From the NCBI GenBank assembly GCA_025331445.1, contig JAIWNE010000081.1:62001-126000 (forward strand): DNA of 64,000 nt. Reading direction: 5' to 3'. The notes under the pieces are model-generated. The model ran no database searches. It was not told the DNA's origin and was given only the letters and a program-made list of their open reading frames with translations. Each line of letters opens with the position of its first letter. The first letter of the stretch is position 1. Positions 1 through 64,000 of the stretch are shown here, one piece after another. The translations under genes and the position numbers were made by a program. Source of the stretch: Blakeslea trispora. Its lineage: Eukaryota > Mucoromycota > Mucoromycetes > Mucorales > Choanephoraceae.

Positions 1-107
1 TTTAGTGCATTGGTATCTACGTGTGCTGCGGACAAGTATTTGAACACCATTCTCGATGATTCTTTCTTTTCTTTCCTTTACTCATACTATCAACCTACTC
101 TACAAGA

Positions 108-3100
108 ATGCGTGTTTGTATTAAATGCAATCAAACAATACCTGAAAAGAAATTCAGAAAGCATGTTAGGGATCATGAACTACTTGAGCGACAGCGAGGA
201 CTCAGTCAGATCAAAGCTAGAATTTCAAAAAGCAGACTAAAGCGCAAGTGCTGGAAGGGCTGCTATCAGAACCAGCACTCCTTCTGTTGTTCAAGAAACA
301 GAATCGGTGGACATGAGTTCGAGAGGAGAGCAGCAGTGCGATGATCTGGATGAAATTGAGAGCATTGCCAGCTTCAATTTCGATAGTAGTCCTATGGACA
401 TTGATAAAATTGAAAACGAAAAAAATTTAGTTGAAGAAGAAAACGATGAGTTTGTTGTAAACGAAAAATTTTTTGAAGACTTGTTGAATTTTCGCAAGAC
501 AATTCAAACTCCTGTAAAAATCTTGCAAGCAAATGATAAAAGTCGCTTCGAAAAGCTCCCAATTCACTCTCAAAAGAGCATTGAATTCAATCGTTTACTC
601 AAGTCTTTCAACACAACCAAAGCAGCAAAAGAGGAGATAATTAAATGGGTTAATAGCTTCATTGCTGATCATACAGAGAGTACTGTCAATCTTAAATGAT
701 TTATATTTTATATTTATGAATTTGTTGACTTTACCTTTACTCTAGGTGATATACAGCTTCTAAGCCCCTATCGCTGTGACAAGCTTGAGAAAGAGCAGCT
801 AACACCCGTTAGCCTAAAAGAATATAAAATGTGCAAGAATGGGTGCAAGATGTATTTTGATACTGATGATTCCACCATATGTACCAATCCCAAATGTTTG
901 CTTCCTCGTACAGTTGATAACTTAGCACCAGTCAAACAGCTCCCTTTAGCTGTCCAATTAGGGCATTTCTTGGAATCTAAGCAAAACAGGGATAAAATCT
1001 CGTACGCTCAAAACAACAACTGCAGCATTTACAGACGTCAGCAAAACCCTACTATAAATAAGATACAAGACTTCTTTGATGGTGAATTCTTTAAACAGAG
1101 AAAAGATTTCACGAAAGATGTACATCAGCTGTGGAGATTGGGTAATATGCAAGAATAAAAAGACAAGTGAGTACTTTGATAATCCTTTTATTCTGATAAA
1201 GAGAGATAAGTTTTTCTATCTAATGAATTTACAACGACTATTTATACAAAATGATTTGAAATTGGTTTATCCGATTATTTAAGCTGAGAGTAGAAATGAT
1301 TGTTGATGAGCAAGCTTTAAAGACTTGCTCTTGTTATAATAAGGGTTATTGTTATTGATGTATGACTAGTTTGGAAATGATCTAAGAGATTGATTGGCTT
1401 AATCCTGAAGCTGATCTCAGCTGTCATTTATATTTAGGATGTGCAATTTATCTGATTGATACTCAGTCTGAGTCTGAGTAGTTACATCTTGCGTTTCAGG
1501 GTGAATCCCTTAGTCTTTACTTAACTAGGTAATGATTCCAATTCAGATACATGAAGTTCTTTTTATAGAATACTTCTTTGTCTACACTGATCTTTTAATG
1601 AACATCTTTTATAAATCAATTATGGTGTAATCACCACATCAGCTATATATGTCTCTTTATATCGATGGTTTTAATCCATTTAAGCGCGGTGGCTCTCAAA
1701 TGACAATGGTTATGCTCACTCTTACAAACCTTCCACCAGAGATGAGGTAAGTTACATTAAATATAGTACTTCAAATTTGTTATTCTAAACAATATGACTG
1801 ACTATTGTGTAGATTCAAAGAAGAAAATACATTTGTTGTTACAGTTTTACCGGGTCCTAAGAAACCTTATGATTTGTTCAGCTTTCTTTTTCCATTGATC
1901 AAAGACTTGATGGTGTTGGAGTCTAAAGAGCTTGTTGTTGAGACTTCTTCTGGTGAACAACTTAAATATCAGGTTGTTATGTCGACAGTAATAGGCGACT
2001 TACCAGCTATTGCCGAGATTGCAGGTCACCACAGTCATAGCAGCTATACTGGTTGTCAAATTTATCATATCACTGGCACCTATAAGCGTGGAATGTATTT
2101 TCCACACATTGACGAGTTTGGAGAGATATGCCAGCATGCCATAAAACAGATTGATGAATATAAAGCTCTTAGTACTAGCAATACAAATGAGGTAAGTTTG
2201 ATCTAAGCATTGCAACAACATGTATTATGGTATGTATATGTACAACATTGCTTACCAGCATATTTTAGACATCCACTGGCATCAAACGTGTATCGCCCTT
2301 CACACTGCTGGATAGCTTTCATGGTGCTGCATTCTGGGGTCTAGATGAAATGCATCTATGGGGGCAAAATATTGGCAAGCAAATCTGGTCATTTGCAACT
2401 GACGATGGACAAAAGTATGGCAAGAATAACCCATTCTTTCTTCGAAACAAGTATCGTCAGCAAATGAGCGCATCTCTCTTGAACGCCAAAGATATCAATC
2501 CTCGAAGCAGTTTGGATGGTGAGCTCGTGGGTAAGCTATTTCTTTTTTCTCTCGTCCCTGAATCGTGGAAAACTAATGTCTTTTTAACAGATATGCCACA
2601 AAAGTCAGGCTTTGCTCGTGCTGTAGATATCATTGACTTTCTGTTACATGTTGTTCCAACAGTCTATGTTGAAGCCTTAGAAAACCAACAAGCGGATACA
2701 GACCAAATGACTCTCAGAAAACGGCAACTGGGCAAGGTCATCAGTCCTGGTGATTATGTTGAAGAAGAAGCAACCCAAGAAGTATGCCTTGCACTGAAAT
2801 CCGTATCAAAAGCCTGTCGTTTAACCCATAAGTACTCTATAACAAACGAAGATTTGGAGGAATACAAAAGGTAGGTTTTTATTATAAGAGTGTAATTACA
2901 ATTATATTTGAATTAACTATTGAAAACCGTCAAACTTTAGCTCAATTGATCACTGGCATAGAGTGTTGATGATTCATATTGGAGTGAAGGCGTTCACCAT
3001 CAACGAACATCTACTTTTGCATCTCCCCATGATTATCAAAGCTCTGGGACCGGTTAGATATTTTAGTGCAAGACCATTAGAAAGAATGATTGGCAAGTTT

Positions 3101-3397
3101 AAGTAACAAATTAACTCGAAATCACACCCGAGTGAAAATGCTGCCAACATCGTTCTTTCGCATTATAGCGATGTGTACAACAGAGCAATGCATTGCTCTG
3201 ACCAACAAAACGACAAAAACTTTAAGCGGCTATCTGTTTCTGAGCTTGCAACCCAGATCTGTCAAGGCAGTGATGAGCAAGATATTATGCAAATTTTATC
3301 AGATGAAAATGATCAATTTCATGCAGTTCATTCATGTTTTTTGTCAGCGACTGGACAGCAGCTGATGCTCAATCGAAGAAAAGATACCAGAGTGTTG
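108..3397 (+). pseudogene. Tnp2-type (CACTA-like) transposase pseudogene, copy 1, 5' segment
   Basis: Would cut and paste a CACTA-like element. The N-terminus at 108 has a C2H2-like finger (CIKC...H...H), followed by an acidic stretch (307-690). The zinc-ribbon exon 746-1130 has CKNGC...CTNPKC. The catalytic-type block has YIDGFN (about 1660), VLPGPKKPYD (about 1850) and GDLPAIAEIAGH (about 2000). Then come LDEMHLWGQ (about 2345) and a DUF4218-like region with LGPVRYFSARPLER (about 3045). Introns with GT..AG ends lie at 1747-1812, 2192-2268, 2531-2590 and 2871-2940. A TAA at 3103-3105 stops the frame; the downstream reading frame is the same. The start of the finger exon and of the 307 exon are in different frames, so an intron or indel lies between about 230 and 300. 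The gene continues at 9354 after the Tc1 insert. Same family as 9880-11385 and 58925-60195. Confidence 0.75.
1131..1636 (+). mobile_element. MITE-A, copy 1 (about 506 bp, 8-bp target duplication)
   Basis: Inserted in the transposase exon. CATCAGCT stands at both sides (1123-1130 and 1637-1644), and removing the insert joins ...VHQL to YMSLYIDGF in frame. A clearly related copy lies at 45591-46094 with its own 8-bp duplication. No coding capacity. Ends are only weakly inverted (GTGGAGATT against TGGTGATTA). An 8-bp duplication suits a hAT- or MULE-type MITE; the superfamily is not decided. Confidence 0.7.
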
Positions 3398-3602
3398 TAC
3401 AATCAGAACGAAAAAAAAGGTTAATTTTTTTGAATTCCGACAAGGTCATCATGAGGGATGAGGACCATTTTACTTGTTGTTCAGTCAATACTTCTTAGTT
3501 AACTGAGCTTTCTTTTTTCGGATCATACACTTTCAAATGTCTAATTAATAAAATTATAAAAGAATTGGGGCAAAAGATATGTTTTATTTTTGGATTGCTT
3601 GC

Positions 3603-4608
3603 CTAGGAGTCAATTGAGCCTCCTTTGGCAGCAAGCACTTTTTTCATGCGTGATGGCATGCTTGAAACAGTTTTGTCGAGTTATTCGACAGTGATACTGT
3701 TCCAAGCATCCACCAGCATCTCCTCATTGGTTTTTTGGCCCTTAAGTCTGGACCAGTCTTGATGGAAGCGTCGCTTCATTTCACTCCAGACGTTCTCAAT
3801 GGGGTTGAGATCAGGCGATTGAGCAGGCCACTCTATTTTCTCAACCCCATTGAGATCCCTCCACTCCTTGGCAGCTTTGGCTGTGTGGATGCTGGCGTTA
3901 TCTTCCATCAAGACCGATCCGGGATTGCTCTGGAGAAAGCCCAAAAGAACAGGCTTGTAGACAAGGTCTACAAAGTCCTGGCTTGTTCTTCTGTCCTTTG
4001 GCAGGAACACCAACTCGGACTTGTTGCGACCACATATGGCCCCCAAACCATAAAGCTGGTTCGGCCACTCTTGAAAGAAGGCTTCAGGCAGTCCTTGTCG
4101 TATTTTTCCTGTGGCAATCTCCAGACTTTTTTTGCAAGATGTCCTTGCCGATTTCCACGCTGGATTCATCTGTCCAGACGACTTGCTTCCATTGCTCTAT
4201 TGTCCAGTTTCGGTGAGCTTTGGCAAACTGAAGCCTCTTCTCCATATGGGCTTCCTTTAGAAAAGGCTTCTTTGCCGCAACTCTCTTGTTGTAACCCAGA
4301 CCATGCAACTCCTTTGCGATGGTTTGGGTGTGCACCTTTACTGGCAGCTCTTGCTGCAAAGAAGCAAGCGTGACAAATTTGTCCTTTTGGATGGCTCTCT
4401 TCAGAACTCTCTTGCTACGTTCGTCAAGAGATTTGGGTCTTCCAGAGCCCGCAGCTCTTTCAACGGTACCTCTGGCTTGAAATCTCTTGATGGTCCTGTT
4501 AACAGTGACTGGGTTAATTCTAAGTTCTTGGGCAATTTCGATCTGTGGTTGGTTTCTTTGCCAACGATCAACGATGATAGCTTTGAGTTCAGTGGATAAT
4601 TGAGACAT
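3603..4608 (-). pseudogene. Tc1-type transposase pseudogene (Tc1-b)
   Basis: Start chosen at the ATG 4608 (MSQLSTELK), which begins a Tc1-type N-terminal HTH pair with IEIAQELRINPVTVNR and a GSGRPKS linker. Catalytic residues are visible: D in VVWTDESSVE, D in VLMEDNASIH, and E in SPDLNPIENVW, so a DD34E-type triad. Broken by two small frame changes, one in an A-run after DILQ and one in a G-run before AICGRN, plus a TAA at 3681-3683 twenty-odd codons before the natural end SIDS-stop at 3603-3605. Lies inside the 5' flank of Tc1-a. Its own terminal repeats could not be paired. Confidence 0.85.
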
Positions 4609-4663
4609 ATTGTGAGTTTCAAGAAATTTTATTAAGAAAGAGAGGTAGAATGATAGGAATGTA

Positions 4664-4880
4664 CAGTGACCCGCAAAACTGTTCAAAAAGATTTTTTTTT
4701 TTACTTTGAACCTTATGATCGGGTATTCAAACACATTTTAAACCCCTTTTGTCATACCTTGTTGGAAAGCCTCAGTAATTTACTATATGATGACCAGGTT
4801 GCACAAAGATTGGTTGACCTTGAAATGAAAACCACTATTTTAAAAAAAAAAGTCTTTTTGAACAGTTTTGCGTGTGTCCG
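4664..4880 (+). mobile_element. MITE-B, copy 1 (about 217 bp)
   Basis: Begins right after TA (4662-4663) with CAGTGACCCGCAAAACTG and ends with the inverse repeat CAGTTTTGCGTGTG. Almost the same sequence lies in the opposite orientation at 9064-9281. Non-coding. Terminal repeats and TA preference mark a Tc1/mariner-type MITE. The right side lacks a clear TA. Confidence 0.7.
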
Positions 4881-5749
4881 AGAAAAATTATAACCAAGAG
4901 AAGGGGGCTAGTATTTGAAATTATTTTGACGCGTAATTGTTTTTTTTCTTCTTTTCTTCACTTTTTTAAAAGTTTGTGTAAATTTTGGTTGGTTTTGTTA
5001 GACCAATTTAATCGACATTGCTCCATCTAGTTACATCTACTTGACATCTACCAACATGCCCAAACACATCAGCAATGACAAACGAAATGACGCGAAAGCT
5101 ATGCTTTCCAAAGGTAAAAATGTTCGCGAAGTAGCGCGTCAGCTTGGTATCAGTCAAGGTACCGTTTCAAACATTCGTGGTGAGATGAACTTGGAGATTC
5201 CTCAACATGCGGGTGGCCGACCAAGTAAGATCAGCAAGAATCTCGGTCGCAAGGTACTTCAAGGTCTTTCTACTGGCGTTTTCAAGACCGCAAAAGATGC
5301 GCAGCGATTCCTGGCTGATCAACAAGTTGTTGTTTCTGAGGATACCGTGCGTAGGTTTCTCAAAAGCGCCAAAATGACAGCTATTCATAAGCCAAAGGTC
5401 CTTCCTCTAACACCTAAGCGTATGAAAGACCGCTTGGAATGGGCCGAGGCTCACAGAAGTTGGACTATCAACGATTGGAGGTCCGTGATGTTCTCCGATG
5501 AGACCAAAATCAACAGAATTGGCTCGGATGGTGCTCAATGAGTTTGGAAAGCCGATGATAAGGAGTTGAAAGGGTTAAAAGGGGGCTTGTGCACACTGGG
5601 CCCAAATTTGTAATATGTTGTAGCCGGAGCTTCAAAACCTATATTCTGAAAGTTTCCGAATATGGTAATCAATATTGACGGAGTTCTGACCATTTAAAAA
5701 TTTAAACGGGGCGATATAATAACATTTGTTGCCGTTAAAATTTTGCTTG

Positions 5750-5822
5750 TTTTAGTGTAGTGGTATACTCCACAACTTAAAAACGTTAGGTTGCCAGTTC
5801 AACACACGGTGGTTACAAGTTA
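5750..5822 (+). other. tRNA-like sequence in the Merlin left flank
   Basis: Contains an A-box-like GTGTAGTGGTATA and, about 30 bases on, a B-box-like GGTTGCCAGTTCAA. Stems pair poorly, so a working tRNA is unlikely. It points inward from the left end and is mirrored by 8285-8362 at a similar distance from the right end. Confidence 0.35.
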
Positions 5823-5888
5823 AGTATTTACTGATTTTTAGGCAAAAGTAACAATTTATTTTGAAATATAAGAAAAAAAGGAATTTTA

Positions 5889-7660
5889 TTACAACAAATT
5901 TTGTTCTGCTATTCTGCTGCTTCTTCTAAGCGCCACAAAAGGTACAACTAGTTCGTCTGACTCTTGAACCTCTTCTGTCTCAAGATCCAAGGGAAGTTCC
6001 TCCTCGAACGAGTCGTCTTCTTCTGAATTGGAGTCTTCGTCCAAGTTGTCCACCTCGTTGAGAATGGGAGGCTGCAAATCTGACCTATAGAACTGGACTT
6101 CTCTCAATGACTTTAGAAGGCCAGCATAAATATTTGAAGCATATTTGCGCCTCCACATAAACTCTGCCAAGATCCAAGGGGTGTTCTTTCTGGTTCTTTC
6201 TCGTGGAAAGACCCTTATCTTGATGGCGTTCCAAGTTCCTATGGTAATAAGTTAGTAAGATGGTCCTAAGTTAAATTAAAATTCATACCTTCAATAGTGT
6301 TTGTATGTACACCATCCTCAGAGATGAAGCCTTCGCTGTGATTTACTGAGCGGTGAACCATATGACGCCAATCATTGATGAAATTGTAACCGCGCCAAAA
6401 GTCAGTATGGATTGTTGATCCTTGGTTTACATTTGTTTCTATGACTGCTCTAAGAGTGGTAGCATCTCGACGCGGAACAGTCATTAGAAATACTCTTCTC
6501 TCTTGTGTTCTCTCCACACCTCCAACAACCCAAATGCCTTCGACACGATGGCCCCGATGATACTTTCGCTTGCCAAACTTTGATTCATCTATCTCTACAA
6601 TAATAGAGTTGCCATCTCTATCATAACCGCCTAAAAGAATAAAAAGTATCAAAAAAGAGTTGCTACAAAGTAATAAAATACTTACCAATCTTATCGGGAT
6701 GGTTGAAACGCCATCTTTCGGTCAAAGGAACTGTTGATAAATCTACTTGATCGATATCAAGCTGAGGCTCTACTTGATTTACTAACAAAAAATCTTGCTG
6801 CATGTACCTAATGGTAAGACGAATAGTCTCGGGATCAAATCCGGTCAACAAAGAGATGGCTTGTCGGGGAACGTTATACACAAGCCAGAGCAGGATGATT
6901 CGCCATTGATGTTGCACTGGAATATTTCTACCATAGAATACCGTTTGGTGAAGGGCTGAGCGTGAAGACTTGTTACACTTGCAACTGTTTTTATGGCAAC
7001 GCCAAACCCAACCCTAACGCTGGTTCCAGACAAACTTCATGCGTTGGGGCTCGCTTACTAATACATCATCAACAACATCCCCGCTATCATCTTTCCTACG
7101 GCCGCCGTGACAATAAACTAGATCACTAAAGTTGTAAATAATGCGGTGACGAACAAAAAATCTACTCAAAAGTTAGAACTATGTAGTTGTAATGTTAAAT
7201 AAACTTACTCAACCATATCAGTTTCGGTTTGCAAGTCACGCACAAGATCCTCATAGGGCAATGGTTTGATAATAGGGTGTCTTGCAAATGCAATCACTTC
7301 AGGAAGCTCCTCAACAGGCAAGGGAACAGGAATTTCTCGTCCAGATAGGGTGACGTTGGGCTCTTCTTCTAACTGATCTTCGCTTAAGGCGTCATCGAGC
7401 TCAACCTCAGACATCTGGGAACCCATTTCATGTTGGAAAACAGAACCAGGAGGCGACAAAAAAGAGGAAGGAAGACCACCACGAGTTACTCTAACAGGTC
7501 GACCAAGAGAACGAGCATGAGTTCCAACAGAACCTACGTATTCCGATCCCTCTTCAGTCAAAGCGGCTGATGAAGATGACATAAAAACATCCTCGCAAGA
7601 CGAACTTGAGATAAGATCAATAACCTCGGGACCAGAGACAGAGTTTCGAAAGTAATTCAT
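5889..7660 (-). pseudogene. Merlin transposase (ISXO2/IS1595-like), four exons, one nonsense codon
   Basis: Exons read 7660-7209, 7161-6686, 6630-6289 and 6238-5889. Introns of about 47-55 bases have GTAAGT, GTAAG and GTATG donors, and the sum is 540 codons in frame. The N-terminus is serine/acidic-rich. A Cys/His cluster (RCHKNSCKCNKS) and an HTH-like stretch follow. The ISXO2-like core has D in IDESKFGKRKYHRGH, D in IHTDFWRGYN and E in GVHTNTIEG, so the DDE triad is present. The C-terminal tail is acidic. A TAG at 7014-7016, between WNQR and GWVWRC, interrupts exon 2, so this copy is probably inactive unless the stop is a sequencing error or is read through. Nested in the Tc1-a gene. Confidence 0.85.
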
Positions 7661-8284
7661 TTGAAAAATAGAATATAATGAGAAAGAGATAAAGAAAAGA
7701 AAAAGAAAAGAAAAAACTCTCCTATTTATACTATTTTCTGAGAATAAAATTTATGAAAAGGCAGTCCAAAATTTTCTATTGAGCGGTCACATTTCAAGTA
7801 ATTAGTGATCAATGTGACTTTTAATTGATGACTCACAGAAATTTTTTGTGACATAATAAAAGTAGAATACGTCAGTAAGCCGTTGACGTCAACTGTGTAG
7901 ACGTCATCATCGAATTTAAAGTAATAGGTGATGTCAGGTCTGGAAAATTCATAGCAATTTATTATTATTTTTCTTAATTTCTTTAAGCCTTATTGTGTTT
8001 TGACATGTTTGACATCCTTATTCCCGTGTAATTGTTATCCTTTTTTTGTAATTAAAATCATTGTACCCATCAGTTAATTGTTTTTCTTTATGCATCACTT
8101 TATTTTTATATTTCATGTTAGAAACCTGATGCTCATCACTTAAACCTTTTAGTCTAATCGGTCCATCATTATCTATTTATTTTCTTCTCCAAGTGAATTT
8201 GATAGCTCTCATTTGACTTATGTGACCAGCTCATGCCCTTCGACAGATGCAAAGGTATTTTTTTTTTAAAATCTCAAAATTTTT

Positions 8285-8362
8285 TTTTGCAAAAAGCAAG
8301 AGTCGAACAGGCGACCTTTCGTCTTATGTACTGACGATCTACCAATAATACTACAGATAATT
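8285..8362 (-). other. tRNA-like sequence in the Merlin right flank
   Basis: On the minus strand it shows TATTGGTAGATCG (A-box-like), a TCGTC/GACGA stem and GGTCGCCTGTTCGACTC (B-box-like). The anticodon loop would be 9 rather than 7 bases and the T stem has mismatches, so it looks like a tRNA-derived relic rather than a gene. Confidence 0.4.
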
Positions 8363-9063
8363 TAAATGATAAGAAAAATTTTAAATAAATTCAACCTAAT
8401 TCAGTCACGTGACTTTTACAAGATGTTGATTATCTCGAGAACTAGACCTTCCTAAAGTGGCAGAGTTGTTTCACAATACTTTTAACACTTATATCTATCA
8501 TACAAGCACAAAAAATTACCAGTGTGCACAGGCCCCCTAAGATCCGTTGAAAGCGTTTCAGCTTGACCATCTCTACAAGCATGGAGGTGGTTCCATCATG
8601 CTTTGGGGCTGCTTTTGTTGGAAAGGTCCAGGCTTTCTTGCGAAGATCAATGGCAAAATGGACTCTGAGTTGTACACTCAAATCATAGACGATGAGTTGG
8701 TCAGATTGCTAGAATTCTATGGTTATACTAAGGATGACGCCATATTTCAGCATGATAATGACCCCAAGCATACTTCCAAGCATACCAAACGTCATCTCAA
8801 GGATTGCAACATTCAAGTTCTCGACTGGCCGTCCTTCTCGCCCGACTTGAATCCCATTGACAACCTTTGGAGTATAGTCAAAAGACGTTTAGCTGCCTTT
8901 GACACTGCTCCAGGCTCTATTGCTGAGTTATTTGATCGTGTAACTCAAATTTGGAACAATATTGATCCTGAAACATGCAACAATCTTGTTGAAAGCATGC
9001 CTAATAGAATAGCTGATCTTATTGCCGCTAAAGGTGGTCAAATCCCTTATTAATAAAAATATA

Positions 9064-9281
9064 ATGCACACCCGCAAAACTGTTCAAAAAGACTTTTTTT
9101 TTTAAAATAGTGGTTTTCATTTCAAGGTCAACCAATCTTTGTGCAACCTGGTCATCATATAGTAAATTACTGAGGCTTTCCAACAAGGTATGACAAAAGG
9201 GGTTTAAAATGTGTTTGAATACCCGATCATAAGGTTCAAAGTAAAAAAAAAAATCTTTTTGAACAGTTTTGCGGGTCACTG
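9064..9281 (-). mobile_element. MITE-B, copy 2
   Basis: Inverted copy of 4664-4880, with CCCGCAAAACTGTTC at the left and GAACAGTTTTGCGGG at the right. TA lies on both sides (9062-9063, 9282-9283). It sits 11 bases downstream of the Tc1-a transposase stop, inside Tc1-a. Confidence 0.75.
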
Positions 9282-9353
9282 TAAGACGTGTCATACATTT
9301 ACCCTTCTTTTACGGAGTCTTAAAAATTAACATTTTTTTTCGTTCTGACTGTA

Positions 9354-9545
9354 TAAGTCAACTGAAGGCACACAAATTGCCAAAGTAACTGCTTTGTTCG
9401 CTAGCAATACACAAGATATATGCTACGCTGGTGTTGTTGACTCTTGCTTGCTCCCAACTGACGCTGATGTCAGTAGTGGCACTACAATTTCCGCACTTTC
9501 TAGTGAAGGCTTGAGTGCTATTATATGCACTAAGGACATCATTGG
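9354..9545 (+). pseudogene. Tnp2-type transposase pseudogene, copy 1, 3' segment
   Basis: Reading frame continues from 3397 once Tc1-a and one TA are removed: YKSTEGTQIAKVTALFA, then CLLPTDADVSSG and IICTKDIIG. It ends at a good donor (GG|GTATGCC at 9546), after which no matching exon follows. The rest of the gene is missing, replaced by AT-rich DNA and the truncated copy 2. Confidence 0.65.
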
Positions 9546-9879
9546 GTATGCCATCCTCATCCTATCTATTAAGAAAAACAATTCGTTTCATGTGTCTTGC
9601 AAGCCTCATTGAAAAATAACAATATCTATAAATTCTATCACATTCTATCACTGCTCTATTTAATTCCATGAGGTTGCAATTTTACATCAAAATCACACGA
9701 AATTACATGTAATTCAAAATCTAATGAAAATTTGTTGTATTTCGCTTTTCATGTAAAAATATGTATATTTCAATTTCAAGCAGTTTTCGTGTTCACATCA
9801 AATTCACATTAAATCCCAAATTTACATCGGAATCACATCAGTATTACATATTTTTCAATTTTTTTACATTTCACTTCCC
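9546..9879. other. Non-coding junction between two transposase copies
   Basis: AT-rich, no open frame of interest. Repeated words of the type TTACAT/TCACAT followed by A-runs occur several times between 9680 and 9870. It marks the breakpoint where copy 1 loses its 3' end and copy 2 loses its 5' end. Confidence 0.5.
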
Positions 9880-11385
9880 GTGGTGCGAGGCGTCTCTGAG
9901 CTCATCACAGGTCTACCCACTTTTCTTGACTCTTTCTCTTTCTTTGGCGATGAATTACATATGATCGGTCATGGGTTGGGTCATATGATATGTAACTTGC
10001 TAGACCCCACTATCAAGGACAAGTTCTTCTCCCCTCTGCTGGTCGACTATTCGTTCGATGTAGGCCCTGTTTACAATCGATCCCAATTGATGAACTGTAT
10101 CTCGCGTTGGACATTTGGTAGCAGACGAACCAATCCTTCCGTTTCTGATTATACTTTCGATGGCCGTAAGCACTTCAACAGAGCTGTTTATTGGCAGTAC
10201 TTTTTGCTGCATACTGTCCAAACTATGGTGTTGCCTTACTTAAAGCATCGTAGAACAGAGAATGCGTTGATGAACCTCGTTAATGCCTGCTCAATTTGTT
10301 TACAAAAGTCGATCAGTCCTGAAGAGTTGATAGAAATGGAAAGGTAAGATCGTTAATAAATTTATCCAACATTCACTAACCATTAGATGTTTAGGTTCTT
10401 CAGAAAGTGGGGCGATTTCTTAATTGAAGAGGTAAATGCCAGACGGGTAACTAATCGAGTCTGGACTATGAATTGTCACTTTGCCGTCCGCCATATAACC
10501 GGTCTAATCAAACAGCATGGGCCGTTACGCTACTACTCTTGTCGCTCGTTGGAAAGTACCATTAAAAGATATACCAACATGATTCACTCTCCTACCAAGC
10601 CTCTTGCCGAAACAAGCAATATACTAGCGAGAGTAAATTATTATACCCTACTAAACAACCAGCGAGAGAATGAACGGTATATGGCTTTCCCAAGAAGGGT
10701 CGACACAGATTTCATGGACCATCCTGATCAACCAGATACTTATCCACAACTCTGGGGCAAGTTTCTTCATGTTGATCTCAACGATGCCAGCAACATTATT
10801 AATATCAACGCAGCCAATGTACAGGATGCGTTAACTAGGTTCTACCGTCGCGTTGGTCAATCAGGATCACTTTCGAATTACTCAGATGTTGTCTTGGCTG
10901 CACGCATGTTAAAGGAGGACACGGTCTTTCAATCCCTTTGGTATAGACAGTACCAACGTCAACTGGGCTGTCCTAACTACTTTGTCTTGTTTGAAGCTAA
11001 ACCACGCAACAGGTACGATCATCCACTTGTTTATTTTATGTATTTCAAAAACTCTAAATACTCTTTATGTTATAGTCGAAGAAAGTTCTGGTACTTCGGT
11101 CAAATCATTTCGTTTTTGAAGCATAAATTAGAAGCACGAACACGGTTTTTGGTCCTGTTGTCTGTTAGTCGAAGCACATCAATGAATGGCCATGGCATTA
11201 TTACCGTCAATTTTCAAGAAGACAGTCCTACAAATGATGTAATGATTCGTGAAGTGCAAGATATCATCACATTAGTAGGACTAAATAGATACAACGACGA
11301 TGATAATCAGTTTGCTCTTACCTGGCCAGAAGCAAAATACTATCAAAAGCTGTCACTTAGACTGAGAGGTGAAGATCTATTGTAA
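9880..11385 (+). pseudogene. Tnp2-type transposase, copy 2, 5'-truncated
   Basis: Similar to copy 1 from the LDSF...DE(L/M)H region onward (GDELHMIGHGLGHMICNLL against GLDEMHLWGQNIGKQIW). The DUF4218-like part has NCHFAVRHITGL and HGPLRYYSCRSLESTIKRY. Introns are at 10344-10394 and 11013-11075, both closing in frame. The natural stop is at 11383-11385. No internal stop is seen, so the 3' half looks better preserved than copy 1, but the zinc ribbon and first catalytic blocks are missing. Followed by the long 3' arm of the CACTA-like element. Confidence 0.72.
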
Positions 11386-12879
11386 ATATACCCCTTTTAA
11401 ATTGGATTGTAACATACTAGCATTTATATCATACATTGTACTTTTCTCATCATTTCATGTATTGCTTGCCCGTTTCCCCTTATTTAACATTAATAACAGT
11501 ATTATCTTCCATGTAAAAATAAAAGTAGAGAAGAAAGAAAAGAAGCGTTTATAAAAAACCAATCTCTTGTACATTTAGTGCAGATGATCGTCATCTAAAC
11601 ATTTTAATTTGATGAAAAAAGCAGTCAAACCTGAATTTAAGGTTATTACATCTTGTCTTTCTCTCGTATTTGCTCTCTTCTTCTTTTTATTTTTTATTAA
11701 CGCTCTACTTTTTATGTGCATCTTTCTAAAATCTCACTCTACAGCTTTGAAGACTTTACTTTTATCTGTCGCAACGTAAACGTTTAACTTGAAAAGATAA
11801 CCTTACTTTGCATACATTATGGTAGAAAAAATCGGCTTTTTCCTAATACATCATGTTCGGTTTTTCTAACTATTACTTCTTTTATTATAGATATACTATC
11901 TGTCAAAAGGTGTCCTACTAATCTAAAGTGATGATCATTTACATGAACTGCAGATTATGTCTTCCTTTTGGATGTAGTCGACTAAAAAGTTACAACATAC
12001 ATTCAATGAGTTACCATTTTGCTTTATCTTTGTCACACCTATCGTCAATGTCAGAGAATCTTCCTCCCAAGTCTAAGTATTGACTACATTAGTTGATATA
12101 TCACTTAGCATATCTACTAACGTTTATGTCATTATAGGTAAAATTGGTAGTTAACTTGGAATTTATCATCTTTTTAAATCAATAGATAATCGTATTCGAA
12201 GCTTCTTATCCATAAAATATTAAAGAGGTTTACTGTTATTCAATAAAAGAAGACTCAAATCGATTAACGATTACATGATTAACGAAATATAAGCTTGAAA
12301 GCTTTGATACTTTGATACAAACTTAAAAAAGGCCAGGAAGAATTGGATTCTCTTAAAGGTTGGAGATAACGAATATCGTTGAATTTCAAGTAACATTACA
12401 TTATAAGATAAATTAATTCTTAGCATATCATTACTAGACAATACTAGTTTTGTCAATTCAGATACTAAGTGTTTTTATCTTAATTACCATTAAACGCAAC
12501 TTCTTTTATCAATTTGAAATATCAATACTAAGGGATCATGTAAACTTCTCTACTTTCTATTACTGCTTGTGATGACTGCAAGTTTTAACCTTACTGGTAT
12601 AAACATCACCTTATATTCCTTATATCATTAAGTAATTAATTATCTTATGTCAACACTCTCTTATGATAGCACTCTCTTCATATCAACTTTACACAACAAC
12701 GGTAGAGCTTGTTGAAAATAGATATTGAGTTTTATGACAAGTATTAACATTTATTTCTGAATTTACATATTAACTACAAAACACTGCTTTCTTTTCATGC
12801 AGTAATTAGCAATCTTTAAAACTACATACCCGTTTGTCCACAACTTTCAATAGTACCTTCTTTTAGACATCTTTATCTT
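11386..12879. other. Non-coding 3' flank of transposase copy 2
   Basis: AT-rich, no supported gene. Short open frames here have no recognisable product. It has no clear counterpart in the internally deleted copy B, so it is probably part of the full-length 3' arm. Confidence 0.45.
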
Positions 12880-14034
12880 CAGACCGAAATGGCCCTAACA
12901 AATTGGTTCATGCAAATCCAAGACATTTTCCTTTTCAGTACAATTTTAGCTTGGATCTGTCAATGAAATCATACTTTCTTCCCATCACTGCCATATTTCT
13001 CATATATACTGGCCATTTTTTTAATCCCCTATTTTCGTTCTTTTCTCTTTTTTTCATTATATGCACAGCAAAAGGTAAGCACTTTTATCTTTTTTTTTTC
13101 AAATATCATATAATCCATCAACATCACTGACTCTTTTATTTAGCAATAGCTACATGTATATCACATTATGATGACAACATCGCAATAATTCGACTACGCT
13201 TCTTTTTCTATTTCATAGCATCTTCCACCTCACTATCCGTATTTATTTGCTTATCATCAACTTTATATACACTTATATACATACTCATCATAAACTCTGA
13301 TTGACAATCCTTTATCCATGTCACCTTCTTCTGTGCCACTTTTCACCATCTCATCCATGACTATTTGATCCAAACTGCCTGCTCTATTCCATGTTGCTCA
13401 AACTCAAACTTCTTTATTGATATCTGAATACCATCTCTATTTATGCTGCCTTTCTAGATTGATGCCTCTTTTTCAAATTACTCTTGCCTTGGGTCTTTCG
13501 GGTTTCTCCATTTGTTTGTCTATCTTAGTTTATGCACTTCGTTTACTAACTTACTTTGTTTGTAGTCATTGTCTTGGAGCCTTTTGACAAGCACACATTC
13601 AATTGCTTACCATGCTTTCATCCCATGTCTGACTTATTCATGTCTACCTTCTTTCTTATGTGCTCATCTGGTCTATCTCTTCAAGTATTGCCACCGGTCA
13701 TTGTCCTAAATTCAAGAGATACTTTTTCTCTCTGATATACCGTCATTTGAGTACTGAGTCTCTTCTCATGTCGCCATCTCTCTACCTCATCTTCAGAAAA
13801 TAAACTCTATCCACCTATTTTCCTTCCAATACTGAGGTCTGTGCTTTTGAAGGTTATAATCTCTTTTTGATTGAACTTGGGTTTCCTTCCAACTTTACTG
13901 CTTATTTTTTTCTTCTTTTTGTGTCTTCATGTCGTTGCTCATGCTTGCATGTGTGCTCCATCTTAGATGAGGTTGCCTCATCTCTTTGAATCTCTTTTGC
14001 GACAAGTGAAATACCACTTCCAGACTATTTTTAC
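12880..14034 (-). repeat. CACTA-like 3' arm (copy A), first part
   Basis: Reverse complement of copy B at about 31400-30250. For example, 13900-14030 matches 30250-30390 inverted. Non-coding. It ends in ATTTTTAC (14027-14034), the target duplication of MULE-1, and continues at 18282. Confidence 0.75.
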
Positions 14035-14149
14035 GGTGAATACTTGGCGCACTCCGGTAGAACACTCCGGTGGCTTAGATATTATAGGTAGTGGCTTATG
14101 AGGACGTCCTCATTCTTAGTTATGCTAGTAATAAAATATGTGTGTAACA
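14035..14149 (+). repeat. MULE-1 terminal inverted repeat, 3' side of gene
   Basis: Matches the reverse complement of 18160-18273 from GGTGAATACTT to the final GTGTGTAACA. It includes the short palindrome GAGGACGTCCTC. Confidence 0.93.
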
Positions 14150-14430
14150 CTCCACTAGACATTGTTGCATAATTATTATGGATTGAAAATCCGAAGACAA
14201 AGTAGCTTGTTTGAATTCGATTGAAAGTGTGTTGTTAATTTATATGAATAATTATGAGTTAATAAAATAAAGAACAAAAAAAAAGTAAAAGAGAAAGGGT
14301 TTGTCTAATCTAGAAAAAGTACTTCACTATTGCCATTATCTGTCATGAAAATTAATAAAAGGAACTTGCAGTTATTCAATGTAATCTTACCTGGGTTTTT
14401 TTCTCTGCTTTGAAAGAACAAATAATGATT

Positions 14431-17400
14431 TCAGAAGGTGCGCTTGAAATTAGGAGAAATAGCAAGAGACTCACATGCACTTTCATACAGACTGGGTTGT
14501 GGCAATGGCCAAGTTGGTTTGATTGCTCTTTTCATGCTTAGAGTAATGAAATGATTGTCATTAACTCTTTGCATAAGCAGAGGCATCTCTTTCTTCTTCT
14601 TGGTTTCTTGCTTGACAATCAGGGGCACAAAAGTACATGGTGGCGTGTTCATGTACTTTTTCTCTGCATAGGTAGCCACTAACCTTTGGAATGTGTCAGC
14701 GGCTAACTGTGCACATCCTGGTAAGGTAAACCAGTAGTCTTGGCCTGCATAAGTAAGCGATTTGTCGACCTTTTGGCAACCAACTGTGGCTTGCAAACCA
14801 AAACAAACGATCGACTTCAGCTCTTGGTAATCTATGAACCCCTTCAGGTGCTTCTTGTAAAAGCCTGTGCTTTCATCTTTGCCCTCATCCATCGTCAAGA
14901 GAAAGTCTCTCATCATCATCTTCACCTCCCAAAACTTCTCTTCATCGCCGTACAACTGCACTGCTAAAGCTCTAAAGCCACAGAATCCGTCAGCACGTAC
15001 ATTGATAGCAGCAGTGTACCAATTCTTTTCTATAGATGGATGTATCTGCTCGATAAGAGACAGATACTCCATTTCTTCTTCTTTCAACAACTCATCATCA
15101 CTCTGGCTTTTTTCGACTTCTTTTCTTTCTAATTTTACTGAAGATACAAGTTTTAGATGCGAGTTAATAGAAGCCAGAGTATTAGTGAGTAACATACCTT
15201 TTATCTTTTCATTGTCGCTTGTCTTCTGTTTTTTATCCTTTTCTGCCTTTTCTGCCTTTTCTGCCTTCTCATCCATCTTTCTCTTCTTTCCTCTTTCTTT
15301 ATCAGCCTCCTTCAATTTTTCTTTGGTAATCTCAATACCAATTTTGTTTCTCTTTGAAAGTTTTGGCCTTCCTTTGTGAACACTAGCCAGAGTAGGTGCT
15401 TTCACACTACTGATATCGTTTGGAGCTAATCTTTCAATAAGCTCCTCCATACTATCAAGAATGTCTTGTTTGTCTTGGTATGTCTTGCTATTCAAGAAAA
15501 CTTCGTCTAATTGGTTTCGCAAGTGTTCGTACTCAATAGAAAATTCTTTTTGAACTACATCTTGATATTTTGTTGAGACAATCCCTTCAGTAATTGCTCT
15601 AGTTTCAGGATGACCAACTTTTTGAACTAAAAAAATTGTTAGTCCATAGTCGCGATTCATAAACATTTATTTATCATTATTATCGTACCGTCTTCGTTCA
15701 TGAAAAAGATGTGCCATCTAGGATGAACCAAGTCAAGCTTGACTTGTCCGTGTTCTTCGACACATTTGACCAGCTCGTGTCGGCAAGGCAATTTCCATAC
15801 CTTGACAAAGCAAGAGCAGACAGGACTCAATATGCCTTCTTGCTTCTCTTTTAGTCCTTTGACTAATTGATTCTTTACTTTGATTAATGCAAATTTAGTG
15901 ATAGCTCTGTATATAGGCTTGAGCATATCACTAACTTCACTAGTAAGAAGAGAGACAGGGATAGACATACTTTCTCTCTCCATTTGAGACTTCAGGTAGT
16001 CCTCCTTCAGACTTGAAATTAGCAATTGTTGAAAATTATAAACATGTAGTAAAATTTACCCTTATCTTGTACCATTCATCAATTTTGTCAGTCACTGGAC
16101 CCAGCTTGCCTTTTGACGAGCCAATATAGCCTTTCATTGCTGAATGGGTTCCCTCTACTCTGTTTGTAGACCTGTTGTTCATATGAGGATGCTTGTTTGC
16201 ATAATAGCTTCCCCATTGAACTTCTACTTTCATCATCCTTCATGTAAAATAGAAACAAATTATTGAGATTATTTCTGAATTGAATATGAACAGCACAACT
16301 TACAAATCGAAGTATTCTAGGCATGTGTTTTTGTTGATCAAAAGCCCCTCCTGGTTCAAAAAATTCACGTATGCTTTTTTGGCTTCTTCATAGCCTTCTT
16401 TCGTGGTACAACCACGAGCAATTGCAAAAAGCAAGTTTCTGTGCTCTGCCTCATAATTGTCACGAATATCCACTAAGCAATGACAAGATATTCAGATTTT
16501 GGTTTAGATTTTATTAAAGTATCAATTGATTATTTCGCTTACCAGTAAAATTGGGGTTAATTTCCTTCAAAAACTTATCTCTGAAATGTCGTTCTATATG
16601 AATGTAGCAGAGCAGTTGAGAAGACTCAGAAAATACATCACTTAAAGCCCCTTTTAAAGCAGCGTCATTGTCAGTTACAAAGACACTAGGCAAGTCGAAC
16701 TGCTCAGCTGCTGGTCCAGATGGCCAAACAATTTCTCTCAATTGTTCTAAAGCCCACTTGTAGTTGGACTTCGTCTCTCTTTCCATCCAAGCGGCAGCCA
16801 CAGGAATAGTTGCCAATTGCTGTGGTCTTTCTCTACTAGCAACCGTTCCAGCAATGACAAAATTGACAAGAGCATACAAATGACAGTTGCTCTTGTAAGT
16901 GGCATCTACAACGACAGACTCGGGAAGCTTGCGCAATTCTTTAATTGCACTGTCTCTAATAAAGAAAACAGCCGTGATTCTGTTTTCTGAATTGGTAGTG
17001 TAACGAACATTGTATTGTTTGCGTTGCAAATCAGTAACAAACGAAGTCATATCAGAACCAGAGCGGAATTGCTGTTGCATGTTTTCCAAATCCTTCTTTT
17101 TCATATAGTTGATGTTTTTGACTTGAAGCATCTTTTTTTAAGTGTCACATTAGTCAAGCTATTTTTCATTCTAGTAATAGTTCCCAAGAATATACCTCTT
17201 GAACAACAGAAGGTTTGTTTTTTTGCAATAGCAAAATTGCCTCTTCAAAAATATCAGCATCAAGCTTTCGATGCAAGTGATAGGTGAGAGGATCGTTCAC
17301 AATACGATGATTATGACTGCCATCAACACTTCTCACAGTGACAACTTTTCTAACAGGGCATAGTCTAGCCTCAATAACACAAGGACAATCGAACTTGAGG

Positions 17401-18080
17401 CTTTCTTTCTTGTATTCTTTGGACTTTGAATTTTTGTTACTGTTGACAAGATCAACATCAGTAACTTTCTTGGAGCGTCTGTAGTCCTTTCCATGTCTAC
17501 AAATCATTCTAATTCTTTGCTCTTTTTGACTTGATTTGTCAGTTGTGATTGGGCAATTATATTTTTTGCCGAATTCTTGAGCACGGATACGTAATTCATC
17601 AATATCCGAAAATTCTGTGCCGACAGAAAACAATTTCTCCATTTCTTCTTTCATCAATGCACAGACCTGCAAGTCCTTATCCGTGCAATGAAGGAAACTT
17701 TCCTTACTGGTCTTTCCTTCATACTCTTCCTCATCGGTTGAATAATCTTCCAAGTTGCTTTCATACTCGACACGTTTACTGACAAGTAGCTCTAATATTT
17801 ATTTTTTATTTTAAACACAACAGGCAACTTCATATTCCAGAGAATCTAACATAAAGTGCTATTACACACCTTCAGACTGAATTTCAGATATATCTTCAAC
17901 ATCGACTTCAGAATCAGAAGTGTCAATAGTGATGACTTCTTCTTGAATCTCGAGATGACAACTCGTCTCAACTTTGACTTGCTCGTTATCAAAAGGTTTG
18001 ATGTCGATACCAGCACTACAGATAGATATTTCATCGTCCGAGGCTTCAATATCAATATAAAGCAAACTGTCTTGATTCAT
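14431..18080 (-). CDS. MULE transposase fused to OTU-like cysteine protease domain
   Basis: Exons 18080-17870, 17791-17196, 17131-16543, 16472-16304, 16237-16060, 16004-15689 and 15626-14431 give 1084 codons plus stop with no break. A 60-base in-frame segment near 15137-15196 could be an eighth intron. Order: acidic N-terminus; FAR1/WRKY-like Cys/His region (CPIT...DCPC...SHNHR, about 130-235); MULE core with D in VVVDATYK (about 347), D in FVTDNDAAL (about 415) and E in TNRVEGTHS (about 544); SWIM finger CSC...CRH (about 645); AT-hook-like KGRPK and a lysine-rich stretch (about 770-830); OTU-like domain with DGFCGFRAL (Cys about 902) and NDNHFITL (His about 1045). The core would move the element; the OTU part is predicted to cleave ubiquitin-type bonds. 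The fusion reading is mine; no protein was tested. Confidence 0.87.
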
Positions 18081-18159
18081 TTATAAAATTATTAAATAAG
18101 TGTTGACAAAGGGCTTTCCAGGGCCCATTGCTTCATTGACTTGATCTTTTCAGGTACAT

Positions 18160-18273
18160 GTTACACACATATTTTATTACTAGCATAACTAAGAATGAGG
18201 ACGTCCTCATAAGCCACTACCTATAATATCTAAGCCACCGGAGTGTTCTACCGGAGTGCGCCAAGTATTCACC
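18160..18273 (-). repeat. MULE-1 terminal inverted repeat, promoter side
   Basis: Inverse of 14035-14149. It lies about 80 bases upstream of the transposase ATG (18080), so it probably overlaps the promoter. Confidence 0.92.
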
Positions 18274-18281
18274 ATTTTTAC

Positions 18282-19247
18282 TTGGTTGTCTCACCAAATG
18301 AACTTCTCTTTATCAACTGTTTACTTCTGACTATTGCTCTCACTGTTGGCTGGACTCATGAGTTTACCTAATCGCAACTAAAGGACACACCATGCTGATG
18401 ACAAAGTACATGTGTAAAGAATCGCGTCTCATCTTTATTTTTTTCGTTTTTTTAGACTTTCTATGCTATTCACTCCTTTCCTCTCTTGTTTCTAATTCTT
18501 GTGTGTACTGGTGACGAGTGATCTCTTACTTGGTGTTGCTCATGACCTTGCATGTTGCTTCAAGATGGCTGTCAAGAAAAAAGATAGTCACGAAAAAAAA
18601 ACTTTCGGTTAAGGCTGTACAATTTTCAAACGCAACTACTGCAAAGCGATTAAGGTGCTTATTGATGGCTCTAGTCATGGAAATTAACTCATTTCTGCTT
18701 CCTATTCTGCTTCTTATGATCCCAAAAGGTATCTATATCAAAGTCAAGCATGCCAATCTATCTGGATATACCCAATGCAGCATTCCCATTACAAAAAAGG
18801 ACATCTGAGCTACAAATCAGCCTAAAGAAGAACCCATATATAGCATATATTTGATTCAAATTAATAAGAATAAAGAAGCTTGATTTGCCCATAATACCTA
18901 AATAAGCCAATCATATTCCAAGCTCATCCAAAAATTAAAGCGATACGATTAGCCCATTTATTGCTTATACATCTAAAACTTGTTAAATCACTATCGCTCT
19001 ATACGACGAAGGCAATTTGTCATTATAACTCCCCTTTGAGACTTAAGCTGGATATGATTCGACTATAGACAACTCCTATTCAAAGTGTTGCGTAAAAGGG
19101 TTTTGCCATTCAACAAGAAATGTCGGATTCTGATAGAAATCATGTTAGATTCTGACAAAAAACCTTAAACCGCCTTAATTGAATTTCAAGGTTTTCGTGT
19201 CAGATTCTGACAAAAAAAAAGTTCACCTCAATATCTTTTAAGCTGTG
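18282..19247 (-). repeat. CACTA-like 3' arm (copy A), last part and terminus
   Basis: Reverse complement of copy B at about 30240-29430. Near the end, three copies of a word like GATTCTGACAAAAA (19122-19220) could be subterminal binding sites. The terminus GCTGTGGTG is at 19239-19247. A short open frame at 18518-18808 has a counterpart in copy B but both sit in lesion-rich DNA; I do not call it a gene. Confidence 0.7.
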
Positions 19248-19628
19248 GTGACGCATCAATCCAGATAGGCAGCTTTTAAAAAGATGGTATACAGATAACA
19301 GTCAAAGAGGTATAAGTTTGAGCAACATGGTATAGAGCAGACAGTTTGGATAAAGAAGTCATGAATGAGGTGGCAGATAGCAATACAAAAGAGGGTGACA
19401 TGGATAAAGAATTGTCTATCAAAGCCAATGATGAGTATCTACACAAGTATGTACAAAATTGATGAACAGCAGATATATACGGATGAAGAGTTGAAGGATT
19501 CAAAGAAACAGAAGAGAAGCGTAGTCGAGTTGTTGGGATGTTGTCATGATAAGGTGATATACATGTAGCTATTATGAAATAAAAGAGTTAGTGATGTTGA
19601 TGGATTATATGATACTTGTAAAAAAAAA
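19248..19628 (+). repeat. CACTA-like copy D, left fragment
   Basis: Direct match to copy B from about 30820 to 31207 (ACGCATCAATCC... to the A-run), opposite in orientation to the adjoining copy A. It continues at 46265 after MULE-2. Copies A and C are inserted in this older copy. Confidence 0.72.
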
Positions 19629-19775
19629 GAGTAATACTTCGCGCACCCACTTTTCACACTCACTTTTTAAATACACCCCATTTCTTGCACCCACTTTTTA
19701 AATACACCCCATTTCCTACACCCACTTTTTAAAAAACAAATTTTTTGCTTTCCTCTCCCCCATTTTTTTTAAAAT
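19629..19775 (+). repeat. MULE-2 left terminal repeat with internal duplication
   Basis: Matches the reverse complement of 46151-46264. It contains two tandem copies of the unit carrying GCACCCACTTTTTAAATAC, where the right end has one. Confidence 0.85.
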
Positions 19776-19914
19776 CAGCAAGACTTTTATAAGTTGACAG
19801 AATTGAGTTAAAATATATTTTAGAAGCAAATAAAAACATGTTGCAGTAAACACAATAAAAGAAAAAAAAGCTAAGGGACTAATCAATGCTAAACTGGTCT
19901 TTGAAATATGTCTG

Positions 19915-21280
19915 TTAGAATCTGTATGAATTGTAATATGTATATTCAGTACCTGAGTTTTTTGGTAATTGTTGTGCAAAGACAAGATGGTAAGCCCATA
20001 CGGTTTTCTTGATATTTGTCTGTTTACCAAAATTGCTCGCTGCGAACTCAAAGGAAGAATCAGGTAAAGGACAAGGAAACTTTTTGGATCGTCTCAATCC
20101 CAATGTAACCCAATGGTTGTCGTTCACTCTTTGCAACAAGACAGGTTGAGGGAGCTTCTTCTTGATCTTGGCATCTGTGTAGTCGGGCAAAAGAGGAAAA
20201 TAGCTTACTCCTCTTGTACTTGTATACTTTTTTTTGCTATAGAGCACAACAGGCACAAAAAAAGTATCAGCTGCAAGCTGTGCACAACCAACAGAAGAGA
20301 AATAGTGTTCTTGACCGCAGTAGAATACAACATCACCGTTATCTTCGTTGCTCGAGAAAAGTTCATACTTGATTGTCTCGCTGCCAACTTCTTCTTCAAT
20401 ACCATAGCATACCCTTTTCTTAGCATCCTCAAAATCAAATTAATCTTTGAAGATGTCTTTGTAAAATTTTTCATTGTTCAAAAGGGTATCTCTCATCTTC
20501 TTTTTGACAGTCCAAATTTCATCTTCATTGTCGAATATCTGGACAGCTAATGCTCTCCATCCACAAAACCCATCACCTACAACATCGATAACTACGCTGT
20601 AGTTGTCCTTTGGTATGTTGGGATCAACTTGCGAAAGTAAACGGTCATAGTAAGAGTCTATTGTTTTGCGAATATTGTCTTGCGTTAGTATTTCGCCCTT
20701 TGTATTGAACACAATGCATACCAGCAGCTTCTAATTCTTCATCAGTGACTTCTTGACTTTGTTCTTCATATTCATCTTCTAGAACTACATCTACTTTAAG
20801 CTTTTTGGCAGTTGTTTGGTGATTTGCATTGCTTTTTCTTTTCTTGTCTGAACTGAGAGTCTTAAGAAGATTTTTTCTTTTTTCCAAGAAGGCTTCCATT
20901 GCTCTCTCTACACCTATCTTTTGTCGCTTGTCTTTCTTTGGCCGGCCTTTGGATATCATTGACATTCCTGGGTTTTTTACCAAATCCAAGCTATCCTCCT
21001 TAGCCTTTTTTTCAACTGTTTGAAGGTTGTCGAGAATTGTCTGCATCTCTTGATGCGAGACTGATTCTGTGAAAATCTCTTCAATGCTGTTGAACAATGT
21101 GTGTAGCTTATACAGATATTGCTTTTTTAAGCTATCCATCAACTCAAACTTCTTCGATCTTCCTGTTACTTCAGACACCTTCTGACTGTTAGCATGCAAT
21201 GCTTCTACTCTTTCTTCTTCGTCTTCGTTGTCTTGTGGTACATCAGGAATACCACCAATCATATATATACTGAAATAACA
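19915..21280 (-). pseudogene. MULE-2 C-terminal part with decayed OTU-like domain
   Basis: Corresponds to the last exon of MULE-1. It keeps the same order: coiled/charged stretch, ISKGRPKKDKRQKIG (AT-hook-like), VVGDGFCGWRALAVQ (OTU Cys motif), GCAQLAADTFFVP, and VNDNHWVTLG (OTU His motif). Lesions: a frame change near 20712-20720 (after EAAGM) and a TAA at about 20440 between FKD and FDFEDAKK. The minus-strand gene is separated from its transposase exons by the Helitron. Confidence 0.82.
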
Positions 21281-21395
21281 GATTTTAACTTGAAGTACTG
21301 ACGTCACGAATTTTCTTTTCCCCCTCAATTAAAAATTGTCCGATCACGTGATATGAGAATTTATTTCCCCGACTTGGATCAAGCCTAAGCCAGTG

Positions 21396-21530
21396 TGGGA
21401 GGGGGTTTAAGGGGGAGGGTCGTCCCTCCCCCTCACGCGAAGCCAGCATTAGTCAGGAACGGTGGATTGAGCTTAAGACAGCTGGGAGGGGGTTCAAGGG
21501 GGAGGGTTGTCCCACCCCCTCACGCGAAGC
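21396..21530 (+). repeat. Duplicated GC-rich hairpin near the Helitron 5' end
   Basis: Two copies (21396-21443 and 21483-21530) of a unit ending CCCCCTCACGCGAAGC. The first forms a perfect 9-bp stem GGGGGAGGG/CCCTCCCCC with loop TCGT; the second has one mismatch. Flanks at 21245-21320 and 21541-21620 are also similar to each other (ATACTGAAATAA...). Confidence 0.75.
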
Positions 21531-21673
21531 AAGGTTGAATCAATATACTGAAATAATAGATTTCAACTAGAAGTACCGATGTTCACGCTTTTATTTTTTT
21601 TTTCTTTTCCCCCTTAAATTTACATTTACATTTTTTATTTTTTTATTCCTTCTCTAAATCTATCATTTTTATC

Positions 21674-23176
21674 ATGAGTAACATTTCGCCATCAACATCA
21701 ATTAAAGAATGCACTACATGTGGTTCGACTTTCGAGCATGCTACATTTAGTACTTGCGATACATGTCGAGTAAGATTTGAGCTACAACTAAACAGCAAAA
21801 TATCTCACTAACTTCATTCTATTTCATAGGAGCGTAGACAAAGAACCTTAAGAAACAACAATCGTACAGCCAACGACAACGAACCTAGAACTCGACAAAG
21901 AAGAACTCAGTTACCTGCAGCATATGTTTCTGAGCTCTCTCGCCTCCAGCAGTTCGATTTAGGCTCAATGGATCAAGTCTGCGACAAATGTGGTGCTAAG
22001 CACTGGAAGGCCGAGTTACCTTCCAACTCAACTAGAAATAACGTTTTTTGGATGTCGTGTTGCAAGGCTGGTGCTGTTAAAGTAGATTTGCTCAAAGATC
22101 CTCCCTCATTTGTGAAGGGATTGTATGAGGATATTACTTCCCGCGGACAGCATTTCAAAAATAACTTGAGGCGCTTTAATGCTGCTTTCGCTTTCACTTC
22201 TTTGCGTTGTGAAGTGAGCAACAGCAACCTCACCAACATGCCCTTCCAAATTCATGGTCAAATGTACCACACTCAAGGGCCAATCTCTGCTGAGAATCAT
22301 AGTCAGGCTAGATACGCCCAACTCTATATCTTTGACCCTGAATACGCAGCATCAATTCGAGCTGCAAACAATGAGGACTTAGACAATGAGTTAGTTCGAG
22401 GATTGTCTACAGAGCTTCATCAATGCAATCCTTATGTAGGACTTTATAAGACTGCACATGAGCTTCTTGAAGGTACAACAGAAGAACAGTCTTTCATTCG
22501 GGTTTACCCATCATTGAAGATGGAATTAGTGGCTGGTAAAGATAGACGAACTAAAAATGTGCCTACAGCCAGTGAGGTAGCTGCTATCTTACCAAATGAG
22601 AGCTCTTCTGATAGCTTCAGAGTAATTCGAATTTACCTTCGTCATTCTGAGGGAGAGTTTTCTTTTTCTACCATCTCACAAACACATGCGTTGTATATGC
22701 CTTTGCATTACACATTGCTGTTTCCTATGGGGGATTTGGGCTGGAACTGGGGCCTAAAATTAGATGATCAAGAAAGTCGTCTCACACAAAGAGCATACTA
22801 TAGATTCAGACTTCATCAAAGACAGCAAGAATTTCCTACTTTGTTTTACGCAAAAAGACTCTTCCAACAATATTTGGTTGATGTTTGGGCCATCTGCGAT
22901 CAAACAAAATTAGACTGGATTAAAACGCATTAGTCAAACATTCGTGCTGACCTCTATAATGGTGTGCAAGATGCACTTATTTCTGAGGATGTGGATGCCA
23001 CTTCTTTGGGCAAACGCTTCATCTTGTCAAGCTCTTATACAGGCGGAGCAAGATTCATGGCCAAGCAATACCAAGACTCAATGGCTATTGTGCGTTATTT
23101 CGGAAAGCCTTCTTTGTTCATCACATTCACAGCTAATCCTCGCTGGATTGAGATCCAAAGAGAATTGCTACCTGGC
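21674..23176 (+). pseudogene. Helitron RepHel, N-terminal part
   Basis: ATG 21674 (MSNISPSTSIKECTTCGSTF) starts a small Cys finger, then an intron (donor 21769, acceptor before GAGCGTAGAC at about 21830). A second Cys cluster CDKCGAKHW...CC follows, then the Helitron-like N domain (GQMYHTQGPI, HALYMPLHYTLLFP). A TAG at 22931-22933 interrupts KTH/SNIRADLYNGV. The segment ends in LFITFTANPRW...RELLPG, where gypsy-1 enters. The next residues QNASDRPDLV lie at 28960. Confidence 0.87.
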
Positions 23177-23343
23177 TATTTTATCTGTTAAGTCAAGAGA
23201 TTAAACAAGATTCAAGAGAGGGTTTTATTCAGTGCAAGGATGGGATGTCAATATAAATTATGTTTGGTAACACAGAACAAGATCTGTATTTGATTTAGTA
23301 ATATATCGAATATTATATGATGTATGTTCAATACGATACATCA
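23177..23343 (-). repeat. gypsy-1 3' LTR
   Basis: Ends TGATGTATCG... on the minus strand. It differs from the 5' LTR only at the inner edge (TATT before TTATCTG), so the exact outer end is uncertain by a few bases. A purine-rich GGTGGTCCAGGGTGA lies just inside it. Confidence 0.85.
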
Positions 23344-23619
23344 TCACCCTGGACCACCATAAAGACCGTGGTGTATTATTTGAGTCTTGTAATGTCATAG
23401 TGTGTCTAGGCTGATCTTTCTTGAAGTCAGACAAATTTCTTGAATTATTGGAGAGTGTGATTTTGTGTTTGTTGATTATATTGTATCTTGATGTTTGAGT
23501 TTGAGTTATATGTTTGAGTAGTTGATAGTGTACGTGATTGCCCATTAAAAAACCATATCATCAAAAACCTTTCTTGAGGAAAAAAGATAAATATGGATAA
23601 AAAAGGTTCTTAGTACGTA

Positions 23620-26227
23620 TTATGTGCTTGATGACTTGGGTTGCTTGGATTGATTGGATTCTTTGAACGGCATCTTGCGTTTGTGAGTTCCTTTGATTTT
23701 CTTGATTTGACCTGTTTTTGTAGGTTTGTTTGCGTTTCTTCTTTTCCAGTATTCTTTGATCGGTTCAGGACTGTCAAAGTCCTCTGGCTTTTGCCAGGTT
23801 TGTTCATCTGGATATCCAATCCAAGTTGTGAGGTATTCGATACCGTTAGGTTCGACTTCTTCATGATTAATGACGGCTTGTACTTCATAGATGTCTTTGT
23901 TTTCATCTGATTTGTTCGTTTCATTTGCTATCAGTTTGATTTATGAAGTAGGTATGTTCCTAGATAGGATTGAACCTGTACGATCTGTTAGAATATAGCT
24001 TCCATTCTTTGTATAGCCATGAACATAGAATGGGCCTTCATAATTTGCATCTGTTTTGCGACGTTTGTTTTCGATATTCTTTATCATCACTTTTGCGCCT
24101 ATAGGAAATGGGTCTTTTAGTACTCGATGTTTCTTTACAAAGTACTCATTATCCTTTTTCTGTGTTTGGATGATTTGATTCCTAATTTCAGGAATGGTAT
24201 AGTTATTGAATCTTTCGATTTCTTTCTTTAACTTATCTGTGTCTATCATATCGTCAGAGATATTCATTTTCGATAGAGCTTTGGTGTAATCTTTAAGATC
24301 GTTCGCTTGGCGATTAAACATCACCTGAAATGGTGTGTGATTGTGCAATCTGGATGTATGTTGATTCATCAAATACATGGTACCTTCGACATACAGGTCC
24401 CAAGATTCCTCATAGCCATCCAGCATTTTCAAGATGATTGATTTTGCTGTCTTCACATGAGTTTCCAAGTTACCCGCTGGTGTGTAAGGTAGTGAAAGAG
24501 CAGGCTTAATGCCCATATGTTGACGCAGCCCTTTTAGTAATTCGTTGTAGAATTCTAAACCTCTGTTGTGTTGTAAGACTTTAGGGTAACCCATGATGGA
24601 AAATATCTGGATCAGTTCTTTGGCTACTTCTAGAGCTGTTTTTGACTTGATTGCTCGTAGAATGACAAATCTACTAAAGATATCAACGCATACTAGCAAG
24701 TAGTTGTTACCTCTAGGCGTTGTAACATTAAATGTCCCCAAGTCGATGGCGACTTTATCCCATGTATTGTTGGGAGCATCACTCTTTGGAGGATGGAATA
24801 CGTGCTTTGCTAGATTAAATCGAGCACATTTTGTACAATTTTTGATGTATTCTGTGACATCTTCACGTAAATGTTTCCAGTTCATGCCATGTTCTCGTTT
24901 GATCATGTTTTCAACACTATTGATACCATAATGTCCTGCCAGATGACATTGTGCAATTATTTGTGTTTTGTGTGCATCATCTTGTGGCTGGCTGTACTTG
25001 TCTATGCGACTAGCAGCTATTGTTCTATCAGTGGCATCATTTGTGTTTACCTTTTCTGATAATGATGAAGATTCAATTGCTGTGCTACCATGATCTGGTT
25101 TATTTTCTGAATCTGTGGCTTGACAGATTTTCTTTTCTGGTGCTTTTTGCTTATTACCCTCTGCCAGCTTTCAGCGTCTTCGTCAGGGTAAAGTAGACGA
25201 GATAAGTGATCGGCAAGTACATTGCGAACACCAGCACAGAACGTGATGTCGAAATCGAATTCGAAGATCTTTTCATAGTAGTTCTCTATGATGGGTGTAA
25301 CTTCAGCTTTTGTGTGAAGATGTAAAATACCTTTGTTGTCTGTGTGATAATGAAACTTATGACCTGATAGCCATTTCTTCCATTTAGTGGTACAGTAGAG
25401 GAAGGCGAGTAACTCTCTTCGAGAAACACCACAACCTCGTTCAGTTTTAGAAAGGGTGCGTGCGACAAAACCGATATATCTAATCTTCTTGTCAATGACT
25501 TGGTAGAGACAACCACCAATACCATAGGCGCTAGCATCAGTGACGAGATGTAGAGGATGCTTGAGATTAGGACAACTTAGTACCGGAGTACAGGCTAAAA
25601 CTCGTTGGAGAGTACGCATTGTCTGCGAGTGTTCTTTGGTCCAAACTTCTTTTATATTTGGATGGTTTTTGAGCGCGTTTAATGGAGCCATGAGTGTGGC
25701 GATCCGAGGCACATGTTCACGAAAGTAGTTAATGACACCAAGTCGATGGCTAAGTTCTTTGGAGTTTTGGACAGTATCTGGCCATGATAGGACGTTAGAT
25801 ACTTTGCGCATATCCAGTGTCAAAGCTTCATGAGATAACCTGAATCCTAATACGAAGATAGAATTCTGCATGAGGTTTAGTTTTTCATGATTCATGCGAA
25901 GGTTTGCATTCGTGAGTCGGGTTAACACTGTTTGTAAGCAGCGAATATGTCTTTCTACATTAGTGTCTGTAGCAACGTAAATATCATCAATATAATGAAC
26001 GCAATAATCTAGATCAGCAAATAAGCTTATGATACTTCTCTGAACTACAGATGATACATTGAGTAATCCGAATAGTGCGCGTTTGAATTGATACTGCTTG
26101 CCATTAGGAGCAGTAAATGAAGTGACGGGTCTATCTCGTCTGCGAATACGGAAGCTATGGAAGCAAGCACTAAGATCAATTGTAGTGAATAGCGTGTATT
26201 TGCTTAATTGACGATGTAATGTGCTGA
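23620..26227 (-). pseudogene. gypsy-1 RT (C-terminal part), RNase H, integrase, chromodomain
   Basis: The RT active site HYIDDIYVA lies near 26000. RNase H has LVTDASAYGIGG and HYHTDNKGI. This frame ends at 25047. Integrase follows in the -1 frame: zinc-binding H..H..CTKC, then D in VAIDLGTF, N in LQHNRGLEF where gypsy-4 has D, and E in NLETHVKTA. A TAA at 23941-23943 precedes the chromodomain (DIYEVQAVINH...EYLTTW), which continues open to 23620. Catalytic D-to-N plus the stop imply an inactive integrase. Confidence 0.85.
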
Positions 26228-28069
26228 TCAGAGGAAGTGAAATTTATCCATCTGAGCAGGATCAAGATTTTGATTGACTTTGCGACAGTCAAGGACTGTA
26301 CGAACTTTGTTAGGATCGGGTTCACCTGTGATAGGAGAACGTTTTAGTACCGTTAAAAGGCTGGAGTTGTAAGGATTATTAGGAGGTGCTTCTTCGATCA
26401 CCTGTCCTTCAATCCATTCTTTGATTTGATTTTGAACTGCGTCTATATGGCAGTGTTTGATTTCGTATTGACGACTGTAAGGACGGTCAGCATTGGCTTT
26501 CAGAGGAAGGCGAATTTCACTTCCTGGAATATTGCAATAGTTTGCAACAGGTATATTTCTGTTGGCTTTTATAAAAGGTTCAATGCTTTTCGACATATGT
26601 TCTCGCTCGTCAGCGGTACCATATGGGTCATTGTTAGGTGTGGCTGGAGATGGATCGATAGCAGGGTAGGACGGACCAATCTGATCATCCCAACTCATTG
26701 CAATATTGGAGATTTCGATACCCAATAGATATATCAGGTCCATGCCAATACATACGTGTATGTTATTAAATAGATCAAATAATTCAAAATGCGAGTGCAT
26801 TGATTTAAAGTTATATGTGACCTCTAATTTCTTATGTGTTTTTCCCATACGCCTAACCGTGTTGCCATTTACAAGTTTAATATTTCCTCTACTTTTATTT
26901 ATTTCTAAATTCAAGTGTCTTGCCAATGTTGGAGAGATTGATGAGAATGAACAGCCAGAGTCCAGCAATGCCCATGTTTTCACGCTCTCTATTGTCAAGG
27001 GAAGATATATAAACTTGTCAGCTAACAGGTTATTGGGCGATTGTGCAAAATATTCATCTTTCAGAATAGTAGACTTACAATCGGCTTTTCCTTTGCCTTT
27101 GCCTTCTGGAGCGAAGTCAGCAGCAGCAAAGTTGAGGTTGTGATCCTCATCGGAGGAGTTGTCATGTTCATCTTCGTCTTCGGAAGGAACAGGAACAGGA
27201 GGACGTTGCTTCTTGGTCTTTGTACGATTACGACCAGAGGAAGAGGAGGGAGAAGAAGAGGATTTGCATACATGCTTGGAATTCCAAGGCTTATTGCATT
27301 TGTGGCAGCGTTTGCTGGAGCTTGCTTTACTTTTGTTTGAGGACATTGCAGTCACTCGTCTTTTGTACGCTTTGCAATCTTGGATATCATGCGCGGTCGT
27401 ATCATGCACGTGGCAATATGCCTTAGAACGTGGCTGACTAGTAAAGGCTTCTTGATGAGAGCGGCCAAGGCGAGAAGAAGGAGAGAAGCGTGGTTGAGAA
27501 AATTTCTTTGGGCCGTGCATCTTTCGATGGGATCCCATTTTCTTGAGCACTTCGATATTGTTCTCGGCATCATCAATTGACAAGAGGACTCGGATCATAT
27601 AATCCAGTGAGTCTTTGTTTGGATCCTCACTCAGGCTTATTGTCTTGAGAACTGCTGCGTGGGTTTTTGCTTCAATGGGCTTGAGGAGACAGTACTTCCT
27701 CATTGGCTCATCATTGAGTTGAGCTTCACGAACAAGTCGGCGAAAGCGTTCAACGTACTGGTGCATACTTTCGTTGCGATGTACAGCAAGGCGATAAAGG
27801 CTGTCAGTGGCCAATTGGCGAGTACGCTCTGGACTCATACCAAATCTAGTGGATAGAGCTTCTTTAACGGAAGTCCACGAAGCGTTGGGGTTGGTTTCAA
27901 GAAACTCATTAACCCAATCCATGATTTGCTCAGGAGCAGTGATCGGAAGGATACGCAACCAGTTCTCCTCGAGAGAAAGAGAATGGGATAAAAGAACTTG
28001 CTCAAATGCACGAATACATTGATTGGGTGTCTTATAAACACGACGAGAATTTTCATGTACAAACCCAGT
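26228..28069 (-). pseudogene. gypsy-1 capsid, nucleocapsid, protease and start of RT
   Basis: Continues the gag frame after the TGA at 28070-28072. The capsid-like stretch has WVNEFLETNPNASW and MHQYVERFRRLV. The CCHC finger is CHKCNKPWNSKHVC. The aspartic protease has WALLDSGCSFSSIS. RT begins at VIEEAPPNNPYNSSL and KVRTVLDCRKVNQ. The frame ends at 26228 by a one-base loss in the run coding FPLPLIS (gypsy-4 keeps the base). Confidence 0.85.
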
Positions 28070-28747
28070 TCATTGAAAGAAAGGAAGGTTTGAAGGAACG
28101 AAGCTCATGGGTTGATAGAGATGACCTTGATTCAAGAGAATCGAGCTGTTCATTACTTCATCTCTAGTTTTAGATGATGAAGAAGAGTGGTTTACGACGG
28201 GTTCGTCTACACTATACATGTCTTTGTATGTGCCTTCGAGCTCATTTAAACGCTCTCTCATCTCAGCCAATTGCTCACGCATAGACTTTAGTAAGACGAG
28301 GTCAGATATGACACTTATCTGGAGCGCTTTATGACCGATTTGGTCGCGAAGGGCTTGCATTCTATCGTTCAATGCAGTTTTGATGTCAACAGGCACATTG
28401 GTTTCAATGTCCTCAAAACACTCAGGCTGTTTTGTATGCTCAGAGCTGAAAACAGGAGTTTCGCTATTATCCGGGTTGGATAAGGAAGCTGATGAGTAAA
28501 GTTCATCAATTTCCATGAACTCATCGTCGTTCTCTTTCGAGGTGACGGGTTCAGAGGGAGTACCACCCAAAACAGGAATGTTGGTGGCAGCCATTCTACC
28601 GCGAGGAGCAGCAGGAGCAGGCAAAGGGGGAAAGTTTTCGACAGAATAGTCGGGAGCAGGGGTGTTGTTTTCGCGTCTCGAAGCAGATGAGGCACTGCGA
28701 CGAGTGGAGACGGAAGTCTTTTTAGTGTTGTTGTTGTTATTGACCAT
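28070..28747 (-). CDS. gypsy-1 gag N-terminal domain
   Basis: ATG at 28747, about 45 bases inside the 5' LTR. Asparagine/serine-rich start, proline/alanine-rich middle, then a predicted coiled coil (KSMREQLAEMRERLNELEG). It ends at a TGA (28070-28072); the same frame continues directly into the capsid. The stop may be a mutation or a read-through site; gypsy-4 does not reach this region, so it cannot be compared here. Confidence 0.7.
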   Translation of the reverse strand: MVNNNNNTKKTSVSTRRSASSASRRENNTPAPDYSVENFPPLPAPAAPRGRMAATNIPVLGGTPSEPVTSKENDDEFMEIDELYSSASLSNPDNSETPVFSSEHTKQPECFEDIETNVPVDIKTALNDRMQALRDQIGHKALQISVISDLVLLKSMREQLAEMRERLNELEGTYKDMYSVDEPVVNHSSSSSKTRDEVMNSSILLNQGHLYQPMSFVPSNLPFFQ

Positions 28748-28789
28748 TTTTGTTACTGAATAAAACTTTTTGGATGTTTAAAAAAAATG

Positions 28790-28954
28790 AGTTATCTGTT
28801 AAGTCAAGAGATTAAACAAGATTCAAGAGAGGGTTTTATTCAGTGCAAGGATGGGATGTCAATATAAATTATGTTTGGTAACACAGAACAAGATCTGTAT
28901 TTGATTTAGTAATATATCGAATATTATATGATGTATGTTCAATACGATACATCA
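28790..28954 (-). repeat. gypsy-1 5' LTR
   Basis: Starts TGATGTATCG at 28954 and ends near CTTAACAGATAA. No tRNA-complementary TGG primer site is visible in the following 45 bases before the gag ATG. Confidence 0.87.
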
Positions 28955-28959
28955 CTGGC

Positions 28960-29300
28960 CAAAATGCATCTGACCGACCAGATTTGGTTGCTAGAGTGTT
29001 TGATTTGAAAGTGAAAGAACTGTTGAAAGATTTGAAAGTGAAGAATGTGTTTGGCACTTATAAGGGATTGGTCCAAACAATCGAGTATCAAAAAAGAGGT
29101 CTTCCTCATCTTCATTTGCTTCTGTTTTTGGATACATCCCACGCTATCCATTCCGCTGACGATATTGACCGGATCATCTCGGCTGAGATCCCTTCGAAAG
29201 AAAGTGATTCTGAGCTTTATGAAATAGTTACCAAGAACATGGTTCATGGGCCTTGCGGTAACTTGAACCCAACGTCCCCATGTATGGTCAAAGATGCAAA
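28960..29300 (+). pseudogene. Helitron RepHel, HUH motif part
   Basis: QNASDRPDLVARVFDLKV then IEYQKRGLPHLHLLLFLD, the Helitron Rep motif 2 with the HxH metal ligand. Then GPCGNLNPTSPCMVKDA, where CACTA-like copy B is inserted. The next residues NGVLKCSKRFP are at 35639. All three Helitron segments rejoin in one frame. Confidence 0.87.
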
Positions 29301-31180
29301 CACCACGGCGTAGAGGGTGTATATAGTGACTCTAATAATTGTGAAATAACCCTGCGATATATTTGTTTTTTTCATATGCGGTTTCAATGAAAAATAGGCA
29401 GAAACACAAGAATTGGGCCGTGGGTAAAGTATTATACGAGCTTACTTTAAATAGGAGTGCTTTATAGTCGAATCATATCTAGCTTAGGTCTCAAAGGGGA
29501 GTTATAATGACAGATTGCCTTCGTCGTATAGAGCGATAGTGATTTAACAAGTTTTAGATGTATAAGCAATAAATGGGCTAATCGTATCGCTTTAATTTTT
29601 GGATGAGCTTGGAATATGATTGGCTTATTTAGGTATTATGGGCAAATCAAGCTTCTTTATTCTTATTAATTTGAATCAAATATATGCTATATACGGGTTC
29701 TTCTTTAGGCTGATTTGTAGCTCAGATGTCCTTTTTTGTAATAGGGATGCTGCATTGGGTATATCCAGATAGACTGGCATGCTTGGCTTTAATATAGGTA
29801 CCTTTTGGGATCATGGGAAGCAGTATAAGAATCAGAAATGAATTAATTTCCATGATTAGAGCCTTCAATTCGCACCTTAATCGCTTTGTAGTAGCTGCGC
29901 TTGAAAAGATATATAGCCTTAACCGAGAGTAATTTTTTCGAAATTTTTTTTTTTTTAACAGCCATCTTGAAGCAACATGCAAGGTCATGAGCAACACCAA
30001 CTGAGAGATTACTAGTCACCAGTATACAAAAGAGTCAGAAACAATAGAGGAAGAAAGTAAATAGCATAGCAAGTCTATAAAACAAAAAAAAACAAAGATG
30101 AGACGCGATCCTTTACACATGTACTTTGTCATCAGCATGGTGTGTCCTTTAGTTGCGATTAGGTAAACTCATGAGTCCAGCCAACAGTGAGAGCAACAGT
30201 CAGAAGTAAACAGTTGATAAAGAGAAGTTCATTCGGTAAGACAGTCAAGTCAAAATAATCTGGAAGCGGTATTTCACTTGTCAGGAAAGAGATTCAAAGC
30301 GATGAGGCAAGCTCATCTGAGATGGAGCACCCATGTAAGCATGAGCAAAGGCGAGAAGACACAAAAAGAAAAAAAGCACAAGCAGTAAAGTTGAAAGGAA
30401 ACCCAAGTTCAATCAAAAAGAGATTCGGCAACCTTTAAAAGCACAGACCATAGTAGTGAAAGGAGAATAGGCGGATAAAGAGCATTTCTTGAAGATGAGG
30501 TAGAGAGATGGCGACATGAGAAGAGACCAAGTATCCTGAACGACGGTATATTAAAGGGAAACTGTAGCTCAAAAAGCTAGGGCAATAACCAGAGACAATA
30601 CTTAGATAGGTGGACCACATATGCACATAAGAAAGAGGATAGACATGAATAAATCTGACATAGGATGGAAGCATGGTAGGCGATTGGATATACGATTGTC
30701 AAAGGGTTTCAAGGCAATGACTACAAATAGAGCAAGTTAGTCGATGCAATGTATACAAAAGCATTTGAACATTTAAATGGAGAAATCGAAGGACCTTAGG
30801 CAAGAGTAACTTGAAAAAGACGCATCAATCCAAATAGACAGCCCTTTAAAAGATGGTATTTAGAAAACAGTCAAAGAGGTATAAGTTTGAGCAACATGGT
30901 ATAGAGCAGGCAGTTTGGATAAAGAAGTCATGGATGAGTTGGCAGAAAGCAATACAGAAGAGTGTGTCATGGATAAAAGATTGTCTATCAAAGTCAATGA
31001 TGAGTATCTACACAAGTATGTATAAAGTGGATGATCAGCAGATATATACGGAAAAAAAGTTGAAGGATTCTAAGAAATAGAAGAGAAGCGTAGTCGAGTT
31101 ATTGAGATGTTGTCATCATAAGGTGATACACATGTAGCTATTGTGAAATAAAAGATTAGTGATGTTGATGGATTATATGA

Positions 31181-31211
<31 letters not shown>

Positions 31212-34200
31212 GAGAGAGAGATAAAAGTGCTTACCTTTTGCTGTGCATTTACTGAAAAAAAAAAGAGAAAAAAGAAAATGGGGGATTAAAAAAAATGGCT
31301 AGTATATATGAGAAATATGGTAGTGATGGGAAGAAAGCATGATTTCATTGACAGATTTAAGCTAAAATCATACTGAAAAGGAAAATGTCTTGGATTTGCA
31401 TAAACAGATTTTATTAGTGATCAATAAAGGAACGCTTTACAAAAGGGGATCTTAAAGAAGCACTTCAAACAGAATCTATGAAGAAAGCTGATAGTAAAGC
31501 GTCGAGCTGTTTCATGTTAAACAAATTTGAGTAAAGCAATTTTAAACATAAAAGTGATAAGTTAAAAATCATAATGTATCAAAAGCAACTCCTTACATAG
31601 TGTCGCTTTTGATCATGATTCAATCAATTATAATTATAGGATGGTACATTATGAGGCAAATATAATATAATTATTCATTTAGTGTAATCGCTCATACATA
31701 TATAGTATCAGCGTCGCACCCTTTAGATCCATCTAAATACTAAACATTGAAGAATACAAGTTTCAGTTAGAACATGCTGTCATTTTATGACAGTTTCATG
31801 TTCCTCAATATATCGTAGGATGGTGGATATCAGAAACATCAAGAAGAAGTATTCAAATAGATCATTCAGATGCAAAAAAATGATGATGAATCCCTTTAAT
31901 TTAAAAAGAACTGTCCATCATGATTTTGCAATAATCAATCTTCTTTTTATCGAACCTCTAACGGATATCGTAAATTTATTTCTGAAGCAAACATACTTAT
32001 TCGCTAAAGCGACTCAGATATGTATCTTGTTTGGGAGTGATGTATATGTGACTTATCGCATTAGATCAATAAATAAGTATAGATGTTGATGATCATTTAA
32101 TTGATCTCTTTGGCTGAAGACCGAATGCAATTGCAAGCAACTTGTTTATAATTTGGCATCATTGCAAGTTTTACGAACATTTTGATTGTTACAATACTAC
32201 TTTATGAGATTGTCAACTTTACTTCAAATATAATTGTTTAAAGAAATAAATAGGAAAATTTGATTACTTCAAACAATAATTTCTATAAATTATAATTAGA
32301 GCAAGGAATATTTGTTTATTCCATTATGAGAGTATCAAGTAACTTTCTTCGCAAATAGATGTTTTTTCATAAGCAGTTCAATACCATCAAACTTTCATCT
32401 ACATTGTATATCGTCTTGTGTAGCAAAATTTACCATTATACATCTATCTTTTAAATTTAGAGGTATCCCTTTTTAGTATCTCTTTGAGAAATTGGTCAAT
32501 ACCATTTCAGATTTTCAACTTTATCATATAAGCAATCGCTTTCTATGGTGTTTGTAGATGCTTTTTTTTTTTACTTTATTTTTCTTCAACCTTTTCCGAG
32601 ATGGCTTACCATCTTGCATGCTCATGTAAGTTTGAGATGTTGGCATGCAGAACTGATGAGCAGCGAGAAAGCTAACATGTGCTCATAGAAGTCAACTTTT
32701 TTAGCTAAAGGAATATGTATTTCATACAAGCTATGACTTTTCTAAACAGTCTTTGGTATGCAAAAGCAATTCAGAGTATATGAAATCAATGCTTCATAAA
32801 CGATGTTATTATTGAAATCTAAGGATTATGTCTTTTTTTCTCTACAATTCAAATGTAATTCTTTTTTAACTATATTTCATTCTTTTTAAGTGAATAATTG
32901 AGTTCATTACTATCACAAAAACTCTTTTTTTCTTGGTTGAAGCGTATGATGCAAAGAGAAATATGAACCAAATCATCAACATTTACCTTATTTCTTTTTC
33001 TTAGTAATGGAAAATCCAGTGATCCGATTGGCCAATTTTTAAGAAGGTTCCAGGTCTTTCTCTCTTTACCTATATTAAGATAGCTGACATACTCTAAAAG
33101 TAAATTGCCCCCCAAAGTTCCGTGTTATTTATGGGGTGACATTACTCTCTCTCTTCTGATTTCTTTCTTTTTTTCTCGCCTTTTTTTTTCTTCACTCTAT
33201 TGATTACTACACCCTTTTTTTTTTCCTGAATCTCGACGATATTTTCTTTCTAGCTTAAGGTGATTTATTCTAGTCATTCAACATGATCGCTAACTTATCC
33301 GTTCTTTTATCTGTCTAGAAAGCGGCTTATTTTTAGGTTTGTTCACGATCAATTTGGGCAGCTCAAGTCTTTATTATACAGTCACTCATCTTACCATCAC
33401 AAAGCAGACAATGCAGTTTTTTAAACACGCTATAACTAAATCACTTGAAAAGGATCAATAATTACACCATTTTCGAAATTATCAGTAATGGAGATGATTA
33501 CACTAACATGAGACTTCTTTTAATCGCGTTTAATATGAAGCAAAGGTAGGCAACTCGATGGCATTATATATGGCTTTATAATCTAACATTTTATGAAAGT
33601 ATATAATGTATTAGTCTCACTGTTAAATGATTATTTTATGATGAAGCCCAATGGATCTTTGAAGCATGGTAAGGTATTGTTCCATTCTACGATTGATTAC
33701 CTGACTCACATATAAACCTTTGAAGGTAGTATGGAGTCATTATCATTTCTGATTGAATCAACCTAAACATTCGGAATGCACCTTCAACTTATGGTAACTG
33801 CTTTATCACTTCAGTTTATTGAAGACAATACTTTCACTCTCCAAATAACAATACTTAGCCGAATTTACATCTGATTTACTAGAGATCAATCTTATAAATG
33901 ACAAAATGGAATCAAGAGGTAAAGTTATTAGTAAAAGTTGGGAGTTTTATTCAAAGAAAGATGCCATCATTGTCAACATCATTTCCGTTAAAAGAATCAA
34001 TTCAAGTTACATATCAACGGCACTTTGGATGATCAAAGGTTCTTCAGAGAGTATCATATTTTTTGAAAGGTAAGCATCTATGAGGCGGATTGCATTGAAA
34101 GCTAGTTGGACTATTTTTTTTATCATTTTGGAAATAAAAACGTATTATGATGGATCTATCTGAAAAGCGAGTGTTGGATTGTTGCTAGCATTGACCGAAA

Positions 34201-35637
34201 ATGTTGATGATTGTTGCTGATACTTTATTACGATAAACATGTACAACTATCGATTGTCTTGATAAAAGAAGAAATGGATCACTCTTTTAGAGTCTACAAT
34301 TAATCTCTCTATTCCTTCTTATGACTTCTCAACAAGTGATTCTATTTCACCATTAAGTCCAATATCTATTTCAAAGGCTTTGTAACTGTTTGTTTATACT
34401 GTTGATTTCGCTTAGTCTCAAAATTGAATTCTAATATATGACACTAACAGTTCTTAAAAAGACTATCAAACATTTCATCCTTATTTAGTGAGAGTCATTA
34501 GCAAAAGATAAATTAGCGATTTGATAGGAATTGGAATCAGTTCTCTTTTTATTTTATTTTTTCCTTTTGACTACCTTTTAGTTTACATATAATTCTTTCT
34601 TCCTTTTCAGACGTCTCTCTAACTTGCCGTTTCTAGTCTCACACCTACATCAGACTTTTCCATCTTATTTATGCTTCATTTTCGCCCATGAATGGCAACT
34701 TGACTTAGTCCATCCTATATAATCTCACTTTATGTAGAAATGATAGTAGTTTTTTTATTTATTTAGCTGCTGGAATGTCTTTATTCATTTTACCAAATAT
34801 TGTTTGCCTTATAGACACTTACAGCAATAACGGGTCCTTCTCCATGTGCTCATGTTGCTTCATGATGGTGATGAGAGATCTCAAGATCGACATTCAGTCA
34901 CGACCGTAACTTTTTTGTACTACTATATTAAAAATTAAAAAAATAAGAACACTCATATCTTCCTTTATCCTTATTATTTGATTTCACAACCATTTTATAT
35001 ACTTCTTTAGCTTTCCACACCTTGTTGTGATTACACAAAAAATTAAAAATTGGCTCTTAACCTTTGGCTGTATAAGTTTAATGGCCTATGCTTCTTTTTC
35101 TTCTCTTTCAGTCTGCTGCCTTTTTCTTATGAAATATCTGAGTTAATCTCAAGAAAACCCTTCCAAATACTTCTTCTTTACCTTTTAAATAAATTTGCAT
35201 ATATACTCTCTATTTTTTTGCACAGATTGTTTCACCTCACTTGGACTATCCCCCCATTTACCATTTTTGTACATATTTTCTGCATAAAATCTGAAATCAA
35301 TCCCCCCATCTAATTATCTCTTCATTTTTACTACTATTTTTTTTCTCTTTTTAGCCAAATCTTTTTCCCACAGATTATTTTTCTTGGTGGTTTTACTTAT
35401 TTTATGGCCTTTGACATGTAAAAAAAACCGAGATCAACTCATCTCCTCGGATCAGCTTCAAACTCGAAAACTAACCTCCCATTACCCTTTATATCACACT
35501 TTGACAAAAAAAACCCTTCCCTTTCATCATTTATTCTCTCTGTATAACTAACCTTCAAAAGCAAAGTGAGTCTAAACTCACTTATTTTATCCTAGACTCA
35601 AATGCTGGGTTTTTTAGAACTCCTCTGCGCTGTGGTG
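29301..35637 (-). mobile_element. Non-autonomous CACTA-like element, copy B
   Basis: Begins CACCACGGCGTAGAGG and ends with the inverse CTCTGCGCTGTGGTG. AAA is on both sides (29298-29300, 35638-35640), a 3-bp duplication, and its removal joins GCA AAT GGT in the Helitron frame. 6337 bp without a gene. The right half (about 32560-35637) matches copy C inverted at 46927-56290 (minus gypsy-3). The left half (29430-31400) matches the 3' arm of copy A. So it carries both arms of the full element with the transposase deleted. A short frame (29722-30000) and A-runs near 31190 are present; nothing else is supported. Confidence 0.87.
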
Positions 35638-35640
35638 AAA

Positions 35641-35957
35641 TGGTGTCTTGAAATGCTCTAAGAGATTTCCCTAGACATTCACTGAGCAAACTGTCATCTC
35701 TGATGATGGTTATCCTTTGTACAAAAGGGCAAGGTCTACTGATCCCAGCACACAATATTCTATTCGCAATCCCTTGGGATCAATTCTCATCGACAATAGA
35801 TGGATTGTACCATACAACCCATACCTCTCAAAGAAGTTTAAAGCGCACATAAATGTTGAATGCTGCCAAAGCGTAAAAGCCATCAAGTACATAAACAAAT
35901 ACGTTTATAAAGGATCGGATAGAACGACGTTGAAATTGAGCGATACTGAGAACGAGA
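35641..35957 (+). pseudogene. Helitron RepHel, two-tyrosine motif part
   Basis: Frame has KCSKRFP, a TAG at about 35669-35671, then TVISDDGYPLYKRARS and HINVECCQSVKAIKYINKYVYKG. The KYINKYVYKG stretch is the Rep tyrosine motif 3. It ends at TENE(I), where gypsy-2 enters; ERHLQGRYIG follows at 40938. Confidence 0.85.
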
Positions 35958-36835
35958 TGTGATATTTGCAGTCTCAAATAGATTCAATGAGAGGGAACTC
36001 GATTTTTTTATTAAAAAGAAAGAGAGGGAACTAATTCTACTGCAAGTCCATGTTGTGTTTATATATTATTTCTATCTCGGTTTCAATCAATCACTCCGTT
36101 ATAATTTTATCTGTATGAGCAGTTTTCCTACTAGGATGACTGGTCACCTTAATGGAAAGATGGCTGTAGCCAGATTTCATCCCCCGCCTTGAATAAGGTG
36201 GAGATATATTGTTTACTTGATTTATATCTTGGAGAGATAATAATTATGCTCGACAAGATATGTTTTAATCTTGATTAGTGTTTCAATATATCAGGCATAA
36301 CTGTTTCATACTTGTTCACTTGTTTCGTTAGATGTTTAGATCAGTTTAGATTAGGTGATAAGGATAGACAAGCCCTTTGTAATTATGTCTCAGAACTATC
36401 TTTATCCAAGTAATGATTTAGTCTTTTCTTATAATGAAATCTCTAGAATCATTGCTTGTTTTGTTAGATGCTGCTACCTTGGTATTATAAGGCCTATGCA
36501 ACCATCCTGCTATCACATGTATCATGTCATATAGCCATTTCAAGTATTGATGAAAAGAGAGTCAATGAATATAAATCTGATCATGCTTTCAATGTGTTAG
36601 CTAGGCACATTGAACGCTTTATATATCATATCATCGCTTTTTACCAATGCTTGTTAGATGTTTGATTTCAGGATTACCTCTGGTAATATCTGAAATGATT
36701 TTAGTTTTCCAACTTTGTGAACATTATTTGATTTATTGCTATTTTGACATTATCTGTCAAAATAACCTTTGATGATGATTAATTGAATTTCCGATTATAA
36801 GTCGTTCTGGCTTCTATATATGCCCAAATACGACA
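35958..36835 (-). repeat. gypsy-2 3' LTR
   Basis: Followed (inside the element, on the minus strand) by a polypurine tract TCTAGGGGGGGCAT at 36836-36849, which abuts the LTR as expected for plus-strand priming. Confidence 0.9.
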
Positions 36836-37181
36836 ATGCCCCCCCTAGACGGGTATCGAGGGTTGATTAAAATAACGTAGATGCACGTCGATAATTTATA
36901 GTGTTTGGGTCGGATCACACACGAAGTGCATCCTTATATGTTGAGTCCTGCGTACACAAGTGACTGTGTACTCAAATATCAAAAAAAAAAATTATAATTA
37001 TTTACAAGCGAGTAATCGGCGGACTGCCTCACTTTTTATCGTTTTTTCTTTATGTACAGTGTATGATGGTGTATCAACCAACCATAGTTATTTTGGAAGC
37101 GTGTGCAATCAACCTGTGGACGAAACCGACCAGCGTTGGAGCGAGCACTTCTTTTAAAAGCACCTACAGCAGGGTTATGTG

Positions 37182-38340
37182 TTACTGCTTTTGTATGGTT
37201 GCTAGTTTTACGATAAGTTTTGTCATTCGCGTCACATCAGCCTGATGATCTGTAGACGATTCAATGTTTTCTTTGATTACATCACTAATGGTATCTACCA
37301 TGTGAGCCATATTGCTTCTAGGATATGATGGGTCCCAGATGCTTTGTATATTAAGAGGATCAGTGAAATGATCAGCTGGTAGCCAACTATCATCTTCAGC
37401 TGTATGATTTTTCCAACGCGTTTTATGTTCACGATGGTTAGGTTCACCACAATGATCGACGATAGCGTCAAATTCGAAGACTTCTTCCTTCGCAATTACT
37501 TCATCTTGCGATACCAACTTCATTTCTGAAGGAGTAGAATCACGAGGGAGGATTAAGCCTATTTCATCGTGTAGTGTGTAAATATTGTGCTCAGTTTCTC
37601 TTACGACAGAATATGGTCCTTCGTAGATTGGAGCAAGTGATTTTTAGGTACCTTTCTTTCGTACCATTACCATGCTACCGACCGGAAAGTTGATCAAGCG
37701 ATGATTTTTATCAAAATGTCTTTTGCGTCATTTTGTTATATTGATATGTGCGATCTTTTATCGCGGGGAATACAATATCTGACATATAGTCGATACGATT
37801 CAGTAGTTCATCATTTGTCATTGGTTCAATCGAATCCATCGATTCCGAGAGAAGGGGTAATTCGTTTGTCATTCTTCGAGCAAACATGAGGTTGAAAGGG
37901 CTCGTTAAAAGTCTTTTGGATATTTTACAGTTGATCATGAGTTGTAGAAGTTTAATCCGTACATCCCATTCTTCTTCCGACATACCCAAAATCAGCTTCT
38001 TTAGCAGACGCCTGACGTTTTGGACAGCTCTTTCAGCGCCACATTACTTTGATTGTAATAGGCCGTACTCAAACGTTTGTCGATTTTCATTGCTTCACAG
38101 AGTTCATCCATGATAGCATTTTTATGTTCAGTTCTATTATCTGAATTGAGAATTTGAAGGCATCCTTCACTGGGATTATGTCCTTCACTATCCTTTCGTC
38201 TTCAGGGTTATAGTTCTTATTGATATTAGATGTATTAGCATCTGTGTTCAGAATTGCTAACATTTTTACGTTGTTAATGTGATCACTAGAGTCTATCAAG
38301 ACAGATTTTTCAAATCATTTTCTGTCCAACTCTCCATATT
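37182..38340 (-). pseudogene. gypsy-2 integrase remnants and chromodomain
   Basis: Pieces in different frames. DNRTEHKNAIMDEL (around 38090-38140) resembles the second integrase block. STAYYNQSNVALKELSKT aligns with the usual NG..E..(V/N)KT block but the glutamate position reads K. LLTSPFNLMFARR is at about 37890. The chromodomain is at 37523-37182 (FEFDAIVDHCGEPNHREHKT...W). Frame changes and stops (for example at 37640 and 38045) exclude function. Confidence 0.72.
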
Positions 38341-38491
38341 GTCACATACCGAACTATTGTGATTTTAGCCATTAATGACAAGGTCATTCAATGAATTTAC
38401 TTCTCCATTTTGATAGTTGTATGGTATAGCCAGCTTTTTCAAAACTGCAGCTGCATCTTTTTTTATTGACTCGTATCAGTCATTTTTTTTT

Positions 38492-40045
38492 TCACTTATT
38501 TTGTTGACTGCCATTTTGTTGCCACATAGCTTTTTTTGCCAAGTATGGCTTGCAGGTCTCCAAGTGACGAGGAGAGAAAGGTTCTATTTTACAGTGACCA
38601 CACAGAGGTACCGTAGGTTGGTAAGCTTTGTGGTAAATTGTTTTATGCCTTTTGGCATTCTGTTGTTGTTGTTGATCCAGATGGGATCGGTCATCTCTTT
38701 TGCGATCTTCTCGCTCTTCGTTTTTAGCAGCCTTTGGTGCCAGTGAGAGGTACAATGCTTCTTGTATGTCTCCAATATGTTTTTCAAGGAATTTAAATAA
38801 ACTCGCAAGGCTTTCTGGGTAATGTGTATTACCTGAACTTTCATAGTTCGCCTTTAATGATTTTTCTACTTCTTCCTTTGTAACGGGTAGAAGTGATTCA
38901 ATAAATGAAGCCGTTTGGATGACACCATAATTATACTTAATGGGCAAACGGTTGAAAGCTTCCAGGTATCTGTCGATATAATCCCGGATGGTCTCACTTT
39001 TTCCTTGTTTGATATTGATATATCTACGGATTTTCTTTGTATCATTTATATCGCCAAAGCGGTCGATGATTGCTTGTTTAACTTGGTCCCATTTCACATG
39101 ATCATCAAGTACGTTGATATGGTTTTGATACCAACGCATATGCTTATTATTTCTTCCGTAGAGGAAAGAAGTGGTCAAATATTTTTTCCAATCAACATCT
39201 ATGTTGATATCGTTAATTTTCATCGTCAACTCAAAAGCAGAGATGAATCCTTCAGCATTTGCATGCGCAGTTCGATTGTCTGTCTTTGTATCAGCAGGGT
39301 CATCAATAAACTGGAAGATAGGTATTTCATTTTTGTTGATCTGATTTTTGATCGTTTTAGAATTATTATCAGCGTTCTTACTGTCATTCTTATTTTTGTT
39401 TACTAAGAGATTTTTCAACTTCTCAAGTTGTTCAATTAGTACATTGAGTTTTTGTAGTTCCTCAATGTTGTCACACTCAAGCGTGGCTTCGAAGAGTAAA
39501 TTAATTTTGTTTTGGTACCGTTGAACCAATTTTTCTTCAGTTATTTTAGGAGTAACTGGGTAGTTCATCTCCATATTATTTTGATATCTGCCCGTATCTA
39601 TGTCGGCCACAGATTGTTTTTCTTCAATAACCAACCTTTGCATATTGGTATTGTTCATTTGCTCATTTAAGTTACTTTCTTCGTAACCAGAGTTATTTTG
39701 TTCATTGAAATCACTTTTTTCGTAATTCAAGTTATTTTGGTAATCAGCCGAATTTTTGTTTTCAGCGTGATTAAATGTTATACTTTCATTATCAGCCATG
39801 GGAATACCAGCAGGGGAAGCACTACCAGAGGCAGCGCGAACAGGCAAAGCCACCGAGGAAGACACATCGTCCATTTCGATGTCTTGATCCTTGTCAAAGT
39901 CAAGGTCCAAGGCACCCATACCAGACTCGCGGAAGAGTCTCTTGTTTTCCCTAGCCACGCGCTTTTCTTGGGGAGAAGCAGGGGCCAAAACAGGAGAGGG
40001 GTTGTTGCTAGCGGAAGCAGTAGAATCGTTGTTGAAGGTCTTCAT
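38492..40045 (-). CDS. gypsy-2 gag polyprotein (517 aa)
   Basis: ATG at 40045 is 9 bases inside the 5' LTR edge. Low-complexity start with acidic DKDQDIEMDD, glutamine/asparagine-rich centre, then a gag/capsid-like domain (WKKYLTTSFLYGRNNKHMRWY and IRDYIDRYLEAFNRLPI, about residues 285-410). A C-terminal finger CGHCKIEPFSPRHLETC precedes the stop at 38492. Unbroken, unlike everything downstream. It could form particles able to package the element's own RNA while RT and integrase come from another copy. Confidence 0.8.
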   Translation of the reverse strand: MKTFNNDSTASASNNPSPVLAPASPQEKRVARENKRLFRESGMGALDLDFDKDQDIEMDDVSSSVALPVRAASGSASPAGIPMADNESITFNHAENKNSADYQNNLNYEKSDFNEQNNSGYEESNLNEQMNNTNMQRLVIEEKQSVADIDTGRYQNNMEMNYPVTPKITEEKLVQRYQNKINLLFEATLECDNIEELQKLNVLIEQLEKLKNLLVNKNKNDSKNADNNSKTIKNQINKNEIPIFQFIDDPADTKTDNRTAHANAEGFISAFELTMKINDINIDVDWKKYLTTSFLYGRNNKHMRWYQNHINVLDDHVKWDQVKQAIIDRFGDINDTKKIRRYINIKQGKSETIRDYIDRYLEAFNRLPIKYNYGVIQTASFIESLLPVTKEEVEKSLKANYESSGNTHYPESLASLFKFLEKHIGDIQEALYLSLAPKAAKNEEREDRKRDDRSHLDQQQQQNAKRHKTIYHKAYQPTVPLCGHCKIEPFSPRHLETCKPYLAKKAMWQQNGSQQNK

Positions 40046-40054
40046 TGAAAAAAT

Positions 40055-40932
40055 TGTGATATTTGCAGTCTCAAATAGATTCAATGAGAGGGAACTCGAT
40101 TTTTTTATTAAAAAGAAAGAGAGGGAACTAATTCTACTGCAAGTCCATGTTGTGTTTATATATTATTTCTATCTCGGTTTCAATCAATCACTCCGTTATA
40201 ATTTTATCTGTATGAGCAGTTTTCCTACTAGGATGACTGGTCACCTTAATTGAAAGATGGCTGTAGCCAGATTTCATCCCCCGCCTTGAATAAGGTGGAG
40301 ATATATTGTTTACTTGATTTATATCTTGGAGAGATAATAATTATGCTCGACAAGATATGTTTTAATCTTGATTAGTGTTTCAATATATCAGGCATAACTG
40401 TTTCATACTTGTTCACTTGTTTCGTTAGATGTTTAGATCAGTTTAGATTAGGTGATAAGGATAGACAAGCCCTTTGTAATTATGTCTCAGAACTATCTTT
40501 ATCCAAGTAATGATTTAGTCTTTTCTTATAATGAAATCTCTAGAATCATTGCTTGTTTTGTTAGATGCTGCTACCTTGGTATTATAAGGCCTATGCAACC
40601 ATCCTGCTATCACATGTATCATGTCATATAGCCATTTCAAGTATTGATGAAAAGAGAGTCAATGAATATAAATCTGATCATGCTTTCAATGTGTTAGCTA
40701 GGCACATTGAACGCTTTATATATCATATCATCGCTTTTTACCAATGCTTGTTAGATGTTTGATTTCAGGATTACCTCTGGTAATATCTGAAATGATTTTA
40801 GTTTTCCAACTTTGTGAACATTATTTGATTTATTGCTATTTTGACATTATCTGTCAAAATAACCTTTGATGATGATTAATTGAATTTCCGATTATAAGTC
40901 GTTCTGGCTTCTATATATGCCCAAATACGACA
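40055..40932 (-). repeat. gypsy-2 5' LTR
   Basis: Nearly identical to 35958-36835. The LTR end is only 9 bases from the gag ATG, leaving no room for a standard tRNA primer site. Confidence 0.92.
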
Positions 40933-40937
40933 CGGGA

Positions 40938-43318
40938 TTGAAAGACATCTTCAAGGTCGCTACATCGGTCCCACTGAAGCTTTTACTCGCATATTTGAGT
41001 ACAAAATCCACGAAGAACATCCGACAGTTACACTTTTAGCATTACATCTCCCCGATCAGCAGCCAGTTTACTTTTCTGAGGATGCCACTCCTTCTGAGCT
41101 CCGAGACACTCTTGCCAAAAGTCGCACTATGCTAATGGCATACTTTGTCTATTACCAAAACAATCCAACTGCTCAAAAATATCTGTATCAAGACTTTCCG
41201 CAGTATTTTATTTGGGATAAGAAAGATAGAGTGTGGAAGCATCGACAAAGAGGATTTGCCATTGGTAGAGTACCATATTGTAGCCCACAATCTGGCGAAC
41301 GTTTTTACCTTCGATTGCTTTTAACAAACGTAGCTGGATCAAAGTCTTTTGAAGATCTTCGAAGTGTAGATGGCGTACAGTGTGAAACATTCATGCAGGC
41401 TTGCTTAAGACTTCACTTGATAGAGAATGATCAGGAATGGAGTCATTGCTTTAATGAAGCTGTCATGTTTTCAACTGGCAGTTCTCTTCGCAACCTTTTC
41501 GTCACTGCTTTGACTTTTGGTCAATTGATTGATCCAGCATTGCTTTGGGAAGAATTTTGTCTCGACATCTGTGATGATTTAGCTCATAAGCTACGAACTC
41601 TGTTTCCAGACCAACTTCACGAAAAGTATACAGTAACTGATGACAGCCTGTTTTACAAAGGTCAATCTAAATGTGATTATGGCTTATTTCTGTTGGACGA
41701 ACAACTCGGCCGCCTTGGTTCATCTTTAGAGACATGTGACATGCCAGCATACAAGAATGATTGGACTAATGATCTCGAAGTACTGGCCAATTCACAAAGG
41801 GCATCTTCAAACAGATTGATAAATGAGCAACTTGCATATGATGTCGAATTTGAAAAAGCAGCTTATGAATCGAAATATGCTCTTTTTAACCAAGACCAAA
41901 GAAATGCTTTTGATACCATTGTGAATGGTATTGAGTCTTCCGTAGCAGACAGTACAATTTCATCTGACTCTTAATACGTCTGCTATTTTCTTCATGGTCC
42001 AGCAGGTACTGGTAAAACCTTTGTCTACAATGCTCTTTGCAACTACTTTCGTAGTCAAGAAAAATTTGTTCTGTGCGTTGCATCTTCTGGTATTGCATCT
42101 TTGCTTCTTTCTGGTGGTCGTACGTCTCATTTCAGATTCAAGATACCTATAACAATCAAAGAGACTTCCCTCTGTCACATAACAAAGAAAGGTCGTCTAG
42201 CTGATTTGTTAAGAAGAACAACTCTGATTATTTGGGATGAGGTACCGATGCAAAACAAACTTTGTTTTGAAGCTGTTGATAGAAGTTTAAAAGATGTATG
42301 TGGTAACGATAAGCTGTTTGGCGGTATACCTGTTGTGTTGGGTGGAGATTTTGCTCAAATCCCTCCGGTTATCAAAAATGGTAATCGTGCAATGATTGTT
42401 GATGCCTCGATTAAAAACTCATACATTTGGTCAAGAATAACCATCTTACAGCTTCGCATTAACATGCGTGTCCGAGGAACAACCTCTAATGATGCTCACT
42501 TTAAGAAATGGCTTGATTTGATTACGTACCATCCGAGCTTTCAAAACCAAAAAATTTCTGTTCCGGATTATATATCACAAACACTTTCACTTGACAAGTT
42601 GATTTCAAAGATATATCCTAAACAAGATCTTGATCAATCATTAGAAAATCCTAACTTCTTTTTCAAATCAGCTATTTTGACTACACAAAACACAGTTGTT
42701 GATAGCTTAAACCAAATGGTGTTGGACCTCATGCCTGGGGATTCAATAACCTTGCTCTCTGCCGATACTGCTGATACATCAGAACAAGAAAATGACGAAG
42801 TACATCGCTTAGCTCCGGAGTATCTTCAAACTCTCAACCCTCCAAACTTTTCACCTGCAAAGCTTACATTGAAAAAGGGATGTATTGTTATGTTATTAAG
42901 AAACTTAAATCCTCAAAAAGGTTTATGCAACGGTACAAGGCTTATTGTCAAAGATATCCTTTCGTACACGCTAATAGTCTCTGTATTGCAAGAATGTGGT
43001 TCAGAAAGCGAACAAATAGAAGTAATTCCTCGAATTCAACTATCAACATTAGAAAATGAATACCCCTTTATCCTTACACGAAAGCAATTCCCTGTCAAGC
43101 TAAGCTTTGCGATGACTATCAATAAGTCACAAGGCCAATCATTAGAAAATGTTGGAATTGATCTGCGCAACCCTACTTTTACTCATGGACAACTATATGT
43201 TGCTCTATCAAGGTCAACTAACCTAAAGGGAATTCATATTCTTCATCAACCAAACTCTGATAACACTAACTATAGCAAAATAGAAAACATCATTTATCCT
43301 GAACTACTTTTGAATTAA
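40938..43318 (+). pseudogene. Helitron RepHel, C-terminal part with PIF1-like helicase
   Basis: Continues from 35957: ERHLQGRYIGPTEAFTRIF, the DUF6570-like/linker region, then the helicase. Walker A is HGPAGTGKTFVYN (about 41995). Walker B-like is LIIWDEVPM (about 42230), then GGDFAQIPPV (motif III), LRINMRV, and the C-terminal MTINKSQGQSLENVGI and YVALSRST (motifs V/VI), ending at 43318. A TAA at 41972-41974 separates the linker from the helicase. In life it would unwind the donor DNA during rolling-circle-like transposition. Confidence 0.9.
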
Positions 43319-43359
43319 ATAAATTACATCCATTTTAGACTCTAAGTAAACTCAGCTAT

Positions 43360-43418
43360 AGGGATCAAGACCGCAGGCGACGACGGCTGTAAGCGAGCGT
43401 AGCGAGTAGGTCGGCTAG
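43360..43418 (+). other. Helitron 3' terminus
   Basis: GC-rich segment with short pairing possibilities (CAGGCGACGACGGCTG can fold with mismatches), followed by CTAG at 43415-43418 and T. It matches the CTRR|T rule for Helitron ends. It lies 97 bases after the helicase stop. Confidence 0.6.
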
Positions 43419-43492
43419 TTCCTCTTACTACAAAGATGATTACAATTTAAAACAAGAGGTATATCAATCACGCAACTCTCTTAAAAATTTAC

Positions 43493-45566
43493 CTTGGCCA
43501 TTTTGGTACAATATGTGCCATCGTTCATGAACTTCTGTCAAGGGAATGCAGCCATAGGTCTTAATTGCTTTGACAAGAGTATGCTTACAAGGAAGCCTGA
43601 GGCAATTCTTTGTATAGCAAGAGCAGTCATCGTCATCAAGTTTGCCGGCTTCTTCCAAAGCTAGCCCTTTGATCAATTGGTTCTTGATCTTAACCAAGGC
43701 AAAAGCAGTTACTCTTCTTACTAAGGGCTGAAGAAGATCGTAGACAGGGCTCAATACAACTTCTTTTCTCACAGTGAGACTTTCTTTTTCTTGCTGGTGG
43801 TTTCTGTAATTCTCCTAATAATATTTTAGTATTATGTAACTTATAGAAAGCTGTCAAATTCATCTTACTCTAATTTGGTACCACTTATCAATTGTCTCAG
43901 TAACAGAACCAATGAAGCCTTTTGAGTTCCTATTGAAATGCTGAATAGCAGCATGAGTTCCTTCTACCCGGTTGGTGGTACGGCAGCCCATGTGTAAATA
44001 TTGATCAACATCCAAAGAAATCCAATGCTTTCTCTGAGTAAGCATTCTAAAGGTATGCAGTAGTATGTTAATAAGTCTTCAAACAAATAATTTCTGTTGA
44101 CTATTTACCCATTCATATATTCCATCAAATCATCAGTTCCACCTGCCTTTAACAACCCTTCTTCTTCCATCAGGCTTCTGTACCTTTGCATGTATCATTT
44201 AGCTGCTCCTCCGTTTTACAGCTCAAAGCAAGTTCATTGATAATGAAACTCAATTTCTCGCGTCTATCCTCGAGTTTCTCTTTGTCTATAATGAATAGTT
44301 TTTAGAATTGATTACAAACGAGGAGCAAAATAAATACCTTTCAACGAAAGCATGTTTTCAATGAACTTTTTCATAAAGTTGTGCTTTATGTGCACATAGC
44401 ACAAGACATTTAAGGATTCAAGGAATACTTCTTTAATAGCATGTCTTATGCTGGCATCATTATCCGTCACAAATACCTTTGGGAGTTCATTGCTTGAACC
44501 TTCCGGCCAAGCAGTATTTCGAAGGGCTTTCAAGGCCCACAAGTAACTTTCTCTAGTCTCTCTATCCAGCCAAGCAGCAGCAACAGGAATAGTAGCAAGC
44601 TGGTTTCCTTTTTGTTTTCCTTCTCTGGAAGCCAGAGTGCTAGGAACAACAAAGTTGAGCAGCTTCATTTTCTGCTTGTTGGAGTTATAGGTTGTGTCTA
44701 AGACAACAGCTTCAGGGAAGCGACACAACTCTTCGACGGCATTGTTGTGGATGAAGAAAATTGAGTTGACCCTGTTCTCTTCATCTACGCGATAGCTAAC
44801 ATGATAGCCTTTGTCCTGAAGATGTCTGATAAAATCAGACATATTTTCATCGTTTCTAGTAATCAGCTGCTTCATGTTGTCGAGATCCTTTTTGATGATG
44901 TTGTTCACACCAAGAAGTCCCAAGAACTGTATCATATAGATTTAAGCATTAGTAAAAGATGTTTGTATCTAGTCCAAAAAGATAAATTCCTCTTACCCCC
45001 AAAGTCTCAGAGGATGTCTTTGTACGGAGCAATTCTACAGCAATTCCATAGTTCTCAGGATTCAATGTTCTAGCAGCATGGTAACTAGTAGGATTTTTGG
45101 CCAACTGGTGGTTGTGTGCGGAATCTGAGTGCTTGATAAGAAATTTGCCAGTCTTCTTTACTACATAGCCGTAGAAATAACAGGGACAATCCAATTTTGT
45201 AAGCGAGCTGTTGACATTGTCGGAAGACCCATTTTCGATTACGGCAGTGGCTTTCTTTCCAGTTCGGTACTTTCCACTGTGAACACAAGCCATAGTCAAA
45301 CGACCGGTCTTCAAGTCCGAGGTCTTTGTTACCATGGGGCAGTTATGCTTGAGACCAAGGTTCATAGCTGCAGTGCGAGCTGAATCCAAACTGTCAAACA
45401 TTGAGCCTGGGCTAAATTTGTCTTCGAATTCAACAGTTAACCGGTTATAAGCAGGATCTTTCTTGTAATCCTCGAGATCAACAAACATATCAGTAGTACT
45501 TCTGGATTCGCTTTGGATATTCAAATTTGTATCTACAGTACAATCTATGGTTTCTGTATCGCTCAT
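43493..45566 (-). pseudogene. MULE-2 transposase (FAR1-like region, MULE core, SWIM finger)
   Basis: ATG 45566 (MSDTETIDCTVD). Zinc region CPMV...DCPC...SAHNHQ. Core D in VVLDTTYNS, D in FVTDNDASI, E in TNRVEGTHA. SWIM finger CSC...LPCKH. Introns are after LG (donor 44996) and after LK (donor 44337), with further ones near 44050 and 43850. A one-base frame change near 44205, before YMQRYRSLMEEEG, disables it. The last exon here ends QNGQG at a donor (43492), and the OTU exon lies across the Helitron at 21280. MULE-1 is a clear relative with the same exon plan. Confidence 0.85.
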
Positions 45567-45590
45567 GTTTGAATTCAAGTTGCAAAAGGT

Positions 45591-46094
45591 GTAAGAAATT
45601 TGAGTTGTTTAAGAATAAAAAGGCAAGTGAGTACTTTGATAACTTTTTGTTCTAATAAAGAGAGAAAATGTTACTAACTAATGAATTTACAACGACTATT
45701 TATACAAAACGACTTGAGATTGGTTTATCCGAGTATTTAAGCTAAGAGTAGAAATGATTGTTGATGAGCAAGCTTCAAACACTTGCTCTTGTTATAACAA
45801 TGGCTATTATTATTGATGTATGACTAGTTTGGAACTGTACTAAGGGATTGATTGGTTTAACTCTGAAGTTGATCTCAGCTGTCACTTATAATTAGGATAC
45901 GCAATTTATCTGATTGATACTCAGTCTGAGTCTACGTAGTTATATCTTGCATTTCAGGGTGAATCCCTTAGTCTTTACTTGACTAGGTAATGATTCCAAT
46001 TCAGATACATAGAGTTCATTTTGTAGAATTTTTCTTTGACTACAATGATACTTCAATACACATATTTAATATAGCAGTTATGGTACAATCACTA
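45591..46094 (+). mobile_element. MITE-A, copy 2
   Basis: About 504 bp, closely related to 1131-1636 throughout. CAAAAGGT flanks both sides (45583-45590, 46095-46102). It is inserted between the MULE-2 start codon and terminal repeat. Confidence 0.72.
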
Positions 46095-46150
46095 CAAAAG
46101 GTTTTTATTGATATTCAGATCAGGGACCATTGGTTTGAAATCTTTCTGAC

Positions 46151-46264
46151 TTTAAAAAAATGGGGGGAGAGGAAAGCAAAAAATGTGTTTTTTAAAAAGT
46201 GGGTGTAGGAAATGGGGTGTATTTAAAAAGTGAGTGTGAAAAGTGGGTGCGCGAAGTATTACTC
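46151..46264 (-). repeat. MULE-2 right terminal repeat
   Basis: Inverse of 19629-19775 except for the extra tandem unit there. Confidence 0.87.
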
Positions 46265-46926
46265 AAAAAAAAAAGAGATAAAAGTGCTTACCTTTTGCTG
46301 TGCATTTAATGAAAATAAAAAAGAGAAAAAAAAGAAAATGGGGATTGAAAAAAATGGCTAGTATATATGAGAAATATGGCAGTGATGGGAAGAAAGTATG
46401 ATTTCATTAACAGATTCAAGCTAAAATTGTACTGAAAAGGAAAATGTCTTGGATTTGCATAAACAGATGTTATTAGTGATCAATTAAAGGAACGCTTTTG
46501 TAAAGGGGATCTTAAAGAAACACCAAAGTAGAATCTATAAAAAAGTTGATAGCAAAGCTTCAAGCTGTCTCAAAGCTATATATGTTTATGAATGAACCAT
46601 TTTTTAACATACAAGTAACTAGCTTAAAAATAAAATGTATCAAAAGCAACCCTTTTATATAGTGTCGCTCTTGTTAGAGATATAATAGACTATAATAATA
46701 GGATGGCACATCAGAAGCCAAATGTAACAAGATCATTCATATATTGTAAAGGTTCATTAACACTAATACTTCTTATAACACCCTTTGAATCCATTTAAAA
46801 ATCGAACACTGAAAGATCCTAATTTCAGTTTGATTGTATTGTCATTTTATAATAATTTCCATTGACCCAGAATAGTTTATTATGGTGAACATCAAAACCA
46901 TCAAAATGCAGCATACAAATAGATCT
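46265..46926 (+). repeat. CACTA-like copy D, right fragment
   Basis: Direct match to copy B at 31207-31870; the A-run and GAGATAAAAGTGCTTACC continue from 19628. It ends at AAATAGATCT where copy C begins. Non-coding. Confidence 0.75.
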
Positions 46927-47351
46927 CACCACGGCGTATAGGAGTTTTAAAAATATTCGAGTGAGGTTTTTCTGATTGAGGTCAATATTCAGCTTTTATA
47001 GACATGGCTGAATTGGCTTTTGAAATGATTAAAGTAATGGATTTTTTTGTTGAAATGTAATGTAGAGACTTAAGGGAGGTTATTCTTTTAATTTGAAGCT
47101 GATCTGAAGAGATGAGATGATCTCGGTTTTTTTTACATGTCAAAGGTCATAAAATAAGTAAAAAGACTAAGAAAAATAATCTGTGAGAAAGAGAATTGGC
47201 TGAAAAGGAAAAAAAAATAGCAGTGAAAAAGAAAAGACATCAAATGGGGGGATTGATTTCAGATTTCATGCAAAAAATATGTACAAAAATGGTAAATGGG
47301 GGGATAGGTTAAGAGAGGTGAAACAATCTGTGTAAAAAAATAGGGAGTATG

Positions 47352-47860
47352 TGTGGTGATTTCACCATATGATAAATAAGAGTAGATACTGAAAATGATA
47401 TCAAATAAAAGAATCGCTTATTTAAAATACGATATACAACTCAAACTAATAGAAGCTCAACATAATGTAAAGAGGGAAAGCTAATATACACATAAGACAA
47501 AGTAAGCAGTAAATGCTTACTCAGAAGAAAAAGGACAGAGAAAATTACACAAGTTCCAAATCAAGCCATCCCAGATTTAAAGTCCTAATTCAACTGTATT
47601 CAGGAACGGTAAAAATACAGGACAATGGTAGAACACTGGAAGAAGACCTCAACCGTCATATAAAGATTATTTCCCTTATATTTTATGAGAATAAGGATTA
47701 GTAAAATCCATTCACATTCGAGTAGACACAGACTTTAGAAATTGTATAAAAACCATTGTATTATTTAGTTTAGAAACATGAATTCCACTTTTTAAGAATA
47801 AAGAGATTATCAAAGTACTTTCTTGTTTTTCCTTTATTCTCTCACACACAAATATCTACA
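47352..47860 (+). repeat. gypsy-3 5' LTR
   Basis: TG...CA. Followed by TTTTTTACTTTGAATATTC and the ATG at 47898, with no clear tRNA primer-binding site. Confidence 0.93.
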
Positions 47861-47897
47861 TTTTTTACTTTGAATATTCTATTTATTCCTCACTGCC

Positions 47898-50800
47898 ATG
47901 TCTACTCAAGATCAAAATTCTATTCCTGAGCTACAAGAAGCTAACCATGTCCGTATCCAGGATGCTGTGGCAATGATCTCCTCCCATAATGGCCAAGCAG
48001 TTACTGGTGCAGAAGACGCTCAAATGAGTGATATTGACTTCGATGAGAACGACCTGACTACTACTGATGACATTGGTAACAAGGCTATCACGGAAGTCCA
48101 ACTGGTACTCTATAACCTGAATCAACAAGCTCTTGACTGCGCTATCAAATTTAACGAAGCCTGGTTGAAGAAGGACAAGGAAAACTTAGATAAGTATAAA
48201 CGCATGACAGATGAAATCAATGATCAGATTCGCACATTCAATCAAACACTTCATAGGGTCAAGTCCATCAATACTAAGACCAGCCCTATGAAGGTCGATA
48301 TTGACGCTGAAGCTACTGAATCTTTCCTCCGCCTGAACTACAAGGATTTACCCCATTTCCAACTCGACGCCTGGCCTAACAAACCTTACCCTACGGAACA
48401 CGCTTACCAATCTGTAGACAACTATCTCTGGAACTTGGAGAAATTAGTCAACATGAGTTCTAACATTTCGCTCACTAAGCATTGGAAGCATATCCTACCT
48501 TTGGTTGTTGATGATAAGCACGCACGATGGATCCAAGATACGGTAAGAACGGCTATGACGTGGGAAGAAACTAAGGAAGCCTTCAAGATGAAGTTCAAAT
48601 CTACACGAGCCACCGTCAATGCTACAACTGAGGCGCTCACAATGACCATGACAAAGAGAGAGTCCATTGCCGACTACACGACCCGTTTCATCAATAAATG
48701 CGAACAGGCTGAGCTTGCCCTTGACGACAAAGGGATCGTGGAACGGTTTGTGGCTTCTATGACACCTGAAATACATCACCAAGTTGCCGCCTCGTGGTTA
48801 TCTCTCCGCCGAAGCAATGACCCACGCCAATGGAACGTGAACGAAGCAGCTGCCGTTGCAAGAGAACTTTTGGGCGACTGTGTGGATGACTATTACAGCT
48901 TCTACGATGAAGGTAGATTTGGTTCCAGTGGTCGAACCAGACATATGAACAGTTCTATGAATGAAAATAGAAACAGCCAAAACAGCCAATCAAATGGTTC
49001 GTCAAGTCAATCAACTCGCGCAGGATTTTATTACTGCAAGCACCATGGAAAAAATAGTAGCCATACTACTATTGAGTGTGAAAACAGAAAGAAACAAACA
49101 AAGAATTTGTTTTATGGAGAAAAAAACCAACCCCGCTCAGCAAGCACTATGAATTATGGTACCACCCAGTCACGCTGGGCCCAACAACCTGCCGCTGACA
49201 ACTGCCGCTATTGTAAGAAAGCTTGGGGCAAAGGTCACCGATGCCTCGAGTACTTTGACAGTGACGACTACAAACGTCGCTTGCAAATAAAACAAGTGAA
49301 CATGCTTAGAGCTTGCAGAGAGAAGGAACAAAAGACTGATAACAAAGAGCACGATGATGATGACGAGGACATGAATGAGTTCTTGGGTGACGTTGAAGCT
49401 TGTAAGTTATCTGATCAATCCACCATAAAAAGTAATAACTTCAAAATTAACACTCCTATTTTAATAGAAGGAGAAGAGCTATGGGCCCAAGTAGATACTG
49501 GTAGCGAATTAACTATCATGAACAAGCAAACATTTTTAAAATTAATACCTATTTTAAATAAACACTATCCATCATTGCACAAAAAATTCATAAAGCCTAT
49601 AAACGGATATTTAAACTTTGCAGGAGCTAATAACAATAAGAAAAGAATTGGTCAAACCATTCCATTAAAAATTACTTATGGTGATATAAATACAGAATTC
49701 CCTTTTGAAATCATGCAATTCAATGAAAACATGAAATACGATATCCTTTTGGGTACAGACATACTGGCCAAATTAAATGTGGGACTATTCGGGGTACAAT
49801 ATGATTGGATTCCTAACCATATCAGAAATAAGGCAATGAATATAAACATCTACCAAGACGATGTTATTCCAAACAAGTGCCCATACGGTACGGAAGAAGA
49901 ACAAATGAAATACCAAGAGGCGATTAAGGACGCATTACAAAAAAATGCAGCAATCCCGCCACATTCTTTTTGTAACTTGCCTGAAGCTATAATTCGACTC
50001 CCCATGAAAGAAGACGTGGTCATTAAACTGCGTCAATATCCAATCCCATATCAACTTAGACCTCTACTAGACATTGAAATTAAGAAATGGCTCGATAATG
50101 GTATCATTAAAAAGGCTCCAATTAATACCCGCTTTAACAGCCCACTGACATTGGCGGGCAAAAAGGATGCTAACGGAAATAAGACCAAACAACGACCTTG
50201 CCTTGATGTAAGACAACTCAATCGCTATCTACCCAATGATGGATTTCAGTTACCATTGGTGAAAGAGATATTCGAAAGTCTTACAGGATGTATTATTTTC
50301 AGTACCTTAGATTTAAAAGGTGCCTATAATCAATTTATGATCCACCCAGATGACCAAGAAAAAACCGCATTCACACATAACCTGCAACAATATGTATTTG
50401 TAGGAGCACCCTTTGGGTTGCGTAACATGCCCGGTAACTTTGCAAGAGTAATGACCAACATTATTCAGGGTATGCCATTCGTACATGCGTTCTTAGATGA
50501 CTTGGTAATTGCGAGTAAAACAGTGGATGAACATATTATCCATGTAAACTGTATCCTCGAAAGATTGACACAAGTCAATCTAATTCTCAACCCGGAAAAA
50601 TGCTTCTTCTTCATGAAAGAAGTGTACTTATTGGGTTTCTCAGTATCTGCAACGGGTACAAGAGTGGATCAAAGAAAATTGACAAATATTGAAGAATGGA
50701 AAAAACCTGAGAACAGTAAACAGGTTATGTCACTCATGGGTACTATCAACTACTTCCGCGACTACATCCCAATGGTATCACAAATAAGTGCGCCAATTGA

Positions 50801-52994
50801 TGCATTAAGAAATGAAAAGGATGTCGCCAGTAAATGGGGTCCAACACAGGACCGAAGCTTCCTACTACTCAAAAAGGTATTGCCATTCAACAATATCCTG
50901 CATCATGCGGATCTATCCCAACCATTCTATCTTCATACTGATGCATCCAAATATGGCATCACTGCAGTTCTCACTCAACGAGATCTATATCAAAGAATCA
51001 AACATATTGGCTTCGTCTCTCGAAGTCTCTCTCAATCCGAACGCTTATACAATACTAGTAAACGCGAGCTCTTAGCTATCGTATTTGGTATCAAAAAGTT
51101 CCATCAATTCCTCTATGGAAGAGAATTTATCATCTTCACGGATCATCAAGCACTGACATCTCTGCATACGCAAAAGGTACTGTCGCCACTCATGTATACT
51201 TGGCTCGAAACTCTACTCGCGTATCAATATCAATGCGTGCATATCCCCGGTATTCTTAACGTGTTGCCGGATTGCTTAAGTCGACTCTACGAACCGTCTT
51301 TCAGACTGGAGGGGGAGGATGACTTTTTGACCAAGATCGAAAAAGATCGGTTAAACGAAGAACGGAGAAAAAAGAATAAGGAAAAGAGAGATGAAAAAGA
51401 TTTGATCAAAAAGTCTTTGGTGCAACAGTCACGACTACCTGAAAATAAGCAAAAACTGTTTATGGGAAATGTGCGTAATGTACACAAAGTAATAGCACAA
51501 AAGAAACTGGATGAATTAGAACAATTCAAACAAGCCTATCCAAGAAAGATAGGAACAACAGAAATGTATGAAAATAAAAATGTTTATATAACATCCGTCA
51601 TTCAAATAGACTACATTACACCAGAAGAAGAAGAAAGAAAACAAATTCTTAAAGATGTACACAGTTTCGGACACTTTGGAAGTGAAAGCATGGTTAAAGA
51701 AATTCATGCCAAAGGATACCATTGGCCAAAGCTAGTGGATGAAGCAAAAGATATTGTCAAACAATGTCCACCTTGTCAAAAGTATAACATTGCAAAAACA
51801 GGCTATAACCCATTAAAGCCCATTTTGGCCATGATGCCAGGTGATCATTGGTCTATTGATATGATAGGACCATTTATTCCATCCAGTGAAGAACAATACA
51901 CAGCAATTTTAATCTGTGTAGATATATGTACAAAATATGTCATCATCAGACCTGTGAAAAATAAGATGTCAAGTACAATCGCCAATGAACTCGTTAAAAT
52001 TATGGGTGACTTTGGTCTCATGAAAACACTGAGTAGTGACAACGGAAGAGAGTTCCGAAACTCGGTGATGAATCACATAAGCAGTGCACTAGGCATTGAT
52101 AGGAGATACTCTATACCCTATCATGCTAGATCAAGAGGCGCTGTAGAAAACTCAGTAAAAACTGTGTTACAAGTCCTGCGAAAATATGTCAATTATGAAT
52201 ATGAAGCATGGGCAGAATATTTACCTGTTGTACAACTTAGTATCAATTATAAGATACGAGAACGCACCTTATCTTCAGCATTCTCATTAATGTTTGCAAG
52301 AAGATTAAATGACTTCAAAGACTACACTGAAAAAGACAGTGATGGCAATTATAGAGTTTTATCTCATGAAGAGCTCGAAGAAAGAATTGAGAAAATGGCA
52401 AACATTGTCTTACCAGCAATTCAGGAAAGAACAAAAAAGATTACCGAGATGCAAGCCAAGAACTTTGACGAAAAGAATAACTTGGTACATATCGAAAACG
52501 GTACTGCTGTAATGTGTAAAATACAACAGCCTCATAGAGCACACAAGTTAGCTCCCATTTATCAAGGACCATATGTTGTTGTAAGAAAGACAGCAGCCAA
52601 CAACTACGTTCTAAAAGATGAACAAGGTGAACTCTTGCACAGAGATTATACCCCATCAGAACTTAAAGTAGTTGCGATAGATGAAACTCTAATTGAAGAT
52701 GAAACATATGAAATTGAAGAAATTAGAGATCATAGAGGGCCAGCATCCAATCGAGAATATCTTGTTAGATGGGCTGGTTATGGTGATAGAGCCAATACAT
52801 GGGAACCTGTATCTTCATTTACAAATCCAGAAGTAGTTATCCCCCAATATTGGGCAAAAGTAAGAAAGCTTAAAGAATTAGAAAAGAAAGCACAGACCAA
52901 TAGTACAAACGACCAAACTGATAAAAAGGTCGAAAAAAGATCGACGAGTACAACACCCCAGAAACTACGTCAGAGTAAAAGACTTAGACAATAA
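47898..52994 (+). CDS. gypsy-3 gag-pol polyprotein with chromodomain (1698 aa)
   Basis: ATG 47898 is the first in-frame start after the LTR. Gag capsid-like region (about 150-330: HARWIQDTV, ADYTTRFINKCEQ) and finger CRYCKKAWGKGHRC (about 435). Protease VDTGSELTI (about 531). RT LDLKGAYNQF and active site AFLDDLVIA (about 864). RNase H LHTDASKYG and FTDHQALTS (about 1010-1100). Integrase zinc part H..H..CPPC (about 1252-1295), D in WSIDMIGPF, D in SSDNGREF, E in RSRGAVENSVKT. Chromodomain YEIEEIRDH...YLVRWAGYGDRANTWEP (about 1603-1645). All catalytic residues are present, so the product could support copying and integration. The chromodomain would steer insertion to marked chromatin. Confidence 0.96.
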   Translation: MSTQDQNSIPELQEANHVRIQDAVAMISSHNGQAVTGAEDAQMSDIDFDENDLTTTDDIGNKAITEVQLVLYNLNQQALDCAIKFNEAWLKKDKENLDKYKRMTDEINDQIRTFNQTLHRVKSINTKTSPMKVDIDAEATESFLRLNYKDLPHFQLDAWPNKPYPTEHAYQSVDNYLWNLEKLVNMSSNISLTKHWKHILPLVVDDKHARWIQDTVRTAMTWEETKEAFKMKFKSTRATVNATTEALTMTMTKRESIADYTTRFINKCEQAELALDDKGIVERFVASMTPEIHHQVAASWLSLRRSNDPRQWNVNEAAAVARELLGDCVDDYYSFYDEGRFGSSGRTRHMNSSMNENRNSQNSQSNGSSSQSTRAGFYYCKHHGKNSSHTTIECENRKKQTKNLFYGEKNQPRSASTMNYGTTQSRWAQQPAADNCRYCKKAWGKGHRCLEYFDSDDYKRRLQIKQVNMLRACREKEQKTDNKEHDDDDEDMNEFLGDVEACKLSDQSTIKSNNFKINTPILIEGEELWAQVDTGSELTIMNKQTFLKLIPILNKHYPSLHKKFIKPINGYLNFAGANNNKKRIGQTIPLKITYGDINTEFPFEIMQFNENMKYDILLGTDILAKLNVGLFGVQYDWIPNHIRNKAMNINIYQDDVIPNKCPYGTEEEQMKYQEAIKDALQKNAAIPPHSFCNLPEAIIRLPMKEDVVIKLRQYPIPYQLRPLLDIEIKKWLDNGIIKKAPINTRFNSPLTLAGKKDANGNKTKQRPCLDVRQLNRYLPNDGFQLPLVKEIFESLTGCIIFSTLDLKGAYNQFMIHPDDQEKTAFTHNLQQYVFVGAPFGLRNMPGNFARVMTNIIQGMPFVHAFLDDLVIASKTVDEHIIHVNCILERLTQVNLILNPEKCFFFMKEVYLLGFSVSATGTRVDQRKLTNIEEWKKPENSKQVMSLMGTINYFRDYIPMVSQISAPIDALRNEKDVASKWGPTQDRSFLLLKKVLPFNNILHHADLSQPFYLHTDASKYGITAVLTQRDLYQRIKHIGFVSRSLSQSERLYNTSKRELLAIVFGIKKFHQFLYGREFIIFTDHQALTSLHTQKVLSPLMYTWLETLLAYQYQCVHIPGILNVLPDCLSRLYEPSFRLEGEDDFLTKIEKDRLNEERRKKNKEKRDEKDLIKKSLVQQSRLPENKQKLFMGNVRNVHKVIAQKKLDELEQFKQAYPRKIGTTEMYENKNVYITSVIQIDYITPEEEERKQILKDVHSFGHFGSESMVKEIHAKGYHWPKLVDEAKDIVKQCPPCQKYNIAKTGYNPLKPILAMMPGDHWSIDMIGPFIPSSEEQYTAILICVDICTKYVIIRPVKNKMSSTIANELVKIMGDFGLMKTLSSDNGREFRNSVMNHISSALGIDRRYSIPYHARSRGAVENSVKTVLQVLRKYVNYEYEAWAEYLPVVQLSINYKIRERTLSSAFSLMFARRLNDFKDYTEKDSDGNYRVLSHEELEERIEKMANIVLPAIQERTKKITEMQAKNFDEKNNLVHIENGTAVMCKIQQPHRAHKLAPIYQGPYVVVRKTAANNYVLKDEQGELLHRDYTPSELKVVAIDETLIEDETYEIEEIRDHRGPASNREYLVRWAGYGDRANTWEPVSSFTNPEVVIPQYWAKVRKLKELEKKAQTNSTNDQTDKKVEKRSTSTTPQKLRQSKRLRQ

Positions 52995-53045
52995 GATTCT
53001 AATAGAGAATAGAGATCATGTACAACCCCAATTGTGGTTGACATT

Positions 53046-53057
53046 GGAGGGGGAGAA
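53046..53057 (+). other. gypsy-3 polypurine tract
   Basis: GGAGGGGGAGAA directly before the 3' LTR; primer site for plus-strand DNA. Confidence 0.8.
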
Positions 53058-53565
53058 TGTGGTGATTTCACCATATGATAAATAAGAGTAGATACTGAAA
53101 ATGATATCAAATAAAAGAATCGCTTATTTAAAATACGATATACAACTCAAACTAATAGAAGCTCAACATAATGTAAAGAGGGAAAGCTAATATACACATA
53201 AGACAAAGTAAGCAGTAAATGCTTACTCAGAAGAAAAAGGACAGAGAAAATTACACAAGTTCCAAATCAAGCCATCCCAGATTTAAAGTCCTAATTCAAC
53301 TGTATTCAGGAACGGTAAAAATACAGGACAATGGTAGAACACTGGAAGAAGACCTCAACCGTCATATAAAGATTATTTCCCTTATATTTTATGAGAATAA
53401 GGATTAGTAAAATCCATTCACATTCGAGTAGACACAGACTTAGAAATTGTATAAAAACCATTGTATTATTTAGTTTAGAAACATGAATTCCACTTTTTAA
53501 GAATAAAGAGATTATCAAAGTACTTTCTTGTTTTTCCTTTATTCTCTCACACACAAATATCTACA
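53058..53565 (+). repeat. gypsy-3 3' LTR
   Basis: Same as the 5' LTR except for one T fewer in GACTTAG (53439 region). Confidence 0.94.
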
Positions 53566-53570
53566 GTATG

Positions 53571-56290
53571 TATGCAAATTTATTTAAAAGGTAAAGAAGA
53601 AGTAAAAGGAAGGCAATTTCTTGAGGTTAAATCAGATATACGATTTAATAAAGATAGTAGGCTGAAAGAGAAGAAAAAGAAGCATAAGCCATTATAGTTA
53701 TAAAGCCAAAGGTTGAGGAGCCAATTTTTAATTTTTTGTGTAATCATAACAAGGTGTGGAAAGCAAAAGAAGTATATAAAAGGTCATGAAATTAAGTGAT
53801 AAGGATAAAGGAAGATATGAGTGTTCTTTTTATTTAATTTTTGATATAGTAGTACAAAAAAGTTACGATCATTGCTGAATGTCGATCTTGAGATCTCTCA
53901 TCTCCATCACTGAAGCAACTTGAGCACATGGAGAAGAACCTTTTGGTACTGTAAATGTCTTTAAGGCAAACTATATCTGGTAAAATGAATAACAGACATT
54001 TCAGCAGCTATACAAAAAAAACTGCTATCACGTTTATATAAAGTGAGGTGATATAGTATGGACTATCTCTGATCGCATTATATGAGGGTAAACAGTACTT
54101 AAAAAGGCTGAGAAAGACAGATGCTGGTGTAAGATTATGAATGGCAACTTGAAGAGAAAATTAAAAAGGAGAAAGAAGCAAATGTTAATCTAAAGAAAGT
54201 TAAAAGAAAAGAAAGAAAAGTAATGACAATCACTACCGAATCAGTATTTTATCCTCAGCTAATGACTCTCACTAAATAAGGATGAAATGTTTTATTATCT
54301 CTTTTAAGAACTGTTAGTTTTAGACATTGGAAGTCAATCTTGAGACTAGGCAAATCAACAGTGTAGACAAACAACTTCAAATACTCTAAATTAGGTATTG
54401 GACTTGATGGCGAAATAGAATGTCTGGTTGAGAAGTCATGAAAGAGGAACAGAAGGATCAATTGTAGGCTTTAGAAGAGGGATCCATTCACTTTTTTTAT
54501 AAAGACAATCGGTTGTTGTACATGTTTATCAAAATGAGTATATCATCAACAATCATCAACATTGTGGGTCAATGTTAGCAACAATCCAAGATTCGCTTTT
54601 GAGATAGATCCATCACAATATGTCTTTATTTCCAAATGATAAAAAAAATAGTCCAACTAACTATAATGCAATCTACCAAATAAATGCTTACCTCTCCAAA
54701 AGCCATGATACCTTTAAAGAACTTTTGATCATCCAAAGTGCTGTTGATATGTAAATTGATTTCGTTTTTAACCGGAAAAGATGTTGACAATGATGGCATC
54801 TTTCTTTGACTAAAATTACCAACTTTTACTAATAACTTTACCTCTTAATTCCATTTTGCCATTCATAGGATTGATCTATAGTAAATGAGATGTAAATTCG
54901 GCTAAGTATTGTTGTTTGGAGAGTGAAAGTATTGTCTTCAATAAACTGAAGTGATAAATGCAGTTACCATAAGTTGAAGGTGCATTCCGAATGTTTAGGT
55001 TGATTCAATCAGAAATGATAATGACTCCATACTACCTTCAAAGGCTTATATGTGAGTCAGGTAATCAATCGTAGAAATGGAACAATACCTTACCATGCTT
55101 CAAAGATCCATTGGGCTTCATCATAAAATAATCATTTAACAGTGAGACTAATACATTATCTACTTTCATAAAATGTTAGATTATAAAGCCATATATAATG
55201 CCATCGAGTTGCCTACCTTTGCTTCATATTAAACGCGATTAAAAGAAGTCTCATGTTAGTGTAATCATCTCCATTACTGATAATTTCGAAAATGGTGTAA
55301 TTATTGATCTTTTTCAAGTGATTTAGTTATGGCGTGTTTAAAAAACTGCATTGTCTGCTTTGTGATGGTAAGATGAGTGACTGTATAATAAAGACTTGAG
55401 CTGCCCAAATTGATCGTGAACAAACCTAAAAAACAAGCCTCTTTCTAGACAGATAAAAGAACGGATAAGTTAGCGATCATGTAGCATCACTTGAGAGAAT
55501 CACCTTAAGTCGGAAAGGAAATACTCTCGAGGTTCAGAAAAAAAAGGTGTAGTAATCAATAGAGTGAAGGAAAAGAAAAGTAGAGAAAAAAAAGTAGAGG
55601 AAAAAAAGCCGAGAAAAAAAAGGAAAGAGAGTAATGTCACCCCCAAAAATAACACGGAATTTTGGGAGATAATTTACTTTTAAAGTATGTCAGTTATATT
55701 AATATAGGCAAAGAGAAAAAAGATCTGGAACATTTTTAAAAATTGGCCAATCAGAGTAGCGAATTTCCATCACTATGAAGAAGGTAAATGTTGATGATTT
55801 GGTCTACATCCTCTCTTTGCATCGTACGCTTTAACCAAAAGTAAAATAGTGTCTATGATAGTAATGAGCTCAATTATTTGATTATAAAGAATGAGATGTA
55901 GTCCAAAAGATGATCATATTTAAATAATGGAAAAATAAAGAGACAATCATTACATTCTAACAGTGATATCATTTACATGATGCATTGATATTATATGCTT
56001 TGACCTGCTTTGGCATATTAAGAACATACTGTAATTGCTTTAACTTGAATGAAATAAGTATTTGAAAACGAGATTCTGCTCACGAATAGAAAAGAGACTG
56101 AATTATACAACTCATTGACAAAAACGTTTGCACTGAATTTAATTCAATCTATGAGAACAAGTATTCCTTTATATAAAAAAGTTGACTCCTATGAGCACAT
56201 GTTAGCTTTGGTTTTGCTCATCTGTTCTGCATGTCGACATCTCCAACTTACATGAGCTTGCAAGATGGTAGGCCATCTTGGAAAAAACTT
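53571..56290 (-). repeat. CACTA-like 5' arm of copy C
   Basis: Reverse complement of copy B from about 35215 to 32560, for example the block AATAACACGGAATTTTGGG near 55650 against 33110. Non-coding; the AT-rich open frames are not conserved between the copies. Confidence 0.75.
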
Positions 56291-56821
56291 TTGAAAAAGT
56301 AGAAATAAATAAAAGCACTTACGGCTACCCTAGGGAGCGGTTGTATAAATGAAAAAGATAGAAAATAATAAATGTGATTGGCTACTTCCTTAAAGATTGC
56401 ATTGGTAAAGGTGCATCTTGTAATTAAAGAGATGGATATGTATTTAAGAATGTTTACGTTCAAGATAATAAATAATCTGAACCAGAAATGGATTATATAC
56501 ATGCTAGGAATAAATGAATGTTGATTTATTAGCAAATCCGATTCATGCTTGAATAAAAAACGATTCAAATGATCATTGTTATGATTTTAATAAAACTTAA
56601 CATATTCTAAGGGAGAAATTAAACAGAACATGATTCAGTGTCAACCACCCTACCCATTATTTATTTTCACTAAAAGAGAGAAAGAAAAAAGAAAAAGAAA
56701 AAAGAGAGAGACAGAAAGAGAGCGAAACGAACTAGTCAGAACCATCCAAATGTCTAGACATAAATGATATTAGAAAAAGCAATAACTAAGGCTTCCAAAG
56801 ATTTAAATAACTTACCGTCTT

Positions 56822-57688
56822 TTTGGTGATTGAGGTGAAGAACTACCTTCATAGCAATCATTGACGTCAAAATCTGACTGAGCATCCAATGAATTACTTG
56901 CCGATGCGACAGAAGGAACAGCTTCTTTGGAGATTTTTAAATTAAGTCAATTAAAAGTTGAAAAGTGAAATGGATTTAGAATACCTTTCTCTTCTTTGTT
57001 TGTCTTTTTGAATGATAGTAATGTTTCATCAACTCGTCCTCCAACCAAAAGTTAACGCAACGGTCCAGAGGAATGTGTTTTTGTCTCAAGTAGGTGGAAA
57101 GATACTTTTGACAACTTGCTTTGAACTCATTAGGAAGGTTACGGTAGCTAATGTTGGGCCAGTCCAGTTTGGCCAACTCCAAATCGTTAATCATCAGATC
57201 AACAGCAACTGAACCAGTTTGGAAAATTGTTCTTTTCCATGAAGCCATTACTTCCGTCTTTGCCTCCAAGATGGTATCTCGATCATCGTGTTTAATAATT
57301 ACAGCATCTTGTAACCAACATTGGATGAAATACTCCACTCGGCTGTCGAAAGGTTGCTTGCTATTTTGTAATTGAGATGGCATGGGATACGGTATTCTCA
57401 AAGAAAATGGAGCATTATCAACCGTTTGCTCAATTGAAAAGCTCATCTGTTCAGATGAATTAGCTAGTCATAAATATGTTTTGTTAGTTATCAGCATGAT
57501 ACATTTTGTAAAGAGTAAGTCATACCAACGACAGAGCTCTGTGTTACATTGTCTCTTCTGGAAACAATATCTTTCACCACTGCTAGTTCTTCTTTCAAAG
57601 TGTTTACATCATTGCGTAATTCTATCATATTGTTTGTTAGCTGTTTGCAAGCTTGAAAGATGAACATAATCTCGTTGGTCAATGGCAT
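56822..57688 (-). CDS. Unknown small gene inside CACTA-like copy C
   Basis: I do not recognise it. First exon from ATG 57688 (MPLTNEIMFIFQACKQLTNN) predicts a coiled coil (LRNDVNTLKEELAVVKDIV). An intron with donor near 57530 and acceptor before 57446 leads to MSFSIEQTVDNAPFSLRI; the join is not certain (a GTTGGT donor is needed to keep phase). The second exon is rich in W, D and K, with a basic end (HSKRQTKKRK). A last stretch read as VPSVASASNSLDAQ and ending SPKRR-stop at about 56820 is likely coding but in a frame I could not join. Its place beside a Tnp2 gene recalls the second gene of CACTA elements (TnpA-type DNA-binding factor); that is inference from position. Confidence 0.5.
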
Positions 57689-58924
57689 ATTGTTAAGATT
57701 AGTTAAAAAAAGGTAGATGGATGAATTTGATTTGAGAGAAAAGATGTTGAAGTGAAAGTGAACTATAAGTAGATTAGCTTTGTTGATTTAAAATGATCTC
57801 TTTTTATAAGTAAAAGAGGGCTCAATTAATAAACCTAAAATTGTTAGGGAACTCCATTCTTCAGATGCATATGTACCTTTAGAATGGTAAGCTAAATTTT
57901 GTGGTTAATGAAATAATTTTGAGGGGCCTGTTAGTTGTATTTGGCTTGTTAGACTTAAGTCTAACTTCAATATGCGCTTGCATTCATATCTTAAAAACAG
58001 AATGTAGATGTAAATAAGGATCTTTTCCATTAGTTTCAGTTTAGACAACATCTATGCTTAATCGATCTTTTCCATAAAAATGCGTTACAGTCATGCTTGT
58101 CAATTGAATCTAACAGCCAAAATGAAATCATATATACCAATTCAATGACTTGTAGTCTAATATATAATACATTAAAAACATTTAGTTTCACATAAGATAT
58201 AAATATGATGTCCGTTGTATGTTCGCATTAGGACATCAATTCTTTTATGCTGGTATAACGTATGTTAGTATATAAAATAAGCATAAACTAGTATGACAGT
58301 CATACTAAAAAGTAAATAAAGTTATAGCAAGTGAGTTTATTAGCAACTTGACTATCACTAATACAAGCAATATATATTACAGTTGATGTAATATATGCTG
58401 TGCATTTGCTTACTCAAGACATCAAATGTGTATTCCGCATGTTATCTTCATGGAGCAAATATTCAAAATGAAAATCATTTAGATCAATGCTATTAATGTA
58501 TACAGACAAAATGGTTTCTGTTTTTACATGCATTCGTAATAAATATATCAGAGCTTTGTAGTAGTGATTCGACTATTTGTATTAGCTTTTTGCAAATGAT
58601 TACCCTTTCATCTTTTATGTTTGCTTTTGCTAAGCCAAACTATAAGTTTGCTTTCATATACAACATCTATAACAAACATGTTTGCGTATATAGTTCTATT
58701 AACTTAACAATAAATTTGTTTGTAAGTCAAAAGCATTTGATCTGCTTGTTTGCTAGCACTAAGCCTGATCTTGTATTTGTAAAATTAGAATCAGTTCGAT
58801 TTTAACAAACAAAAGATCAATAGTGAATGTCATATAAATCTACCTGTCAATTAGTGTGTTTGACCTTTTTATTTTACTTTCTATTCTCTACTCAAACTCA
58901 TCACCCTATATCTATTATTCAAAA
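57689..58924. other. Non-coding region between the small gene and the transposase
   Basis: AT-rich, probably holding divergent promoters for the minus-strand gene (57688) and the plus-strand transposase (58925). No open frame with a recognisable product. Confidence 0.45.
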
Positions 58925-60195
58925 ATGCCTTCTCACATTTGTGTCATTTGTAACTCAACTTTTGATAGCTCTTTTGCTCTCAGCATTCACTTCGATAGAT
59001 GTTTAGAAGAAGACACTAGAAATGCACTTGCTAATTTCAGATCAGAAAACGTTGAAAACACGCAGATGTCTGATGCTGAAATGGATGAACCAACTGTTAC
59101 TCTCGATGAAGAACAACCAGAGACAAGTAAGTGATACCGGATTTTATTAATACAGAATCAATGTTATTACCTCTGTCAAATGTAGTTGAAAGCAATCCTG
59201 TTGTCATTGAATGGACCGAAGAAGCAACTTTGGACGATTTCCACATGACCGGTATGCAGTTCATTTAACTGTTAGACAAATACAAGATGCCTCGTCAAGG
59301 ACAAAGAGAGGCTATCAACTTTATAAACACCCACATTTTACAACACGGTGTCAATGCTGGTTAATATCAATTCTCATTTCCAATCAACCGCTTGATACTT
59401 ATCTTTAACTTTCACTTATGTAGTGCCTTTTGTATCAAGATTTTTCAAATCGCCTGATACATACTGACGTATCATGAAAAGAGATTCAACTGCTACCGTT
59501 CAGCATGATGTTTGTCCCAAGGGTTGTTATATGTATCCAGTTGTTCGCCCTGATATAATGGTCTGCCCTAATCCCAACTGTGGTGCCCAAAGATATACAA
59601 ACGCTGACGAGGTCGTTGCCCTAACCAGTTCGCTACAGTTCAACCATACTGATCCTTTGCCAGCTTTGATTCCTGTTTCAACCTTAGCATATACATCCAT
59701 TGCTCAAAAACTTACGCAGTTCTTTGTTGACGAAACTCGAGATGAGATGTTGTCTTACCGAAAGAATTTCTTCAATGACAACACTCTCAACAGTCACTAC
59801 AGAGATTACTTTTCCGGCGAAGCATACCAACGCCTTCTTGAGCGTAACATTGTGGATGAAAATACCATCTGTCTTGTGTTGTTTGTCGACGGCTTCCAAT
59901 TAAAGAACTCTGCCAAGCAAAATCAAACAATGGTCTACTGTTTGATACTCAACATTCATCCTGAGCAAAGGCAAGTAAATAAATATTGTATACCTTCTTA
60001 AACTTACACTTTTGTGAACATTTGTAGAACTAAAGAATCAAACATGATTCAAGTAACTATCTGCCCAGGCAAACCATACGACCTTGTTTCTTTCCTGCAG
60101 CCTGTCATCGCAGAAGTAAACCAGTTGTACAATTGTGGCCTAGTTGTAAAGAAAAGCGGACAGGAAGTGTTCAGAGGCAATGTGGCCATTCTCGG
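58925..60195 (+). pseudogene. Tnp2-type transposase pseudogene, copy 3
   Basis: ATG 58925 starts a C2H2-like finger (CVICNSTFDSSFALSIHFDRC), then an acidic segment. Introns follow ETS (59127-59185) and the exon ending GVNA (about 59359-59422). Zinc ribbon CPKGC...CPNPNC; LFVDGFQL; after an intron near 59970-60028, TICPGKPYDLVSFL. Two stops lie in an otherwise continuous frame: TAA 59266-59268 and TGA 59465-59467. Cut at ILGN by gypsy-4, so the remaining domains are beyond the window. Confidence 0.78.
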
Positions 60196-60357
60196 TAATT
60201 TATCTGTTAAGTCAAGATGAGTTAAACAAGATTAAGAGAGGGTTTTATTCAGTGTAGAATGAGATTGTCAATATAAATTGAGCTTGGCGACACAAAGTAG
60301 GATTGTGTCTTAAATAAATGTCTTGATTTAATGATGCATCTAGCTTACGATACATCA
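60196..60357 (-). repeat. gypsy-4 3' LTR
   Basis: TTATCTGTTAAGTCAAG...GATACATCA, related to the gypsy-1 LTR; the outer edge is uncertain by a few bases. Confidence 0.8.
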
Positions 60358-60641
60358 TCACCCTGGGCCACCTTAAAAACCGTTTAGTTAAGATTTGAAT
60401 AACATTTAGATGGACCTTGATTGAGTGTTGGATTCTTGAAGTCAGATAAATCGCTCTTGAATAATATGTGAATGCTTATGCGAATTAGATAGTTGTTAAA
60501 TTGTATGCTTTGTTCTTTGCATGTATGTACGTTGGAATTGCCCATTAAAAAAACCATTTCATCAAAAACCTTTCGTGAGGAAAAAAGATGAAGCTGGGTA
60601 AAAAAGGTTCTCCGTACTGATTGCGCTTAATTCACAGATGT

Positions 60642-62096
60642 CTAGTTTGATCTGGACTTCTTGTTGACGTCCGATTCTTTGAAAGGAGTCTTGCGCTTGC
60701 GTGATCCTTTGATTCTTTTGACTTGACCAGACTTGGTAGGCATGTTAGCGTTACGTCGTTTCCAGTACTCTTTAATAGTTTCTGGACTGTCAAAGTCTTC
60801 GGGCTTTTGCCATGTTTGCTCGTCCGGATATCCTACCCAAGTAGCTAAATACTCGATACCATTTGGTTCTACTTCCCTGTGATTGATCACGGCTTGAACT
60901 TCATAAATGTCTTTGTTTTCATCAGACTTGTTCGTTTCATTCGCGATTAATTTAATTTGCGAAGTAGGGATGTTTCTGGATAGAATGGAGCCTGTGCGAT
61001 TGGTCAAGATGTAGCTTCCATTGGTTGTATAACCATGTACATAAAATGGACCTTCATACTTGGCATCTGTTTTCCGACGCTTGTTTTCTATGTTTTTGAT
61101 CATAACTTTAGCACCTATGGGAAATGGATCTTTGAGTATCCGATGCTTTCTTTCAAAGTGCTCATTATCTTTTTCTTGAGTCTTAATGATCTGATTCCTA
61201 ATTTCAGGAATGGTATAGTTATTGAATCTTTCGATTTCTTTCTTTAACTTATCTGTGTCTATCATATTGTCAGAGATATTCATTTTCGATAGAGCTTTTG
61301 TATAATCTTTGAGATCATTTGCTTGGCGATTGAACATCACTTGGAATGGAGTATGATTGTGTAGTCTTGATATATGTTGGTTCATCAGATACATGGTACC
61401 TTCGACATACAAATCCCATAATTCTTCATATCCATCCAGCATTTTGAGGATGATAGATTTAGCAGTCTTTACATGAGTTTCCAAGTTGCCAGCTGGAGTG
61501 TAAGGTAATGAGAGAGCAGATTCAATGCCCATATGTTGACGTAGACTTTTGATCAATTCGTTATAGAATTCTAGTCCTCTGTCATGTTGAAGTACTTTAG
61601 GATATCCCATGATGGAAAATATCTGTATCAACTCCTTGGCAACATCTAGGGCTGTTTTGGATTTGATTGCTCTGAGAATCACAAACCTACTAAAGATGTC
61701 AACGCACACTAATAGGTAGTTATTACCTCTAGGAGTTGTAACATCGAATGTGCCTAGATCAATAGCGACTTTGTCCCATGTATTGTTGGGCGCATCACTC
61801 TTTGGAGGGTGGAAAACATGTTTTGCTAGATTGAATCGAGCGCACTTTGTACAATTCTTGATGTATTTTGTTACATCTTCGCGCAAGTGTTTCCAGTTCA
61901 TGCCATGTTCTTGTTTTATCATTCGTTCGACACTGTTGATTCCATAGTGTCCAGCAAGATGACATTGCGAAATGATATTTTGTTTTTCCTCTTCATTTTG
62001 AGGTTGCGTGTATTTGTCTATACGACTAGCAGCAATGATTTGGTCAGTAACGTTATTCAATTTTGTCATTTCCATTTGTGAGGTAATTTTATCCAT
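60642..62096 (-). pseudogene. gypsy-4 integrase and chromodomain
   Basis: Open from ATG 62096 (MDKITSQMEMTK) through the zinc-binding part (CHLAGHYG...CTKCARFN), D in VAIDLGTF, D in LQHDRGLEF and E in NLETHVKTA, to the chromodomain DIYEVQAVINHREVEPNGIEY and a lysine-rich tail. This part looks undamaged. It lies in the -1 frame to the RNase H frame, which stops at 62066. Marked pseudogene because the polyprotein upstream is deleted. Confidence 0.82.
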
Positions 62097-63724
62097 TGTG
62101 TTACTGTTTTAGAATTTGTTTCTGAGGTTACGTGAGGCGAATTGTCACAGTTTTCTTTTGCTGTTTTGGAGGCTGCTTTCGTCTCAACTTGCGTATCAAT
62201 TACTTGCTCACCCCTCTCCAGCGTTTGATCAGCCAAGATGTTGCGTACTCCGGCACAGAAGGTGATGTCAAAGTCAAACTCGTAGATCATCTCGTAGTAA
62301 TTTTCAATGATTCGATTGATTTTTGGTTGAGAGTGCAGATACAGTATACCTTTGTTATCGGTATAGTAATGAAAGCGTTGACCAGACAACCACTGTTTCC
62401 ACTTGGTAGTGCAATAGAGAAACGCTAGGATCTCACGTCGAGAGGATCCATAGTTGCGCTCTGCTTTTGATAAAGTGCGTGCAACAAAGCCGATATAACG
62501 AATATGGTTATCGATTACCTGATACAAACAACCACCAATACCATAGGCACTAGCATCAGTCACGAGATGCAAAGGATATTTGAGGTTAGGACAACTGAGT
62601 ACAGGAGTATCAGCGAGTACGAGCTGCAATGTACGCATAGCTTTGGAATGCTCTGCAGTCCAGACTTCCTTGATATTGGGATGATTTTTGAGTTTGTTCA
62701 GAGGAGCCATCAAGGTGGAAATGCGAGGTACATGCTCACGAAAGTAATTGATCACACCAAGACGATGACTTAACTCTTTCGAGTTTTGGAACGTTTCAGG
62801 CCAAGATAATACGTTGGTAACCTTGCGCATATCCAGAGTAAGTGCATCATGAGAAAGTCGAAATCCTAGAACAAAGATTGATTTCTGCATGAGATTGAGT
62901 TTTTCATGATTGATGCGAAGATTGGATTGAGTGAGTCGAGATAAGACTGTTTGTATACAACGAACATGGTTGTCGATATTATCATCGGTAGCAACGTAGA
63001 TGTCGTCAATGTAATGAACACAATAATCCAAGTCAGCAAAGAGACTGGTGATGCTTCGTTGTACCACTGAGGATACGTTGAGCAATCCAAATGGAGCTCG
63101 TTTGAATTGATATTGCAGGCCGCTAGGAGCCGTGAATGAAGTAACAGGTCTATCACATCGACGGATGCGAAAACTGTGAAAGCATGCACTAAGATCGATG
63201 GTAGTGAAGAGCGAGAATTTGCTCAATTTATGATGCAAAGTGCTGATCAAGGGTAATGGAAATCTATCCATTTGTGCGGGATCAAGGCTTTGATCAACAA
63301 GACGACAATCAAGTACAGTACGTACCTTTTTTGGATCTAATTCACCTGTTACAGGGGATCGCTTTAACACAGTGAGTAAACTGGAATTGAAAGGATTGTT
63401 CGGAGGTGCGCGTTCAATGACATTGCCCGAAATCCATTCTTGTACTTGTTTTTCAACAGCTTCTTTTTTCAGAGGAAGGCGTATTTCACTTCCTGGTATG
63501 TTACAGTAGTTTGCAACAGGGATATTTCTGTTGGCTTGTATAAATGGTTCGATTTGATCCATCATTTGCTTACGCTCGGTCTGTGTACCAAAAGGATCAT
63601 TGTTGGGTGTAGATGGATTTGGATCAATAGGGGGTAGAACAGGACCAACCTTGTTTTCCCAATCCATGGCGATATTGGAGATTTCAATACCCAAAAGATA
63701 TATCAAATCCATGCCAATGCACAC
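62066..63724 (-). pseudogene. gypsy-4 RT and RNase H, protease deleted
   Basis: IRLPLK then EAVEKQVQEW (about 19 residues present in gypsy-1 are missing), VRTVLDCRLVDQSL, HYIDDIYVA (active site), LVTDASAYGIGG and HYYTDNKGI (RNase H). The segment between the gag end and VCIGMDLIYLLG lacks the whole protease block present in gypsy-1, with a frame change at the joint (63703-63724). The RNase H end is also shortened (ILADQTLERG against VLADHLSRLLYPDE). Confidence 0.83.
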
Positions 63725-64000
63725 ATGTATGTTAAGTCAGCTTTGCCTTTGCCCTTGGGGTCAAAGTCAGCGGCAGCGAATTGAAGATTGTGGTCTTCAT
63801 TATCAGAGGAGCCTTCATCCATGAAGACATCCCCTTCATCATCCGATTGAGGAGGTCTTGGCACAGGGTCTTTGTTGTTGGAGGTCTTGGAGGGTTTACC
63901 TTTACTCATGCCTTTGCAGACATGGCCATGCTTCCATGGGCCTTTGCAGGTGAAACATGTACGTTTCTTACCTTTAGATTTGAACTGCTGGAAATGCAGC
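63703..64000 (-). pseudogene. gypsy-4 gag C-terminus (zinc knuckle)
   Basis: From the window edge: CFTCKGPWKHGHVC finger, then a lysine/proline stretch and acidic DDEGDVFMDEGSSDNEDHN, matching the gypsy-1 order. Then LQFAAADFDPKGKGKAD and the deletion joint. Confidence 0.78.

What the first reader, a model, noticed from the sequence alone, without database searches (positions are those of the whole stretch)
14035..18273. Intact MULE transposase fused to an OTU-like protease domain
Seven exons join into 1084 codons without a break. The C-terminal 180 or so residues carry the OTU signature (DGFCGFRAL and NDNHFITL with suitable spacing), after a MULE core with its D, D and E and a SWIM finger. 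Some plant MULEs carry an Ulp1-type protease; an OTU-type deubiquitinase welded to the transposase is not something I know as a described system. It could protect the transposase, or the transposition complex, from ubiquitin-dependent removal. Near-identical 115-bp ends argue for recent movement.
Basis: partly seen in the sequence, partly recalled or inferred. Interest (0 to 1): 0.82.

Follow-up and report, generated by a model that had tools for sequence, protein, structure and literature searches.

The report
Jumping gene carrying a deubiquitinase-like domain
A family of jumping genes in a bread-mould-like fungus makes a transposase with a ubiquitin-removing-enzyme-like domain built into its tail, which suggests that these elements may counter the cell's ubiquitin tags themselves; close cousins of the idea are known in other transposons, and this particular copy has lost the last few residues of that tail.

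Summary
The fusion is real and not a one-off. 14035-18273 is a 4,239-bp MULE with identical 115-bp ends and an 8-bp target duplication; a paralogous empty site lies in the same window. Six introns join a finger region, MULE DDE core, SWIM finger, lysine-rich linker and OTU-like domain into 1,084 codons; most intron positions recur in divergent relatives. The OTU assignment rests on profile matches to OTUD5 and VCPIP1 (Cys half only) plus the His motif; Pfam's OTU models stay under cut-off and no usable structure could be predicted. Genome-wide, 87 of 141 MULE places have an OTU hit downstream on the same strand (2 upstream, 0 opposite); two loci hold both in one frame of about 1,010 codons. 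OTU and DDE parts show similar purifying selection. Correction: "intact" is doubtful. This copy alone has TGA where six sister copies have TGG, cutting a conserved C-terminal W-x-x-x-L-x-F segment. Prior art: OTU listed for a Hydra MULE (MuDR-6_HM), and on Ginger1 and Helitron proteins; Ulp1 on other MULEs. Filed as a new fungal variant of a known kind. Best mechanism: in-cis deubiquitinase protecting transposase or transpososome; plausible, untested.

The parts
14035..18273 (-). MULE-OTU element, 4,239 bp, gene on minus strand
14027..14034 (.). target site duplication ATTTTTAC, left
18274..18281 (.). target site duplication ATTTTTAC, right
14035..14149 (+). terminal inverted repeat, 115 bp
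   Evidence: 100% complementary to 18159-18273
18159..18273 (-). terminal inverted repeat, 115 bp
17870..18080 (-). exon 1, start codon at 18080; acidic N-terminus
17196..17791 (-). exon 2; Cys/His region read as a FAR1/GCM1-like DNA-binding finger (label recalled; about residues 162-269, sub-threshold Pfam hit PF15299)
16543..17131 (-). exon 3; MULE DDE core, PF10551 at about 16595-16915; D345 at 16904-16906, D423 at 16670-16672
16304..16472 (-). exon 4
16060..16237 (-). exon 5; catalytic E550 at 16153-16155
15689..16004 (-). exon 6; SWIM finger residues 644-657, about 15777-15818
14431..15626 (-). exon 7; lysine-rich linker then OTU-like domain, ends at TGA 14431-14433
14434..15087 (-). OTU-like domain, residues about 867-1084; Cys902 codon 14980-14982, His1045 codon 14551-14553
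14431..14433 (-). private TGA stop at the codon that is TGG (Trp) in the six sister copies; truncates a conserved C-terminal segment
29933..30425 (-). paralogous copy of the target repeat without the element (empty site; single ATTTTGAC at 30249-30256)

Best explanation
This is one copy of a small, recently active family of Mutator-like DNA transposons in a Mucorales fungus (closest named relatives: Choanephora cucurbitarum). Its single gene makes a transposase with a C-terminal OTU-like domain. Shown: the element, its ends, target duplication and a paralogous empty site, a spliced frame with introns shared by relatives, the same order of domains across many divergent loci of the genome, kept Cys and His, and purifying selection on the OTU part. 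Inferred: the domain is a working deubiquitinase that acts in cis, trimming ubiquitin from the transposase or from proteins of the transposition complex, so that the enzyme persists long enough at its ends to cut and join. This copy carries a private stop that removes the last conserved segment of the domain, so its own OTU may be weakened.
For: Ends, TSDs, empty site. Spliced frame with introns shared by relatives 41-66% identical. MULE domain. OTU profile to PDB: OTUD5 3e-7, VCPIP1 1e-4; OTUD5 5e-7 with own-genome copies alone. Cys in 17 of 17; His in 13 of 13 members with a residue there, 4 gaps. Census: 87 of 141 MULE places with OTU downstream, 2 upstream, 0 opposite. Same stop-free frame for both: C222 1,012 aa, C232 1,009 aa. 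An NCBI-listed predicted protein of C. cucurbitarum (P0018) joins SWIM and OTU start. dN/dS OTU 0.11 and DDE 0.10 for the same pair of copies; OTU 0.08 and 0.15 in another subfamily.
Against: No activity, expression or splice data. Profile matches cover only the Cys half; the His part rests on a motif. Pfam OTU and C65 models stay under their cut-offs, and PF02338 finds only 3 other places in the genome. The only structure model has mean pLDDT 36. 54 of 141 MULE places had no OTU hit downstream. The window copy lacks the last conserved segment; the five sister copies translated all show frame damage in my alignment, and the sixth (C34) holds an insert and was not translated, so no copy is shown to encode the full protein. 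The D of D-x-x-C is N or E in 2 of 17. Some copy pairs give higher dN/dS on few changes: OTU 0.35 and DDE 0.26 for window against C34, DDE 0.47 for C76 against C257.
Confidence: 0.5

Rival explanations
1. The OTU domain is an active deubiquitinase but its target is host chromatin or repair factors at the cut sites, steering repair after excision rather than protecting the transposase.
For: PMC2836005 (discussion passage read) proposes such a repair role for OTU and Ulp1 domains of transposons. The fusion would deliver the enzyme to the break. Fusion and selection as.
Against: No data here distinguish substrates.
Confidence: 0.25
2. The domain removes or processes a ubiquitin-like modifier (SUMO or another) or serves as a ubiquitin-binding tether, without deubiquitinating activity.
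For: Other MULEs carry Ulp1, a SUMO-protease type (PMC2836005 passage). The Asp of D-x-x-C is replaced in 2 of 17 relatives; the family is far from Pfam's OTU models.
Against: Cys is kept in 17 of 17 and His in 13 of 13 with a residue there; the best PDB matches are named OTUD5 and VCPIP1, the latter 'deubiquitinating protein'.
Confidence: 0.12
3. The OTU part is a separate gene or captured passenger that only lies next to the transposase, and the joined gene model is wrong.
For: Relatives show a possible extra intron just before the OTU part, at residues 853-871, so the OTU part may be its own exon there.
Against: One stop-free frame holds both in C222 and C232; shared introns; same strand and order in 87 of 141 places with 2 and 0 in the controls; in the window the linker and OTU part share one uninterrupted exon.
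Confidence: 0.04
4. The C-terminal domain is not an OTU fold at all; the Cys and His motifs are convergent.
For: Sub-threshold Pfam scores; PDB profile match confined to the Cys half; no usable structure model.
Against: OTUD5 and VCPIP1 are matched at 3e-7 and 1e-4, OTUD3 weakly (0.23); unrelated chains appear only at E above 0.2 in the three profile searches. A viral chain listed as RNA-dependent RNA polymerase also matches (1.3e-4); that it is a viral OTU domain is recalled.
Confidence: 0.05

Closest known systems
MuDR-6_HM (Hydra), group 14 in PMC6446971 (Dupeyron 2019, author recalled)
   Same: MULE, single ORF, 'Ovarian Tumour Gene' listed as extra motif (Table 1)
MULE-Mucorales, group 5 of the same table
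   Same: Mucoromycota, one ORF, SWIM finger
   Different: Listed with 10-bp TSD, 40-bp TIR and no other motif; this family has 8-bp TSD, 115-bp TIR and an OTU-like domain. Sequences not compared
Ulp1-carrying Mutator elements (hydra, lancelet, plants, as cited in PMC2836005)
   Same: MULE elements with a cysteine protease of the ubiquitin/SUMO type
   Different: Ulp1/C48, not OTU; the five C48 matches in the own genome lie on contigs with no MULE place
Ginger1 transposons with C-terminal OTU (PMC2836005)
   Same: DDE transposase with OTU at its C-terminus
   Different: Gypsy-integrase-type core and CCGG/CCGT target sites; here a PF10551 MULE core and A/T-rich 8-bp TSDs
Helentrons with OTU (PMC6431247, passage read)
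   Same: Mobile-element protein with an OTU-like cysteine protease
   Different: Rolling-circle Rep-helicase, not a DDE transposase

Membership tests
Mutator-like elements (MULE) | MULE transposase domain over Pfam cut-off | tested here: met
   PF10551 52.9 bits, cut-off 27.6
Mutator-like elements (MULE) | D, D, CxxH, E catalytic set | tested here: met
   D345, D423, C444-H447, E550 (motif recalled)
Mutator-like elements (MULE) | Terminal inverted repeats and 8-11 bp TSD | tested here: met
   115-bp TIR; 8-bp TSD in 6 of 6 two-ended copies
OTU deubiquitinases | Cys box and downstream His conserved | tested here: met
   Cys 17 of 17; His 13 of 13 with a residue there, 4 gaps
OTU deubiquitinases | Detectable homology to known OTU enzymes | tested here: met
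   Profile: OTUD5 3e-7, VCPIP1 1e-4; Cys half only
OTU deubiquitinases | Pfam OTU or C65 model over its curated cut-off | tested here: not met
   window: C65 14.3 bits against 24.3; C65 in 7 of 17 and PF02338 in 1 of 17 members at E up to 1, best 0.017 and 0.011. So called OTU-like, not filed as a Pfam OTU member
OTU deubiquitinases | OTU fold with catalytic geometry | tested here: inconclusive
   single-sequence model pLDDT 36; alignment job failed, tool off
OTU deubiquitinases | Ubiquitin cleavage | not testable with these tools
   needs purified protein
Ulp1-carrying MULEs | C48/Ulp1 domain in the element | tested here: not met
   no C48 hit in the protein; 5 C48 matches in the genome, on C25, C226 and C258 only
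Ginger1 | Gypsy-type integrase core, CCGG/CCGT TSD | tested here: not met
   core is PF10551; TSDs ATTTTTAC, TAGATCTT, ATTATTTA, ATTAGAAA, AAATAGTA, CATTTTTT
MuDR-6_HM group | Sequence clustering with MuDR-6_HM | not tested
   its sequence is not held here

The most novel reading that the evidence does not exclude
A whole radiation of Mucorales MULEs carries its own deubiquitinase as a standing, selected part of the transposase, a transposon-encoded answer to ubiquitin-dependent host control, parallel to the Ulp1 solution of other MULEs.
Probability: 0.4. Interest if true: 0.7.

Novelty: new variant of a known kind. Interest (0 to 1): 0.52.

Why it matters
OTU and Ulp1 proteases are attached to several unrelated transposons (Ginger1, Helitron-like elements, some MULEs; PMC2836005 and PMC6431247 passages). 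A large fungal set in which an OTU-like part has stayed with the DDE core from about 95% down to about 25% identity, under comparable selection in the pairs that could be measured, gives a comparative and biochemical system for asking what ubiquitin has to do with transposition, a question raised in PMC2836005.

Tried and rejected
Full-length protein search of the large protein collection: none at E 0.001 among the 7,992 candidates scored; search with the OTU region of the full-length protein: none of 374 candidates. So no full-length fused protein was found there. The OTU alignment found 18 proteins, among them Pilaira, Rhizopus, Mucor, Apophysomyces and Choanephora ones; that search only admits proteins of 0.55-1.75 times the query length, so it could not show full-length fusions. 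Viral contigs: 174 pattern matches, none confirmed. Pfam and NCBIfam give no OTU call over cut-off. phmmer of exon 7 alone reaches OTUD5 only at 0.15. Single-sequence fold: meaningless, not searched further. Considered and rejected: OTU as a neighbouring gene (frames in C222 and C232); chance proximity (controls); Ulp1 misread as OTU. Literature: ten searches; in their listings and in the passages read of six papers (PMC6875170, PMC6431247, PMC2836005, PMC6446971, PMC7928374, PMC10318531) I saw no OTU on a fungal MULE. Muszewska 2017 on fungal cut-and-paste transposons is not held and may hold it. Rows left out were second pieces, linker-only or doubtful pieces, or places already listed, chosen by eye. 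The genome searches are capped, so all counts are lower bounds. dN/dS between subfamilies is not usable, synonymous sites being saturated.
Full report
What is there. The element at 14035-18273 is 4,239 bp long, with two 115-bp inverted ends that are 100% complementary and an 8-bp direct duplication, ATTTTTAC, at 14027-14034 and 18274-18281. It sits in a dispersed repeat; a second copy of that repeat at about 29.4-31.3 kb of the window, reversed and 85% alike, has a single ATTTTGAC at the matching point, so this is a paralogous empty site. A 701-bp piece of the repeat has 40 matches in the genome, of 141 candidates.

Family. The window lies in a 37.2-Mb assembly of 285 contigs. The 115-bp end was found 16 times: twelve ends of six two-ended copies and four single ends. 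All six two-ended copies, the window's included, have perfect 8-bp duplications: ATTTTTAC, TAGATCTT, ATTATTTA, ATTAGAAA, AAATAGTA, CATTTTTT. Four align full length to the window element at 99.8, 99.2, 96.1 and 95.6%; the fifth other copy is split by large inserts and aligns in three pieces at 98.5, 98.3 and 96.5%. So the family moved recently. The host is probably a Choanephora or close kin: two OTU homologues are NCBI-listed Choanephora cucurbitarum proteins (a Mucorales fungus). This is inference.

Gene model. On the minus strand seven exons give 1,084 codons. 240 of 27,648 intron combinations reach the same stop, so the exact splice choice is open by a few codons. In the five sister copies aligned, all six introns keep GT..AG except intron 2 of one copy. 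A protein-to-genome spliced alignment of three relatives (C1, C68, C42; 66, 43 and 41% identical), free to choose introns, placed them at residue 268-269 phase 0, 466-467 phase 1, 581 phase 0 and 684-687 phase 1 in all three, and at 522 phase 2 in two (509, same phase, in C42). It also placed 2, 4 and 3 further introns, mainly in the variable N-terminus and before or within the OTU part, and the relatives contain 3, 1 and 3 stops.

Domains. PF10551 at 342-448, E 5e-14. D345, D423, C444-H447, E550, and SWIM C644/C646/C655/H657. Upstream, a Cys/His region gives a sub-threshold hit to PF15299; I read it, from memory of the families, as a FAR1/GCM1-type DNA-binding finger. After a lysine-rich linker comes the OTU-like domain.

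Is it an OTU? Pfam alone does not say so: C65 at E 0.17 for exon 7 and 0.029 for the domain, below the cut-off. Profiles do. With nine own-genome sequences the best PDB hit is OTUD5 at 5e-7; with 17 sequences from the protein collection and the window, OTUD5 3e-7, VCPIP1 1e-4, OTUD3 0.23, and a viral chain listed as RNA-dependent RNA polymerase at 1.3e-4, which I recall to be a nairoviral OTU domain. The matched stretch is the Cys half only. Unrelated chains appear at E above 0.2. The Cys is kept in 17 of 17 members and the His in 13 of 13 with a residue there; the Asp of D-x-x-C is replaced in 2 of 17. The structure check that would settle it could not be completed.

Is the fusion general? 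In the same genome, 61 of 124 MULE places found with the window's DDE exon have an OTU hit downstream on the same strand, against 1 upstream and 0 on the other strand. With the Pfam MULE model and two OTU queries the figure is 87 of 141 within 5.5 kb (84 within 2.5 kb), against 2 and 0; 54 have none. C222 holds the MULE hit (62041-62559) and the OTU hits (63361-64302, 63694-64392) in one stop-free frame of 1,012 codons, and C232 likewise in 1,009 (same frame by my arithmetic on the coordinates). C113 has both in phase with a 701-codon frame; its Pfam MULE match is stop-free, its longer match has one stop. An NCBI-listed prediction from C. cucurbitarum, P0018, joins the SWIM region and the OTU start, although it looks internally deleted. 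MULE and OTU identities to the window fall together: about 72/73% (C76), 50/40% (C68), 29/25% (C222).

Selection. Between the window and C7b copies, OTU has 28 synonymous and 14 non-synonymous changes (dN/dS 0.11) and the DDE exon 17 and 7 (0.10). In the C68 subfamily OTU gives 0.15 and 0.08, the DDE exon 0.22 for the one pair with synonymous changes. Some close pairs give higher values on few changes: OTU 0.35 and DDE 0.26 (window against C34), DDE 0.47 (C76 against C257). On this the OTU part is about as constrained as the catalytic core.

The correction. In the window the OTU frame ends FKRTF-TGA. The six other copies all read FKRTFWNHYLFF. The Trp is present in all 17 loci read and in the window's second OTU, and in 11 of 11 homologues with a residue in that column; the following L and F are kept in most. 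The window copy is the sole exception. It may be a nonsense change or an assembly error; either way the copy lacks a segment conserved across the family. The five sister copies translated carry frame damage elsewhere in my alignment, and the sixth holds an insert. So none of the copies examined is shown to encode the complete protein.

How it may work. Inference: the OTU part trims ubiquitin from the transposase or its complex. In-cis placement, kept Cys and His, and selection like that on the DDE core argue for a working enzyme serving transposition. A role on host repair or chromatin proteins, proposed for transposon OTU and Ulp1 domains in PMC2836005 (passages read), is equally compatible with the sequence; I rank it second only because fusion to the transposase most simply serves the transposase.

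Relation to what is known. PMC6446971 (section 6 part 1 of 2 and passages read) lists an OTU for Hydra MuDR-6_HM and none for the two Mucoromycota groups. PMC2836005 (passages) describes OTU and Ulp1 on Ginger1, OTU on Helitrons and Ulp1 on Mutator elements of hydra, lancelet and plants. My ten literature searches showed no OTU on a fungal MULE, but the fungal survey of Muszewska 2017 is not held. I call it a new variant of a known kind.

Noticed in passing
19629-21258 and 43419-46264 (minus strand): A second MULE-OTU element of another subfamily; 19943-21259 and 43419-46264 are 97% identical to one contiguous stretch on C42. It is split by a 22-kb Helitron, beginning TC and ending CTAG between A and T.
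   Followed up: yes
21259-43418: Helitron with Helitron_like_N (ORF 21830-22933) and PIF1 helicase (ORF 41975-43318), itself holding LTR-type retroelements (23.2-29.0 kb with reverse transcriptase and integrase, 36.0-40.4 kb with gag) and another repeat.
   Followed up: partly
47352-53572: LTR element with chromodomain and one open frame of 1,706 aa; 300 bp of its LTRs are 100% identical.
   Followed up: no
4084-4737 and 4662-9283: Tc1-type HTH transposase piece beside a perfect 216-bp inverted repeat pair 4,190 bp apart.
   Followed up: no
relatives C1, C68, C42: A possible extra phase-1 intron at residues 853-871, just before the OTU part, hints that the domain was joined through an intron.
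   Followed up: no
P0009 (Rhizopus delemar): A 340-aa predicted protein that seems to join an N-terminal His-rich finger-like region directly to the OTU part without the DDE core; a deletion derivative or a separate arrangement.
   Followed up: no
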